A stretch of 39,240 bases of DNA from an uncultured Verrucomicrobia subdivision 3 bacterium. GTDB lineage: Bacteria; Verrucomicrobiota; Verrucomicrobiia; Limisphaerales; UBA11358. The notes below the pieces were generated by a model. It ran no database searches and had not been told where the DNA came from. It was given only the letters and a program-made list of their open reading frames with translations. A program made the position numbers and the translations under genes. Below, one piece after another: positions 1 to 39,240 of this stretch. The stretch spans positions 1 through 39,240 of the forward strand of contig CAIQKM010000014.1 in assembly GCA_903872345.1 (NCBI GenBank), written 5' to 3'. Position 1 is the first letter of the stretch. Every line of letters begins with the position of its first letter.

Positions 1-65
1 ACCAGGGCTTCGAATCCCACTTTGGCCTTGAAGGCCGCACTATGCCGTTTGCGTTTTGCTTTCAT
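1..65 (-). CDS. IS3-family transposase OrfA, N-terminal fragment
   Basis: Reading the minus strand from the ATG at 65-63 gives 21 residues beginning MKAKRKRHSAAFKAKV. This is the characteristic start of IS3-family OrfA proteins, the small helix-turn-helix subunit that binds the element ends and is fused to OrfB by frameshifting. The gene runs off the window, so I cannot say whether the element is intact. The start codon lies about 75 bp inside the terminal repeat, as expected for the orfA end of an IS3 element. Confidence 0.75.
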   Translation of the reverse strand, partial: MKAKRKRHSAAFKAKVGFEAL

Positions 66-113
66 AGTCTGCTTTCTTTTCGCTAGCAGACCAACGAAAG
101 TCCATCTTAACTT

Positions 114-140
114 GTGGTCCAGTTTTTGGGGTCCACCTCA
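114..140. repeat. IS3-family terminal inverted repeat
   Basis: On the minus strand this reads TGAGGTGGACCCC followed by AAAAACTGGACC, a sequence common at the ends of IS3-family elements. It lies just upstream of the orfA start and marks the right edge of the element. Confidence 0.65.
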
Positions 141-320
141 GGATAGTAAACAGTGAACAAATGGCGGGGTGAAGGAAATTAGATTATGAAACACTTTTTC
201 ATTTCCCTTGATGTCAACCGCCATTGGCGCTGTCAGTTCCGCTGTCGCGATCCTCGTCATGAGTCGGGGTTGGCTCGGTTTTCTACGTAGGCGGCAAGAC
301 CACACTAAATCGCACACTTT

Positions 321-689
321 ATGAAAACAAAAACAAGTAGATTCATATTGATGATTGCCATTGCGGCAATGTTCACGAGCCTTATGGGCTGTTCACCAAA
401 ACAAGTCACAGGCTTGCAGTGTTCACTTGATGAGGGTTGGCTAATTTCTGACGAAGTGTATTTTACCAACAGTTCAGGACAAGAACTCTCGAATGTGCAT
501 ATTACGATGACACTCACCGGCGATAGAGGCACGTCCCGTTCATATCAGAGATATTGGGCTACATGGCATTTGGGCGATAAGCAGATGTTTTCTATTTCAG
601 CCGACGACAGCGTTATTCATATTCAGCGCGTGGACTTGACTGGTAGTTCTGACCAAGGTTCGATTAGTCAGTCTTGGGTTAAGAAGTAA
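321..689 (+). CDS. putative lipoprotein, 122 aa
   Basis: The N-terminus (MKTKTSRFILMIAIAAMFTS) is a lipoprotein signal peptide. It has lysines, a hydrophobic stretch, and a lipobox LMGC with the acylated Cys at residue 24. The mature part (about 99 residues) is polar and rich in Ser/Thr, with no domain I recognise. The segment 'DEVYFTNSSGQELSNVHITMTL' suggests a beta-sandwich like the small exported domains of many lipoproteins, but that is inference. It stands alone between the IS end and a non-coding stretch, with no clear Shine-Dalgarno sequence. Low GC relative to the right half of the window fits accessory DNA. Confidence 0.7.
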   Translation: MKTKTSRFILMIAIAAMFTSLMGCSPKQVTGLQCSLDEGWLISDEVYFTNSSGQELSNVHITMTLTGDRGTSRSYQRYWATWHLGDKQMFSISADDSVIHIQRVDLTGSSDQGSISQSWVKK

Positions 690-1074
690 GAATTTATTGT
701 GTCCACACGTTTGCCGTCAAACAAGATAGAATGAGAAGGCATAGCCATGGCAAACACAACCATACCAGATTGGCATAATCTGTTTGCGCTTTCATACAAT
801 ACGCCAGTCCATCTGCAAAAGCGCATTTCTCCTTTATCTTATACCTAATATCTACACCGCCCATTTCTTAAACTGAGCCAGGAATACAAAAGCCGGCTCA
901 ATCTTTCATGTCCGCTGAACTGGATTCAGGTAATGGACGGATTTGCAAATTCAGTGGCATGTCAGGCGCGATTAAAGACAAACATTGGTGTGTTCAATTG
1001 TGCAGGCCACCCAAGGTCTGCCGTTCTGACCTTGCATCGTTCGTGTTCATTGGACGATTATTACCCATCAGAAT
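690..1074. other. intergenic stretch with one possible 33-aa ORF
   Basis: I see no long gene here. The best candidate is a 33-codon frame on the plus strand at 747-848 (MANTTIPDWHNLFALSYN...). It has an AGAAGG Shine-Dalgarno-like sequence at 733-738, 8 nt before the ATG. Nothing else supports it. No terminator or promoter stands out. Confidence 0.25.
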
Positions 1075-1389
1075 ATGACTTTAACTAAACGGGATTTGGT
1101 TGTGCGGATTGGTGAGGATATGGGCCTCAATCAAGCAGACGTTTATGGTGTTGTCCATAAAACCCTCCATCACATCACTACGACTCTGGCTAAAGGTGAC
1201 CGGGTGGAACTGCGTGAATTTGGTGTCTTTGAAGTGGTGATTCGTAAACCCAGGACTGGCCGTAATCCCAAAAAGCCGGATAATGATGTGCTCATTCCTG
1301 CCCGTGCTACTGTCAAATTCAAGGCTGGCAAGGTGATGAAGGCCGGGGTATTGAAGTTGACTCCGATGCAAAGCAAGAAGTCAGCCTGA
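1075..1389 (+). CDS. HU/IHF-family DNA-binding protein, 104 aa
   Basis: This is a member of the bacterial histone-like HU/IHF family, dimeric proteins that bend DNA. It starts MTLTKRDLVVRIGEDMGLNQ, the usual helix pair that begins an HU fold. Later come 'VELREFGVFEV' (the conserved beta-turn, typically 'FGTF') and 'RTGRNPKKP', the DNA-intercalating arm with its Arg-Asn-Pro. The arm is followed by 'FKAGKVMKAGVL', matching the family's 'FKPGKxLK' end. A short basic tail follows. It is a single gene in accessory DNA with a weak ribosome-binding site. Whether it is a chromosomal HU or an element-borne copy cannot be told here. Confidence 0.85.
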   Translation: MTLTKRDLVVRIGEDMGLNQADVYGVVHKTLHHITTTLAKGDRVELREFGVFEVVIRKPRTGRNPKKPDNDVLIPARATVKFKAGKVMKAGVLKLTPMQSKKSA

Positions 1390-1872
1390 ATAGTGGCGCA
1401 AGCTGTTATGCAGATCGGGGTGGCAGGGTGGAACCGGTTTTCCAGTTTGAGGAGGCAGGCTACGTAGCGGGGTTTCTAAATTTGGAATATTACAATAGAG
1501 AACAGATGCCACCATTCAAACCTGGCTGCCCTATTTTGATGGGATGATGTTGCCAATTGGCGACACGGCATTCCAGATTACAACCGGAGCTCAATCAGTG
1601 GCAATCCTCCGGTCACAACATCCCTTCACCTCGGTCGCTTCTGGGACATTATAAACGAGCTTGGCGGACGGTTGTGGTGTTGTTGGGGCCGGTTGGCTCT
1701 GGAAATAGTGCGCATATTTTTGGCTTTCAGTTGCTGGTCAGATCGGCGTTGACAATATGGGCAGGAGTAGGAGAATCGGAAATATGAACAGCATCATAGA
1801 CAACCCGACCTTTGCCGGTCCGCAATATCCGGCGTTTTGGCTGCCGAATACCTATTAGGCGGCTTCGAGCGT
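1390..1872. other. intergenic stretch, no supported gene
   Basis: Frames are open here (for example 1557-1787), but their translations have no recognisable composition or start signals. A 24-codon frame at 1784-1858 has a purine-rich sequence before it, but is too short to support. The region reads as decayed accessory DNA. Confidence 0.3.
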
Positions 1873-2196
1873 ATGGACGTAAAGTATTTCACAGTGCCAG
1901 AAGCGCAGCGCATTCTTCACTCTCCGAAGATTGAGCACACGGCCACGACAGTTATTGCCGCGCACTCATTGATGCAGGGTTGCGAGCATGACCTTACTGT
2001 TACGATTGACGATATGCTGCGTTGTTTAGATTATGGCGGCACGATTGCCACCGTTGGCGCGCGTTGTCTTTATGTCCGCACTGGTCGAGACGGGCATGGT
2101 TGGACATCGGGCGCACCGAAAGGCAAGACGTATGTTACAGACCGAGCCGATTGGGAGAGATATTTGCATGAGCATTACGAGACACCAGCCGCCTAA
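1873..2196 (+). CDS. hypothetical protein, 107 aa
   Basis: Not recognised. The frame is open from 1837, but I prefer the ATG at 1873 (MDVKYFTVPEAQRILHSPKI) because the 12 residues before it look non-conserved. The protein has a plausible globular composition: an N-terminal helix, a 'TIDDMLRCLDYGGTIATVG' segment and a charged C-terminus 'RADWERYLHEHYETPAA'. A hairpin begins 9 nt after the stop, which supports a real transcription unit. No membrane segment or signal peptide is visible. Function unknown. Confidence 0.5.
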   Translation: MDVKYFTVPEAQRILHSPKIEHTATTVIAAHSLMQGCEHDLTVTIDDMLRCLDYGGTIATVGARCLYVRTGRDGHGWTSGAPKGKTYVTDRADWERYLHEHYETPAA

Positions 2197-2204
2197 CCCC
2201 CAAA

Positions 2205-2246
2205 GGATTGAAATGACCGGAGCGCAGCGGAGCGTCCTTTCAATCC
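2205..2246 (+). terminator. hairpin after the 107-aa gene
   Basis: A perfect 9-bp inverted repeat (GGATTGAAA at 2205-2213 and TTTCAATCC at 2238-2246) lies 9 nt past the stop codon. There is no clear T-tract, so this is a hairpin that may end transcription rather than a canonical rho-independent terminator. Confidence 0.35.
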
Positions 2247-2436
2247 GTGGTTGAACACCTGCTACCTAAAGTTTGGCGTTTCAGATTTTCCACGCCCGCA
2301 CCACCACCCCAGCATCTATCCGCAACCTGATCGCAATGGGCCAAGCAACAGATGAATGCCAGGATGATGGTGTAGGTGCCGGTATAATCGTGTGTGGTGC
2401 ATTCAGGCTGGCACCACTTCAGCCGGCAAGGATCAC

Positions 2437-3117
2437 TCAATTCCTCCGATCTGCTCTACATGCCAACATTGCGCGTTCACAGTCCATGCCAATACGCCAC
2501 TGAGGAACCTGAACAATGTCACGCAGCACTTCGGCGCCCATGACATCCAGGATCTTCATGGCGACCTGATGTTGTAATAGGGCGAGCTTGGCTTTGGTCA
2601 TGTGTACTCGCCGGCAGATTTCACGCACACTCAGTCCATCGGTCAGGCTTGCCACCAACTCGCGTTCAATGGTGGTGAGCTTGGACATCAGCACGGCCCA
2701 GTCCATGTTCCTAGCGGCAATCGTGGACGGATCTTCGGTGTCTTGGCTGATGACGTCGGACAATTCATGGATGTCGTCGCCGGTTTCACTTTGGCTGACT
2801 ACTTCGCTCATGAGGTGGAGTTCCGTGTGACCATTGAGCTGAGTTTGCGTTCCATGGGCATCTACGGTGTTTGAGCCACGAGCCCTACGCCCTGATTTCA
2901 TGTGCTGGAGGCAATAATACGCGATGTTGCTGGCTGTGATCTTGCCGAGCTTGCCTTGGGATTCGACGCGCTCAATCATCTGGGCGGCCATACAGATGCC
3001 GTCAGCAATGAGTTCCTGATGATCTTCGGCTCCTATTGGCTGGATGGACCTGGGGACAACTCCGGCGATACGTGGGGCAATTTCGTCGCGGAGTACATAA
3101 CCGGCTTGAGGTGACAT
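2437..3117 (-). CDS. sigma-like helix-turn-helix protein, 226 aa
   Basis: The C-terminal part contains 'LTTIERELVASLTDGLSVREICRRVHMTKAKLALLQHQVAMKI' (about residues 147-190). It reads like sigma-70 region 4 or a LuxR-type HTH: a Thr-rich linker, then a helix-turn-helix that would contact DNA. The N-terminal half (residues 15-85, with 'KITASNIAYYCLQHMKSGRR') might correspond to a degenerate sigma region 2, but I see no clear core-binding motif. A purine-rich sequence (AAGAAAGGA) precedes the start. It is transcribed away from the small secreted-peptide gene region upstream. It could be an alternative sigma factor or a sigma-derived transcriptional regulator. The family is inferred, not firmly identified. 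Confidence 0.5.
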   Translation of the reverse strand: MSPQAGYVLRDEIAPRIAGVVPRSIQPIGAEDHQELIADGICMAAQMIERVESQGKLGKITASNIAYYCLQHMKSGRRARGSNTVDAHGTQTQLNGHTELHLMSEVVSQSETGDDIHELSDVISQDTEDPSTIAARNMDWAVLMSKLTTIERELVASLTDGLSVREICRRVHMTKAKLALLQHQVAMKILDVMGAEVLRDIVQVPQWRIGMDCERAMLACRADRRN

Positions 3118-3158
3118 GGGAAGTGATTCCTTTCTTGTAGGGATGGATGAAAACGACG

Positions 3159-3186
3159 CAGCCCCTCGAAGTGAATCAAGGGGCTG
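3159..3186 (-). terminator. hairpin with T-rich tail on the minus strand
   Basis: CAGCCCCT (3159-3166) and AGGGGCTG (3179-3186) form a perfect 8-bp stem. On the minus strand it is followed by CGTCGTTTTC. It lies between the small peptide ORF at 3308-3451 and the sigma-like gene, and probably ends the former's transcript. Confidence 0.45.
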
Positions 3187-3307
3187 TTCGTGATGATTTT
3201 GGTGGTCGAGCTGAAAGCCAGACCGTCATCTTGTTATTATCCCACTTTTATTTGGAATTCTGGAGGTGGGGAGGGGCAACTCACAGACAGCAGGACAACT
3301 TGAGGCA

Positions 3308-3451
3308 CTAAACGTCCCAGGATTGCATTACAGCCGAGTTTGCACGCATCTTGGCTGGAGATGGCCAGCAGCTTTGTCGATGTGCCTGAGCCAATGACAG
3401 AGGTGCGAGCATTGCGAACAGAGTGAACATAAAGTAGCGCCACATTTTCAT
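3308..3451 (-). CDS. candidate small secreted peptide, 47 aa
   Basis: Reading from the ATG at 3451 gives a 47-residue product. Its first 23 residues look like a Sec signal peptide: MKMWRYFMFTLFAMLAPLSL, ending in A-Q-A before His. The mature part is only about 24 residues (one Cys, net basic). A strong sigma-54-like promoter sequence sits 24-40 bp upstream, and a hairpin follows about 120 bp downstream. These make a real gene more likely than the length alone would. It could instead be the intact start of a decayed longer gene, since another frame stays open to 3237. Function unknown. Confidence 0.45.
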   Translation of the reverse strand: MKMWRYFMFTLFAMLAPLSLAQAHRQSCWPSPAKMRANSAVMQSWDV

Positions 3452-3474
3452 TTCACGCAGGGGGTCAGCTCCTC

Positions 3475-3491
3475 TGCATAAACCGTGCCAA
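3475..3491 (-). promoter_or_regulatory. sigma-54-type promoter (-24/-12)
   Basis: The minus strand reads TTGGCACGGTTTATGCA. That is GG at -24 and GC at -12 separated by exactly 10 nt, with the conserved TGGCACG block. The sigma-54 consensus is TGGCACG-N4-TTGC[AT], and only one base of the -12 box differs. Transcription would begin near 3464, just before the 47-aa peptide ORF. A second copy lies at 3824-3840. Confidence 0.6.
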
Positions 3492-3544
3492 GTCAGGGTG
3501 ATGGTTTTTATAAAATACTGATATACTGAAGTATGTGACTTCTG

Positions 3545-3567
3545 AATTGTCCTCTAATAGGACAATT
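3545..3567. terminator. 9-bp perfect hairpin
   Basis: AATTGTCCT (3545-3553) pairs with AGGACAATT (3559-3567) across a 5-nt loop. On the minus strand it directly follows the stop codon of the 33-aa ORF at 3568-3669 and precedes the second sigma-54-type promoter. No T-tract follows, so terminator activity is uncertain; an operator is also possible. Confidence 0.35.
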
Positions 3568-3669
3568 CTAATTGTAATATTTAGCACTCGTCAGCAGCAG
3601 CGTGGGATGGTTGATACTGTTTGCAATAGAAGCCAACAAAGTAAACAGATTCACGTTTTTAATTTTCAT
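3568..3669 (-). CDS. candidate small peptide, 33 aa
   Basis: A 34-codon frame starting MKIKNVNLFTLLASIANS looks like a basic N-terminus followed by a short hydrophobic stretch. It could be a signal peptide or small membrane peptide. It lies downstream of the second sigma-54-like sequence (leader of about 145 nt) and ends immediately before a hairpin. No clear ribosome-binding site is present. The arrangement parallels the 47-aa ORF downstream, which is the main reason to list it. Weakly supported. Confidence 0.25.
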   Translation of the reverse strand: MKIKNVNLFTLLASIANSINHPTLLLTSAKYYN

Positions 3670-3823
3670 GATTTATTGATGAATGAAGTGCGATGTTGGC
3701 CATGAAGTTAGATTATGCGTCAGAAGCCTCCGAGGGTGTTTTCAGGCAACGGAACGGATTACTGGCCGGATCATCATGTCGTTGGTTATGGGCAGCAAGG
3801 CAGAGGAAGGGGGGCTGATGCTC

Positions 3824-3840
3824 TGCATAAAGTGTGCCAA
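3824..3840 (-). promoter_or_regulatory. second sigma-54-type promoter
   Basis: The minus strand reads TTGGCACACTTTATGCA: GG-N10-GC spacing with TGGCAC and an ATGCA -12 box. It is nearly identical to the sequence at 3475-3491, and the similarity extends a few bases on either side. Predicted start near 3813, reading toward the 33-aa ORF. Confidence 0.55.
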
Positions 3841-4179
3841 CGCCGACGTGTAAAATCTCAATCATCAATGATAGCAATGGTTTTGTGAATTCTGATTATA
3901 TGCTAATCATACAATCATGGTGAAAAACGGGGGCAAGAAAGGCCCGTAAACATAGGGTTTGGTGATTTTGGCGTCAGCTCTGGGTGCGGTTCTGGGCAGT
4001 CGTTGAGGGTAGAACTAGGGCTTTGTGACCTGGAAAGTGGTGGGGTGGTGGACACTTTTTCTGACTTTAATAGGACAAATTCAAAAATGATTTTCAAAAT
4101 AGCCCCGGCAAAGTCACAAACATACCCCACCACTCCACCACTTTTGAAATAACCGACAGGCTGGTGGTGTATTTGCAAT
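3841..4179. other. intergenic stretch with an 18-bp inverted repeat
   Basis: There is no supported gene. It holds an inverted repeat, AAAGTGGTGGGGTGGTGG at 4034-4051 against 4127-4144 (one mismatch), with an added TTTGTGAC/GTCACAAA pair (4022-4029 and 4113-4120). The repeat lies just downstream of the integrase gene. TAATAGGACAA occurs here near 4069 and again near 3556. Confidence 0.4.
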
Positions 4180-5178
4180 TTATATTCCAGGCCTATTTCG
4201 TTCAAATTCATCAAGTGACGGGCAGCACACCTTTGCTTTTCGCGCATAGGCGTGATGAATGGCGGGGCTTTCGTGTCCTAGTGCGGCTTGGGCAAACCTT
4301 TCCGGATACCCCAGACTGAACGCCCTTTCAGCCCAGGCGTAGCGGTAACTATGTAACGAGACGCCAGTGATGTCCAATAACCGGCAACGGCGATGGAACT
4401 CAGCCGAACGAGCCACGCTGTTCATGGCTCCGATTCGGGGAAACAGTGAACCAACCTCGGGCAGTTGCTTCAGGATTGATGCCAGACGCGCGCCAATCTT
4501 GATGGTGGCTTGTGTCCTGGTCTTTTCGCGCTGATACGCCAGTACCCCGTCACGGATGTTGTCACGAGTAAGCTTGGCGGCATCGGATTGGCCTGATCCA
4601 ATCTCCCATAGCACCTCGTAGAAAAGCCTGCGTTCGGTGTTCTTCTCGGCAGCCATAATTTGCTGGTGCTCATCCCAGGTAATGGCACGCTTTGGTTTGC
4701 TGACAATCTTGGGCCAGCACTGACGAGGCAGAACCGTCCGGCCATGCAACCACCCGAGATTGGCAGCCATGCTTTGCAACAGACGTAGGTAATGGATCGT
4801 GGACTTGCGCTTGTCCTTGAGCACTTCGAGAAAATCAGTGCTGGTGGTCTCGTGGATGGCTTTGCGGCGGATCTGAGCAAACGAACAACTTTCAAACGCG
4901 CGTGTGGTTCTGGCCTGTGTGTTGGGACCTCCGCGTTCAACCATGAGCCTGATCACGTCAGCCCAAGTTCTAGACGTGTGTGCTGGGTCAATGGCGGCGA
5001 GATAAATCTGGCCCACCGCCAAGGCCAAGTTTTTATCGTTAGCAGCCTCGTTCTTTGCCGCTAAGAGTCGTTCTGCCTCACCTCGATCAGTAGTGCGTAG
5101 ACTTTTCTGCTTCCCTGTTTTCCTATCTTCCGCATAAAAAAACTTACCGTGCTTGAATAATCTGTGTGTCGCTTTCAT
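4180..5178 (-). CDS. tyrosine recombinase/integrase, 332 aa, atypical active site
   Basis: It would cut and rejoin DNA at specific sites through a covalent Tyr intermediate. The C-terminal catalytic domain is clear: His276 and Arg279 in 'SLHSYRYAWAERA' (the HxxR box), His302 in 'ALGHESP', and the nucleophile Tyr311 in 'HHAYARKA'. The first catalytic Arg, normally in 'TGxRxxE', is missing; residues 193-199 read I-G-S-G-Q-S-D. I recall this variant from other Verrucomicrobiota integrase-like proteins, so it may be a family trait rather than decay. The N-terminal 165 residues form the arm and core-binding part. It points away from the tRNA-Gln gene, outside the element defined by the att repeats, and may be the remnant of another element. 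Confidence 0.85.
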   Translation of the reverse strand: MKATHRLFKHGKFFYAEDRKTGKQKSLRTTDRGEAERLLAAKNEAANDKNLALAVGQIYLAAIDPAHTSRTWADVIRLMVERGGPNTQARTTRAFESCSFAQIRRKAIHETTSTDFLEVLKDKRKSTIHYLRLLQSMAANLGWLHGRTVLPRQCWPKIVSKPKRAITWDEHQQIMAAEKNTERRLFYEVLWEIGSGQSDAAKLTRDNIRDGVLAYQREKTRTQATIKIGARLASILKQLPEVGSLFPRIGAMNSVARSAEFHRRCRLLDITGVSLHSYRYAWAERAFSLGYPERFAQAALGHESPAIHHAYARKAKVCCPSLDEFERNRPGI

Positions 5179-5336
5179 CTGGTTTTCACTCTGGTTGTGC
5201 AGTGAGGCACGATGAAAACGGACGGATTATCAGACACCCGAGTGCTGATGAGATTGAGTATTAAGAGTCCAGATTGCTGGCAATTTCACTGGCACATCGT
5301 CACTCAATCATTCCATCCCGATGCAATTCAACGGAC

Positions 5337-5410
5337 TGTCCGATGGTGTAATGGTAGCACATGGCCCTTTGGAGGCTATTGTCATGGTTCGAATCCATGT
5401 CGGACAGCCA
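5337..5410 (+). tRNA. tRNA-Gln (anticodon UUG)
   Basis: The 74-nt sequence folds as a complete cloverleaf. TGTCCGA (5337-5343) pairs with TCGGACA, the D-arm contains GGTGTAATGGTAGCAC, and TGGCC/GGCTA closes a 7-nt anticodon loop CTTTGGA. The T-arm is CATGG-TTCGAAT-CCATG. The anticodon is TTG, reading CAA. The discriminator is G and CCA is encoded. The 3' part from the T-loop onward is the left attachment site of the element that follows, so the element supplies the tRNA's present 3' end without damaging it. Confidence 0.95.
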
Positions 5411-5415
5411 CTTTT
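5388..5415 (+). repeat. attL, 28-bp direct repeat
   Basis: It starts TTCGAATCC and ends GCCACTTTT, covering the tRNA T-loop, 3' acceptor strand, CCA and five further bases. The copy at 12191-12218 is identical. The sequences diverge beyond, which defines the left edge of the element. Confidence 0.9.
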
Positions 5416-5443
5416 ATTGAGGAAAATGAAGATTCTTCAAATG

Positions 5444-5463
5444 TTTGCACAGGAATTGCACAG
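5444..5463 (+). promoter_or_regulatory. left TTTGCACA doublet (arm-type site or iteron)
   Basis: TTTGCACAGGAATTGCACAG holds two copies of the motif, 11 bp apart (one helical turn), 28 bp inside attL and just before the integrase start. Three further doublets of the same motif lie inside the right end. Confidence 0.7.
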
Positions 5464-5499
5464 AATCCGGCCCGACCGCTTCAAAAGCCGGATGGACGC

Positions 5500-6744
5500 G
5501 TGAAATTCCCCGTCACAGTCGAGCATCGCACCGGCACGGTTAAAATCTACGCCCGGTCTGGCCAGTTTGGCTATTACCGCATGGCCTACACCATCGCAGG
5601 CAAGCGGCAGATGCAGACGTTCAAGACGTATTCAGAGGCCCTTGAAGCCGCCAAGAAAAAGGCCAAGGAGATTCACGAGAACTCGTTTGCCGCCACCCTG
5701 ACCGGCGGACAGGCAAAAGATGCCCTTGCCGCGCTTCAACGTCTGGAGGCCCATTACAAGGCCAAAGGCCAGCGCATTAGCCTTAATGCCGCCGTGGGGG
5801 ATTATCTGGAGGCCATTAGCCGCTTGAACATCCCGCTTTCCGCTGCCGTGGATGGCTATTTGACCACCGTGGCAACCGTTAATCGCATTGATTTGGCTGC
5901 CGCCGTGAAAGAATTTGTGGACGGACGCGAGGTGGAAACGAAATCCGTCAACGGCAAGCGGCCGGAAATGAGCAAAAACTACTTTCAAATCACCAAACTT
6001 TGGCTTGGGTGGTTTGAAAAGACCTTTCCGTCAACGGCGGTTTGTGATCTCACCAAGGAGCATCTTGATATGTTCATGGCTGGCCGCAATCACCTTGCCG
6101 CCAAGTCCAAGAATCATCTCCGCGCCACAGTGAAGATGTTTTTGAACTGGTGCATCAAGAAAGATTATCTGTCCGCGAATCACCGTTTGCTTGATGCCGA
6201 TGGAATGAAGCGTCAAAAAGCCGATGGTGGCGAAACCGACTTTTACCGCCCCGACGAATTGAAATCCATGCTCGATGCGGCTGACGCGACCATGCGCCCC
6301 ATAATCGCGCTGCAAGGGCTGGCCGGGATTCGGTTGCAAGAGGCGCAACGGCTGACATGGCAGGATGTCTTTGGCACGGCGGGACACATTGCCATTTCCA
6401 GCACGAAGTCCAAGACCAGAAGCCGCCGCTTGGTTGAAATCTGTCCGGCACTGGCAGCATGGCTTGAACCGTATCGCCAGCACCAAGGCCAGTTGTGGAC
6501 ACAAAGCCGCGACACCTACCATGCAGCGTTTGTGGAACTCCGCAAACCCCTCAAAATCGCAGCGCGGAAAAACGGTATGCGCCATGGGTTTTGCACCTAC
6601 CATTTCGCCATGCACGGCAACGAGAATTTGACGGCGGCGCAAGCTGGTAACAGTCCGACCGTGATTCATTCCGCTTACAAGGGACTAGCCACGAAAGCCG
6701 ACGCGGAAAAGTGGTTTGCGGTGACTCCTACCAAGACAACATGA
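5500..6744 (+). CDS. int: site-specific tyrosine integrase of the tRNA-Gln element, 414 aa
   Basis: I start it at the GTG at 5500, 85 bp past attL, because the open frame upstream runs through the tRNA gene; GGATGGA just before it may serve as ribosome-binding site. The N-terminus (residues 1-60) looks like an arm-binding AP2-like domain ('GYYRMAYTIAGKRQMQTFKTYSEALEAA'). Residues 94-143 hold three successive copies of a short helix unit: AAVGDYLEA, AAVDGYLTT, AAVKEFVDG. The catalytic domain has Arg278 ('LAGIRLQEA'), Lys near 303, Arg361-His362 ('GMRHGF') and Tyr393 ('IHSAYKG'). The usual first His of HxxR is Asn358, and the later His/Trp is Asn384 ('AGNSP'). Similar Asn substitutions occur, to my recollection, in related integrases of this phylum. 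It would excise and insert the island at attL/attR. Confidence 0.9.
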   Translation: MKFPVTVEHRTGTVKIYARSGQFGYYRMAYTIAGKRQMQTFKTYSEALEAAKKKAKEIHENSFAATLTGGQAKDALAALQRLEAHYKAKGQRISLNAAVGDYLEAISRLNIPLSAAVDGYLTTVATVNRIDLAAAVKEFVDGREVETKSVNGKRPEMSKNYFQITKLWLGWFEKTFPSTAVCDLTKEHLDMFMAGRNHLAAKSKNHLRATVKMFLNWCIKKDYLSANHRLLDADGMKRQKADGGETDFYRPDELKSMLDAADATMRPIIALQGLAGIRLQEAQRLTWQDVFGTAGHIAISSTKSKTRSRRLVEICPALAAWLEPYRQHQGQLWTQSRDTYHAAFVELRKPLKIAARKNGMRHGFCTYHFAMHGNENLTAAQAGNSPTVIHSAYKGLATKADAEKWFAVTPTKTT

Positions 6745-7601
6745 ACCTGCCAAACCCCGGCACACTTGCGAATGAGACCGGGCTGATTGGCCACATATTG
6801 CGCCGCTTGCCACCACAGGCCATAAGCGAGGCGGATAGGCAAAGCGAGCCGTGGGAATGGCTCATTGAAAAAGCCAAACTAGAGAAATGGCCGGATGGTT
6901 TTCGGAAAGTATTTTTGGCCGCAGCCAGTCAGCGGAAAGCGTTAATCTGCTTGTCACAAATTGCGCGTGATGGCGGCTCAATATCTTCCCATGATTGGCA
7001 CCTGCAAATTGACGCAGCCATGAAGAGGAAAAACTTTAAGGCGGCAGACACTTTGACTCAAAATCATTTAAAATCCATCTTGCAGACCGTGCGCGGCAGA
7101 CGGTGGCTTTTGGAAAACAAAGAAGCCGGTTTGACCGCCCCGCCGGAAATGCGAGCGTGGGCACGGCGCGAGTATGATAAATTTTATACCGCCGATGTTC
7201 GCCGCTTGGGGAGAGTAAAGGCCGATGAAAAGTGGAACGGCACGGGAACCCCTCGATTCAAAATGTCCGCGAATGATGGTGACTACATAGCGGCAGCGAT
7301 GGCAAACGAGTGGCTTGTAGTAGGAAAAAACGGATTCCCCGGTTTGTGTTTCATGACCGATGAAGTTCTGGCAACGCTGCTGGGACACTTCTTGCCAGTG
7401 CCAGCGTTGTTAAACGAGAATTCACATGGCTGGAAAACTGTCCGCACAATCCGCGAACGAATTGGACTGAAAAAAGCGGGAATTATGTTCAATGGGATCG
7501 AACAAATTGGAGTGAAACAATGGGCGATACACACGCCGGACGGGAAAAAAGCCCATTCGATATCGCTGCTGTCAAACAAACCGCTTCCACCAGAATTGTA
7601 G
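6741..7601 (+). CDS. unknown protein of the element, 286 aa
   Basis: Not recognised. I place the start at 6741, where ATGA overlaps the integrase stop, indicating translational coupling; an upstream ATG at 6711 is possible but lies inside int. There is no signal peptide or membrane segment. The first 60 residues are amphipathic ('WEWLIEKAKLEKWPDGFRKVFLAAASQRKA'). A basic middle follows ('LQTVRGRRWLLENKE', 'MRAWARREYDKFY'), and the C-terminal part is mixed alpha/beta ('GVKQWAIHTPDGKKAHSISL'). The position between integrase and the AlpA-like regulator suggests a role in excision, replication or regulation of the element, but nothing in the sequence proves it. Confidence 0.75.
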   Translation: MNLPNPGTLANETGLIGHILRRLPPQAISEADRQSEPWEWLIEKAKLEKWPDGFRKVFLAAASQRKALICLSQIARDGGSISSHDWHLQIDAAMKRKNFKAADTLTQNHLKSILQTVRGRRWLLENKEAGLTAPPEMRAWARREYDKFYTADVRRLGRVKADEKWNGTGTPRFKMSANDGDYIAAAMANEWLVVGKNGFPGLCFMTDEVLATLLGHFLPVPALLNENSHGWKTVRTIRERIGLKKAGIMFNGIEQIGVKQWAIHTPDGKKAHSISLLSNKPLPPEL

Positions 7602-7637
7602 GACGACCGCCAGCCTGCCCGCGTTTAAGGTGCAGGT

Positions 7638-7853
7638 ATGTTAATTGCAAATGCACAAACAGCAACGGCGAGCGAGGATGTTAATTTCCTCGACGAAAAA
7701 CAAATCCTAACCAGAATCCCCGTAAGCAGGCGGACGCTTTGGAATTGGCGGGACTCGGGGAAAATTCCGTTCATCAAAATCGGCCGCAGAAATTTGTTTC
7801 ACTGGCCATCCGTAGAAGCTGCGCTTTTACGTCTCCAAAGGGGGTATGAATGA
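7638..7853 (+). CDS. AlpA/excisionase-family helix-turn-helix protein, 71 aa
   Basis: The core 'FLDEKQILTRIPVSRRTLWNWRDSGKIPFIKIGRRNLFHW' (about residues 18-57) is the winged-helix fold of the HTH_17/AlpA/Xis group. It has a recognition helix 'SRRTLWNWRDSGKIP' and a basic wing 'KIGRRNLF'. Such proteins activate the integrase operon or act as excisionase by bending DNA at attachment sites. It follows the 286-aa gene by 36 bp. Its stop overlaps the ATG of the 38-aa ORF (ATGA), so these are co-translated. Likely control switch of the island. Whether it works as Xis or as transcription factor cannot be told from sequence. Confidence 0.85.
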   Translation: MLIANAQTATASEDVNFLDEKQILTRIPVSRRTLWNWRDSGKIPFIKIGRRNLFHWPSVEAALLRLQRGYE

Positions 7854-7966
7854 AATCTTTCATGCGTCGGACTCGTTGCAGCAAATCCACCCTTCGCCGG
7901 GTTGAACTCATCGTGAGACGCGGCTACTACCGCAAACGCCGGGCACGGCAGGACGGTGCCCGGTGA
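7850..7966 (+). CDS. Arg-rich mini-ORF, 38 aa, coupled at both ends
   Basis: The ATG at 7850 overlaps the stop of the HTH gene (ATGA), and its own stop overlaps the GTG of the primase gene (GTGA). The product begins MKSFMRRTRCSKSTLRRVEL and continues with a cluster 'RRGYYRKRRARQDGAR'; about 16 of 38 residues are Arg or Lys. The double overlap argues for a translated gene, or at least for a coupling leader that carries ribosomes to the primase start. The strongly basic composition suggests nucleic-acid or ribosome binding, but no family is recognised. Confidence 0.5.
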   Translation: MKSFMRRTRCSKSTLRRVELIVRRGYYRKRRARQDGAR

Positions 7967-9174
7967 ACGTCACGGAATGGCGCGAACTGCTGGGCCATGA
8001 TGTCCTTCTGCTTGGATGGCCGACAGGCAGCAAGGGGACACCGAAAAAGTGGGGGCATTTAACCATCGCCAGCATGACCACCAAATATCTCGCCAAACTG
8101 GAGCACGGGAACATTGGCGTAGTCCTGGGCGCGAAGTCCGGCAACCTAATTGCGCTGGACGTGGACGACGACAGCCTTGTCGAATCGTATCTGACGCTAA
8201 ATCCATTTCTGAATGACACCCTGCAAACGCACGGGGCGCGGGGGCGCGTTTTCTGGTTACGGATGACAGGCGACTACCCCGCCAAAACAGTGAAGCTTAA
8301 AACGGCTTCCGGCGAAGCCTCTGGCGAGTTTCGAAGCAATCGAAGCCAAAGCATCATTCACGGTATTCACCCCAGCGGCAAGCCGTATGAGATTGTGAAC
8401 TTGGCGAAGCCGATGGCGGTCGCCTTTTCAAGGATCGTCTGGCCGTCTGAAATCAGCGTCCCGCCGTGCTTGCCCAACATACTGCCCAAAGCGGATTGGA
8501 CAGAGGTGACAGAGGTGACAGAGGATACCGATGTAGCAGAGGTAGCAGAGGTAGCAGAGGCAGCAGATGTCATAGTTGAGCAGTCCGTTGGTGGTTTCTC
8601 GCTTGTTTGTTCCGTAGATGAAGCCGTCAATAGATGTTTGCCGAACAAAATCCACGAAAACAATATTCGGCTTTTTGATTTAGCACGGGCCTTACTGACG
8701 CTAACAGGTCAAGGGGTTGACTTCGACCATGACGAAGTGTTTGATGCATGGCACAAGAAGGCCGAGCCGTTTCTCCGTCCTGAATTGAAAAAAGAGGACT
8801 ACTTCTTGGAATTTTTGAAAGCCTGCCATAGGGCAAGGGTGCCGTTGGGTAGCGCAAGAGTTACCGCCGCATGGGAACGAGCAAACCAGAATCTTCTGCC
8901 CCTCCCGCCAAAGGTCATGGCAATTCAAAAGCCCGGCTTCCAACTGCTGTGTGCATTTTACCGCGAAATGCAAGCTGGCGAGGGAGTAGGAAAGGTTTGG
9001 TTCGTGGCCGGCGGACTACGGGCCTGCGCCAAACTGCTTGGCCACAAGCATCATTCTACCGTTGAGACATGGACAGCGGCCATGCACACCATGAAAGTTC
9101 TCAAAACCATACAAAAAGGGGACGCACACCATTCTACACGATTTGTCTATTTACCAACTCTGCCTAAATCCTAG
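7963..9174 (+). CDS. Prim-Pol-type primase, helicase-less, 403 aa
   Basis: The first 150 residues match the bifunctional DNA primase/polymerase domain of the archaeo-eukaryotic primase superfamily. The metal-binding motif is 'LIALDVDDD' (Asp66, Asp68), then 'GRVFWLRM', then 'HGIHPSGKPYEIVN' with His136. An acidic low-complexity linker (about residues 180-202, 'EVTEVTEDTDVAEVAEVAEA') joins an alpha-helical C-terminal region of 200 residues. That region includes 'FDHDEVFDAWHKKAEPFLRP' and 'LRACAKLLGHKHHSTVETW', which may be a winged-helix DNA-binding end. No Walker A motif is present, so unlike many phage and satellite primases it lacks a fused helicase. It starts with GTG overlapping the previous stop. 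It probably replicates the excised element, perhaps from the TTTGCACA array. Confidence 0.85.
   Translation: MNVTEWRELLGHDVLLLGWPTGSKGTPKKWGHLTIASMTTKYLAKLEHGNIGVVLGAKSGNLIALDVDDDSLVESYLTLNPFLNDTLQTHGARGRVFWLRMTGDYPAKTVKLKTASGEASGEFRSNRSQSIIHGIHPSGKPYEIVNLAKPMAVAFSRIVWPSEISVPPCLPNILPKADWTEVTEVTEDTDVAEVAEVAEAADVIVEQSVGGFSLVCSVDEAVNRCLPNKIHENNIRLFDLARALLTLTGQGVDFDHDEVFDAWHKKAEPFLRPELKKEDYFLEFLKACHRARVPLGSARVTAAWERANQNLLPLPPKVMAIQKPGFQLLCAFYREMQAGEGVGKVWFVAGGLRACAKLLGHKHHSTVETWTAAMHTMKVLKTIQKGDAHHSTRFVYLPTLPKS
8499..8570 (+). repeat. in-frame 9-bp minisatellite
   Basis: Three tandem units of GACAGAGGT-type sequence are followed, after a short spacer, by four units of GTAGCAGAG type. Being 9 bp long they keep the frame and encode the repetitive acidic linker (EVT, VAE) of the Prim-Pol. 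Such a tract may change length by slippage. Confidence 0.8.
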
Positions 9175-9189
9175 TGGTCAAATAAAGAC

Positions 9190-9531
9190 TCACCCTTCCA
9201 CCCTCACCGGCTCCTCAAGAATCACAGGCGTACGGCGGCGGACAGTCGGGCGTGGACGCAGGACACCAGCAGTCGGCACCACCAATTTCCAAAGTCTTTC
9301 CTTCGCTGCGGTCAATTTTACGAAGGTTTCGGCGTCTTGGCATTCCTCCAAAAACTGGTCAACCCGGTCTATCTGGGCAAACACTCGCTTACTACGCGCC
9401 TGCTCGTCCGCAGTTTCGGGCATGGCTTCGAGCTTTTCACGGTCTAGCCGGGCGCGTTCCTTCCGCGCTGCAATCGCAGCTTGGGCGCGGCGTTGCATTT
9501 CAGCGGCATTTTCGCGGGTTATTTGCGGCAT
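9190..9531 (-). CDS. coiled-coil hypothetical protein of the element, 113 aa
   Basis: This is the only gene of the element on the minus strand. It begins MPQITRENAAEMQRRAQAAI, then a long charged helix up to about residue 80 ('ARKERARLDREKLEAM', 'QIDRVDQFLEECQDAETFVKL'), and ends in a basic tail 'RPRPTVRRRTPVILEEP'. The 'ITRENAAEMxRR' opening resembles small DNA-binding or packaging-associated proteins in phages, in my recollection, but I cannot assign a family. It faces the Prim-Pol gene and is separated from it by 15 bp. The structured-RNA candidate lies upstream of it. Confidence 0.65.
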   Translation of the reverse strand: MPQITRENAAEMQRRAQAAIAARKERARLDREKLEAMPETADEQARSKRVFAQIDRVDQFLEECQDAETFVKLTAAKERLWKLVVPTAGVLRPRPTVRRRTPVILEEPVRVEG

Positions 9532-9660
9532 ACCTGCGGAACATCCGCCGGGCCGGGCCGGATGTCAAATTACCCGACGGCACTTGCCATGCTGCCCGCC
9601 GTTTGATTCAATGTGCAACGTCAGAAAAAACAATGTAAAAACAAAAACGACACAACTTTG

Positions 9661-9807
9661 CGTAGCAACGGCTACGGTCTTCTTGGAAAACCGCGAATTT
9701 TCAAACGGGGAGATACCAGCCAGCACGCGCCAATCGGCGCGGCTTGGCGTATCTCTCCCCATGGCGCTTCGCGGTGCCTCCAAGAAGGGTGCGTCGAGTC
9801 CGCGCCC
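9661..9807 (+). ncRNA. candidate structured RNA: hairpin, 109-nt rod, terminator
   Basis: Three elements lie in series in a 370-bp gap without a supported gene. First, a perfect hairpin CGTAGC-AACG-GCTACG (9661-9676). Second, a long imperfect rod built from five stems: 9679-9687 with 9779-9787, 9691-9697 with 9768-9774, GGGGAGATAC (9707-9716) with 9749-9760, then about five pairs, then GCGCC-AATC-GGCGC (9727-9740). Third, a 7-bp GC-rich hairpin (9787-9807) followed by TTTTGTTT. About 36 base pairs would form in the rod. This is not a family I recognise. It could be a regulatory RNA of the element, a replication or packaging signal acting as DNA cruciform, or part of a long leader. Confidence 0.6.
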
Positions 9808-9815
9808 TTTTGTTT
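9787..9815 (+). terminator. rho-independent terminator
   Basis: GGGTGCG pairs with CGCGCCC (one G-T wobble) across a 7-nt loop, directly followed by TTTTGTTT. It ends the structured-RNA region and lies about 90 bp before the first cargo gene. Confidence 0.65.
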
Positions 9816-9905
9816 CACAGACAAGTGACCGCGTCGAAAGTAAGTCAACTATTGTGAAATGCAATCCCTTCTAAATTTATGATCAAATCACTGGCAAAAT
9901 TTAAA

Positions 9906-10487
9906 ATGAAAAACTCAATCCGGTTCGCCATATTTTCGATAACCATCGCATTATGCACCGCTCTTCGAATTTCGGCGCAAACTTATGTTACGCTCGTTGC
10001 AACAGTTGGCGGGCCGGCAAGTTTGAGCATACCCACCAACACTCTGGCAACGGTAATTCATGTGACCCCAAACCCAACGCCTTATAATAATTCCTCTTAC
10101 CTTTCATCGGGATATTCAGTAAATGTGACTGTTGGAGCCGCTGTCACGACGTATTACCCATATGGGTTTTCTGGAACTGGTGTGACGCTTAACAATACGT
10201 GGCCGGTTGTGGTTGGGCCTGCGAGTATCTCTTTGACAAATGGTGGCTATTCCTGCCCCGGAACCGTAATATGCACCGTTCAGCTTACTCCGATTAACCA
10301 AAACGTGGTCTCAAATTACGTCCCAGCGGATGCTATTGTGATCCCTGCCAGCACTTCTGGAACTGCCCAAATCATTTTGGAATCAAGCCCGGATTTGGTA
10401 AACTGGACGGCTGCAAATCCCGGAACGTATGGAGCATCTGCTGGAACAAACCGTTTCTTTAGAGTTCGCGCCACAACAACGCACTAA
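9906..10487 (+). CDS. secreted cargo protein, 193 aa
   Basis: I start it at the ATG at 9906 (MKNSIRFAIFSITIALCTAL...), which gives a good Sec signal peptide ending near 'ISAQ'; an ATG at 9879 is in frame but adds a less typical basic lead. The mature protein is rich in Thr, Val, Asn and Ser, typical of beta-rich extracellular proteins, with two Cys ('YSCPGTVICTV'). The end 'ILESSPDLVNWTAANPG...NRFFRVRATT' matches a C-terminal module frequent in exported proteins of Verrucomicrobiota. Its job is unknown. As cargo of a mobile element it may be a surface or adhesion factor. Confidence 0.75.
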   Translation: MKNSIRFAIFSITIALCTALRISAQTYVTLVATVGGPASLSIPTNTLATVIHVTPNPTPYNNSSYLSSGYSVNVTVGAAVTTYYPYGFSGTGVTLNNTWPVVVGPASISLTNGGYSCPGTVICTVQLTPINQNVVSNYVPADAIVIPASTSGTAQIILESSPDLVNWTAANPGTYGASAGTNRFFRVRATTTH

Positions 10488-10545
10488 AGGTGATTGTGCC
10501 TGTTGTCCGCTCCGCCTGCCTGTCGATTTGTTGACTGCACCAAAA

Positions 10546-11676
10546 ATGAAAACCCGAAAAACCATTTTCATTGCAATCAATCTCTTGGCGGCAGTTGCCT
10601 CCGCACAGGACGTGCCTAATCCGACTAACCAAGTCAAAACTGACGAACTGATTATTGATGCGGCTGACGCAAAGAATTATGTTGGCAAAGAAGCAACCGT
10701 AATTGGGGTTTTATCGCATGTCAGTTTAATAAAAACATCACCTTATTTTTACAGCCCAATTTGCGATATTGATGGAGTCGAACCGCATCAAGCGTTTAAT
10801 ATTGTCGGCGAAGATTGTTCCTGGGTTACTCTTGCGCCAAACTTTCGAAGATTAAATGAGCACTTGAATGAATACGTGTATGCAAGTGGCGTAATTGTTA
10901 CCATCGCAAAAACAGGAGTCCCGGCAATCTTGGTTAAATCAGCAGACGAAATTTTTTTTTATAACCAAGCCGACACGAATGGGACAGAAGCAATTCAAGC
11001 GACAAAAAAAAATCCTGCCGGTGACATCTTCGACCAGATAGCGGCGGAAAGACCAAAAATTAAAAACCCATTCGACCAGTTTGACCAGAGGGTGAAAGAA
11101 TTCACACCTTCATTACCAAATGATCGGGTTTCCGAATCTCTCCCTCCAACGATTCCGACTCCAGCCTCTCAGGTTGAGGCGAGTAGTATTTCCGGTTCGG
11201 GTGGAAGTCCCTCTGTGCTTGCGTGCGTGGTTTGCACAATTGCCGTTGTTGCATTCGGCTTTGTCCTTGTCAGAGTGTTTGACATTCGGTTGTTTGGTGG
11301 AAATGTGGTCAAAGCAAAGATTGGCGAAACTGTTATTGAAATTAAAGATAAGCCAATTAAAAACGAGCCCCCCCACGAAACGTTAAAGCCAAAAAAACCT
11401 GTGAATCCCACAAAAAAAATCCTCAAGTTGGCAGCTGTTCTATTCGTAGCGAGCTGCCTTTTGCCTCCGTGGCAATATACCGAGGACCGCAATGGCACAG
11501 GAGGCTACCACAGCCGCAAACCAGCCGGTTATTCAATTCTCTTTAACCCTCCAGAGACCGGCCGGTTTTATTGGGATGGTGTCCAAATTGATTTCGGTCG
11601 CCTGTTTCTGGAATGGACTGCAATCGTCGGCCTTACGGGCGTGATCTGGATGTTTGCCAAAAAATCGAATAAGTGA
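10546..11676 (+). CDS. membrane cargo protein with OB-like exported domain, 376 aa
   Basis: The start at 10546 gives a signal peptide (MKTRKTIFIAINLLAAVASA). Residues about 30-135 ('AADAKNYVGKEATVIGVLSHV') look like an OB-fold. A Pro/Ser-rich linker follows, then a membrane segment (VLACVVCTIAVVAFGFVLV), a basic cytoplasmic loop, a second membrane segment ending in 'SCLLPPWQYTED', and a last one ('FLEWTAIVGLTGVIWMF'). The C-terminal unit 'LPPWQY...AGYSILFNPP...IDFGRLFLEW' recurs, in my memory, in small membrane proteins of many bacteria, often in accessory regions. It lies 58 bp after the secreted protein gene, so the two are likely one transcript. Function unknown. Confidence 0.75.
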   Translation: MKTRKTIFIAINLLAAVASAQDVPNPTNQVKTDELIIDAADAKNYVGKEATVIGVLSHVSLIKTSPYFYSPICDIDGVEPHQAFNIVGEDCSWVTLAPNFRRLNEHLNEYVYASGVIVTIAKTGVPAILVKSADEIFFYNQADTNGTEAIQATKKNPAGDIFDQIAAERPKIKNPFDQFDQRVKEFTPSLPNDRVSESLPPTIPTPASQVEASSISGSGGSPSVLACVVCTIAVVAFGFVLVRVFDIRLFGGNVVKAKIGETVIEIKDKPIKNEPPHETLKPKKPVNPTKKILKLAAVLFVASCLLPPWQYTEDRNGTGGYHSRKPAGYSILFNPPETGRFYWDGVQIDFGRLFLEWTAIVGLTGVIWMFAKKSNK

Positions 11677-11970
11677 CCGTTTTTCAAAATACAGGCTCTC
11701 ACTAAACCCCATAAGCGTATCACTGCCACCCCTCGAAAATCCCCCTGCCACCGGCACACCGCCCCCACGGTCTGGCGAAAAAAGGGGAGTCCTCATTGGC
11801 AACCCCTCCCCCACTCCGGGAGCACCATCCGCCCGGCTTCACCTACACCGCCACAACACCCCGCGCCGTGCGCTGGGACGGCATTACAGCGACTTTGACC
11901 GGGCGGGCGTTCTCGTCCTCCCCGGCGGCAGGGCGGACATGCCGCAAGCCGCCGATGGCAGGACATCCCT
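11677..11970. other. non-coding right arm of the element, left part
   Basis: The frames open here give translations without any recognisable feature, rich in Pro, Arg and Cys. The sequence is GC-rich, unlike the cargo genes before it. I see no gene. Confidence 0.4.
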
Positions 11971-12057
11971 GTTGCACAGATTTGCACAAGTCCGGGCCGC
12001 ACTTCCGGTTTGCACAACTTTTGCACACGCCTTTAGGTTTGCACAGAAATTGCACAT
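11971..12057 (+). promoter_or_regulatory. right array of six TTTGCACA motifs in three doublets
   Basis: Copies start at 11971, 11981, 12009, 12020, 12038 and 12049, all in the same orientation, with 10-11 bp between the members of each pair. The last pair (TTTGCACAGAAATTGCACAT) differs from the left-end doublet at 5444-5463 in only two of 20 positions. Such spaced direct repeats are typical of integrase arm-type sites, and also of replication-initiator iterons. Both ideas fit the gene content. Confidence 0.75.
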
Positions 12058-12073
12058 ATTTTTCTGCTGTTGG

Positions 12074-12135
12074 TTGCTCATAGAATCACGAATACCATTG
12101 AAATCATTGATTATTACCTGCTACTCTATGAGCAA
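12074..12135. repeat. 11-bp inverted repeat near attR
   Basis: TTGCTCATAGA (12074-12084) is the exact reverse complement of TCTATGAGCAA (12125-12135). The AT-rich 40 bp between them include CATTGAAATCATTGAT. It sits between the TTTGCACA array and attR, a likely place for a regulator, Xis or replication protein to bind. Confidence 0.6.
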
Positions 12136-12190
12136 TGAATGGCATTAAAACACCCCCGACCGGCAGCACTGAGAATACCTCAAAACATGA

Positions 12191-12218
12191 TTCGAATCCA
12201 TGTCGGACAGCCACTTTT
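12191..12218 (+). repeat. attR, 28-bp direct repeat of the tRNA-Gln 3' end
   Basis: It is identical to 5388-5415, starting TTCGAATCC and ending GCCACTTTT. The flanking sequence does not fold as tRNA, so this is the displaced original 3' end of the gene. The following run of T may be the original terminator of the tRNA. Confidence 0.9.
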
Positions 12219-12261
12219 TTCACTGCCGGTTTGGCAATCATTCCTGGGGGCGGGCAGCGAA

Positions 12262-13023
12262 TCAACGCCATTTGCCGGCGGCCGCTCGGAGTTGGTTTCC
12301 CAACATTTTCAAACTAAAACCTGCCAGTTGTCGTATTCCCAACCGGGAAGCAATGTCCGGGACATTATCGGCGCCGACGCGGCACAGCGGTTGGTGGCGG
12401 GGCTGCCAGGCATGATTTAACGCCGCGCCGACGCGGATTCCATATTGGTAGTGCCGGGATACGGATTGATGGGCGCGGGCGTTGACGCTGCCATAAGGAT
12501 AGACAAAGGTGTCCACCGACCGGCCCAGATTTGTTTCCAAGAGTTGCCGGGAGTGAAGGCACTCAAAATCGACATCCGTGTCCGGTCGCCGCATATCGGG
12601 ATGATGATGAGAATGGGAGGCCATTTGGACGCAACCGGCGGATTGCATTTCGCGCAGTTCGGGCCAGGTGCAGAACGGGGCTTGTTCGCGAAAGGTGTTG
12701 GCTTGCATGGCCGCCAATTGGGGCACCGCCAGGCGGGCTTCGGGATCGCGGGTGGTGCCGTCCAAGATAAATGCCGTGGGCACCGCGAGCACGGCCCGCA
12801 GGGAATGTTTTTTCAGCAGCGGAAAGACACGAAAATAAAAATCGGCGTAGGCGTCGTCAAAAGTCAGGCAGACATTCAGCCGTCGGGGCGGCAACGGTTC
12901 GCCTGGCAGGACAATATTGGCGCGGGTGCGAAGGGTGGCAAAATGGGATTCCAGAACCTCCGGCGGATTACCCAGGCCCAAATGGGGTGGGGCCGCCCGG
13001 TGATACATCAGAATCAGGAGCAT
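12262..13023 (-). CDS. polysaccharide deacetylase (NodB-like), 253 aa
   Basis: This family (carbohydrate esterase 4) removes acetyl groups from N-acetylated sugars of the envelope using a metal. The motifs are in order: 'CLTFDDAYADF' (catalytic Asp pair), 'ASHSHHHPDM' (metal-binding His residues), and 'FVYPYGSVN'. No signal peptide is present, which suggests a cytoplasmic location and a sugar-lipid or nucleotide-sugar-linked substrate. Its ATG lies 2 bp after the stop of the glycosyltransferase gene upstream, so the pair is surely co-transcribed. Together they point to surface glycan or LPS assembly. The gene ends about 43 bp from attR. Confidence 0.88.
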   Translation of the reverse strand: MLLILMYHRAAPPHLGLGNPPEVLESHFATLRTRANIVLPGEPLPPRRLNVCLTFDDAYADFYFRVFPLLKKHSLRAVLAVPTAFILDGTTRDPEARLAVPQLAAMQANTFREQAPFCTWPELREMQSAGCVQMASHSHHHPDMRRPDTDVDFECLHSRQLLETNLGRSVDTFVYPYGSVNARAHQSVSRHYQYGIRVGAALNHAWQPRHQPLCRVGADNVPDIASRLGIRQLAGFSLKMLGNQLRAAAGKWR

Positions 13024-13025
13024 GT

Positions 13026-13778
13026 TTATTTCCGCAGATGCTGGTTGGCTTCCATTAGCTTGACGTACTTATAATACACACCCTGGGAATTGGCGGCGGA
13101 AATGATAAAGCCTTCGCGACCACTCAGGAAGCCAAGCTGAAAGAAGTAATGTTTGAAAAACGACCAGACGGAGCGGGAGATGGCTTTGGTCAGGGAGGAA
13201 GTTTTGACACCCCGGTTCTCTTCGACGAACAGGTCGGAGTAGCGCTGGATTTTGATCAGAAAATCCCCCGAACCGGAGAAGGAATAGTGCAGGATGGGGC
13301 CTTGCAACGGGATTTCCCGCATCCCTTCGGTAACAATTTTTTCGTGAACCCGGGCATTGCTGAAGGTGGTCCGTTTACGATTAAACAGCCGGACATGGCG
13401 GTCGGGATACCAGCCGCAGTGGCGGATCCACTTGCCGTTGAAGTAGTTTTTTAGTGATACGGAATAGACGGCCCCGTCATCGGCAGCGAGGGATTGGATT
13501 TCGGCCGCCAGTTCGGGAGAGACGACTTCGTCGCTGTCCACGGAGAAAATCCAGTCGTGCAGGGCCAAGGCACTGGCCTTGTTATGCATGGGGCCGAAGC
13601 CCATGAAAGCAGTTTCAAAAATCCGGACATTGGTGAATTTCCGGGCTATGTTCAGGGTTTCATCCCGGGAACCGGAATCCAGGACCACGACATCATCAAA
13701 ACAGCGCAACGCCGTCAACACTTTTTCCAAGTGCCTTGCGCTGTTGAAGGTGAGGATTGTAATGCTAACCCGGATCAT
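13026..13778 (-). CDS. family 2 glycosyltransferase, WaaE/KdtX-like, 250 aa
   Basis: The N-terminal GT-A fold begins 'VSITILTFNSARHLEKVL'. It continues 'VVVLDSGSRDET' and has the metal-binding 'FSVDSDEVVSPEL'. The later 'GKWIRHCGWYPDRHVRLFNR' and 'ARVHEKIV' segments are typical of the LPS core glycosyltransferases WaaE/KdtX. It would add a sugar to lipid A-core or a related surface glycolipid at the inner membrane. The C-terminal part (about 195-250) is hydrophobic and aromatic, probably membrane-associated. It is the first gene of a two-gene unit with the deacetylase and is divergent from aroQ. Confidence 0.88.
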   Translation of the reverse strand: MIRVSITILTFNSARHLEKVLTALRCFDDVVVLDSGSRDETLNIARKFTNVRIFETAFMGFGPMHNKASALALHDWIFSVDSDEVVSPELAAEIQSLAADDGAVYSVSLKNYFNGKWIRHCGWYPDRHVRLFNRKRTTFSNARVHEKIVTEGMREIPLQGPILHYSFSGSGDFLIKIQRYSDLFVEENRGVKTSSLTKAISRSVWSFFKHYFFQLGFLSGREGFIISAANSQGVYYKYVKLMEANQHLRK

Positions 13779-13981
13779 GACCTATTTTGAGTTGGAATCT
13801 AATTCTGTAAAGTCTCTCGAAAAGCGGTGGCAAGTCAAGCCCACCATGGACAATGTGGGACAAGATCCGTTTGACGGGGAAGGAGGCTACGCCCGAGGGA
13901 GCGTGGTGTCGGGTCGGCCAAGCTTGGCTGGTTCCGGAAATCCATTCGACAGCCAACCGGGTTTTGGCTAACCTGTCAGCC

Positions 13982-14422
13982 ATGAAAGTTTTGTTCCTCA
14001 ACGGGCCGAACTTGAATCTGCTGGGTACCCGTGAACCGGAGATTTATGGGCGCCTGACGCTGGCGGATATTGAGGCAGAAGTCCGGGTGCGGGCCGGGCA
14101 GTTGCAGGTGGAATTGGATTTCCGGCAATCGAACCAGGAAGGAGAACTGGTAAGTTGGATTCAAGAGGCCAAGGGGAAGTATCAGGTGATCGTCCTCAAT
14201 GCCGCCGCCTATACCCATACCAGCGTCGCCTTGCGCGATGCCATCTCGGCTACCGGAGTTCCCACGATTGAAATTCATCTTTCGAATGTCCATGCCCGGG
14301 AAGAGTTCCGGCACAAATCGCTCATCGCGCCGGTATGCCGGGGGCAAATCTGTGGGTTTGGGGTGAAATCATACATTTTAGGCCTGGAGGCGGCAGTTTA
14401 CGTTAAAGAAGCCGCAAAATAG
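13982..14422 (+). CDS. aroQ: 3-dehydroquinate dehydratase, type II
   Basis: It catalyses dehydration of 3-dehydroquinate to 3-dehydroshikimate in the shikimate pathway; the active form is a dodecamer. Motifs are '[20 protein letters not shown]' at the start (catalytic Tyr in 'IYG'), '[14 protein letters not shown]', '[16 protein letters not shown]', and '[17 protein letters not shown]' with the active-site His. At 146 aa it has the usual length. The frame is open from 13853, but the conserved protein starts at 13982. It stands before accBC, separated by a hairpin and a new promoter. Confidence 0.97.
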
Positions 14423-14423
14423 A

Positions 14424-14448
14424 GCTGTATTTAGCCAAAAAGTACAGC
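14424..14448 (+). terminator. hairpin after aroQ
   Basis: GCTGTA (14424-14429) pairs with TACAGC (14443-14448), 2 nt past the aroQ stop. There is no T-tract, so it is a weak terminator at best. Confidence 0.3.
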
Positions 14449-14469
14449 CTTGCCTTGGTAAATTAGAAC

Positions 14470-14497
14470 TTGACGTTTCCAATAGGCGAAATACAAT
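14470..14497 (+). promoter_or_regulatory. sigma-70 promoter of accBC
   Basis: TTGACG (14470-14475) and TACAAT (14492-14497) are separated by 16 bp and match the -35 and -10 consensus closely. Transcription would begin near 14504. The leader is about 27 nt for the upstream start or 93 nt for the start preferred here. Confidence 0.65.
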
Positions 14498-14596
14498 CTG
14501 ACAAACCTAGTTTTACCGTTTGGTGGTTTAGTGTCGAAAAAGTTAAGATTTAGGGAAAAAGCACATTATTTTAACGACTTTAACGAAAAACGAACC

Positions 14597-15067
14597 GTGG
14601 ACCTCAAAGATATCAAAGCCATCATTGATTTGATGAAGAAGAACTCCATTACGGAGTTTGAATTGGAAGAAAAAGATTCGAAGCTGCGTCTCAAGCGCGG
14701 TTTGAATGGCGGTTCACCGGCGGCACAGGCTGAAGAGGTGCCTTCGTATATTCCGGCGGCGGCGGCGTTGCCCCCGGTCACGGCGGCGACGGCGGCTGCC
14801 GCAGCGGCGGCGCAAGCCAGCACCGGGGAAACCAATATCAAGTCGCCGATGATCGGTACGTTCTACCGCTCTCCTTCACCCGAAGCGGCGGCCTATGTGG
14901 AAGTCGGAACCGAGGTAAGCCCGGATACCATTGTCTGCATCATTGAGGCAATGAAGGTCATGAACGAGATCAAGGCCGAGGTGCGCGGGGTTATCACCCA
15001 GATTCTTTCTGACAACAGCAAGCCGGTTGAGTTTGGCCAGCCCCTGTTTAAAGTCCGGCCGCTGTAA
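14597..15067 (+). CDS. accB: biotin carboxyl carrier protein of acetyl-CoA carboxylase
   Basis: It carries the biotin that shuttles CO2 between biotin carboxylase and carboxyltransferase in the first step of fatty acid synthesis. The C-terminal biotinyl domain has '[22 protein letters not shown]' and the biotinylated Lys in '[15 protein letters not shown]'. A linker of Ala, Pro and Thr (about residues 45-75) precedes it. The N-terminus '[20 protein letters not shown]' is the family's usual start, so I use the GTG at 14597 (156 aa). A GTG at 14531 would add 22 residues that lack family similarity, but it sits nearer the promoter. It is followed by accC after 19 bp. Confidence 0.92.
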
Positions 15068-15086
15068 GGGTTCATCCGTTTTCATC

Positions 15087-16469
15087 ATGTTCGAAAAAGT
15101 ACTGGTAGCCAATCGCGGGGAAATCGCCGTCCGGATCATCCGGGCGTGCAAGGAACTCAACATCCGGACGGTGGCGGTTTACTCCGAAGTGGATGCGAAT
15201 TCCATGCATGTGCAGATGGCTGATGAGGCGATTTGCATTGGTCCGGCGGCTTCGTCCGACAGCTATCTGCGGATTGACCGGTTGATCAGCGCGGCGGAAA
15301 TCACGGATGTGGACGCCATTCACCCCGGCTATGGATTTCTGTCCGAAAACTCCCACTTTGCCGAGGTCTGCGAGAGCTGCAATATCCGCTTTATCGGGCC
15401 CAGTTCGCGGGCGATGAATGCGCTGTCGGACAAGGCGGTGAGCCGGGCTCTCGCCAAGAAGGCCGGTGTGGAGACCCCGCCCGGTTCCGAGGGCACGGTG
15501 GAGAATGAAAAAGACGCATTGGTGGTGGCCAAGAAGATTGGTTATCCGGTCATGATCAAGGCGGTGGCGGGTGGCGGCGGGCGCGGCATGCGCATTGCCC
15601 ACAACGATGTTTCGCTGGTGAAAGGCTATCATACGGCGCGTTCCGAGGCGGAAAAGTGCTTTGGCAACTCCGGAGTTTACATCGAGAAATTCATCGAGAA
15701 TCCCCACCACATCGAAATCCAGATTCTGGGTGATAACAAAGGCCGGATCATCCACTTAGGCGAACGTGATTGCTCGGTGCAACGCCGCAACCAAAAATTG
15801 ATTGAGGAATCGCCATCGCCGCTGCTGGAGCACAAGTTTCGCAAGCTGCGCGATAAAATCGGCAAAGCGGCGGTGCGCATTGCCGAGGCGGCGCGCTATA
15901 CCAACGCGGGCACGGTGGAATTTATTGTGGATGACAACGGGAATTATTACTTCCTGGAGGTCAACAAGCGCATTCAGGTGGAACATCCGGTTACGGAAGA
16001 GGTTACCGGGATTGATCTGGTGCGTTATCAGATTGAACTGGCGATGGGTGAGCCGCTGCGGCATTCGCAGGGGGACATTGAGATCAAGGGTCACGCCATT
16101 GAATGCCGCATCAATGCGGAAGATCCGTTTGGCGATTTTCGGCCCAGCCCGGGTCGGATTGAAATGTATTACCAGCCGGGTGGCCGCGGCGTGCGGGTGG
16201 ATACCCATGCCTATGCCGGCTATTCAATTCCGCCGACCTATGATTCCATGATCGGCAAGCTGATCGTGAAAGGTGCCGACCGCCGCGAGGCGATTGACCG
16301 GATGAACCGGGCCTTGAATGAATTCATGATCACGGGGGTCAAGACAACGATCGGCTTCCAACAGGCCATCATGCAGGATCCCAATTTCCGCCGCGGGGTT
16401 TACTCCACGAATTTTGTCGAACAGTTTTTGGGCGGCGCCCGCTACGAACTGATCGAAGAAAAAACCTAA
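15087..16469 (+). CDS. accC: biotin carboxylase of acetyl-CoA carboxylase
   Basis: It carboxylates the biotin of AccB with bicarbonate and ATP. The order is: N-terminal domain '[20 protein letters not shown]', then the ATP-grasp with the Gly-rich loop '[13 protein letters not shown]', then '[10 protein letters not shown]', '[20 protein letters not shown]', and '[18 protein letters not shown]' with the catalytic Arg. At 460 aa it is full length. One oddity is '[12 protein letters not shown]', where the family usually has 'MNTRIQVEHP'; a Lys replaces the Thr just before the conserved Arg. The conserved start is at 15087, 19 bp after accB, so they form an operon. Confidence 0.97.
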
Positions 16470-16498
16470 TTGACTTGGCCGCAGTTTTTGCTAAAAAA

Positions 16499-16526
16499 AC
16501 GTTCGTCTCGTTCAAAGAACGAACGT
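16499..16526. repeat. hairpin between accC and the RRM gene
   Basis: ACGTTCGT and ACGAACGT form an 8-bp stem. A run of seven A precedes it, so on the minus strand it would be followed by T and look like a terminator. On the plus strand there is no T-tract. It may be bidirectional or serve as a barrier after accC. Confidence 0.4.
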
Positions 16527-16625
16527 GGTGTCAGTACGAGATTGTCCGTGAACAGCAAAACTTAAACGACATTCAGTGATCCTGCCAACGCAGTCCTCCC
16601 ACCCGGTTTTTGAGCGTTATCTACT

Positions 16626-17009
16626 ATGAGCCAAGCCAGACTATTCGTGGGCAATCTGTCCTACCAGACCGGCGAAACCGATCTACAGGACTACTTCGCC
16701 CAAGCCGGTTCCGTATTATCCGTCAACCTCATGCTGGACAAGATGACCGGCAAATCCCGCGGATTTGCCTTCGTTGAATTTGCCACGCCGGAGGAGGCGC
16801 AGAAGGCGATTGACCAGTTCCACGACCAGGATTTTCAAGGTCGCAAAATTACCGTGAATGTGGCCCGTCCGCGCGAGGAACGCGCCCCGCGTGAACGCTT
16901 CGGCGGCGGCGGCGGTGGTGGTGGCGGTGAACGGCGCGAACGCTACGATCGTGGTGACCGAGGCGGCGACCGTGGGGGCGAGCGGGGCGAACGCCGCGAG
17001 CGCTATTAA
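16626..17009 (+). CDS. RRM-domain RNA-binding protein with RGG-like tail, 127 aa
   Basis: An RNA recognition motif occupies residues 4-83, with RNP2 'LFVGNL' (6-11) and RNP1 'KSRGFAFVEF' (43-52), whose aromatic residues stack on RNA bases. From about residue 95 the tail is a Gly run followed by Arg/Gly/Glu/Asp repeats ('GERRERYDRGDRGGDRGGER'), resembling the RGG tails of eukaryotic and cyanobacterial Rbp proteins. Such proteins occur in cyanobacteria, Bacteroidota and Verrucomicrobiota, some cold-induced, and probably bind mRNA. It is a monocistronic gene flanked by hairpins on both sides. Confidence 0.93.
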   Translation: MSQARLFVGNLSYQTGETDLQDYFAQAGSVLSVNLMLDKMTGKSRGFAFVEFATPEEAQKAIDQFHDQDFQGRKITVNVARPREERAPRERFGGGGGGGGGERRERYDRGDRGGDRGGERGERRERY

Positions 17010-17025
17010 TAAATTGCCAGTTTTT

Positions 17026-17053
17026 GCCGGACCGGTCGTTGGGCCGGTCCGGC
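17026..17053 (+). terminator. strong GC-rich hairpin after the RRM gene
   Basis: GCCGGACCGG pairs with CCGGTCCGGC over a 10-bp perfect stem with an 8-nt loop, 17 nt after the stop. No T-tract follows on the plus strand, although TTTTT precedes it. Confidence 0.5.
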
Positions 17054-17163
17054 AGCTTCCTTGACTGCGGCAGAGGAATCGGTTTCCGTTCATCGCCGTG
17101 CATTTTTTATTCCTTTGATCAGCGCGAGCTTGCCTTTGCCCCGGATGCTTTTAATGCTAGGGC

Positions 17164-17775
17164 ATGCGGCAAAATGATTTTCGGAAGACGCTGGTGGAGT
17201 ATATCCGCGAGCAGGCGAAGCCGGTGGACAAGTATAGCCACCAGCCCCGGCTCTATGAACTAACCCGCCGGATTGGCGCGGGGCTACATTACGACGACGA
17301 CGTGGTTTTTGCCGCCGTCTGGCTGCATGACTTGGGGGTGTTCGTGGGGCATCGCCCCGAGGAACCAGCGGCGCTCGCGGCCTGGGATTGCGTGGCCTAT
17401 GCCATGCGGCAGGCTCCGGAAGTGCTGGCCCGATTTGGGTTTCCCGCCGCGAAAATTCCCGCCGTGGTCGAAGTGATCCGCACGCATCAACCTCATTGTG
17501 AGCCGGTGAGCCTCGAAGGAGACATCATGCGCGATGCCGACATGTTGGAGCAACTGGGGGCGGCCACCATATTGCGGACGACGTGCAAGATCGGCCGCGA
17601 TACCCGGTTTCAAACTTTTCCGGAAGTGCTCCGCATTATGCAGAAAAATGCGGAGACGTTGCCCGGCCGGTTGAAATTGGCGGGCGCCCGGAAATTGGCG
17701 GAACCCCGAATCCAGGTGCTGCGCGACTTTTTGGCCGCAGCGGAAGCCGAGGGATGCACGGCGGCCAATGAATGA
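17164..17775 (+). CDS. HD-domain phosphohydrolase, 203 aa
   Basis: HD-domain proteins are metal-dependent phosphohydrolases. The His is in 'YSHQPRLYELTRRIG', the HD pair in 'VVFAAVWLHDLGVF' (about residue 57), further His in 'VIRTHQPH', and the last Asp in 'DIMRDADMLEQLG'. This set of residues fits a general HD fold related to YedJ-type nucleotidases rather than the signalling SpoT or cyclic-di-GMP types. The substrate is unknown. It is convergent with the exonuclease gene downstream, with the stops 9 bp apart. Confidence 0.85.
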   Translation: MRQNDFRKTLVEYIREQAKPVDKYSHQPRLYELTRRIGAGLHYDDDVVFAAVWLHDLGVFVGHRPEEPAALAAWDCVAYAMRQAPEVLARFGFPAAKIPAVVEVIRTHQPHCEPVSLEGDIMRDADMLEQLGAATILRTTCKIGRDTRFQTFPEVLRIMQKNAETLPGRLKLAGARKLAEPRIQVLRDFLAAAEAEGCTAANE

Positions 17776-17783
17776 CGGCATGG

Positions 17784-18332
17784 TTACCAGCCCACCGCGA
17801 CGGTCATTTTTTTGCCAAACCGATTATTATAGGATAACTGGCGCTGTTGCTGGCCGTATTCATAAACCAGCTTGGTGATTTTCACATCGTAGCAGCAGTA
17901 TTCCGCAATCTCCATCAATTTGCCCTCCTTGAACCAACTGATGGCCTGCAGGCCTTCGGCGGTTTTTTCCACGCCGAAAGTGGCGGTGGCAATGGAATCC
18001 AGGGAGAGGCGGTGGCCGAGGGTTTTTTGCAATTCCACGAGCATGTCCAGGGTGGGCAACTGGGTCAGATCGTACGCGGTATAGCCGTGGAGGACTTCGT
18101 AATCGAAACGGAGATGATTGAAGCCCACCACCAGATCCGCGCGTTGCAGTTCGGCAATCAGGTCGTTCACCTGCGGTTCGCCGTAAATCTTGTAATCTCC
18201 GCGCGCGGTGCTGTAAGTCACCCCCACGCTCATGCGCATCTTGGAGATGTTATTCCAGCCGCCAACCTCATCGGCGGACTGCTGCGTTTCCAGATCAAAA
18301 TAGACGATGTTCTTTGCCACGGTGACGGACAT
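17784..18332 (-). CDS. predicted 3'-5' exonuclease, RNase H-like (DEDD type), 182 aa
   Basis: The first motif is 'IVYFDLETQQSADEVGGW' (Asp and Glu of DEDD exonucleases), the second 'DLVVGFNHLRFDYEVL' (the conserved 'GFNxxxFD'), and the last 'IAEYCCYDVKITKLVYEYG' with Tyr and Asp. Together they fit the RNase H-like family of which YprB is a member. It would degrade DNA or RNA from the 3' end with two metal ions. I chose the ATG at 18332; the longer frame upstream lacks conserved residues and would overlap the divergent thioredoxin-like gene's leader. No partner helicase is near. Confidence 0.8.
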   Translation of the reverse strand: MSVTVAKNIVYFDLETQQSADEVGGWNNISKMRMSVGVTYSTARGDYKIYGEPQVNDLIAELQRADLVVGFNHLRFDYEVLHGYTAYDLTQLPTLDMLVELQKTLGHRLSLDSIATATFGVEKTAEGLQAISWFKEGKLMEIAEYCCYDVKITKLVYEYGQQQRQLSYNNRFGKKMTVAVGW

Positions 18333-18446
18333 TAAAAGAGTCGCGGCGCCAAAGGACAAACCTAATTTTGGAATAGTTTGCGGCCGGTCCGCCAACCGTC
18401 AATAAAACGGATTGCGAAAAGGGCGGGAACGTTCCACATTAACCGC

Positions 18447-19022
18447 ATGGCCCTGACACCTTCCACCATGCTGCCGCTGGGGACAATCGCCCCGGGCTTT
18501 CATTTGCCGGACACCGACGGCAAGACGGTTTCCCTGGCGGATTTCAAGGGGCGACCGGCCCTGCTGGTTTTGTTTCTGTGCAACCATTGTCCGTATGTGG
18601 TGCATATCCGGGACGGCCTCGCGCAACTTGCCCGCGAATATATGACGCGCGGCGTGGGCATCGTGGGCATCAACGCCAACGACGAAATCAAGTATCCCGC
18701 CGACAGTCCGCAGAAAATGAAGGCGGAGGCGAAAGCCGCCGGCTATGTGTTTCCCTATCTGTTTGACGCCACGCAGAAGGTGGCCAAGAGTTACCGGGCC
18801 GCCTGTACGCCGGACATTTTTCTCTTTGATAAGGATCAGCGGTTGGTTTATCGGGGGCAGTTCGATGACAGCCGGCCGGACAATCAGCAACCGGTGACCG
18901 GGAAGGATTTACGCGAGGCGTTGGAAGCGGTGCTGGGCGGACAGCCGCCCTTGAAAATTCAACGGGCGAGCATCGGCTGCAACATCAAGTGGAAACCTGG
19001 CAACGAGCCGGATTATTATTGA
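18447..19022 (+). CDS. thioredoxin-fold peroxiredoxin-like protein, 191 aa
   Basis: It has the AhpC/TSA-type thioredoxin fold: 'LGTIAPGFHLPDTDGKTVSL' as the usual entry, then 'LVLFLCNHCPYVVHI' with the redox Cys pair C-N-H-C. The later 'CTPDIFLFDKDQRLVYRGQFDD' has the cis-Pro. The C-terminal 'SIGCNIKWKPGNEPDYY' is well conserved in this uncharacterised group, which is widespread in environmental bacteria. The likely role is thiol redox chemistry in the cytoplasm; the partner is unknown. The start at 18447 gives the family length, since the frame upstream lies in the divergent promoter region. Confidence 0.88.
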   Translation: MALTPSTMLPLGTIAPGFHLPDTDGKTVSLADFKGRPALLVLFLCNHCPYVVHIRDGLAQLAREYMTRGVGIVGINANDEIKYPADSPQKMKAEAKAAGYVFPYLFDATQKVAKSYRAACTPDIFLFDKDQRLVYRGQFDDSRPDNQQPVTGKDLREALEAVLGGQPPLKIQRASIGCNIKWKPGNEPDYY

Positions 19023-19031
19023 GCATTCCGA

Positions 19032-19727
19032 TTAGCCGTCCGTTTCCGTGTGGACGTACATGGACTGGATGGCAATGCGGCCCGGGCCGGTGAAGCGGTT
19101 CCAAAAAAGCTGGCCGGCGCTGGCGAAGAAACCGGTGGAAAGCCGTTGCATGATGGTTTCCATCTGCACGGTACGATCCTTGTAAATCCAGCCGCCGGGT
19201 TCGATATCAATCTGTTCGCCGGGCTTCAGGGTGACTTCAAACACATTGCCGTAGCCATGGAGCCAGAGGATGCCTTCGCCGGCACCGGCGCTGAAGGTAT
19301 CAATAAAGAAGCCGGTGCCGCCGAGCAGCATGTTGGCCACGCCGCGCACGCGGGTGAAGGTGAAATCAATGCCGTCGGTGGCGGCCAGAAACTGGTGTTC
19401 GCGCACATCCACAGCCTGGCCGGGTTGCAGGTGCAGGGCGAAAACGTGGCCGGCGCCGTCGCGGCTGAAGGCGATGCGTCCCGGGCCGGTGGCGGCGGTC
19501 ATGAACACGGGCATGCCGGCGAGGACGCGTTTAAGCGCGCCGCGCATGGGCTTGAGGGCGATTTCCACCGCCGGATCCTTCCAGAGCAGGATGTGATGCT
19601 CGAAATAGACGGAGGTGGAGTTGAGTTCCACGTGCAGGACGGGAACGAGTTCACCTTCAATGTGATAGGTGACGCCGCCGAAGGTTTCTTCGGTAGCCGC
19701 CGTGGCGAGCAGTTTGGGAACAGCCAT
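19032..19727 (-). CDS. AIM24/TIGR00266-family protein, 231 aa
   Basis: The whole protein is a set of beta-strands with Gly turns. Typical pieces of this family are 'GELVPVLHVELN', 'VYFEHHILLWKDPAV', 'RGALKRVLAGMPVFM', 'GPGRIAFSRDGAGHVFALHL', and 'GGTGFFIDTFSAG'. The fold is a double beta-barrel (trimeric). The role in bacteria is not known, and the yeast homologue is mitochondrial. There is no signal peptide. It is convergent with the thioredoxin-like gene, with 9 bp between the stops, and has 1.2 kb of repeat-filled DNA upstream. Confidence 0.88.
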   Translation of the reverse strand: MAVPKLLATAATEETFGGVTYHIEGELVPVLHVELNSTSVYFEHHILLWKDPAVEIALKPMRGALKRVLAGMPVFMTAATGPGRIAFSRDGAGHVFALHLQPGQAVDVREHQFLAATDGIDFTFTRVRGVANMLLGGTGFFIDTFSAGAGEGILWLHGYGNVFEVTLKPGEQIDIEPGGWIYKDRTVQMETIMQRLSTGFFASAGQLFWNRFTGPGRIAIQSMYVHTETDG

Positions 19728-19944
19728 AAATAGTTAGATAGAACCGGGTTCGGTCGCCGCATTACAGGCGATTCACGAAACGAATGCAACTGGAAAGTCG
19801 CCGACCCAAGGGCGTAGGGCGCCAAAGCCGGGAATACGACATGCTGCAACATTGCGGACAGATGGGGGGGAACATCGGGCACGGATTTCGGGTTTCGGAG
19901 ATCGGGGGGAAAACCGCGACGGGCGCGCTTCGGATTTTTGACGG

Positions 19945-20083
19945 TTGCCTTGATATGCCTTGATTATGCACGATTACAGGGGTTTTTGCCTTGATTGAGG
20001 TTTGATGGCGACTTGATGGCCGGGAAAACAGCCAACGGCCGGTGATTGTGGGGACGAGCCGTCCCCACCCCGCGCGGGGTGGG
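19945..20083. repeat. 139-bp direct repeat, copy 1
   Basis: It begins TTGCCTTGATATGCCTTGAT and contains a perfect hairpin GTGGGGAC-GAGCC-GTCCCCAC near its end, then a C/G-rich end CCCCGCGCGGGG. Copy 2 lies 206 bp downstream with a handful of differences. No gene is supported; the frames open through it share the repeat only. Confidence 0.85.
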
Positions 20084-20150
20084 CGCATGATCTTTCGGGG
20101 ATTTTGCGGCTCGATGGTAGCTTGGAGGCGGCGATGGGGAAATTCGCCGT

Positions 20151-20290
20151 TTGCCTTGATATGCCTTGATCATGCACGATTACAGGGGTTTTTGCCTTGA
20201 TTGAGGTTTGATGGCGACTTGATGGCCGGGAAAACGGCCAACGGCCGATGATTGTGGGGACGAGCCGTCCCCACCCCGTGCGGGGGCGGG
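20151..20290. repeat. 139-bp direct repeat, copy 2
   Basis: Same orientation as copy 1 and about 95% identical by eye over the first 110 bp, including the hairpin GTGGGGAC-GAGCC-GTCCCCAC. The last 15 bp diverge (CCCGTGCGGG against CCCGCGCGGG). Confidence 0.85.
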
Positions 20291-20978
20291 GATGGGGCAA
20301 AGTCTGGGTGTGCCGGACGCACCCGCCAAGGGACGCCGGAACAACCGGGCACAAATTTGACCGTGACGGTGAGTTTACCAAGTAAACCTCCAACGAATCA
20401 ATATAGCACGGTTTTTAAAAATGCAAGGGCCGGGAAGGTGTTTTGGGGTAGGGGCAATACGCAACGGGCAGGCCGCGTCCGGCTGGTGTTTGGTGGGGCG
20501 CATGACACTGCCCCTGAAATGTAGCGGCGGGCATCCCTGCCACCCGGGGAGAACTGTAAAATCGCCCGGCTCTTGGCGAATAACCAACCGCTGGTGCCGG
20601 CGAAGCCGGTTCCGCCGGGCTGGAAGCACCGGCTCTACGGCAGGCAAGATGCCCGCCGCTACGGGGGCGGTGGCAGGATGCGCCGGTTTGGTGAGGCGCG
20701 CCAAGTTGCCGGTTGCTTTTTGAATATGAGGGGAATAAAGTCGGCTTACCCCGGCGAAAAAATCCTGTGGAAACAACAAATTTGCCGAAAATAATTCAAA
20801 GGAATCAGCCCGCCCGGCGGTCAGATTGGCCAAAGAACGTATATTTTTCAGAATGAACACCCTTGCCTTTGCCCATCCGGACGATGGCGGGGTCATGCCG
20901 ATGGCGGGCGGGGCGAGGGACGAAATAATTCAAAGGATGCGGCCGGCCCGATTGTCTCAATGTACAAAAGAGCACAGC
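20291..20978. other. intergenic region upstream of the sigma-secretion operon
   Basis: There is no supported gene. It contains a REPIN-like inverted repeat (20521-20662) and, further on, the frame that runs into the sigma gene from 20826. I regard that N-terminal extension as leader because family similarity begins at 20979. No clear promoter was found. Confidence 0.4.
20521..20662. repeat. REPIN-like inverted repeat pair
   Basis: GTAGCGGCGGGCATCCCTGC (from 20521) is mirrored by a segment ending ATGCCCGCCGCTAC at 20662; apart from a 3-nt insertion the arms pair fully. Between them are 97 bp with a second GC-rich palindrome (GCCGGCGAAGCCGG, about 20597). Such pairs of inverted REPs are non-autonomous mobile elements. 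Confidence 0.65.
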
Positions 20979-21527
20979 ATGGCGGACGCTGATGAGGTAT
21001 TGGTCGGACAAAGCCAGGCCGGTGACCCGGAGGCGTTTGAAGAACTGGTCCGCCGGCATCAACACATGATTCATTCCCTGACATTCCGTATGACGGGTTC
21101 CCCGGCCGATGCCGAGGATCTGGCTCAGGAGTCGTTTATCCGCGCCTATGGTCAGATCGGGTCGTATCGGGGAGAGGCGAAGTTTTCCACTTGGCTCTAT
21201 CGGATCACGGTGAATGTGTGCCTGAACTGGCGTCAACGCGAGGCACGGCGCATCCGGTTTCAGACCTCCCGCGAGGACACGATGGCGGAGCTCTGGGCGG
21301 CGGCGGGGATGTCGCCGGCGGAAAATGAACAGTGCCGGCGGGTGCAGGAGGCGTTACTGAAATTGCCGACGAAGCAGCGGGCGGCCATAGTGCTGACGGT
21401 CTATGATGGGTTTAACCACGCCGAGGCGGCCAAGGTGCTGGGCTGCTCGGAAACCACGGTTTCCTGGCGCGTCTTTTCGGCGCGTCGGAAATTAAAACGC
21501 TGGCTAACGGCCGGTCAAATGCCATGA
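20979..21527 (+). CDS. ECF-family RNA polymerase sigma factor, 182 aa
   Basis: Region 2 is 'DPEAFEELVRRHQHMIHSLT', then 'DAEDLAQESFIRAYGQIGSY' and 'KFSTWLYRITVNVCLNWRQR', which bind core polymerase and the -10 box. Region 4 is 'ALLKLPTKQRAAIVLTVYDGFNHAEAAKVLG', then the recognition helix 'SETTVSWRVFSARRKLKRWL'. It is the first gene of a nine-gene unit, and its stop overlaps the next start (ATGA). It probably directs transcription of its own operon and others, with the membrane protein that follows as possible anti-sigma partner. The start at 20979 is where family similarity begins. Confidence 0.93.
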   Translation: MADADEVLVGQSQAGDPEAFEELVRRHQHMIHSLTFRMTGSPADAEDLAQESFIRAYGQIGSYRGEAKFSTWLYRITVNVCLNWRQREARRIRFQTSREDTMAELWAAAGMSPAENEQCRRVQEALLKLPTKQRAAIVLTVYDGFNHAEAAKVLGCSETTVSWRVFSARRKLKRWLTAGQMP

Positions 21528-21862
21528 AACCATTTGATCTGGATTCACAATTGAAGCGGGTGCCGGTGCCGCAGCGGCCGGACGAATACTGGGAGGTTTT
21601 TCCCCGGCGAGTTCGGGTGCGCATGACGGTGTCGCGCATGGCCCGGGAGCCGTTTCCATCACGGCGTCCCCAATGGGCTTGGGCGGGCGGTTTCGCCGGC
21701 GCCTTGGTTTTGGCACTGCTGATCTGGGGCGGCCAGCATCAGTTTGAACATTTTTTCAGCCATGCGATGCGGCAGGACTTGGCCCAATTGCCGCAGAATC
21801 TGAAGACGTTCATGAGTGATGAACATGGCCAACATGCGCTCGTGTCTGATCCGGAGCAATGA
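21524..21862 (+). CDS. single-pass membrane protein, possible anti-sigma partner, 112 aa
   Basis: It overlaps the sigma gene by 4 bp (ATGA). The N-terminal 50 residues are basic and cytoplasmic ('RVRVRMTVSRMAREPF'), then comes one membrane segment ('WAGGFAGALVLALLIWGG'), and about 40 residues outside ('FEHFFSHAMRQDLAQLPQNL'). This shape matches anti-sigma factors that hold an ECF sigma at the membrane, but the zinc-binding HxxxCxxC motif is absent and the cytoplasmic part is short. It could instead be an adaptor of the secretion machine. Confidence 0.65.
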   Translation: MKPFDLDSQLKRVPVPQRPDEYWEVFPRRVRVRMTVSRMAREPFPSRRPQWAWAGGFAGALVLALLIWGGQHQFEHFFSHAMRQDLAQLPQNLKTFMSDEHGQHALVSDPEQ

Positions 21863-21869
21863 GTAAAAT

Positions 21870-22967
21870 ATGAACCCGATCCCTGTTCCACTATCTGCCA
21901 GCCAGGCGGAGACATCCGCCCCGAAAATGCTGGAGCAGATTGTCCGGCAGGCGGAGCGGGCCGGGGCGAGTGACATTCACTTGCAAATGCGGGGCAAGAT
22001 TGCCGAGGTGAGTTTTCGCTTGGATGGCGTTATTACCCCCGGGCCGGAATTGCCGGCGGAAGTGGCGGAGCGGGTGTTCGGGCGGATCAAGTTTTTGGCC
22101 AGGTTGAAAACGTATCAGGAAAGTTTGCCGCAGGACGGCCGCATCGGGCACGCGGATTTGGGAGCCAAAAACGATTTGCGGGTGGCCACGTATCCGACGG
22201 TGACAGGAGAGAAAATCGTGCTGCGCCTGTTCAATGACACAGCGGTGAAATCCCTGCGGGAACTGGGTTTGGGCGAAAGCATGGGTGCGGAGCTGGAGGC
22301 GTTTCTGCGGCAGCCGAGCGGATTGCTGTTGCTCACCGGGCCGGCCGGCAGCGGGAAGACGACCACCATTTACGCCTGTCTGCGGCAGCTTGCCGAGACG
22401 GGCGGACGCCACATCATCACGATTGAAGATCCGGTGGAGCAGGTTGTGCCGGGCACGATGCAGACGGAAATCAATGAAGTCATCGGGCTGGATTTTGCGC
22501 GGGCGGCGCGGCATTTGCTGCGGCAGGATCCGCAGGTGCTCATCCTCGGGGAAATCCGCGATGAAGCCACGGCGCAAATTGCCGTGCGCGCCGGGCTCAC
22601 GGGACACTTGGTGATTTCAACTCTCCATGCCGGTTCGTGCAAGGGCGTGTTTGAGCGGTTGCTGACAATGTGCCCGGACCATTCGGCGGTGGCCAGCGCG
22701 GTGGGGCTGGTCTTGAACCAGCGACTGTTGCGCAAACGCTGTCCGGGCTGCCGGGGCGAAGGGTGCGAAGCCTGTCTGGAGACGGGTTATCAGGGCCGGG
22801 TGCCGCTGGTGGAATCACTGCGGATGAATGAAACGGTGCGGGACCAGGTGCGACGCAGTGATTTGTCCGCGCTGGCCCCGGCGCAAAGTCTCGCCGAGTC
22901 GGCGCGGCGCCTGGTGAATCTGGGCGTGACGGATGAAGCGGAATACAAACGGATTTTTGGCATCTAG
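21870..22967 (+). CDS. GspE/PilB-type secretion ATPase, 365 aa
   Basis: It powers assembly of a pseudopilus or type IV pilus from the cytoplasmic side. It shows 'ASDIHLQMRGKIAEVSFRLDG' (N2 domain), Walker A 'GPAGSGKTT' (157-165), 'IITIEDPVE' (Asp box), 'QDPQVLILGEIRDEATAQIA' (Walker B), and 'HLVISTLHAG' (His box). A zinc-binding CxxC-CxxC site follows ('KRCPGCRGEGCEACLETGYQGR', about 289-311). The N1 domain that anchors most GspE proteins to GspL is missing, so the protein is short (typically about 500-570). Next comes a GspF gene after 9 bp. Confidence 0.93.
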   Translation: MNPIPVPLSASQAETSAPKMLEQIVRQAERAGASDIHLQMRGKIAEVSFRLDGVITPGPELPAEVAERVFGRIKFLARLKTYQESLPQDGRIGHADLGAKNDLRVATYPTVTGEKIVLRLFNDTAVKSLRELGLGESMGAELEAFLRQPSGLLLLTGPAGSGKTTTIYACLRQLAETGGRHIITIEDPVEQVVPGTMQTEINEVIGLDFARAARHLLRQDPQVLILGEIRDEATAQIAVRAGLTGHLVISTLHAGSCKGVFERLLTMCPDHSAVASAVGLVLNQRLLRKRCPGCRGEGCEACLETGYQGRVPLVESLRMNETVRDQVRRSDLSALAPAQSLAESARRLVNLGVTDEAEYKRIFGI

Positions 22968-22976
22968 GAGCCTCTT

Positions 22977-23993
22977 ATGAAATACGACGAATTTGCCTTT
23001 TTCAACCAGCAACTGGCGATGATGCTGCGGGACGGCATTCCGCTGGAGGGCGCGCTGCGCCGGCTTTGCCAGGACATGCAGACGGGCGCGCTGCGCACGG
23101 AATTGCTGGCCCTCGAAAGCGACCTGGCCCGGGGCACCCCGATGGCGGAGGCGCTGGCTCCCAGGCAATTGCCGGAGCTGTACAAGCGAATGATTCTGGT
23201 CGGGGTCAAAAGCGGCGACCTGCCGGCGGCGCTGACGATGCTGGCGGATTATTTTCAGCGGCAAAGCAACATCTGGACGCGGTTGAAGAGCCTGATGGTG
23301 TATCCGCTCATCGTGATATTTTTGGCGTTCGTGGTGTCGCTGGCGCTGACTGTGATCTGGACAGGTTTCATCGGACCCAGCATGGGGGAAGTATTTGGCG
23401 GTATGAATATGAGGCTTCCGGGAGCCACGGAATTCGCGCTTTCGACGATGCAAACGATCTGGGTTTTTCCCGCGACGCTCGGATTGATTTTTACTGGATT
23501 GCTGGCGGTGGTGCTCCAGCCAACCCTTCGGGGAAAATTTCTCTGGCGCTTGCCCGCGTTCAAGGAGGCCAGCGTTTCTCGCGTGGCGGCCGCGTTGAAT
23601 CTGCTGCTCCAAAACGGTGTGCCTCTGCCTGAGGCAATCGAGTTGGTGGAGCAGTTGGAAAACAATGCAAATGCGGTAGATGATTTGAAAGCTTGGCGAG
23701 CCAACCTGGCGGCAGGCTTTGCCAAGTTTTCCCAAGTGGCGGCCACCAATACCCTGTTCCCCCCCATGTTTGTTTGGGTGGTGGCAAACGCGGGGGACGA
23801 TGTGGCGGCGGGCTTCAACCGAGCGGCGGAGATTTACCAGGCGCGGGCTTATTACCGGACCGAGGTGGCGTTGTACTCAGTTTTGCCCATCGCGGCCCTG
23901 TTTTTGGGGGCCATCGTGCTATCGCAGGCTTTTCTGGTGCTGTGCATGTTTTTGCCCTTTATTGCCATGATTAGTAACTTGAGCGGCAACTAA
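22977..23993 (+). CDS. GspF/PilC-type inner-membrane platform protein, 338 aa
   Basis: The first GspF domain has 'FAFFNQQLAMMLRDGIPLEGALRRLC' and 'LAPRQLPELYKRMILVGVKSGDLPAAL'. Three membrane segments lie at about 108-130 ('LMVYPLIVIFLAFVVSLAL'), 160-182, and 300-327 near the C-terminus. The second domain contains 'VAAALNLLLQNGVPLPEAIELV'. The family's role is to couple the ATPase to pilin insertion in the inner membrane. A good Shine-Dalgarno (TAGGAG) lies 6-10 bp before the ATG. A second homologue follows directly, which is unusual. Confidence 0.92.
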   Translation: MKYDEFAFFNQQLAMMLRDGIPLEGALRRLCQDMQTGALRTELLALESDLARGTPMAEALAPRQLPELYKRMILVGVKSGDLPAALTMLADYFQRQSNIWTRLKSLMVYPLIVIFLAFVVSLALTVIWTGFIGPSMGEVFGGMNMRLPGATEFALSTMQTIWVFPATLGLIFTGLLAVVLQPTLRGKFLWRLPAFKEASVSRVAAALNLLLQNGVPLPEAIELVEQLENNANAVDDLKAWRANLAAGFAKFSQVAATNTLFPPMFVWVVANAGDDVAAGFNRAAEIYQARAYYRTEVALYSVLPIAALFLGAIVLSQAFLVLCMFLPFIAMISNLSGN

Positions 23994-24017
23994 CCCGTCC
24001 GGCAACCCTGACCAAAT

Positions 24018-25202
24018 ATGATGATTGCTGAAACATACGGTTCGACCACAAGTGTGTGGGAATCCTTGGTGGCGGTGTTTTGGTATGGCGTTTTCTTTAT
24101 GCTGCCGGCGGCCCTGCTGTCCGTCCTGGTTCATTTCCTCCTTTCCCTGCCGATGCGCCGACGGGATCGCACCCTGTTTTTTCTCGACTTGCTTGAAACG
24201 GCGCTACAGCGCGGACAGTCCGTGGAGCACGCTATTCTTACCGGAGCGGAAACGCGGGATCAAGTGATGGGTGTACGCTTTTTTTTGGTGGCTGCCCACA
24301 TTGAAAACGGAATGAAACTCGGAGAGGCGCTGGAACGCGAGCCGCGCTTTCTGCCGCCTCGGATTGCCGCCATTTTGCGCGCGGGGGAAAAGTTGGGCGA
24401 TTTGAAAAGCGTACTGCCGGCCTGCCGGGAAAACCTCCGTGTAAGACCCGATTCGATTCATACCACTTTGCCTTATATGGTCGGGTTGCTGATGGTCTTT
24501 GCACCGATTTCCATCTGGCTCATGTCGCTATTAAATGTGTTTGTCATTCCCAAATTCAAGGAAGTTGCCCAGGGCATGAATGTCTCACTTTATCCGGTGA
24601 CGCAGTTTGTCCTGGCCCACACAGCACAAATGATCTTGCTGGAGGCGGCTTTGTTTTCGTTGCTATTCGTCGGTGCAATAGTTTACGTGGGGGGGCCCGG
24701 ATTCGTCCGCTGGTTTCAATACCGGTCTGTGCCGGTGGTGGATGGGATTGTCTGGCTGATCCCGTGGAAGCGCAAAGGGCTGCAACGCACTTTTTCGGCG
24801 ATGCTGGCGGTGCTGCTCGATGGCGGTGTACCGGAGCCTGAGGCGGTGCGGTTGGCCGGGGAATCCACCGCCAATGAAATTTGCCGGCGCCGGTCCGTCA
24901 TGGTAACGCGGGCGTTGGAGCAGGGTGTCTGTCTGAGCGAGGCGGTGCGGGAGTTTGACGACAGCGGAGAGTTCCACTGGCGGCTGACGAATGCCACGTA
25001 TGTCCATGGCGGCGGATTTTTGCGGGCGTTGCGCGGCTGGCATGAGGTGCTGGATGCCCGGGCATGGCAGGAACAGGAAGCAGCCGCCCAGACGTTGACA
25101 AGCAGCTTGGTTATTTTAAATGGTATCATTGTTGGACTGATTGCGACCGGCCTGTTCGGCATTCTGATCGCCATTTTGAAAGGAGCTTTGCTGGCAGAAT
25201 GA
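24018..25202 (+). CDS. second GspF-type platform protein, divergent, 394 aa
   Basis: It has the same two-domain layout, with 'TLFFLDLLETALQRGQSVEHAILTG' and 'ILRAGEKLGDLKSVL' in the first half and 'RTFSAMLAVLLDGGVPEPEAVRLA' in the second. It has an added N-terminal membrane segment (residues 18-45) that the first copy lacks, plus segments near 155-180, 205-230 and 365-390. GspF normally occurs once per system and forms a dimer or trimer. Two adjacent paralogues suggest a heteromeric platform. It is translationally coupled to the first pilin gene (ATGA overlap at 25199). Confidence 0.88.
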   Translation: MMIAETYGSTTSVWESLVAVFWYGVFFMLPAALLSVLVHFLLSLPMRRRDRTLFFLDLLETALQRGQSVEHAILTGAETRDQVMGVRFFLVAAHIENGMKLGEALEREPRFLPPRIAAILRAGEKLGDLKSVLPACRENLRVRPDSIHTTLPYMVGLLMVFAPISIWLMSLLNVFVIPKFKEVAQGMNVSLYPVTQFVLAHTAQMILLEAALFSLLFVGAIVYVGGPGFVRWFQYRSVPVVDGIVWLIPWKRKGLQRTFSAMLAVLLDGGVPEPEAVRLAGESTANEICRRRSVMVTRALEQGVCLSEAVREFDDSGEFHWRLTNATYVHGGGFLRALRGWHEVLDARAWQEQEAAAQTLTSSLVILNGIIVGLIATGLFGILIAILKGALLAE

Positions 25203-25588
25203 AAACATCCCTTTATCCGCATAAGAACCCAGTTCACCGCCAGCGCGGTTTCCTGGAAGTGGACTTGGTGGTGGCCACGGCCATTCTCGCCCTGGCAATA
25301 TTGCCCGTTGGATTTGCGTTCACGCATGAGCGGCGGGTACTGCGCGCGGAATATGATCGCAGCGTGGCCGTGGAACTCGTGGACGGCGAGGCGGAAATTC
25401 TGGCGGCCGGGGCGGGCCGGGATTTTCCGGATGGCACACAAGAATATCCTTTGCACACGCCGGCGGCGGCGAGTCTGCCGCCCGGAACGTTTCAACTTAC
25501 CAAAACCGGCGGTCATGCGCGGCTGGAATGGACTCCGGCCAAGCGGTTGGGCGTTGGCGTGGTAACCCGTGAATTTAACATCAAATGA
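25199..25588 (+). CDS. pseudopilin-like protein (GspI/PilV-like), 129 aa
   Basis: The start overlaps the previous stop. After a basic leader, 'QRGFLEVDLVVATAILALAI' is a type IV prepilin N-terminus: cleavage after Gly, Phe as +1, then a hydrophobic helix. The usual Glu at +5 is Asp here (F-L-E-V-D). The globular C-terminus ('EYDRSVAVELVDGEAEILAAG') resembles minor pseudopilins. It would be cut by a prepilin peptidase encoded elsewhere and join the tip or shaft of the pseudopilus. It overlaps the next gene by 4 bp. Confidence 0.8.
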   Translation: MKTSLYPHKNPVHRQRGFLEVDLVVATAILALAILPVGFAFTHERRVLRAEYDRSVAVELVDGEAEILAAGAGRDFPDGTQEYPLHTPAAASLPPGTFQLTKTGGHARLEWTPAKRLGVGVVTREFNIK

Positions 25589-26088
25589 AACCGATCCCAT
25601 CCAAGTCGGCAGGCCGGAGCCAGGCGGGCATTTTACTGGTGGAGTGTCTGGTGTACATGTCGGTGTTTGTCATCATTCTGGGCGGGGCAATGGCGGCATT
25701 TTATTTTTGCTGGGATAATTCCAAAGCCCTCATCTACACCTCCGATGATGTCTCCCGGGTCTTGCAAGTGGGGGAAGGCTGGCGGGCGGATGTGCGCGCG
25801 GCCACCGGGCGAATTACGGTGGAGACCACGCCGGATGGCGACCGGGTCGTCATCCCGGCAGGCAAGAAGCAGATTGTCTATCGCGTAGCGGCCGGCGAGT
25901 TGCGGCGGGAAGTGCCTTCCACCACGGATACCCGGGTGCTGCTGACCCGGGTGCAAACCTCGTCGATGAAACCCGCCGGGCGCGGGGCGGTGGATGCCTG
26001 GCGCTGGGATGTTTCGCTGGCGGCCCGGCGGAATCAGGTTCATCTGCCATTGCAATTCACCTTTGAGGCGGTGCCTCCACAACCATGA
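25585..26088 (+). CDS. pseudopilin-like protein (GspJ/PilW-like), 167 aa
   Basis: 'SQAGILLVECLVYMSVFVII' is a prepilin processing site: Gly before Ile(+1), Glu at +5, then 20 hydrophobic residues. The C-terminal domain is beta-rich ('GRITVETTPDGDRVVIPAGKKQIVYRV'), as in GspJ/PilW. Its ATG overlaps the previous stop, and its own stop overlaps the next ATG. It is likely a minor pilin in the tip complex. Confidence 0.8.
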   Translation: MKPIPSKSAGRSQAGILLVECLVYMSVFVIILGGAMAAFYFCWDNSKALIYTSDDVSRVLQVGEGWRADVRAATGRITVETTPDGDRVVIPAGKKQIVYRVAAGELRREVPSTTDTRVLLTRVQTSSMKPAGRGAVDAWRWDVSLAARRNQVHLPLQFTFEAVPPQP

Positions 26089-26306
26089 AACTATCATCTT
26101 CAACCCCGGCAAAAACCGGCGAGCGCGGATCGGCGACGCTGATCCTGTTCGTACTGCTCTCCATCATGCTGATTCTGGTGGCGGTGAATGGCCGGGCGCT
26201 GCTCCGGCTGCATCATCAGATCAAATTTGTGGAGGAAAAACAGGTGCAGCGGCTGAATCCGCCGTCGGCCGGCACTAATTCCATACCCGCCAAATCACAT
26301 GAATAA
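26085..26306 (+). CDS. short GspK/PilX-like protein, 73 aa
   Basis: 'GERGSATLILFVLLSIMLIL' resembles the GspK start, in which Gly is followed by a hydrophobic helix without the Glu at +5; that absence is normal for GspK, the cap pilin. Unlike GspK (about 300 aa) it ends after about 55 more residues ('GRALLRLHHQIKFVEEKQVQRL'), so it lacks the large head domain. It could be a truncated cap or a helper subunit. Overlaps the neighbours on both sides. Confidence 0.65.
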   Translation: MKLSSSTPAKTGERGSATLILFVLLSIMLILVAVNGRALLRLHHQIKFVEEKQVQRLNPPSAGTNSIPAKSHE

Positions 26307-26568
26307 CGACGCCCAAACCAAGGTGCAGATGCTCAAGAATTCCTTGCGCTGTTTTACGTTCGGCTTGCTGGCGCTGATACCGGTGTTCGGATTTCCCTTT
26401 GCGCTGGCATCACTTTGGCTTTCGGGCCAGGTCCGGAGAACCGAGCGGCAGTTTTGGAACGCGGCCCGGGCTTATCGGCTCTGGGGTGTGGTATGCTCGG
26501 CGGCGGGCACGATTTTTTGGATGTTGATTGGCACTTTGATTGCGTATCAGGCGGTTTCGAATCATTGA
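26299..26568 (+). CDS. two-pass membrane protein, 89 aa
   Basis: Not recognised. Two hydrophobic segments (about 19-42, 'CFTFGLLALIPVFGFPFALA', and 60-83, 'LWGVVCSAAGTIFWMLIGTL') flank a short charged loop 'SGQVRRTERQFWNAARAYR'. The layout resembles small DUF4190-like membrane proteins. It overlaps the preceding gene by 8 bp, so it belongs to the operon, and ends it. A repeat element follows. Confidence 0.65.
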   Translation: MNNDAQTKVQMLKNSLRCFTFGLLALIPVFGFPFALASLWLSGQVRRTERQFWNAARAYRLWGVVCSAAGTIFWMLIGTLIAYQAVSNH

Positions 26569-26604
26569 ACGCTGGTTGGTAAAAGGCGCATCCGCGCATT
26601 GCTC

Positions 26605-26732
26605 CGGAGCGCGGCTGTCTCAGCCGCAGCGCGTGGACAGGCCAAGTGGCGGCGGACTTTGCCCGCACCATGGCGGCGGAACAACGGGGAAGTGACATGT
26701 TCAACCCGGCCCGCTGGGACAGCCGCGCTCCG
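26605..26732. repeat. REPIN-like inverted repeat, 128 bp
   Basis: CGGAGCGCGGCTGTCTCAGC (26605-26624) is mirrored by GCTGGGACAGCCGCGCTCCG (26713-26732) with one mismatch. It lies between the secretion operon and addA and overlaps the open frame upstream of addA. I recall similar 'gcgcggctgt' sequences as dispersed repeats in genomes of this phylum. Confidence 0.7.
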
Positions 26733-26792
26733 AAGCGCATGGGCGGTTTCCGATTGAAACTTCTCCCGGGAAACCTGAAACTTCCGGCCTGC

Positions 26793-29700
26793 ATGGAACC
26801 GGCCCCCGCCCGCATCAATTCCCTGACGCCCGCTCAGCGTCAGGCGGTAGCCGCGCGCGGCAACGTGCTGGTGATGGCGGGCGCGGGTACGGGCAAGACC
26901 AAAACCCTGGTTGAACGTTGTCTGGATTGTCTGGAGCGCGACCGGGCCGGACTCGACGAATTACTGATCGTCACCTTCACCGAAGCCGCCGCCGCCGAAA
27001 TGCGCCTGCGGCTGCGGCGCGTGTTGGAACAACGCCTGGCGGAGGAACCGGAGAATGAGCATTGGCACCGGCAACTGGCGCTGTTTGATGTCGCGCATAT
27101 CGGCACGCTCCACAGTTTTTGTTTTCGACTTGTGCGGGAACATTTCTACGAGCTGGGACTGGACCCGCAACTCAGCATTCTTGACGACGGCGAGGCGCGT
27201 GAACTGGCCCGCGAAACCCTGGATGAGTTGTTATTGGAACATTACGAGGGGGCGGATAATTTTTCCCTCGCCGTGCGCCAGTTGATTCAGTTTCAAGGCG
27301 GCGGACGCGATGAGAAAATACGTTCACTGATCCTGCGCCTGCACCATTATTCCCAGGCCCGTCCCGATGCCGCCGGCTGGCTGGCCGGACAGATTGAAAA
27401 ATTTACCCGGGCTGATCCCGTCGATTGGCAGCAATGGCTCTTGCAGGCGGTGCAAACGTGGCGCGATGAATGGCTGCCGATTCTGGAATCGCTCATCCCC
27501 GGCAATGCCAAAGCGGTTGAGTTGATCCCGCTGCTGCAGACGTTGAAGCGTGAATTCTCGCGGGCCGTTGCGGCAGAAGCGCTGTCTGCGGTGCTGATGG
27601 CTTCCACCCAATGGCCGAAGGGGAAAAAAACCGTTCTCAGCAAACCGCTGACGCGGCTGTTCTCCGAGGCCGGGTTTCTGCATTCCCTCGCGGCAGTTAC
27701 CCCCGCCGGCGATCCACTGGCCGAGGATTGGAACTGGGTGCGGGGTCACATGGCCGCGCTGTTGCAGTTGACGCAGCAATTTTCCGCCGGCCTGCTTGCG
27801 CGCAAGCGCACCGATGGCGTTTTGGATTTTCATGACCTGGAGCAATTCGCCCTGAAGTTGCTCTGGGATTTTTCCACGGAGCAACCGACGGCCGTGGCGT
27901 CTGCCTGGCGCCAGAAAATCCGGTTCGTTTTTGTGGATGAATATCAGGACATCAATGCGGCGCAGGATAAAATCATAGCGGCACTGGCGCGCGAAGGTGA
28001 GGCGGCGAACCGTTTTCTGGTCGGCGATGTGAAGCAAAGCATTTACCGGTTCCGGCTGGCGGATCCGGAAATCTTTCGCGCCCATGCAAAAAACTGGCAT
28101 GGGCCGGGCAGCGGGACCATTTCACTGGCGGAAAATTTTCGCAGTCGGGCAGGGGTGTTGGATTTTAGCAATTCGCTGTTCAGTCTGATCATGCAGGAGG
28201 CGGTGGGCGGCGTGACGTATGGTCCGGCTGACCGGCTGATTTTTGGCGCACCGGACGTCCGCGCCGATCTGGCTAGCGGTCCCGGGCAGCCGCCGCGCGT
28301 AGAGCTATTACTACGGATCCAGGGCAAACCGGAAGCGGGGGCTGACGCGGAGGAGAATCCGGAGCTGGCCGATCTGGAGGAATCCGCGCGCGAGGCGAGG
28401 CTGCTGGCCCGGGAGTTGAACCGGCTGATTCAGGATGGACATCAGATTTGGGATGAAGGAGCCAAGACATTTCGCGGTTTGCGTCCCGGCGATATCGCAG
28501 TGCTGCTGCGTTCCCCCCGGGGCAAGGCGGAGACGTATGCGAAAGAATTCGATCGCGCCGGATTGCCGCTGGTGGTGGCGCGCGGCGGTTTTTTTGAAAG
28601 CGCGGAAATTCTTGATCTGCTGAGCCTGTTGCAACTGCTCGATAATCCGCTGCAGGACGTGCCGTGCATCGCGGTGCTGCGGTCGCCGCTGGTTGGTTTG
28701 ACGCTGGAAGAGTTGGGAGAGATCCGGCTGCAGGCGCCGGGGAAACATTTTTGGACGGCACTCAACCGGGCGGCCAAGGAGCTGGCTGATGCAGCGTTGA
28801 AGACCAAACTCGTTCGCTTTTTGGAGCAGTGTTCCCGCTGGCGGCAACTGGTCCGGCAGGCCTCGCTGTCCGAATGTCTGGAAACGGTGCTAACGGATAC
28901 TTATTATGCGGAATGGCTGCGCACGCAACCACGCGGCACGCAGGCGGGCGCGAACGTGGAGCAATTTCTCAGCCTGGCGCAACAGTTCGACCGGCTGCAA
29001 CGCCAGGGGCTGACCCGGTTTCTTCAATTCATCGAAGTGCGGCGCGAATTGGATGCCACCACGGAGGCGCCGGCGGTGATCGCGGAAGACGCGGTGCGGC
29101 TGATGAGTATTCATCAGAGCAAGGGGCTGGAATTTCCGGTGGTGGCGCTGCCGGATCTGGGCAAAAATTTCAACGAGCAGGATTTGAACGGCGAGATTAT
29201 TTTCGATGAGGCGTTTGGCCTGTGTCCGCAGGTGAAGCCGCCGCAAACCGGGCGGCGTTATCCCAGCCTGCCTTACTGGCTGGCCCGGCGGCGGCAGAAG
29301 CGCGAATTGCGCGGCGAAGAGCTGCGCCTCCTTTACGTGGCCCTGACCCGGGCGCGCGATACGCTGCTGTTGCTGGCCGGTATTAGCTCTAAAAAGTGGG
29401 ATGACTTGTGGACGCAGCCGGTGGCGGTAACGGCGCAGAAGCTGGCCGAAGCCAGAAGTTTTGCGGATTGGATTGGCCTGTGGTTTGGCCAGCAGCGGGC
29501 CGGGCAACCCATTCAGGAAGTCACGCAGGGGTTGTTGCCCGGGATGTCCTGGCGGTTGGTGGAGGATGCCGAGCTGGCCCGGGCGGCCGAAGCGGCCATA
29601 CCCCTGTCTGGCAAGGCAACCGCTTCAGTCGAACCGTTGAGTGAACCGGCCTTGGACCGTTTGCAATCCGTCCTGAGTTGGGAATATCCGCAACTGGCGG

Positions 29701-30371
29701 CCACCAAACAGAAGGCTAAAGCTTCAGTTACCGAATTGCGTCGGCTGGCGATGGAACTGGATCCGGAGGGAGAGGCGGCGCCGCTCTTTGCGGGACCGGA
29801 ATTTGTCAGCGAACGGGGCGATTCAAAACTTTCCGCCGCCGATCAGGGGATTGCCCATCATAAATTTTTACAGCACGTCGCTTTGAATGCCACCGGGGAT
29901 CTGGCGGCGGAGGCGGGCCGGATGGCAAGCGCAGCCATTTTAACAGAGGAAGAGCGCGCTGCGCTGGATTTGGCCGCGCTGGCGCTATTTTGGGATTCCG
30001 AACTGGGCCGGATCCTCCGTGATCATGCCTCAGAAGTGCGCCGCGAACTGGCCTTTACGGCCAGATTTAGCCCGGCCGAAATCTCGGCAATCACCGGCCA
30101 GCCGGTGCGGGAGGGTATGGCGGATGAATTTGTGGTGGTGCAGGGGGCGGCTGATTTGGTGCTAATCCGCCCGGAAGAAATCTGGCTGGTGGATTTTAAA
30201 ACCGACCACCTGCGACCGGCTGGTTTGGCCACCAAAGTGAAACGGTATGAACCGCAGGTGAAACTTTATGCCGCCGCCTTGGAAAAAATTTTCAAACGGC
30301 CGGTGACGGTGGCGGTATTACATTTTCTCGCTGTTAAGAAAACCGCGAGCGTGATTGGCCGACCTTGGTGA
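26793..30371 (+). CDS. addA: AddA-like helicase-nuclease subunit, 1192 aa
   Basis: It is an SF1A helicase fused to a RecB-type nuclease, used in double-strand break repair with AddB. Motifs: Q-motif region 'LTPAQRQAV', Walker A 'AGAGTGKT' (29-36), 'LIVTFTEAAAAEMRLRLRRV' (motif Ia), 'FVFVDEYQDINAAQD' (Walker B), 'LVGDVKQSIYRFRLADPEIF' (motif III), 'VRLMSIHQSKGLEFPVV' (motif V) and 'RLLYVALTRARDTLLL' (motif VI). The C-terminal nuclease has 'GIAHHKFLQHVAL' and 'LVDFKTDHL' with the metal-binding Asp and Lys. I start at 26793 because the frame before it runs through a repeat element. No addB is adjacent. Confidence 0.92.
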   Translation: MEPAPARINSLTPAQRQAVAARGNVLVMAGAGTGKTKTLVERCLDCLERDRAGLDELLIVTFTEAAAAEMRLRLRRVLEQRLAEEPENEHWHRQLALFDVAHIGTLHSFCFRLVREHFYELGLDPQLSILDDGEARELARETLDELLLEHYEGADNFSLAVRQLIQFQGGGRDEKIRSLILRLHHYSQARPDAAGWLAGQIEKFTRADPVDWQQWLLQAVQTWRDEWLPILESLIPGNAKAVELIPLLQTLKREFSRAVAAEALSAVLMASTQWPKGKKTVLSKPLTRLFSEAGFLHSLAAVTPAGDPLAEDWNWVRGHMAALLQLTQQFSAGLLARKRTDGVLDFHDLEQFALKLLWDFSTEQPTAVASAWRQKIRFVFVDEYQDINAAQDKIIAALAREGEAANRFLVGDVKQSIYRFRLADPEIFRAHAKNWHGPGSGTISLAENFRSRAGVLDFSNSLFSLIMQEAVGGVTYGPADRLIFGAPDVRADLASGPGQPPRVELLLRIQGKPEAGADAEENPELADLEESAREARLLARELNRLIQDGHQIWDEGAKTFRGLRPGDIAVLLRSPRGKAETYAKEFDRAGLPLVVARGGFFESAEILDLLSLLQLLDNPLQDVPCIAVLRSPLVGLTLEELGEIRLQAPGKHFWTALNRAAKELADAALKTKLVRFLEQCSRWRQLVRQASLSECLETVLTDTYYAEWLRTQPRGTQAGANVEQFLSLAQQFDRLQRQGLTRFLQFIEVRRELDATTEAPAVIAEDAVRLMSIHQSKGLEFPVVALPDLGKNFNEQDLNGEIIFDEAFGLCPQVKPPQTGRRYPSLPYWLARRRQKRELRGEELRLLYVALTRARDTLLLLAGISSKKWDDLWTQPVAVTAQKLAEARSFADWIGLWFGQQRAGQPIQEVTQGLLPGMSWRLVEDAELARAAEAAIPLSGKATASVEPLSEPALDRLQSVLSWEYPQLAATKQKAKASVTELRRLAMELDPEGEAAPLFAGPEFVSERGDSKLSAADQGIAHHKFLQHVALNATGDLAAEAGRMASAAILTEEERAALDLAALALFWDSELGRILRDHASEVRRELAFTARFSPAEISAITGQPVREGMADEFVVVQGAADLVLIRPEEIWLVDFKTDHLRPAGLATKVKRYEPQVKLYAAALEKIFKRPVTVAVLHFLAVKKTASVIGRPW

Positions 30372-30415
30372 CGGGGGCATCGTGCCAAGGTGGCCGGCAA
30401 AATTTGCAAAAGCGA

Positions 30416-31738
30416 TTATCGCAAATCAAACAAGTCTTTCACCACCGGCGAGGGAATCTGCCGGGCCGGTTCTTTCACCGGTGCGACGGGCGCTTCAGCC
30501 GGTGATGCTTGGACGGGTTCTTTCATAAGCTCCGGGACAGAGTCTTTAGGCGCCACTTTGGCGGTCTCGTTATTCCGCCCACGGCGTCTCACCGAAGCGG
30601 GGGCGGGGGCCGGAACCTCCAGAGTTTCCACCGGCGCTTCAACTGCGGGCGGGGTGGCCACGTCCGATTTTACCACTGACGTTTCTGCTTCGCTGGCAGC
30701 CGCAGGTGGCGGCGAGCCGACGCCACCCCGCGTACTGGGAGTTTCCGCCACGGGTTTTTCTTCCACGATGGCTGCCGGAGCGGGTTCGGGCTGGGCGGCG
30801 GCTGCCGGCACCGGCGCGGGCGCAGGTTCGGGCGCAGGTTCGGGCGCGGGCGCTTCCGTCACCGGGGTTTCGGTGGCGGCAGGCTCCGGAGCCGGTTCAA
30901 TCGCGGGCTGAACGGCGGGTTCGATGACCGGTTCAGGCTCCGGGCGGGCGGGCGGTTGCAGGCGCACCAGCGCCGGCCGGATCAGGCGGCCTTGAAAGCT
31001 GAACCCCAGAGCCATGGTTTCGGCCACGGTATCTTCCGCCTGCGGATGTTCCACGCCGTGGGCGCGATGGCGTTGCGGGTCAAAGGGTTCATTCGCCTCG
31101 GCCACAAACGGGACCATGCCCACGCGCCGGGCGGCGTCGCGACAGGCAATTTGAAACTGGCCGATTTGGGCGGCGACTTCCGGCTGCCCGGAACGGCTGG
31201 CGGCGGTGTACAGCGCGAAAATGTGATCCAAGATGCGCGCCAGCACCTGAAGCCAGTCGCCTTCGATGCGGCGGAGTTTTTCCACTTCCAGCCGCATGGC
31301 ATTTTTTTCCCCATCGTTCAATTTGGCCTGAAACTCGTTGAAGCTGCGGATTTCCACCGCCATGCGGTCGGCAATCTCCCGGGCGGCGGCGGTGGTTTTC
31401 TCCGCGCCCCCCTGGGTGGCTTCCTGTACGCGCGCCCATTGGTCGGTGGCGGCGGAGACCTGGCCGGCATATTTCTGCAAATCCTCCAACTGCGCCACGA
31501 CAGTGGTCAGGGCATTGACCTCGACCAGTTTGGAAGCGCCGCGGTATTCCAGAATATATGGCAGCGCGCCCAGTACCGCTCCCAAACCCACGCTGGCGGT
31601 GGCGAAAACAATCTGCAGATCGGTAATGGGATGCGAAGCCTTCTCCAGCACGATCCAGCCGGCGAAACCCAGCAAGGTTGCGTTACCGAGCAGGAACGGC
31701 CATTTGGGGACGGTCCAATTGGAAGCCTCTTTCATCAT
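30416..31738 (-). CDS. membrane-anchored GrpE-like protein with long Ala/Pro/Glu tail, 440 aa
   Basis: Two membrane segments begin the protein ('KWPFLLGNATLLGFAGWIVL' and 'LQIVFATASVGLGAVLGALP'). A helical region follows (residues 65-170, probable coiled coil), then about 200-262: 'RRVGMVPFVAEANEPFDPQRHRAHGV', 'AEDTVAETMALGFSFQGRLI', 'RPALVRL'. That last part matches the beta-domain of GrpE, the nucleotide exchange factor of DnaK (GrpE has 'G...PFDPNxHEA...GYxxxGRLLRPAxV'). The tail (262-440) is low-complexity Ala, Pro and Glu, and ends 'VVKDLFDLR'. It would place a GrpE-like activity at the membrane. It is convergent with addA. Confidence 0.75.
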   Translation of the reverse strand: MMKEASNWTVPKWPFLLGNATLLGFAGWIVLEKASHPITDLQIVFATASVGLGAVLGALPYILEYRGASKLVEVNALTTVVAQLEDLQKYAGQVSAATDQWARVQEATQGGAEKTTAAAREIADRMAVEIRSFNEFQAKLNDGEKNAMRLEVEKLRRIEGDWLQVLARILDHIFALYTAASRSGQPEVAAQIGQFQIACRDAARRVGMVPFVAEANEPFDPQRHRAHGVEHPQAEDTVAETMALGFSFQGRLIRPALVRLQPPARPEPEPVIEPAVQPAIEPAPEPAATETPVTEAPAPEPAPEPAPAPVPAAAAQPEPAPAAIVEEKPVAETPSTRGGVGSPPPAAASEAETSVVKSDVATPPAVEAPVETLEVPAPAPASVRRRGRNNETAKVAPKDSVPELMKEPVQASPAEAPVAPVKEPARQIPSPVVKDLFDLR

Positions 31739-31865
31739 AGGTGAAGTGTGTAAAAAATATCGGAAAAGCGCAAGCCGCCGGCGTGGTCGGAGGCCGGTGC
31801 CAGCCCGTTATTTTGGTTCGGCGGATTGTAACATTTGCGCGCAAACACTGGTTTATCCTCGACTA

Positions 31866-32783
31866 ATGGCCCGGAAACAAAATCATTCCGGCGTGCGCAC
31901 ATGTGTTATTTTCAACCCGGCCGCGCGGGGCAACAAAGCCCGGCGTTTCCGCCGTCATCTCGACGATATGGCGGCCGGTGTCGCGTTCAAGGCCACCGCC
32001 GGCCCCGGGGATGCGCAGCGGCTGGCGGCCGAAGCCGTGGTTGAAGGATATGAGGTGGTGGTGGCGGCTGGCGGCGATGGCACATTGAACGAAGTTTTGA
32101 ACGGCATAGCCGCCGTGCCTGGCGGGCTCGAGCAAGTGCGGCTGGGCGTGCTGCCCTTGGGCACCGTGAACGTCTTTGCGCGCGAGTTGAAAATTTCTCT
32201 TAATCTGCGCCGCGCCTGGGAAGTATTAAGACGGGGCAACGAAACCAGGATTGATCTGGCCTGCGCCGAGTTTCAGGTGCATGAGCGTACGGAAAAACGT
32301 TATTTCGCCCAATTGGCCGGTGCGGGACTGGATGCCCGGGCAATCGAACTCGTGAGCTGGCAGCTCAAAAAAAAGGCCGGACCGTTGGCGTACGTCGTGG
32401 CCGGTCTTCGCGCGATGTTTGAAACCAAACCCAAGACGGTCATCTGCGTCGGCGATAAAACCTTCGAGGGCGAACTGGTGATGGTCGGCAATGGCAGATT
32501 TTACGGCGGATCCTTTGCCGCCATGCCGGCGGCGGATCTCCGGGACGGCCTGCTCCATGTCTGCATTTTTCCCCGGGTGGACTTGCCCTCGCTGCTGCGG
32601 TGCGTGCCGCATCTGCTCTTCCGGCAGCGCTTTTCCGAGCAGGTGGTTCAGCGGTTCCAGGCGACTGCCTTTACCATGAAAGGTCGCGGTACCGTCGCGT
32701 TTGAGCTGGATGGGGAATGGGTGGGGCACCTGCCGGTCACTTTTTCGGTGCAACCCAAACGCCTCCGGGTGGTGGTCCCGTGA
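31866..32783 (+). CDS. diacylglycerol/lipid kinase family protein (YegS/LCB5-like), 305 aa
   Basis: The kinase core has 'CVIFNPAARGNKARRFRRHL', the nucleotide-binding 'VVVAAGGDGTLNEVLNGI', and 'LGVLPLGTVNVFARELKI' (the GTxNDxA-type loop). The later 'AQLAGAGLDARAI' and 'GRFYGGSFAAMPAADLRDG' close the active site and the C-terminal beta domain. It would phosphorylate diacylglycerol or a related lipid for phospholipid recycling at the inner membrane. The ATG at 31866 follows a long overlapping frame that is antisense to the GrpE-like gene. The pectate lyase gene follows after 37 bp. Confidence 0.9.
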   Translation: MARKQNHSGVRTCVIFNPAARGNKARRFRRHLDDMAAGVAFKATAGPGDAQRLAAEAVVEGYEVVVAAGGDGTLNEVLNGIAAVPGGLEQVRLGVLPLGTVNVFARELKISLNLRRAWEVLRRGNETRIDLACAEFQVHERTEKRYFAQLAGAGLDARAIELVSWQLKKKAGPLAYVVAGLRAMFETKPKTVICVGDKTFEGELVMVGNGRFYGGSFAAMPAADLRDGLLHVCIFPRVDLPSLLRCVPHLLFRQRFSEQVVQRFQATAFTMKGRGTVAFELDGEWVGHLPVTFSVQPKRLRVVVP

Positions 32784-32820
32784 AACTTCGCCAACCCGCC
32801 GGGCGTCTGAGGTGACAAGC

Positions 32821-34119
32821 ATGAACCCCAATATATTCGCAGTACTCCTGGCCGGCTTCACTTTCATCCTGCCGTTGGAGGCGGCCATCATTGGAACCAA
32901 TGTGCCGGCGCAGCCGCTCACGGCGGAGCGGATTGCCACGCTGCCGGCCGGCCAACAGCCCGAATGGAGCCGGTATCTCGAGCATTCCCAAAAACAGCGG
33001 CGGGCCGACCAGGATTTTTTGGCGGCCGAATTGGCGGCCCATGGGCTCAAGCAGGCACGGTTGCCGCATGGTACCCATAACGCCAACGGATTGTCGCTGG
33101 ATCAGCCGGCCGCGTATTACGCCGGGACGGATCCCCGGCGCATTGCGGATATTGTTGTTTCCTTTCAGACGCCCGCCGGGGGCTGGAGCAAAAACACGGA
33201 TTACACGCTGGAACCGCGCGCACCCGGCGAGCTCTTCGGCGCGGAGAACGGGTCGCTTTTTCTTGGGACCAATGATTTTGACCAGCCGCACGAAGCGAGT
33301 TGGAATTACGTGGGCACCTTCGACAACGATGCCACGACCACGGAATTGCGCTTTCTGGCGAAAGTGATTTCCGCCGATCACGGCAGCAATGCCGTCTGGC
33401 GGGCGGATTTTGCCCGCGGCCTCGAATACATATTCGCCGCGCAATATCCGAACGGCGGCTGGCCGCAGGTCTGGCCGTTGCAGGGCGGCTACCATGACAC
33501 CATCACGATCAATGATGGTGCGGTGCTCCATGTGATCGAGTTTCTCCGCGACGTGGCCGGCGGGGCGGATGAATTTGCCTTTGTACCGGCCGGGTTGCGG
33601 GCCCAGGCGGACGCCAGTTGGCAACGGGGCGTGGATTGCCTCCTCAAAGCCCAAATTGTGGCGAACGGCAAACGGACCGTCTGGTGCCAGCAACACGATG
33701 CCCTGACTTTGGAGCCGGCTTCCGCGCGCAATTTTGAAATGCCCGCCGCCACGTCTTCGGAAAGCGCCGAGATTGTGACCTTCCTCATGCACCTCCCGGA
33801 CCCGGATGCCCGGGAGGTGGCGGCGGTACATGCGGCGGCGGCGTGGTTTCTGAAAACGCAAATCACCGGCAAAGCCTTTACCGGCACCGGCAAGGAGGGG
33901 AAAAAACTAATTGATGCGCCCGGGCATGCGCCGATTTGGTCGCGTTTTTACGAGATTGGAACGGACCGGCCGATTTTTGGCGACCGCGACAAAACGATTC
34001 ACGATGACGTGAATGAAATTTCCAAGGAACGGCGCAAGGGTTATGGCTGGTACCGCGACACGCCCAAGCGGTTGCTGGAGCATTACCGCCGCTGGGCCAA
34101 GGAACATCCGCCGGCGTGA
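32821..34119 (+). CDS. pectate lyase, family PL10, 432 aa
   Basis: It is a secreted lyase that cleaves polygalacturonate. A signal peptide (MNPNIFAVLLAGFTFILPLE) starts at 32821. The (alpha/alpha)3-barrel motifs are present: 'SFQTPAGGWSKNTDY', 'GTFDNDATTTELRFL', 'EYIFAAQYPNGGWPQVWPLQ', 'DTITINDGAV', 'WCQQHDALTLEPASAR', and 'RFYEIGTDRPIFGDRD' followed by 'ERRKGYGWY'. Its length suits a single-domain PL10 enzyme. The frame before 32821 belongs to the preceding gene. It is convergent with, and abuts, the GH28 gene, so both pectinases share one locus. Confidence 0.92.
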   Translation: MNPNIFAVLLAGFTFILPLEAAIIGTNVPAQPLTAERIATLPAGQQPEWSRYLEHSQKQRRADQDFLAAELAAHGLKQARLPHGTHNANGLSLDQPAAYYAGTDPRRIADIVVSFQTPAGGWSKNTDYTLEPRAPGELFGAENGSLFLGTNDFDQPHEASWNYVGTFDNDATTTELRFLAKVISADHGSNAVWRADFARGLEYIFAAQYPNGGWPQVWPLQGGYHDTITINDGAVLHVIEFLRDVAGGADEFAFVPAGLRAQADASWQRGVDCLLKAQIVANGKRTVWCQQHDALTLEPASARNFEMPAATSSESAEIVTFLMHLPDPDAREVAAVHAAAAWFLKTQITGKAFTGTGKEGKKLIDAPGHAPIWSRFYEIGTDRPIFGDRDKTIHDDVNEISKERRKGYGWYRDTPKRLLEHYRRWAKEHPPA

Positions 34120-35376
34120 TTAGTTCGCTGCGGAATCAAGGCCTTCACCTTTGACGTTTTCCGTCGAGATCAACGGGCCGTCAAAGCCGGTCACGTGAAT
34201 GCCGGACAACTTCACGTCCGTCATGTTGGCGAGGGCAATTCCCCGTCCGCAGGTGCCGGAGATATCCATCAATTGGAGACCGGCGCAGGGGCGTTCGGCC
34301 GGCACGCCGCGTCCGGCCACGAGTTCGGCGACATCATGCACCTCGATTTTTTTGAAGGTGATGTTTTTGACCAGCGGCCATTTTTCAAGGTCGCCGGTTA
34401 CCGGATCGGTGGCTTGAATGCCCTTGTTTTTCAGATCAATGCCAACAAAGGTGGGCGACTTGAGCACCACCAAATTTTCGCCCGAAATATCCTCGATGTA
34501 ACCGCCGCGACCGTCCCGGCTCTTGATGAAGATGGCATTCTGGCGGCCGGAGATGGTGCAGTTTTCCAATTTCACATTGCGGATGCCGCCGGACATTTCG
34601 GTGCCAATCCCCAGCGCGGCATAAATGGAGCTGTGCAGGCGGCTGTCGCGAATGATCACATTTTCCGTGGGCCGGGACAGTTTCATCGCGGCCAGACCGC
34701 GGCCGGATTTCAATGAGATGGCGTCGTCGCCGGTGTCAATGTCACAGCGGTCAATCAACACGTCGGCGCAGGAATCCACGTCAATGCCGTCACCATTGGC
34801 ATTGGTGGAACGAATGGTCAGGCCGTGCGCCACGAGCTTGCGGCAAAACAAAGTGTGGATGGACCAGAGTTGCTGGTATTGCGTGGTGAATCCTTCCAGC
34901 AATGCATTCGTACAATCGGTCAATTCAATCAATGCCGGACCGCGCGGATTGCGCAGATGGCTGAGCGGCGAGGGCGGACCAAAAATGGTGCCCGGTCCGG
35001 TAATGGCCACATTCTCCGCGCCGATTGCGGAAATCAAGGCGCGGTGGCCATCGCGAAATTCGCCTTCCCAGCGGATGTTCACCAGGGGATAGTCAGCCAC
35101 ATCGCCGCTGGCCAGCAGTGAGGACTTGGATTCCAGATGCAAGGTGGTGTTGGGTCCGACGGTGATGCTGCCTATCACATAACTTCCTTCCGGCACCACG
35201 ACGGTGCCGCCGCCGGCGCTCGCGGCGGCGTCGAGGGCCTTTTGAAATGCCGCCGTGTCCTTGGTGAGCCCGTCACCCTTGGCGCCAAAACCGCTGACGT
35301 CGAACGTTTGCTTTCCGGCGGCAAAAGCGCTCACCGAGAGCATCAGGGCGCAAAAAAGGGTAAAAGACTGTTTCAT
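34120..35376 (-). CDS. polygalacturonase, family GH28, 418 aa
   Basis: It is a secreted hydrolase of polygalacturonan. Signal peptide MKQSFTLFCALMLSVSAFAA. Then 'FDVSGFGAKGDGLTKDTAAF' (the usual N-terminal beta-helix start), the catalytic Asp motifs 'NANGDGIDVDS' and 'DIDTGDDAISLKSG', then 'YAALGIGTEMSGG' (the family's 'GHGxSIGS' position, lacking the His here), and 'AIFIKSRDGRGG' (RIK-type substrate site). The right-handed beta-helix ends near 'VTGFDGPLISTENV'. The missing His at the third motif may affect activity. A possible operator lies upstream. Confidence 0.92.
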   Translation of the reverse strand: MKQSFTLFCALMLSVSAFAAGKQTFDVSGFGAKGDGLTKDTAAFQKALDAAASAGGGTVVVPEGSYVIGSITVGPNTTLHLESKSSLLASGDVADYPLVNIRWEGEFRDGHRALISAIGAENVAITGPGTIFGPPSPLSHLRNPRGPALIELTDCTNALLEGFTTQYQQLWSIHTLFCRKLVAHGLTIRSTNANGDGIDVDSCADVLIDRCDIDTGDDAISLKSGRGLAAMKLSRPTENVIIRDSRLHSSIYAALGIGTEMSGGIRNVKLENCTISGRQNAIFIKSRDGRGGYIEDISGENLVVLKSPTFVGIDLKNKGIQATDPVTGDLEKWPLVKNITFKKIEVHDVAELVAGRGVPAERPCAGLQLMDISGTCGRGIALANMTDVKLSGIHVTGFDGPLISTENVKGEGLDSAAN

Positions 35377-35401
35377 TTAATTACTTCAAAGTGTGCTAGG
35401 T

Positions 35402-35418
35402 TTGACTTTCCGAGTCAA
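35402..35418. promoter_or_regulatory. palindrome upstream of the GH28 gene
   Basis: TTGACT and AGTCAA form a 6-bp perfect inverted repeat with a 5-nt centre, 26 bp upstream of the start. On the minus strand its first half could be a -35 box, but no good -10 box follows. It may be the operator of a pectin-responsive repressor. Confidence 0.3.
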
Positions 35419-35544
35419 CGGGTGATAGCTCGGCATTTTATCCGAGAAACGGCCAGGTGGATGGATCCATAGCCGCCGAATTCTGACCATGCCCAAAGAG
35501 AATGACTTGCCCGCTTCCGGGTTTTAAGCTATTCAAAACGTGAA

Positions 35545-36492
35545 ATGTTGACACAGGTTCAGCTCAAGAACTTTCGCGGGTTTAAAGACACGACGATTGG
35601 TCCGCTCAAACGGGTCAATCTGATTGTTGGGCAAAACAACACCGGAAAAACGGGGCTGCTGGAGGCATTGGTGCTTTTGCTGGGAGACCCTGTACAAGTG
35701 ATTAATTTGCTGAGCCTTTTCCGTTCCACCGGCGGTGATATGAATGAGAGCTGGCGGTGGGTTCATTACAACAAGAGTACCAGCCAACCGATCGAAATTA
35801 AGGCTCAATTCGATGGCGCCAAAAAGTATTGCATTGAGCTAGGAAATTCTGCGGTGCCTCAACACGGCCATATCTTGGCGGGTTCAATTGGAGACGGTGA
35901 AAGACTATATGCAATAGGGCCACAAATACATGAGTCAGTTAAAGCCAGCATATTTTCAACTCATCCAACTGACCCAAGACAGGACGCCATAGACTACAAC
36001 CGGGTCGTGTTGCAGCGGAAAAAGAAGAAAGTGGAAAGCCTGCTGCAAAAAATCGAGCCAAGGCTTCAGGCGGTGGAAACGCTCCAAACCGGAAACACCC
36101 CTTTGCTTTACGCGGACATGGGACTGAGCGAGATGCTTCCGGTTACTCAAATGGGCCAGGGGTTCAGCCGGTTGCTCGACATTTATTCGGAGCTGGTTGT
36201 GGCCGAGGCGAAGGTATTGTTGATTGATGAGATCGAAAACGGTTTGCACCACAGCGTGCTGCCGGTGATCTGGAGCGGGTTGTTCAATGTGGCGGCCGAG
36301 GCCGATGTGCAAATTTTTGCGACCACGCACAGTTGGGAATGCGTTCTGGCGGCGGATGAAGCCGCACGCAAGATGCCCGAGTACCAACTCAACTTGATCC
36401 GTCTTGACCGCGTGGATGACAACATCAAAGCCACCATTATAGACAAGGAGGCAATGGGCACCGCCAAGGAACACCATTGGGAAATGCGATAA
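35545..36492 (+). CDS. AAA15-type ATPase (OLD/RecF-like), 315 aa
   Basis: Walker A is 'VNLIVGQNNTGKTGLLEAL' (residues 24-42). The protein starts 'QVQLKNFRGFKDTTIGPLKR', the usual opening of OLD- and RecF-type ATPases. Later come 'VTQMGQGFSRLLDIY' (signature), 'VLLIDEIENGLHHSV' (Walker B) and 'IFATTHSWECVLAADEA' (His switch). At 315 aa it lacks the C-terminal TOPRIM domain of OLD nucleases, but a TOPRIM-like protein is encoded 3 bp downstream. This split arrangement resembles two-gene defence systems such as PARIS, although the second gene is of a different family. Confidence 0.88.
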   Translation: MLTQVQLKNFRGFKDTTIGPLKRVNLIVGQNNTGKTGLLEALVLLLGDPVQVINLLSLFRSTGGDMNESWRWVHYNKSTSQPIEIKAQFDGAKKYCIELGNSAVPQHGHILAGSIGDGERLYAIGPQIHESVKASIFSTHPTDPRQDAIDYNRVVLQRKKKKVESLLQKIEPRLQAVETLQTGNTPLLYADMGLSEMLPVTQMGQGFSRLLDIYSELVVAEAKVLLIDEIENGLHHSVLPVIWSGLFNVAAEADVQIFATTHSWECVLAADEAARKMPEYQLNLIRLDRVDDNIKATIIDKEAMGTAKEHHWEMR

Positions 36493-36495
36493 CCC

Positions 36496-37107
36496 ATGAA
36501 ATTTGTTTTCTGCGAAGGGAAAGACGATCTGGCCGTCATTCAAGGCGTTGCCGTTTCAATCGGGTTGAACGACCTGAACATTGAATTTTTTTCCGGCAAA
36601 GACAATCTCACCCACTTTCTGAAAGCCGCCCGGTTGCGTCCGGAATTCAGTCGGAACCAAGTTTCCGCCGTTGGTATCGTTCGTGATGCGGATGAAGACG
36701 GTCAGGCTGCTTTTCAAAGCGTGCGCGCCGCTATGCTGGCGAATGGTTTCAACGCCCCGGAGAAAAGTGGCGGCGTTGCCGCCGGTGAAATTCTCACCGG
36801 GGTTATGATTATCGGCCCTAACGACGGCAAGGGAATGATTGAAGACCTGTGTTTGAAATCTGTCAGCAACCTGCCTGAGTTTCCCTGCGTGGAAGATTAT
36901 TTCCGGTGTGTCAGCCAGAAACGCGGGCGGGCGGATTTTTCAGCCAAAGCCAAAGTCCGGGCTTGGTTGGCTACCCAAAGTGATCACGATCTACGTGTGG
37001 GGAAAGCCGCCGAAGCCGGTTATTGGCCATGGCAAAGCCCGGCTTTTGAACCCTTGAAAGTTTTTCTAAAAAAGCTGGCGAATGCGTCTGAAATAAAGGC
37101 GGTTTAA
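36496..37107 (+). CDS. TOPRIM-like protein (DUF3226-like), 203 aa
   Basis: The TOPRIM signature is visible: Glu7 in 'FVFCEGKDDLAVIQ' and the DxD pair Asp64/Asp66 in 'AVGIVRDADEDGQAAF'. Both would bind metal, as in OLD nucleases and primases. A basic region with 'FRCVSQKRGRADFSAKAKVRAW' follows, and the end is helical. I relate it to DUF3226, which is often found beside AAA15 ATPases. It is 3 bp downstream of the ATPase gene, so the products almost surely act together, probably as a nuclease controlled by the ATPase. Confidence 0.8.
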   Translation: MKFVFCEGKDDLAVIQGVAVSIGLNDLNIEFFSGKDNLTHFLKAARLRPEFSRNQVSAVGIVRDADEDGQAAFQSVRAAMLANGFNAPEKSGGVAAGEILTGVMIIGPNDGKGMIEDLCLKSVSNLPEFPCVEDYFRCVSQKRGRADFSAKAKVRAWLATQSDHDLRVGKAAEAGYWPWQSPAFEPLKVFLKKLANASEIKAV

Positions 37108-37116
37108 GCCAATCCA

Positions 37117-37782
37117 TCAGCCTGGTAATTTCGCCTCCGCCCGGCGCAGCTTCTTTTCCTGTTGCTTGATTTCACCCGTTAACAGTTCCTCCGCCGACCA
37201 GCCGCGCGACTGGGCCAGCGCGGATAGGTCAAATAGTTCGCGGGCCACGGCGCTTTTGGTCAGCTTGCGACCGGGTGATTTACCATCCAAGCAATTGTTG
37301 CCAAATGTTTTGCGCGCTTTCTTGACCAGCTTCTCGGCACGTTGGAGCGCGGGCATGTGTTTGGGGATGCCGTCGAATGCCGACTTGCGTTCCAGGTGGG
37401 TACCGGCCTTTTCCGCCCGTTTGATTTTTTCCCAATTGGCCCAGACTTCATCCACATTCTTAACCTTGGTTTCGCCAAAAACATGCGGATGACGACGGAT
37501 AAGCTTGTCCACCAGATGGCGGGTGACTTTTTCAAAGTCGAACGCCCCGCGCTCGTTCGCCAACTGGCAGTGAAACACCACCTGTAGCAGCAGGTCCCCC
37601 AACTCCTCCGCCATTTCGTGGTCATCCCGCGCTTCGATGGCGTCAATCAACTCATACACTTCCTCGATGGCATGGCGACGCAGGGACTGGTGATCTTGTT
37701 CGCGGTCCCAGGGACATCCTTCCGGCGAGCGGAGCTTGGCCATGACCTGGAGCAAATCTTGAATGGCGGTTTTCTTTTTCAT
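37117..37782 (-). CDS. mazG: nucleoside triphosphate pyrophosphohydrolase MazG, 221 aa
   Basis: It hydrolyses NTPs or dNTPs to monophosphate and pyrophosphate. The N-terminal MazG domain is complete: 'LRSPEGCPWDREQDHQSLRR', then 'HAIEEVYELIDAIEARDDHEMAEELGDLLLQVVFHC' with the EExxE-x12-ExxD metal sites. A second region has 'HPHVFGETKVKNVDEVWANWEKIKRAEK'. The C-terminal half is short ('SAVARELFDLSALAQSRGWSAEELL') and ends at 221 aa, where E. coli MazG has 263, so the second MazG domain is reduced. It lies downstream of proB with a 39-bp gap and is probably co-transcribed with it. Confidence 0.9.
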   Translation of the reverse strand: MKKKTAIQDLLQVMAKLRSPEGCPWDREQDHQSLRRHAIEEVYELIDAIEARDDHEMAEELGDLLLQVVFHCQLANERGAFDFEKVTRHLVDKLIRRHPHVFGETKVKNVDEVWANWEKIKRAEKAGTHLERKSAFDGIPKHMPALQRAEKLVKKARKTFGNNCLDGKSPGRKLTKSAVARELFDLSALAQSRGWSAEELLTGEIKQQEKKLRRAEAKLPG

Positions 37783-37821
37783 TTTGATTATTCCCTCGTT
37801 GGCGGATGAAAGCGTGGGTAC

Positions 37822-38898
37822 TTACAAAATCACCAAGTCATCGCGGTGGACCAATTCCACTCGCGCGAGTTTCTTGGCGCGAATTTCCATGGCGCTGAAT
37901 TTGGCAATGCCCCGGGCAAATTCGGTTCCGTCCAGATCGCAGATGCGCACGACATCCTCGGCCGCAAAGTCGCCTTCGCACCGCGCCACGCCGGGCGGCA
38001 GCAGGCTTTTGCCGGCTTCGCGCAACGCCTTCTTCGCGCCATCGTCCACAAACAGCGCGCCCTTGGGATGATGGAAGAAAGCAATCCAGCGTTTCCGGCC
38101 TTGCAAGCGGTTTGGCTGCGCCACAAACAAAGTGCCCTCGTCTTCGCCCGCCAGCACCTTGGCCAGCACGGTTTTCTTTTTGCCGGAAGCGATCACCAGC
38201 GGAATGCCCGAGCGGACGACGATGCGCGCGGCCTCAATTTTTGACTTCATGCCGCCCACCGCCGTGGCGCTGGTGGTGCCGCCGGCCATGTCCTCAATGG
38301 TCGTATCAATCTGTTCAATGACCGAGAGCGTCTTGGGATTTTTTTTGCCGAAATTTTCGATCACCCCGTCCACGGTCGTCAAAATCACCAGCAAATCTGC
38401 GGGCAGCAACGAGGCGACGAGGGCGGACAATTTGTCGTTGTCGCCAAATTTGATTTCGGTGAATGACACCGCGTCGTTTTCATTGATGATGGGAACCACG
38501 CCGCGCTGCAGGAGGGTTACGAGCGTATTGCGGGCGTTCAGGTGGCGCTCGTGATGTTCCAGATCGTCGTGCGTGAGCAACACTTGGGCAACCACGAGGT
38601 TGTGCGCGGCAAAGAGTTTGTCATACACCGCCATGAGCCGGGACTGACCGACGGCGGCGCAGGCCTGCTTTTCCGCGAGATTGGCCGGCCGGGTTTCATA
38701 GCCGAGCGCGCCCATGCCGGCGCCCACCGCGCCGCTGGTGACGAGCACGACTTCCTTGCCGGCCTGGCGCAACGCCGCGAGCTGGGCGACGAGATGCTCC
38801 AATTGCGCGGGGTCCGGCTGCTTGCGGCTGTCCGTCAGGACGCCGGTGCCGAGCTTGATGACAATGCGGGAAACTGATTTGAGCGAGTCACGATGCAC
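37822..38898 (-). CDS. proB: glutamate 5-kinase
   Basis: It phosphorylates glutamate in the first step of proline synthesis. The amino acid kinase domain has 'RIVIKLGTGVLTDSRK', 'VVLVTSGAVGAGMGALGY', 'GVVPIINENDAVSFTEIKFGDNDKLSALVA', and 'GTTSATAVGGMKSKIEAARI'. The C-terminal PUA domain is present ('KSLLPPGVARCEGDFAAEDV'), giving the usual length of 358 aa. Feedback inhibition by proline is known for the family. It starts near the intron-like sequence at the right edge. Confidence 0.97.
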   Translation of the reverse strand: MHRDSLKSVSRIVIKLGTGVLTDSRKQPDPAQLEHLVAQLAALRQAGKEVVLVTSGAVGAGMGALGYETRPANLAEKQACAAVGQSRLMAVYDKLFAAHNLVVAQVLLTHDDLEHHERHLNARNTLVTLLQRGVVPIINENDAVSFTEIKFGDNDKLSALVASLLPADLLVILTTVDGVIENFGKKNPKTLSVIEQIDTTIEDMAGGTTSATAVGGMKSKIEAARIVVRSGIPLVIASGKKKTVLAKVLAGEDEGTLFVAQPNRLQGRKRWIAFFHHPKGALFVDDGAKKALREAGKSLLPPGVARCEGDFAAEDVVRICDLDGTEFARGIAKFSAMEIRAKKLARVELVHRDDLVIL

Positions 38899-39064
38899 GG
38901 CTATAGCTTATTAAATTTAGCCTCGCCGGAAAATGTAAAAATGAAGCGCGTGGCAGCAGCTGGGGCGCATCCTGTCACTGCTCACGAACCGGCACCCGGT
39001 CGGAACGCCGACTTGCAGCCGGCTTTGGGCGTGCATGTCTTCAATACGGTGGCGAAATACCACC
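38899..39064. other. proB upstream region before the intron-like sequence
   Basis: There is no supported gene. It has a small palindromic sequence, GTCGGAACGCCGAC (38999-39012), and the repeat-like text GAACCGGCACCC. An open frame crosses it, but lacks any start signal and continues into the intron-like part. Confidence 0.3.
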
Positions 39065-39240
39065 GTGTGCGGCGACCGGGAGATTTAAGCCGGTCTCAGA
39101 CCGGCGCTCGTGCGCCTGAGAAGGCGAGGGGATAGAACGGTGGGAGTCCGTTTCTGTGCGGTGAAGAGCCGTGCGGTATCGAACCGTAACTGCGTCGCAG
39201 CAATGCGGGGTGGAGAGCAACGGGGAGAGAACGACCAGTC
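39065..39240 (+). ncRNA. probable 5' end of a group II intron
   Basis: The sequence begins GTGTGCGG or, 2 nt later, GTGCGGCG; both fit the GUGYG 5' splice consensus. Downstream there are a GCCGGTCTCAGACCGGC hairpin, purine-rich bulges (GGGGATAGAACGGTGGGAGT), 'CGAACCGTAACTGCG' and 'GGGGAGAGAACGACCAGTC', which together look like domain I of bacterial group II introns. The window ends before domain IV, so no reverse transcriptase can be seen and the exon-binding sites cannot be verified. Confidence 0.5.

What the first reader, a model, noticed from the sequence alone, without database searches (positions are those of the whole stretch)
5388..12218. A tRNA-Gln-integrated, satellite-like island with int, AlpA, Arg-rich mini-ORF and Prim-Pol
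The sequence shows a 28-bp perfect repeat of the tRNA 3' end enclosing a 6.8-kb set of genes, with the integrase at the tRNA end. The gene order int, unknown, AlpA-like, mini-ORF, primase resembles PICI-type phage satellites, but no satellite of this form is known to me from Verrucomicrobiota. It has no capsid, terminase or relaxase gene, so it would rely on a helper phage or a plasmid. Several of its proteins are unrecognised.
Basis: partly seen in the sequence, partly recalled or inferred. Interest (0 to 1): 0.88.

Follow-up and report, generated by a model that had tools for sequence, protein, structure and literature searches.

The report
Tiny tRNA-seated phage hitchhiker island
A 6.8-kilobase piece of DNA inserted in a glutamine-tRNA gene belongs to a family of small islands seated in many different tRNA genes of Limisphaerales bacteria; it likely moves by hitching a ride in phage particles, and it carries a conserved folded RNA that is predicted to control its cargo genes.

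Summary
A 28-bp perfect repeat of the tRNA-Gln 3' end encloses 6.8 kb with an integrase at the tRNA end. One same-genus genome has the empty site: a single tRNA-Gln joined to the window's right flank (88% identity).

The island is one of a family. Of 44 loci examined with this integrase type, 40 have it just 3' of a tRNA (eight isotypes) and 16 show the closing repeat. In those 16, short CACA-ended motifs beside the tRNA recur in the last 350 bp: candidate integrase arm sites.

The gene order (int, ATGA-overlapping gene, AlpA, mini-ORF, Prim-Pol, cargo) is closest to the Vibrio PICMI satellites, but site and primase type differ. The window island has no packaging gene. Relatives do: the three best integrase matches among viral contigs carry terminase genes, one as int-AlpA-Prim-Pol-TerS-TerL. 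A helper-dependent phage satellite is likely, not shown.

Unexpected: the cargo is preceded by a ~165-nt structured RNA with strong covariation and no Rfam match, found in 113 of 320 genomes of the order, nearly always just before a same-strand gene. I propose a new cis-regulatory leader.

The parts
5337..5410 (+). tRNA-Gln(TTG), the insertion site; its 3' end is attL
5388..5415 (+). attL core, 28 bp, perfect copy of 12191-12218
5445..5462 (+). left arm: TTGCACA at 5445 and 5456 (11 bp apart), candidate integrase arm sites
5500..6744 (+). tyrosine integrase (414 aa, GTG start assumed)
   Evidence: Pfam PF00589 at its cut-off, PHROG phrog_1 E 2e-26
6741..7601 (+). ORF2 (286 aa), overlaps the int stop as ATGA; placed like iolg of PICMI; no known family or fold
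7638..7853 (+). AlpA-like excisionase/regulator (71 aa)
   Evidence: PF12728 HTH_17 E 5e-7, phrog_66 E 5e-8
7850..7966 (+). Arg-rich mini-ORF (38 aa), overlaps the ends of AlpA and Prim-Pol
   Evidence: homologues in L025, L026, L028, L033 and L093
7963..9174 (+). Prim-Pol replication protein (403 aa)
   Evidence: PF09250 E 4.9e-7; 163 homologues
8499..8570 (+). 9-bp direct repeats (GACAGAGGT-like) in the Prim-Pol linker; speculative origin iterons
9190..9531 (-). small protein of unknown function (113 aa); homologue in island L101 (47%)
9648..9822 (+). conserved structured RNA, proposed leader of the cargo genes
9879..10487 (+). cargo 1, 202 aa, signal-peptide-like start (by eye); no family
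10546..11676 (+). cargo 2, 376 aa, signal- and membrane-like stretches (by eye); no family
11972..12056 (+). right arm: TTGCACA at 11972, 11982, 12010, 12021, 12039 and 12050, candidate integrase arm sites
12191..12218 (+). attR core; to the right the chromosome matches G008 at 88%
4180..5178 (-). second tyrosine integrase, outside the island; likely the right end of another element in tandem at the same tRNA
   Evidence: PF00589 E 3.2e-9

Best explanation
The 6.8-kb stretch between the two tRNA-Gln repeats is a site-specifically inserted island that likely excises by its own integrase and AlpA protein, is predicted to replicate through its Prim-Pol protein, and would be packaged by a helper phage as a satellite. 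Shown: the insertion (repeat plus an empty site in a relative), the family of like islands in other tRNA genes, matching arm motifs at both ends, and terminase genes in relatives with the same integrase type. Inferred, step by step: a helper phage induces alpA; AlpA with the integrase (and probably ORF2, placed like the iolg gene that PICMI115 needs for excision) recombines attL with attR; Prim-Pol copies the excised DNA, perhaps from repeats inside its own gene; the helper's terminase packages it, since this island has none of its own. The cargo genes (9879-11676) start just after a conserved structured RNA that I predict to be a cis-regulatory leader, perhaps a transcription attenuator.
For: Repeat and its uniqueness; empty site in G008; integrase family in 149 of 320 order genomes, next to a tRNA in 40 of 44 loci, closing repeat in 16 of 44, AlpA match in 33 of 44; arm motifs 78 in the 16 right ends against 20 in the interiors, 13.9 against 0.15 per kb; TerS and TerL in L031, L096 and L113 and in the three best viral-contig matches L196, L197, L198, L197 having the window's own module order int-AlpA-Prim-Pol before TerS-TerL; the same order of genes as PICMI115, where alpA, int and iolg are needed for excision and prim for full copy number.
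Against: The window island itself has no packaging gene, and no helper, excision or transfer has been seen. Only 3 of 44 integrase loci in genomes have clear TerS and TerL matches (a fourth, L104, has a weak TerS match only). TerL of the L096 type is in 5 of 320 order genomes, and only two of those stretches hold this integrase. The single-sequence Prim-Pol scan of viral contigs found nothing. Being in a viral-contig collection is itself a prediction.
Confidence: 0.6

Rival explanations
1. The island is an integrative element that moves by other means: as a passenger of conjugative elements or plasmids, by general transduction, or as an integrating plasmid-like replicon with Prim-Pol. No phage would be hijacked.
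For: No packaging gene in the island; most of the related loci examined have no terminase match either (40 of 44 without any); cargo in several islands is secreted, surface or defence-like rather than phage-interfering.
Against: No relaxase family was hit among the island proteins scanned. The same integrase type is joined to TerS and TerL in L031, L096, L113, L196, L197 and L198.
Confidence: 0.25
2. The island is a decayed remnant that no longer moves.
For: Single draft genome; the island was found at one place in the own genome; the att copies differ at one base; related L033 has a shortened Prim-Pol.
Against: int, ORF2, AlpA, mini-ORF and Prim-Pol are open with overlapping ends, and the full set of two left and six right arm motifs is present.
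Confidence: 0.12
3. For the RNA: it is not a leader of the next gene but an independent small RNA gene, or a DNA palindrome used in recombination that marks where cargo is inserted.
For: It ends in a GC-rich hairpin and often a T-rich tract, so a free transcript is possible; the downstream genes are diverse; folded single-stranded DNA would leave the same covariation.
Against: Of 43 copies, 38 precede a same-strand gene, 36 of these with a start -1 to 63 nt from the T-rich tract, while 16% of 1511 random positions meet a similar rule. A free RNA or recombination site need not be so placed.
Confidence: 0.35

Closest known systems
PICMI (phage-inducible chromosomal minimalist islands, Vibrionaceae; PMC10803314, passages and section 10 read)
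   Same: About the same size (PICMI average 6.7 kb; here 6.8 kb); int, a gene overlapping int by ATGA, alpA, a gene before prim, prim, then accessory genes; no capsid-remodelling genes
   Different: PICMI sits at fis in all the cases its authors found; here tRNA-Gln. PICMI primase models are DUF3987/DUF5906; here PF09250 Prim-Pol. Helper and induction unknown here; other phylum
Gram-negative PICI (PMC6092414, passages read)
   Same: Rightward genes from int through an alpA-type regulator to a primase; specific attachment site; accessory genes
   Different: PICI origin lies 3' of the replication gene, here only speculative repeats inside it; no terS or interference gene recognised; induction by phage untested
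Capsid-forming PICI and other satellites with packaging genes (recalled, named in PMC11389934 passages)
   Same: The relative L096 carries TerS, TerL and a Mu-like protease match next to this integrase type
   Different: The window island has none of these; the L096 capsid candidate (327 aa) has no family match
tmRNA-seated islands moved by a jumbo phage (I55; PMC12595487, passages read)
   Same: Tyrosine integrase at an RNA gene, direct repeats, alpA, no autonomous transfer genes
   Different: alpA at the far end from int, larger, Pseudomonas, no primase term in that paper
Riboswitch or attenuator leaders (Rfam)
   Same: Structured, covarying RNA directly 5' of genes, ending in a terminator-like hairpin
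   Different: No Rfam match for the window copy or in nine further sources with copies; downstream genes are accessory and unlike one another

Membership tests
PICMI | int, alpA and prim next to each other, small size | tested here: met
   though the prim model differs (PF09250, not DUF3987/DUF5906)
PICMI | integration at fis (called a hallmark by its authors) | tested here: not met
   seated in tRNA-Gln; so not filed as a PICMI
PICMI | excision and packaging on infection by a virulent helper | not testable with these tools
   needs culture and phage
PICI | unique and specific attachment site | tested here: met
   repeat and empty site
PICI | replication origin of conserved organisation 3' of the replication gene | tested here: inconclusive
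   only clustered repeats inside the Prim-Pol gene were seen
PICI | phage-dependent induction, interference and packaging into infectious particles | not testable with these tools
   needs experiment
Phage satellite in general | genes or signals that favour packaging by a phage | tested here: inconclusive
   absent in the island, present in relatives with the same integrase type
Integrative and mobilizable element | relaxase or a recognised transfer origin | tested here: inconclusive
   no relaxase family hit among the island proteins; a transfer origin was not searched for
Known Rfam RNA family | match to a covariance model of the family | tested here: not met
   window 4000-13000 at E up to 1: the tRNA only; nine sources with copies at E up to 0.1: a tRNA and two Acido-Lenti-1 matches below their cut-off, outside the RNA

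The most novel reading that the evidence does not exclude
A lineage of tRNA-seated minimal phage satellites in Verrucomicrobiota, from bare int-AlpA-Prim-Pol forms to forms with their own terminase, shares with other accessory DNA a new, phylum-wide class of structured RNA leader that keeps cargo genes (restriction-modification, surface and secreted proteins) silent by attenuation until a signal such as phage infection releases them.
Probability: 0.3. Interest if true: 0.88.

Novelty: new variant of a known kind. Interest (0 to 1): 0.72.

Why it matters
It would extend minimal phage satellites to a phylum for which my paper searches listed none, with a natural series from bare to terminase-bearing islands around one integrase family, and with clean att and arm sites to test. 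The structured RNA is a second prospect: a covarying element in about a third of the order's genomes, with no Rfam match, sitting in front of accessory genes. If it is an attenuator, it would be a common control device for horizontally acquired genes.

Tried and rejected
Prim-Pol as a single sequence found no relative in viral contigs; the alignment later found three, of which only L197 is a close one. A profile search of PDB sequences with the Prim-Pol alignment gave nothing meaningful, so catalytic residues were not mapped. ORF2 has a confident model (mean pLDDT 87.4) but no fold match at E up to 0.001 in PDB or BFVD; I name no function for it beyond its iolg-like position. PADLOC on ten cargo proteins gave defence hits for two only, an AbiEii (L090) and a methyltransferase (L107); none for the one window protein included, cargo 2.

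Iterons in the primase gene: CAGAG-type repeats sit in the linker with a 9-bp period in the window, an 8-bp period in L026 and L033, and on the opposite strand in L031 (periods read by eye), which suggests that DNA rather than protein is conserved. With a strict motif L026, L031 and L033 exceed all 100 random sequences, but the window reaches only 3 copies, as 1 of 100 random sequences does, and other Prim-Pol loci such as L036, L037 and L039 have no cluster. Kept as speculation.

The consensus terminator scan did not list the last hairpin of the RNA; it listed the first one. 'Terminator-like' is my reading: at least 6 T in the next 10 nt in 32 of 42 copies. A strand-swap antiterminator is conceivable (7 or more contiguous pairs between the apical stem's 3' side and the terminator-like 3' strand in 41 of 42, between the 5' sides in 28 of 42), but these stems are near-invariant, so that is no test. 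The own-genome copy on contig C6 lies near a tRNA-Ile, but no repeat of that tRNA was found in the 12 kb read.

Rows dropped: of 45 RNA places the fragmentary L096 and L106 were left out before alignment, and L173 (same downstream gene start as L172) was left out of the 42-row alignment. Downstream genes of L160 and L168, far from the RNA, were left out of the 36 scanned. For the family survey I fetched 40 loci chosen by score and contig length from the rows that one search listed (a cut list), and added the window and three earlier loci; this is no random sample. Several of these contigs end soon after the integrase.
Full report
1. Check. tRNA-Gln(TTG) is at 5337-5410. Its 3' end and five further bases recur at 12191-12218: 28 bp perfect, within a 33-nt match with one mismatch, 5383-5415 / 12186-12218; chance expectation is nil. 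The own genome holds four similar places in all. The integrase start is taken as GTG 5500. The window is the whole contig C14.

2. Empty site and tandem. Of 49 genus genomes (the own one included), G008 alone besides the own genome has the right-flank gene at E<=1e-20, and tRNA-Gln stands next to it there. The G008 contig matches window 5335-5413 at 100% and window 12186-17449 at 88%; both matches share the one repeat copy. G008's left flank matches another contig of the own genome, C134, over 10.3 kb at 88%, up to and including a second tRNA-Gln. So the ancestral locus was left flank - tRNA-Gln - right flank. In the window's genome it likely holds two elements in a row: one that starts after the C134 tRNA and ends, past a contig break, with the minus-strand integrase 4180-5178; and the island described here. 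Because of the break the tandem is inferred.

3. One of a family. The integrase has relatives at E<=1e-30 in 149 of 320 genomes of the order. I examined 44 loci: the window, three earlier ones, and 40 chosen's list. In 40 of 44 a tRNA gene lies within about 240 nt upstream of the integrase match, of eight isotypes (Gln, Leu, Pro, Arg, Lys, Val, Asn, Gly); the exceptions are L087, L092, L095 and L116. An AlpA match is present in 33 of 44. In 16 of 44 a repeat of the tRNA 3' end (21-46 bp, at most one mismatch) closes an island of 6.2 to 14.7 kb; in the rest the contig ends or no repeat was found. The own genome has a second such island, in tRNA-Arg on C17, 7.1 kb (L089). By length and match, G026:C7 is PKZR01000040.1, 'Limisphaerales bacterium isolate bog_1421', which puts the genus in Verrucomicrobiota.

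4. Arm sites. In the 16 complete islands a pair of 7-mers ending in CACA, 11 bp apart, follows the tRNA, at about +34/+45 in 14 of them and about +72/+83 in L088 and L090. The letters differ between islands (TTGCACA in six; CCGCACA, TGACACA, CGACACA and mixed pairs in the others), but each island's own 7-mers recur in its last 350 bp, in many of them as up to three pairs near -240/-230, -205/-195 and -177/-166 from the end. Counts: 78 in the right ends (13.9 per kb) against 20 in the interiors (0.15 per kb). The left pair was picked by the script, so the right-end excess is the test. L110, L117 and L107 have only one, two and three right copies (all). This marks each stretch as one recombination unit.

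5. Gene order and model. The integrase stop and the ORF2 start overlap as ATGA; a 4-nt overlap with an ORF of at least 60 aa is seen in 7 of 19 loci. AlpA, mini-ORF and Prim-Pol follow with overlapping ends; the mini-ORF has homologues in five other loci. In PICMI115 of Vibrio the genes are int, iolg (ATGA overlap), alpA, up1, prim and up2 (order pieced together from passages); alpA, int and iolg are needed for excision, and loss of prim lowers copy number. I take this as the best model of the window island. It is not a PICMI: fis, the stated hallmark site, is not used, and the primase type differs.

6. Packaging link. The window island has no packaging gene. Among the 44 loci, L031, L096 and L113 have TerS and TerL; L104 has a weak TerS match only. 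L096 also has a Mu-like protease match, at the Pfam cut-off. TerL of the L096 type is in 5 of 320 order genomes; of the stretches read, two hold this integrase and one a weak match. A scan of viral contigs with the integrase alignment gave eight loci. The best three (49, 44, 43% identity) all carry TerS and TerL (in L196 the TerL frame scores slightly higher to a family of unknown function); the other five (25-28%) were not examined. L197 is the key one: int, AlpA, a Prim-Pol 39% identical to the window's, TerS, and a TerL 87% identical to that of L096, on 5.2 kb. This supports a satellite lineage; it does not show that this island is packaged. The own genome has two TerL-like frames (C40, with one in-frame stop, and C33), whose surroundings were not studied.

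7. The structured RNA. The stretch 9600-9870 folds far better than shuffles (z -5.0) and has no Rfam match (further copies). A DNA search found relatives in 30 of 49 genus genomes. On 42 aligned copies, with a structure taken from the window copy, 85.7% of cells pair (shuffled mean 77.8%), 26 of 51 pairs have changes on both sides, the covariation score is 0.266 against 0.117, and none of 500 shuffles reaches any of the five measures; sliding the partners lowers pairing to 37-48%. The shuffles do not keep relatedness, and a structure drawn from one row favours the unslid version; but stem P2 is 97.0% paired with several pair types at most positions, on an alignment not fitted to the structure. 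Inner stems fit less well (71 and 69%). The covariance model finds copies in 113 of 320 order genomes, 58 of 118 genera, and in 70 of 387 genomes drawn over the phylum. Of 43 copies, 38 precede a same-strand gene, 2 face an opposite gene and 3 have none on the contig; 36 of 38 starts lie -1 to 63 nt from the T-rich tract. Of 1511 random positions 49% have a same-strand next gene and 16% meet a slightly wider distance rule. Downstream genes are diverse: of 36 scanned, 5 match N6/N4 DNA methylases (the same number type III methyltransferases in PADLOC), 2 the EcoRI methylase family, 1 N6_Mtase; others have Ig-like or no domains (the PADLOC list shows 25 of 63 families). Copies lie in 6 of the 16 complete islands (window, L107, L089 strong; L079, L083, L026 at 56-70 bits), next to a same-strand ORF as read from coordinates, and 2 of the own genome's 3 copies are in islands. 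One viral contig holds the RNA's exact two-part pattern. I infer a cis-regulatory leader; attenuation is my preferred but untested mechanism.

8. Literature. PMC10803314: passages and section 10. PMC6092414, PMC11389934, PMC12595487: passages only. Searches for phage satellites or genomic islands with Verrucomicrobia or Verrucomicrobiota and for structured RNAs with them listed nothing that, by title and abstract, describes these islands or this RNA; I saw the best rows only, and subscription papers and preprints are not in the library.

9. Verdict. The island is real and was inserted by site-specific recombination. A helper-dependent phage satellite is the best reading (0.6). As a system it is a new variant of a known kind. 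The RNA may deserve its own study.

Noticed in passing
window 1-5336 and contig C134 (L032): Likely a second element in tandem at the same tRNA-Gln. After the C134 tRNA its reading frames look, by eye, like a sigma-type regulator and a replication helicase; towards the window's tRNA it ends with a minus-strand integrase (4180-5178). The contig break hides the middle.
   Followed up: partly
window 4034-4145; C134 (L032 reverse complement) 14252-14361: A ~110-bp imperfect palindrome beside the left integrase recurs on C134 at 77-81% identity in both orientations; there a reading frame next to it looks like an integron-type integrase by eye.
   Followed up: no
window 1075-1389 and 2437-3117: An HU/IHF-like small protein (by eye only) and a weakly sigma-factor-like protein (phrog_1740, E 0.016) left of the tRNA.
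   Followed up: no
L096 (G021:C185) 9059-14787: A tRNA-Pro island with AlpA, TerS, TerL, a Mu-like protease and two unknown proteins (327 and 253 aa) that could be a capsid module; the 327-aa protein has one homologue, 94% identical.
   Followed up: partly
L197 (IMGVR_UViG_3300049729_000307): A 5.2-kb viral contig with int, AlpA, Prim-Pol, TerS and TerL, starting with a CCGCACA arm pair: a terminase-bearing cousin of the window island.
   Followed up: yes
G000:C40:68461-69870 and G000:C33:20729-21958 (L194, L195): Two TerL-like reading frames in the own genome, one with an in-frame stop; possible helper prophages.
   Followed up: no
L147:3778-3823 and 3941-3988: Two Acido-Lenti-1 RNA matches below Rfam's cut-off, upstream of an RNA-leader copy.
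   Followed up: no
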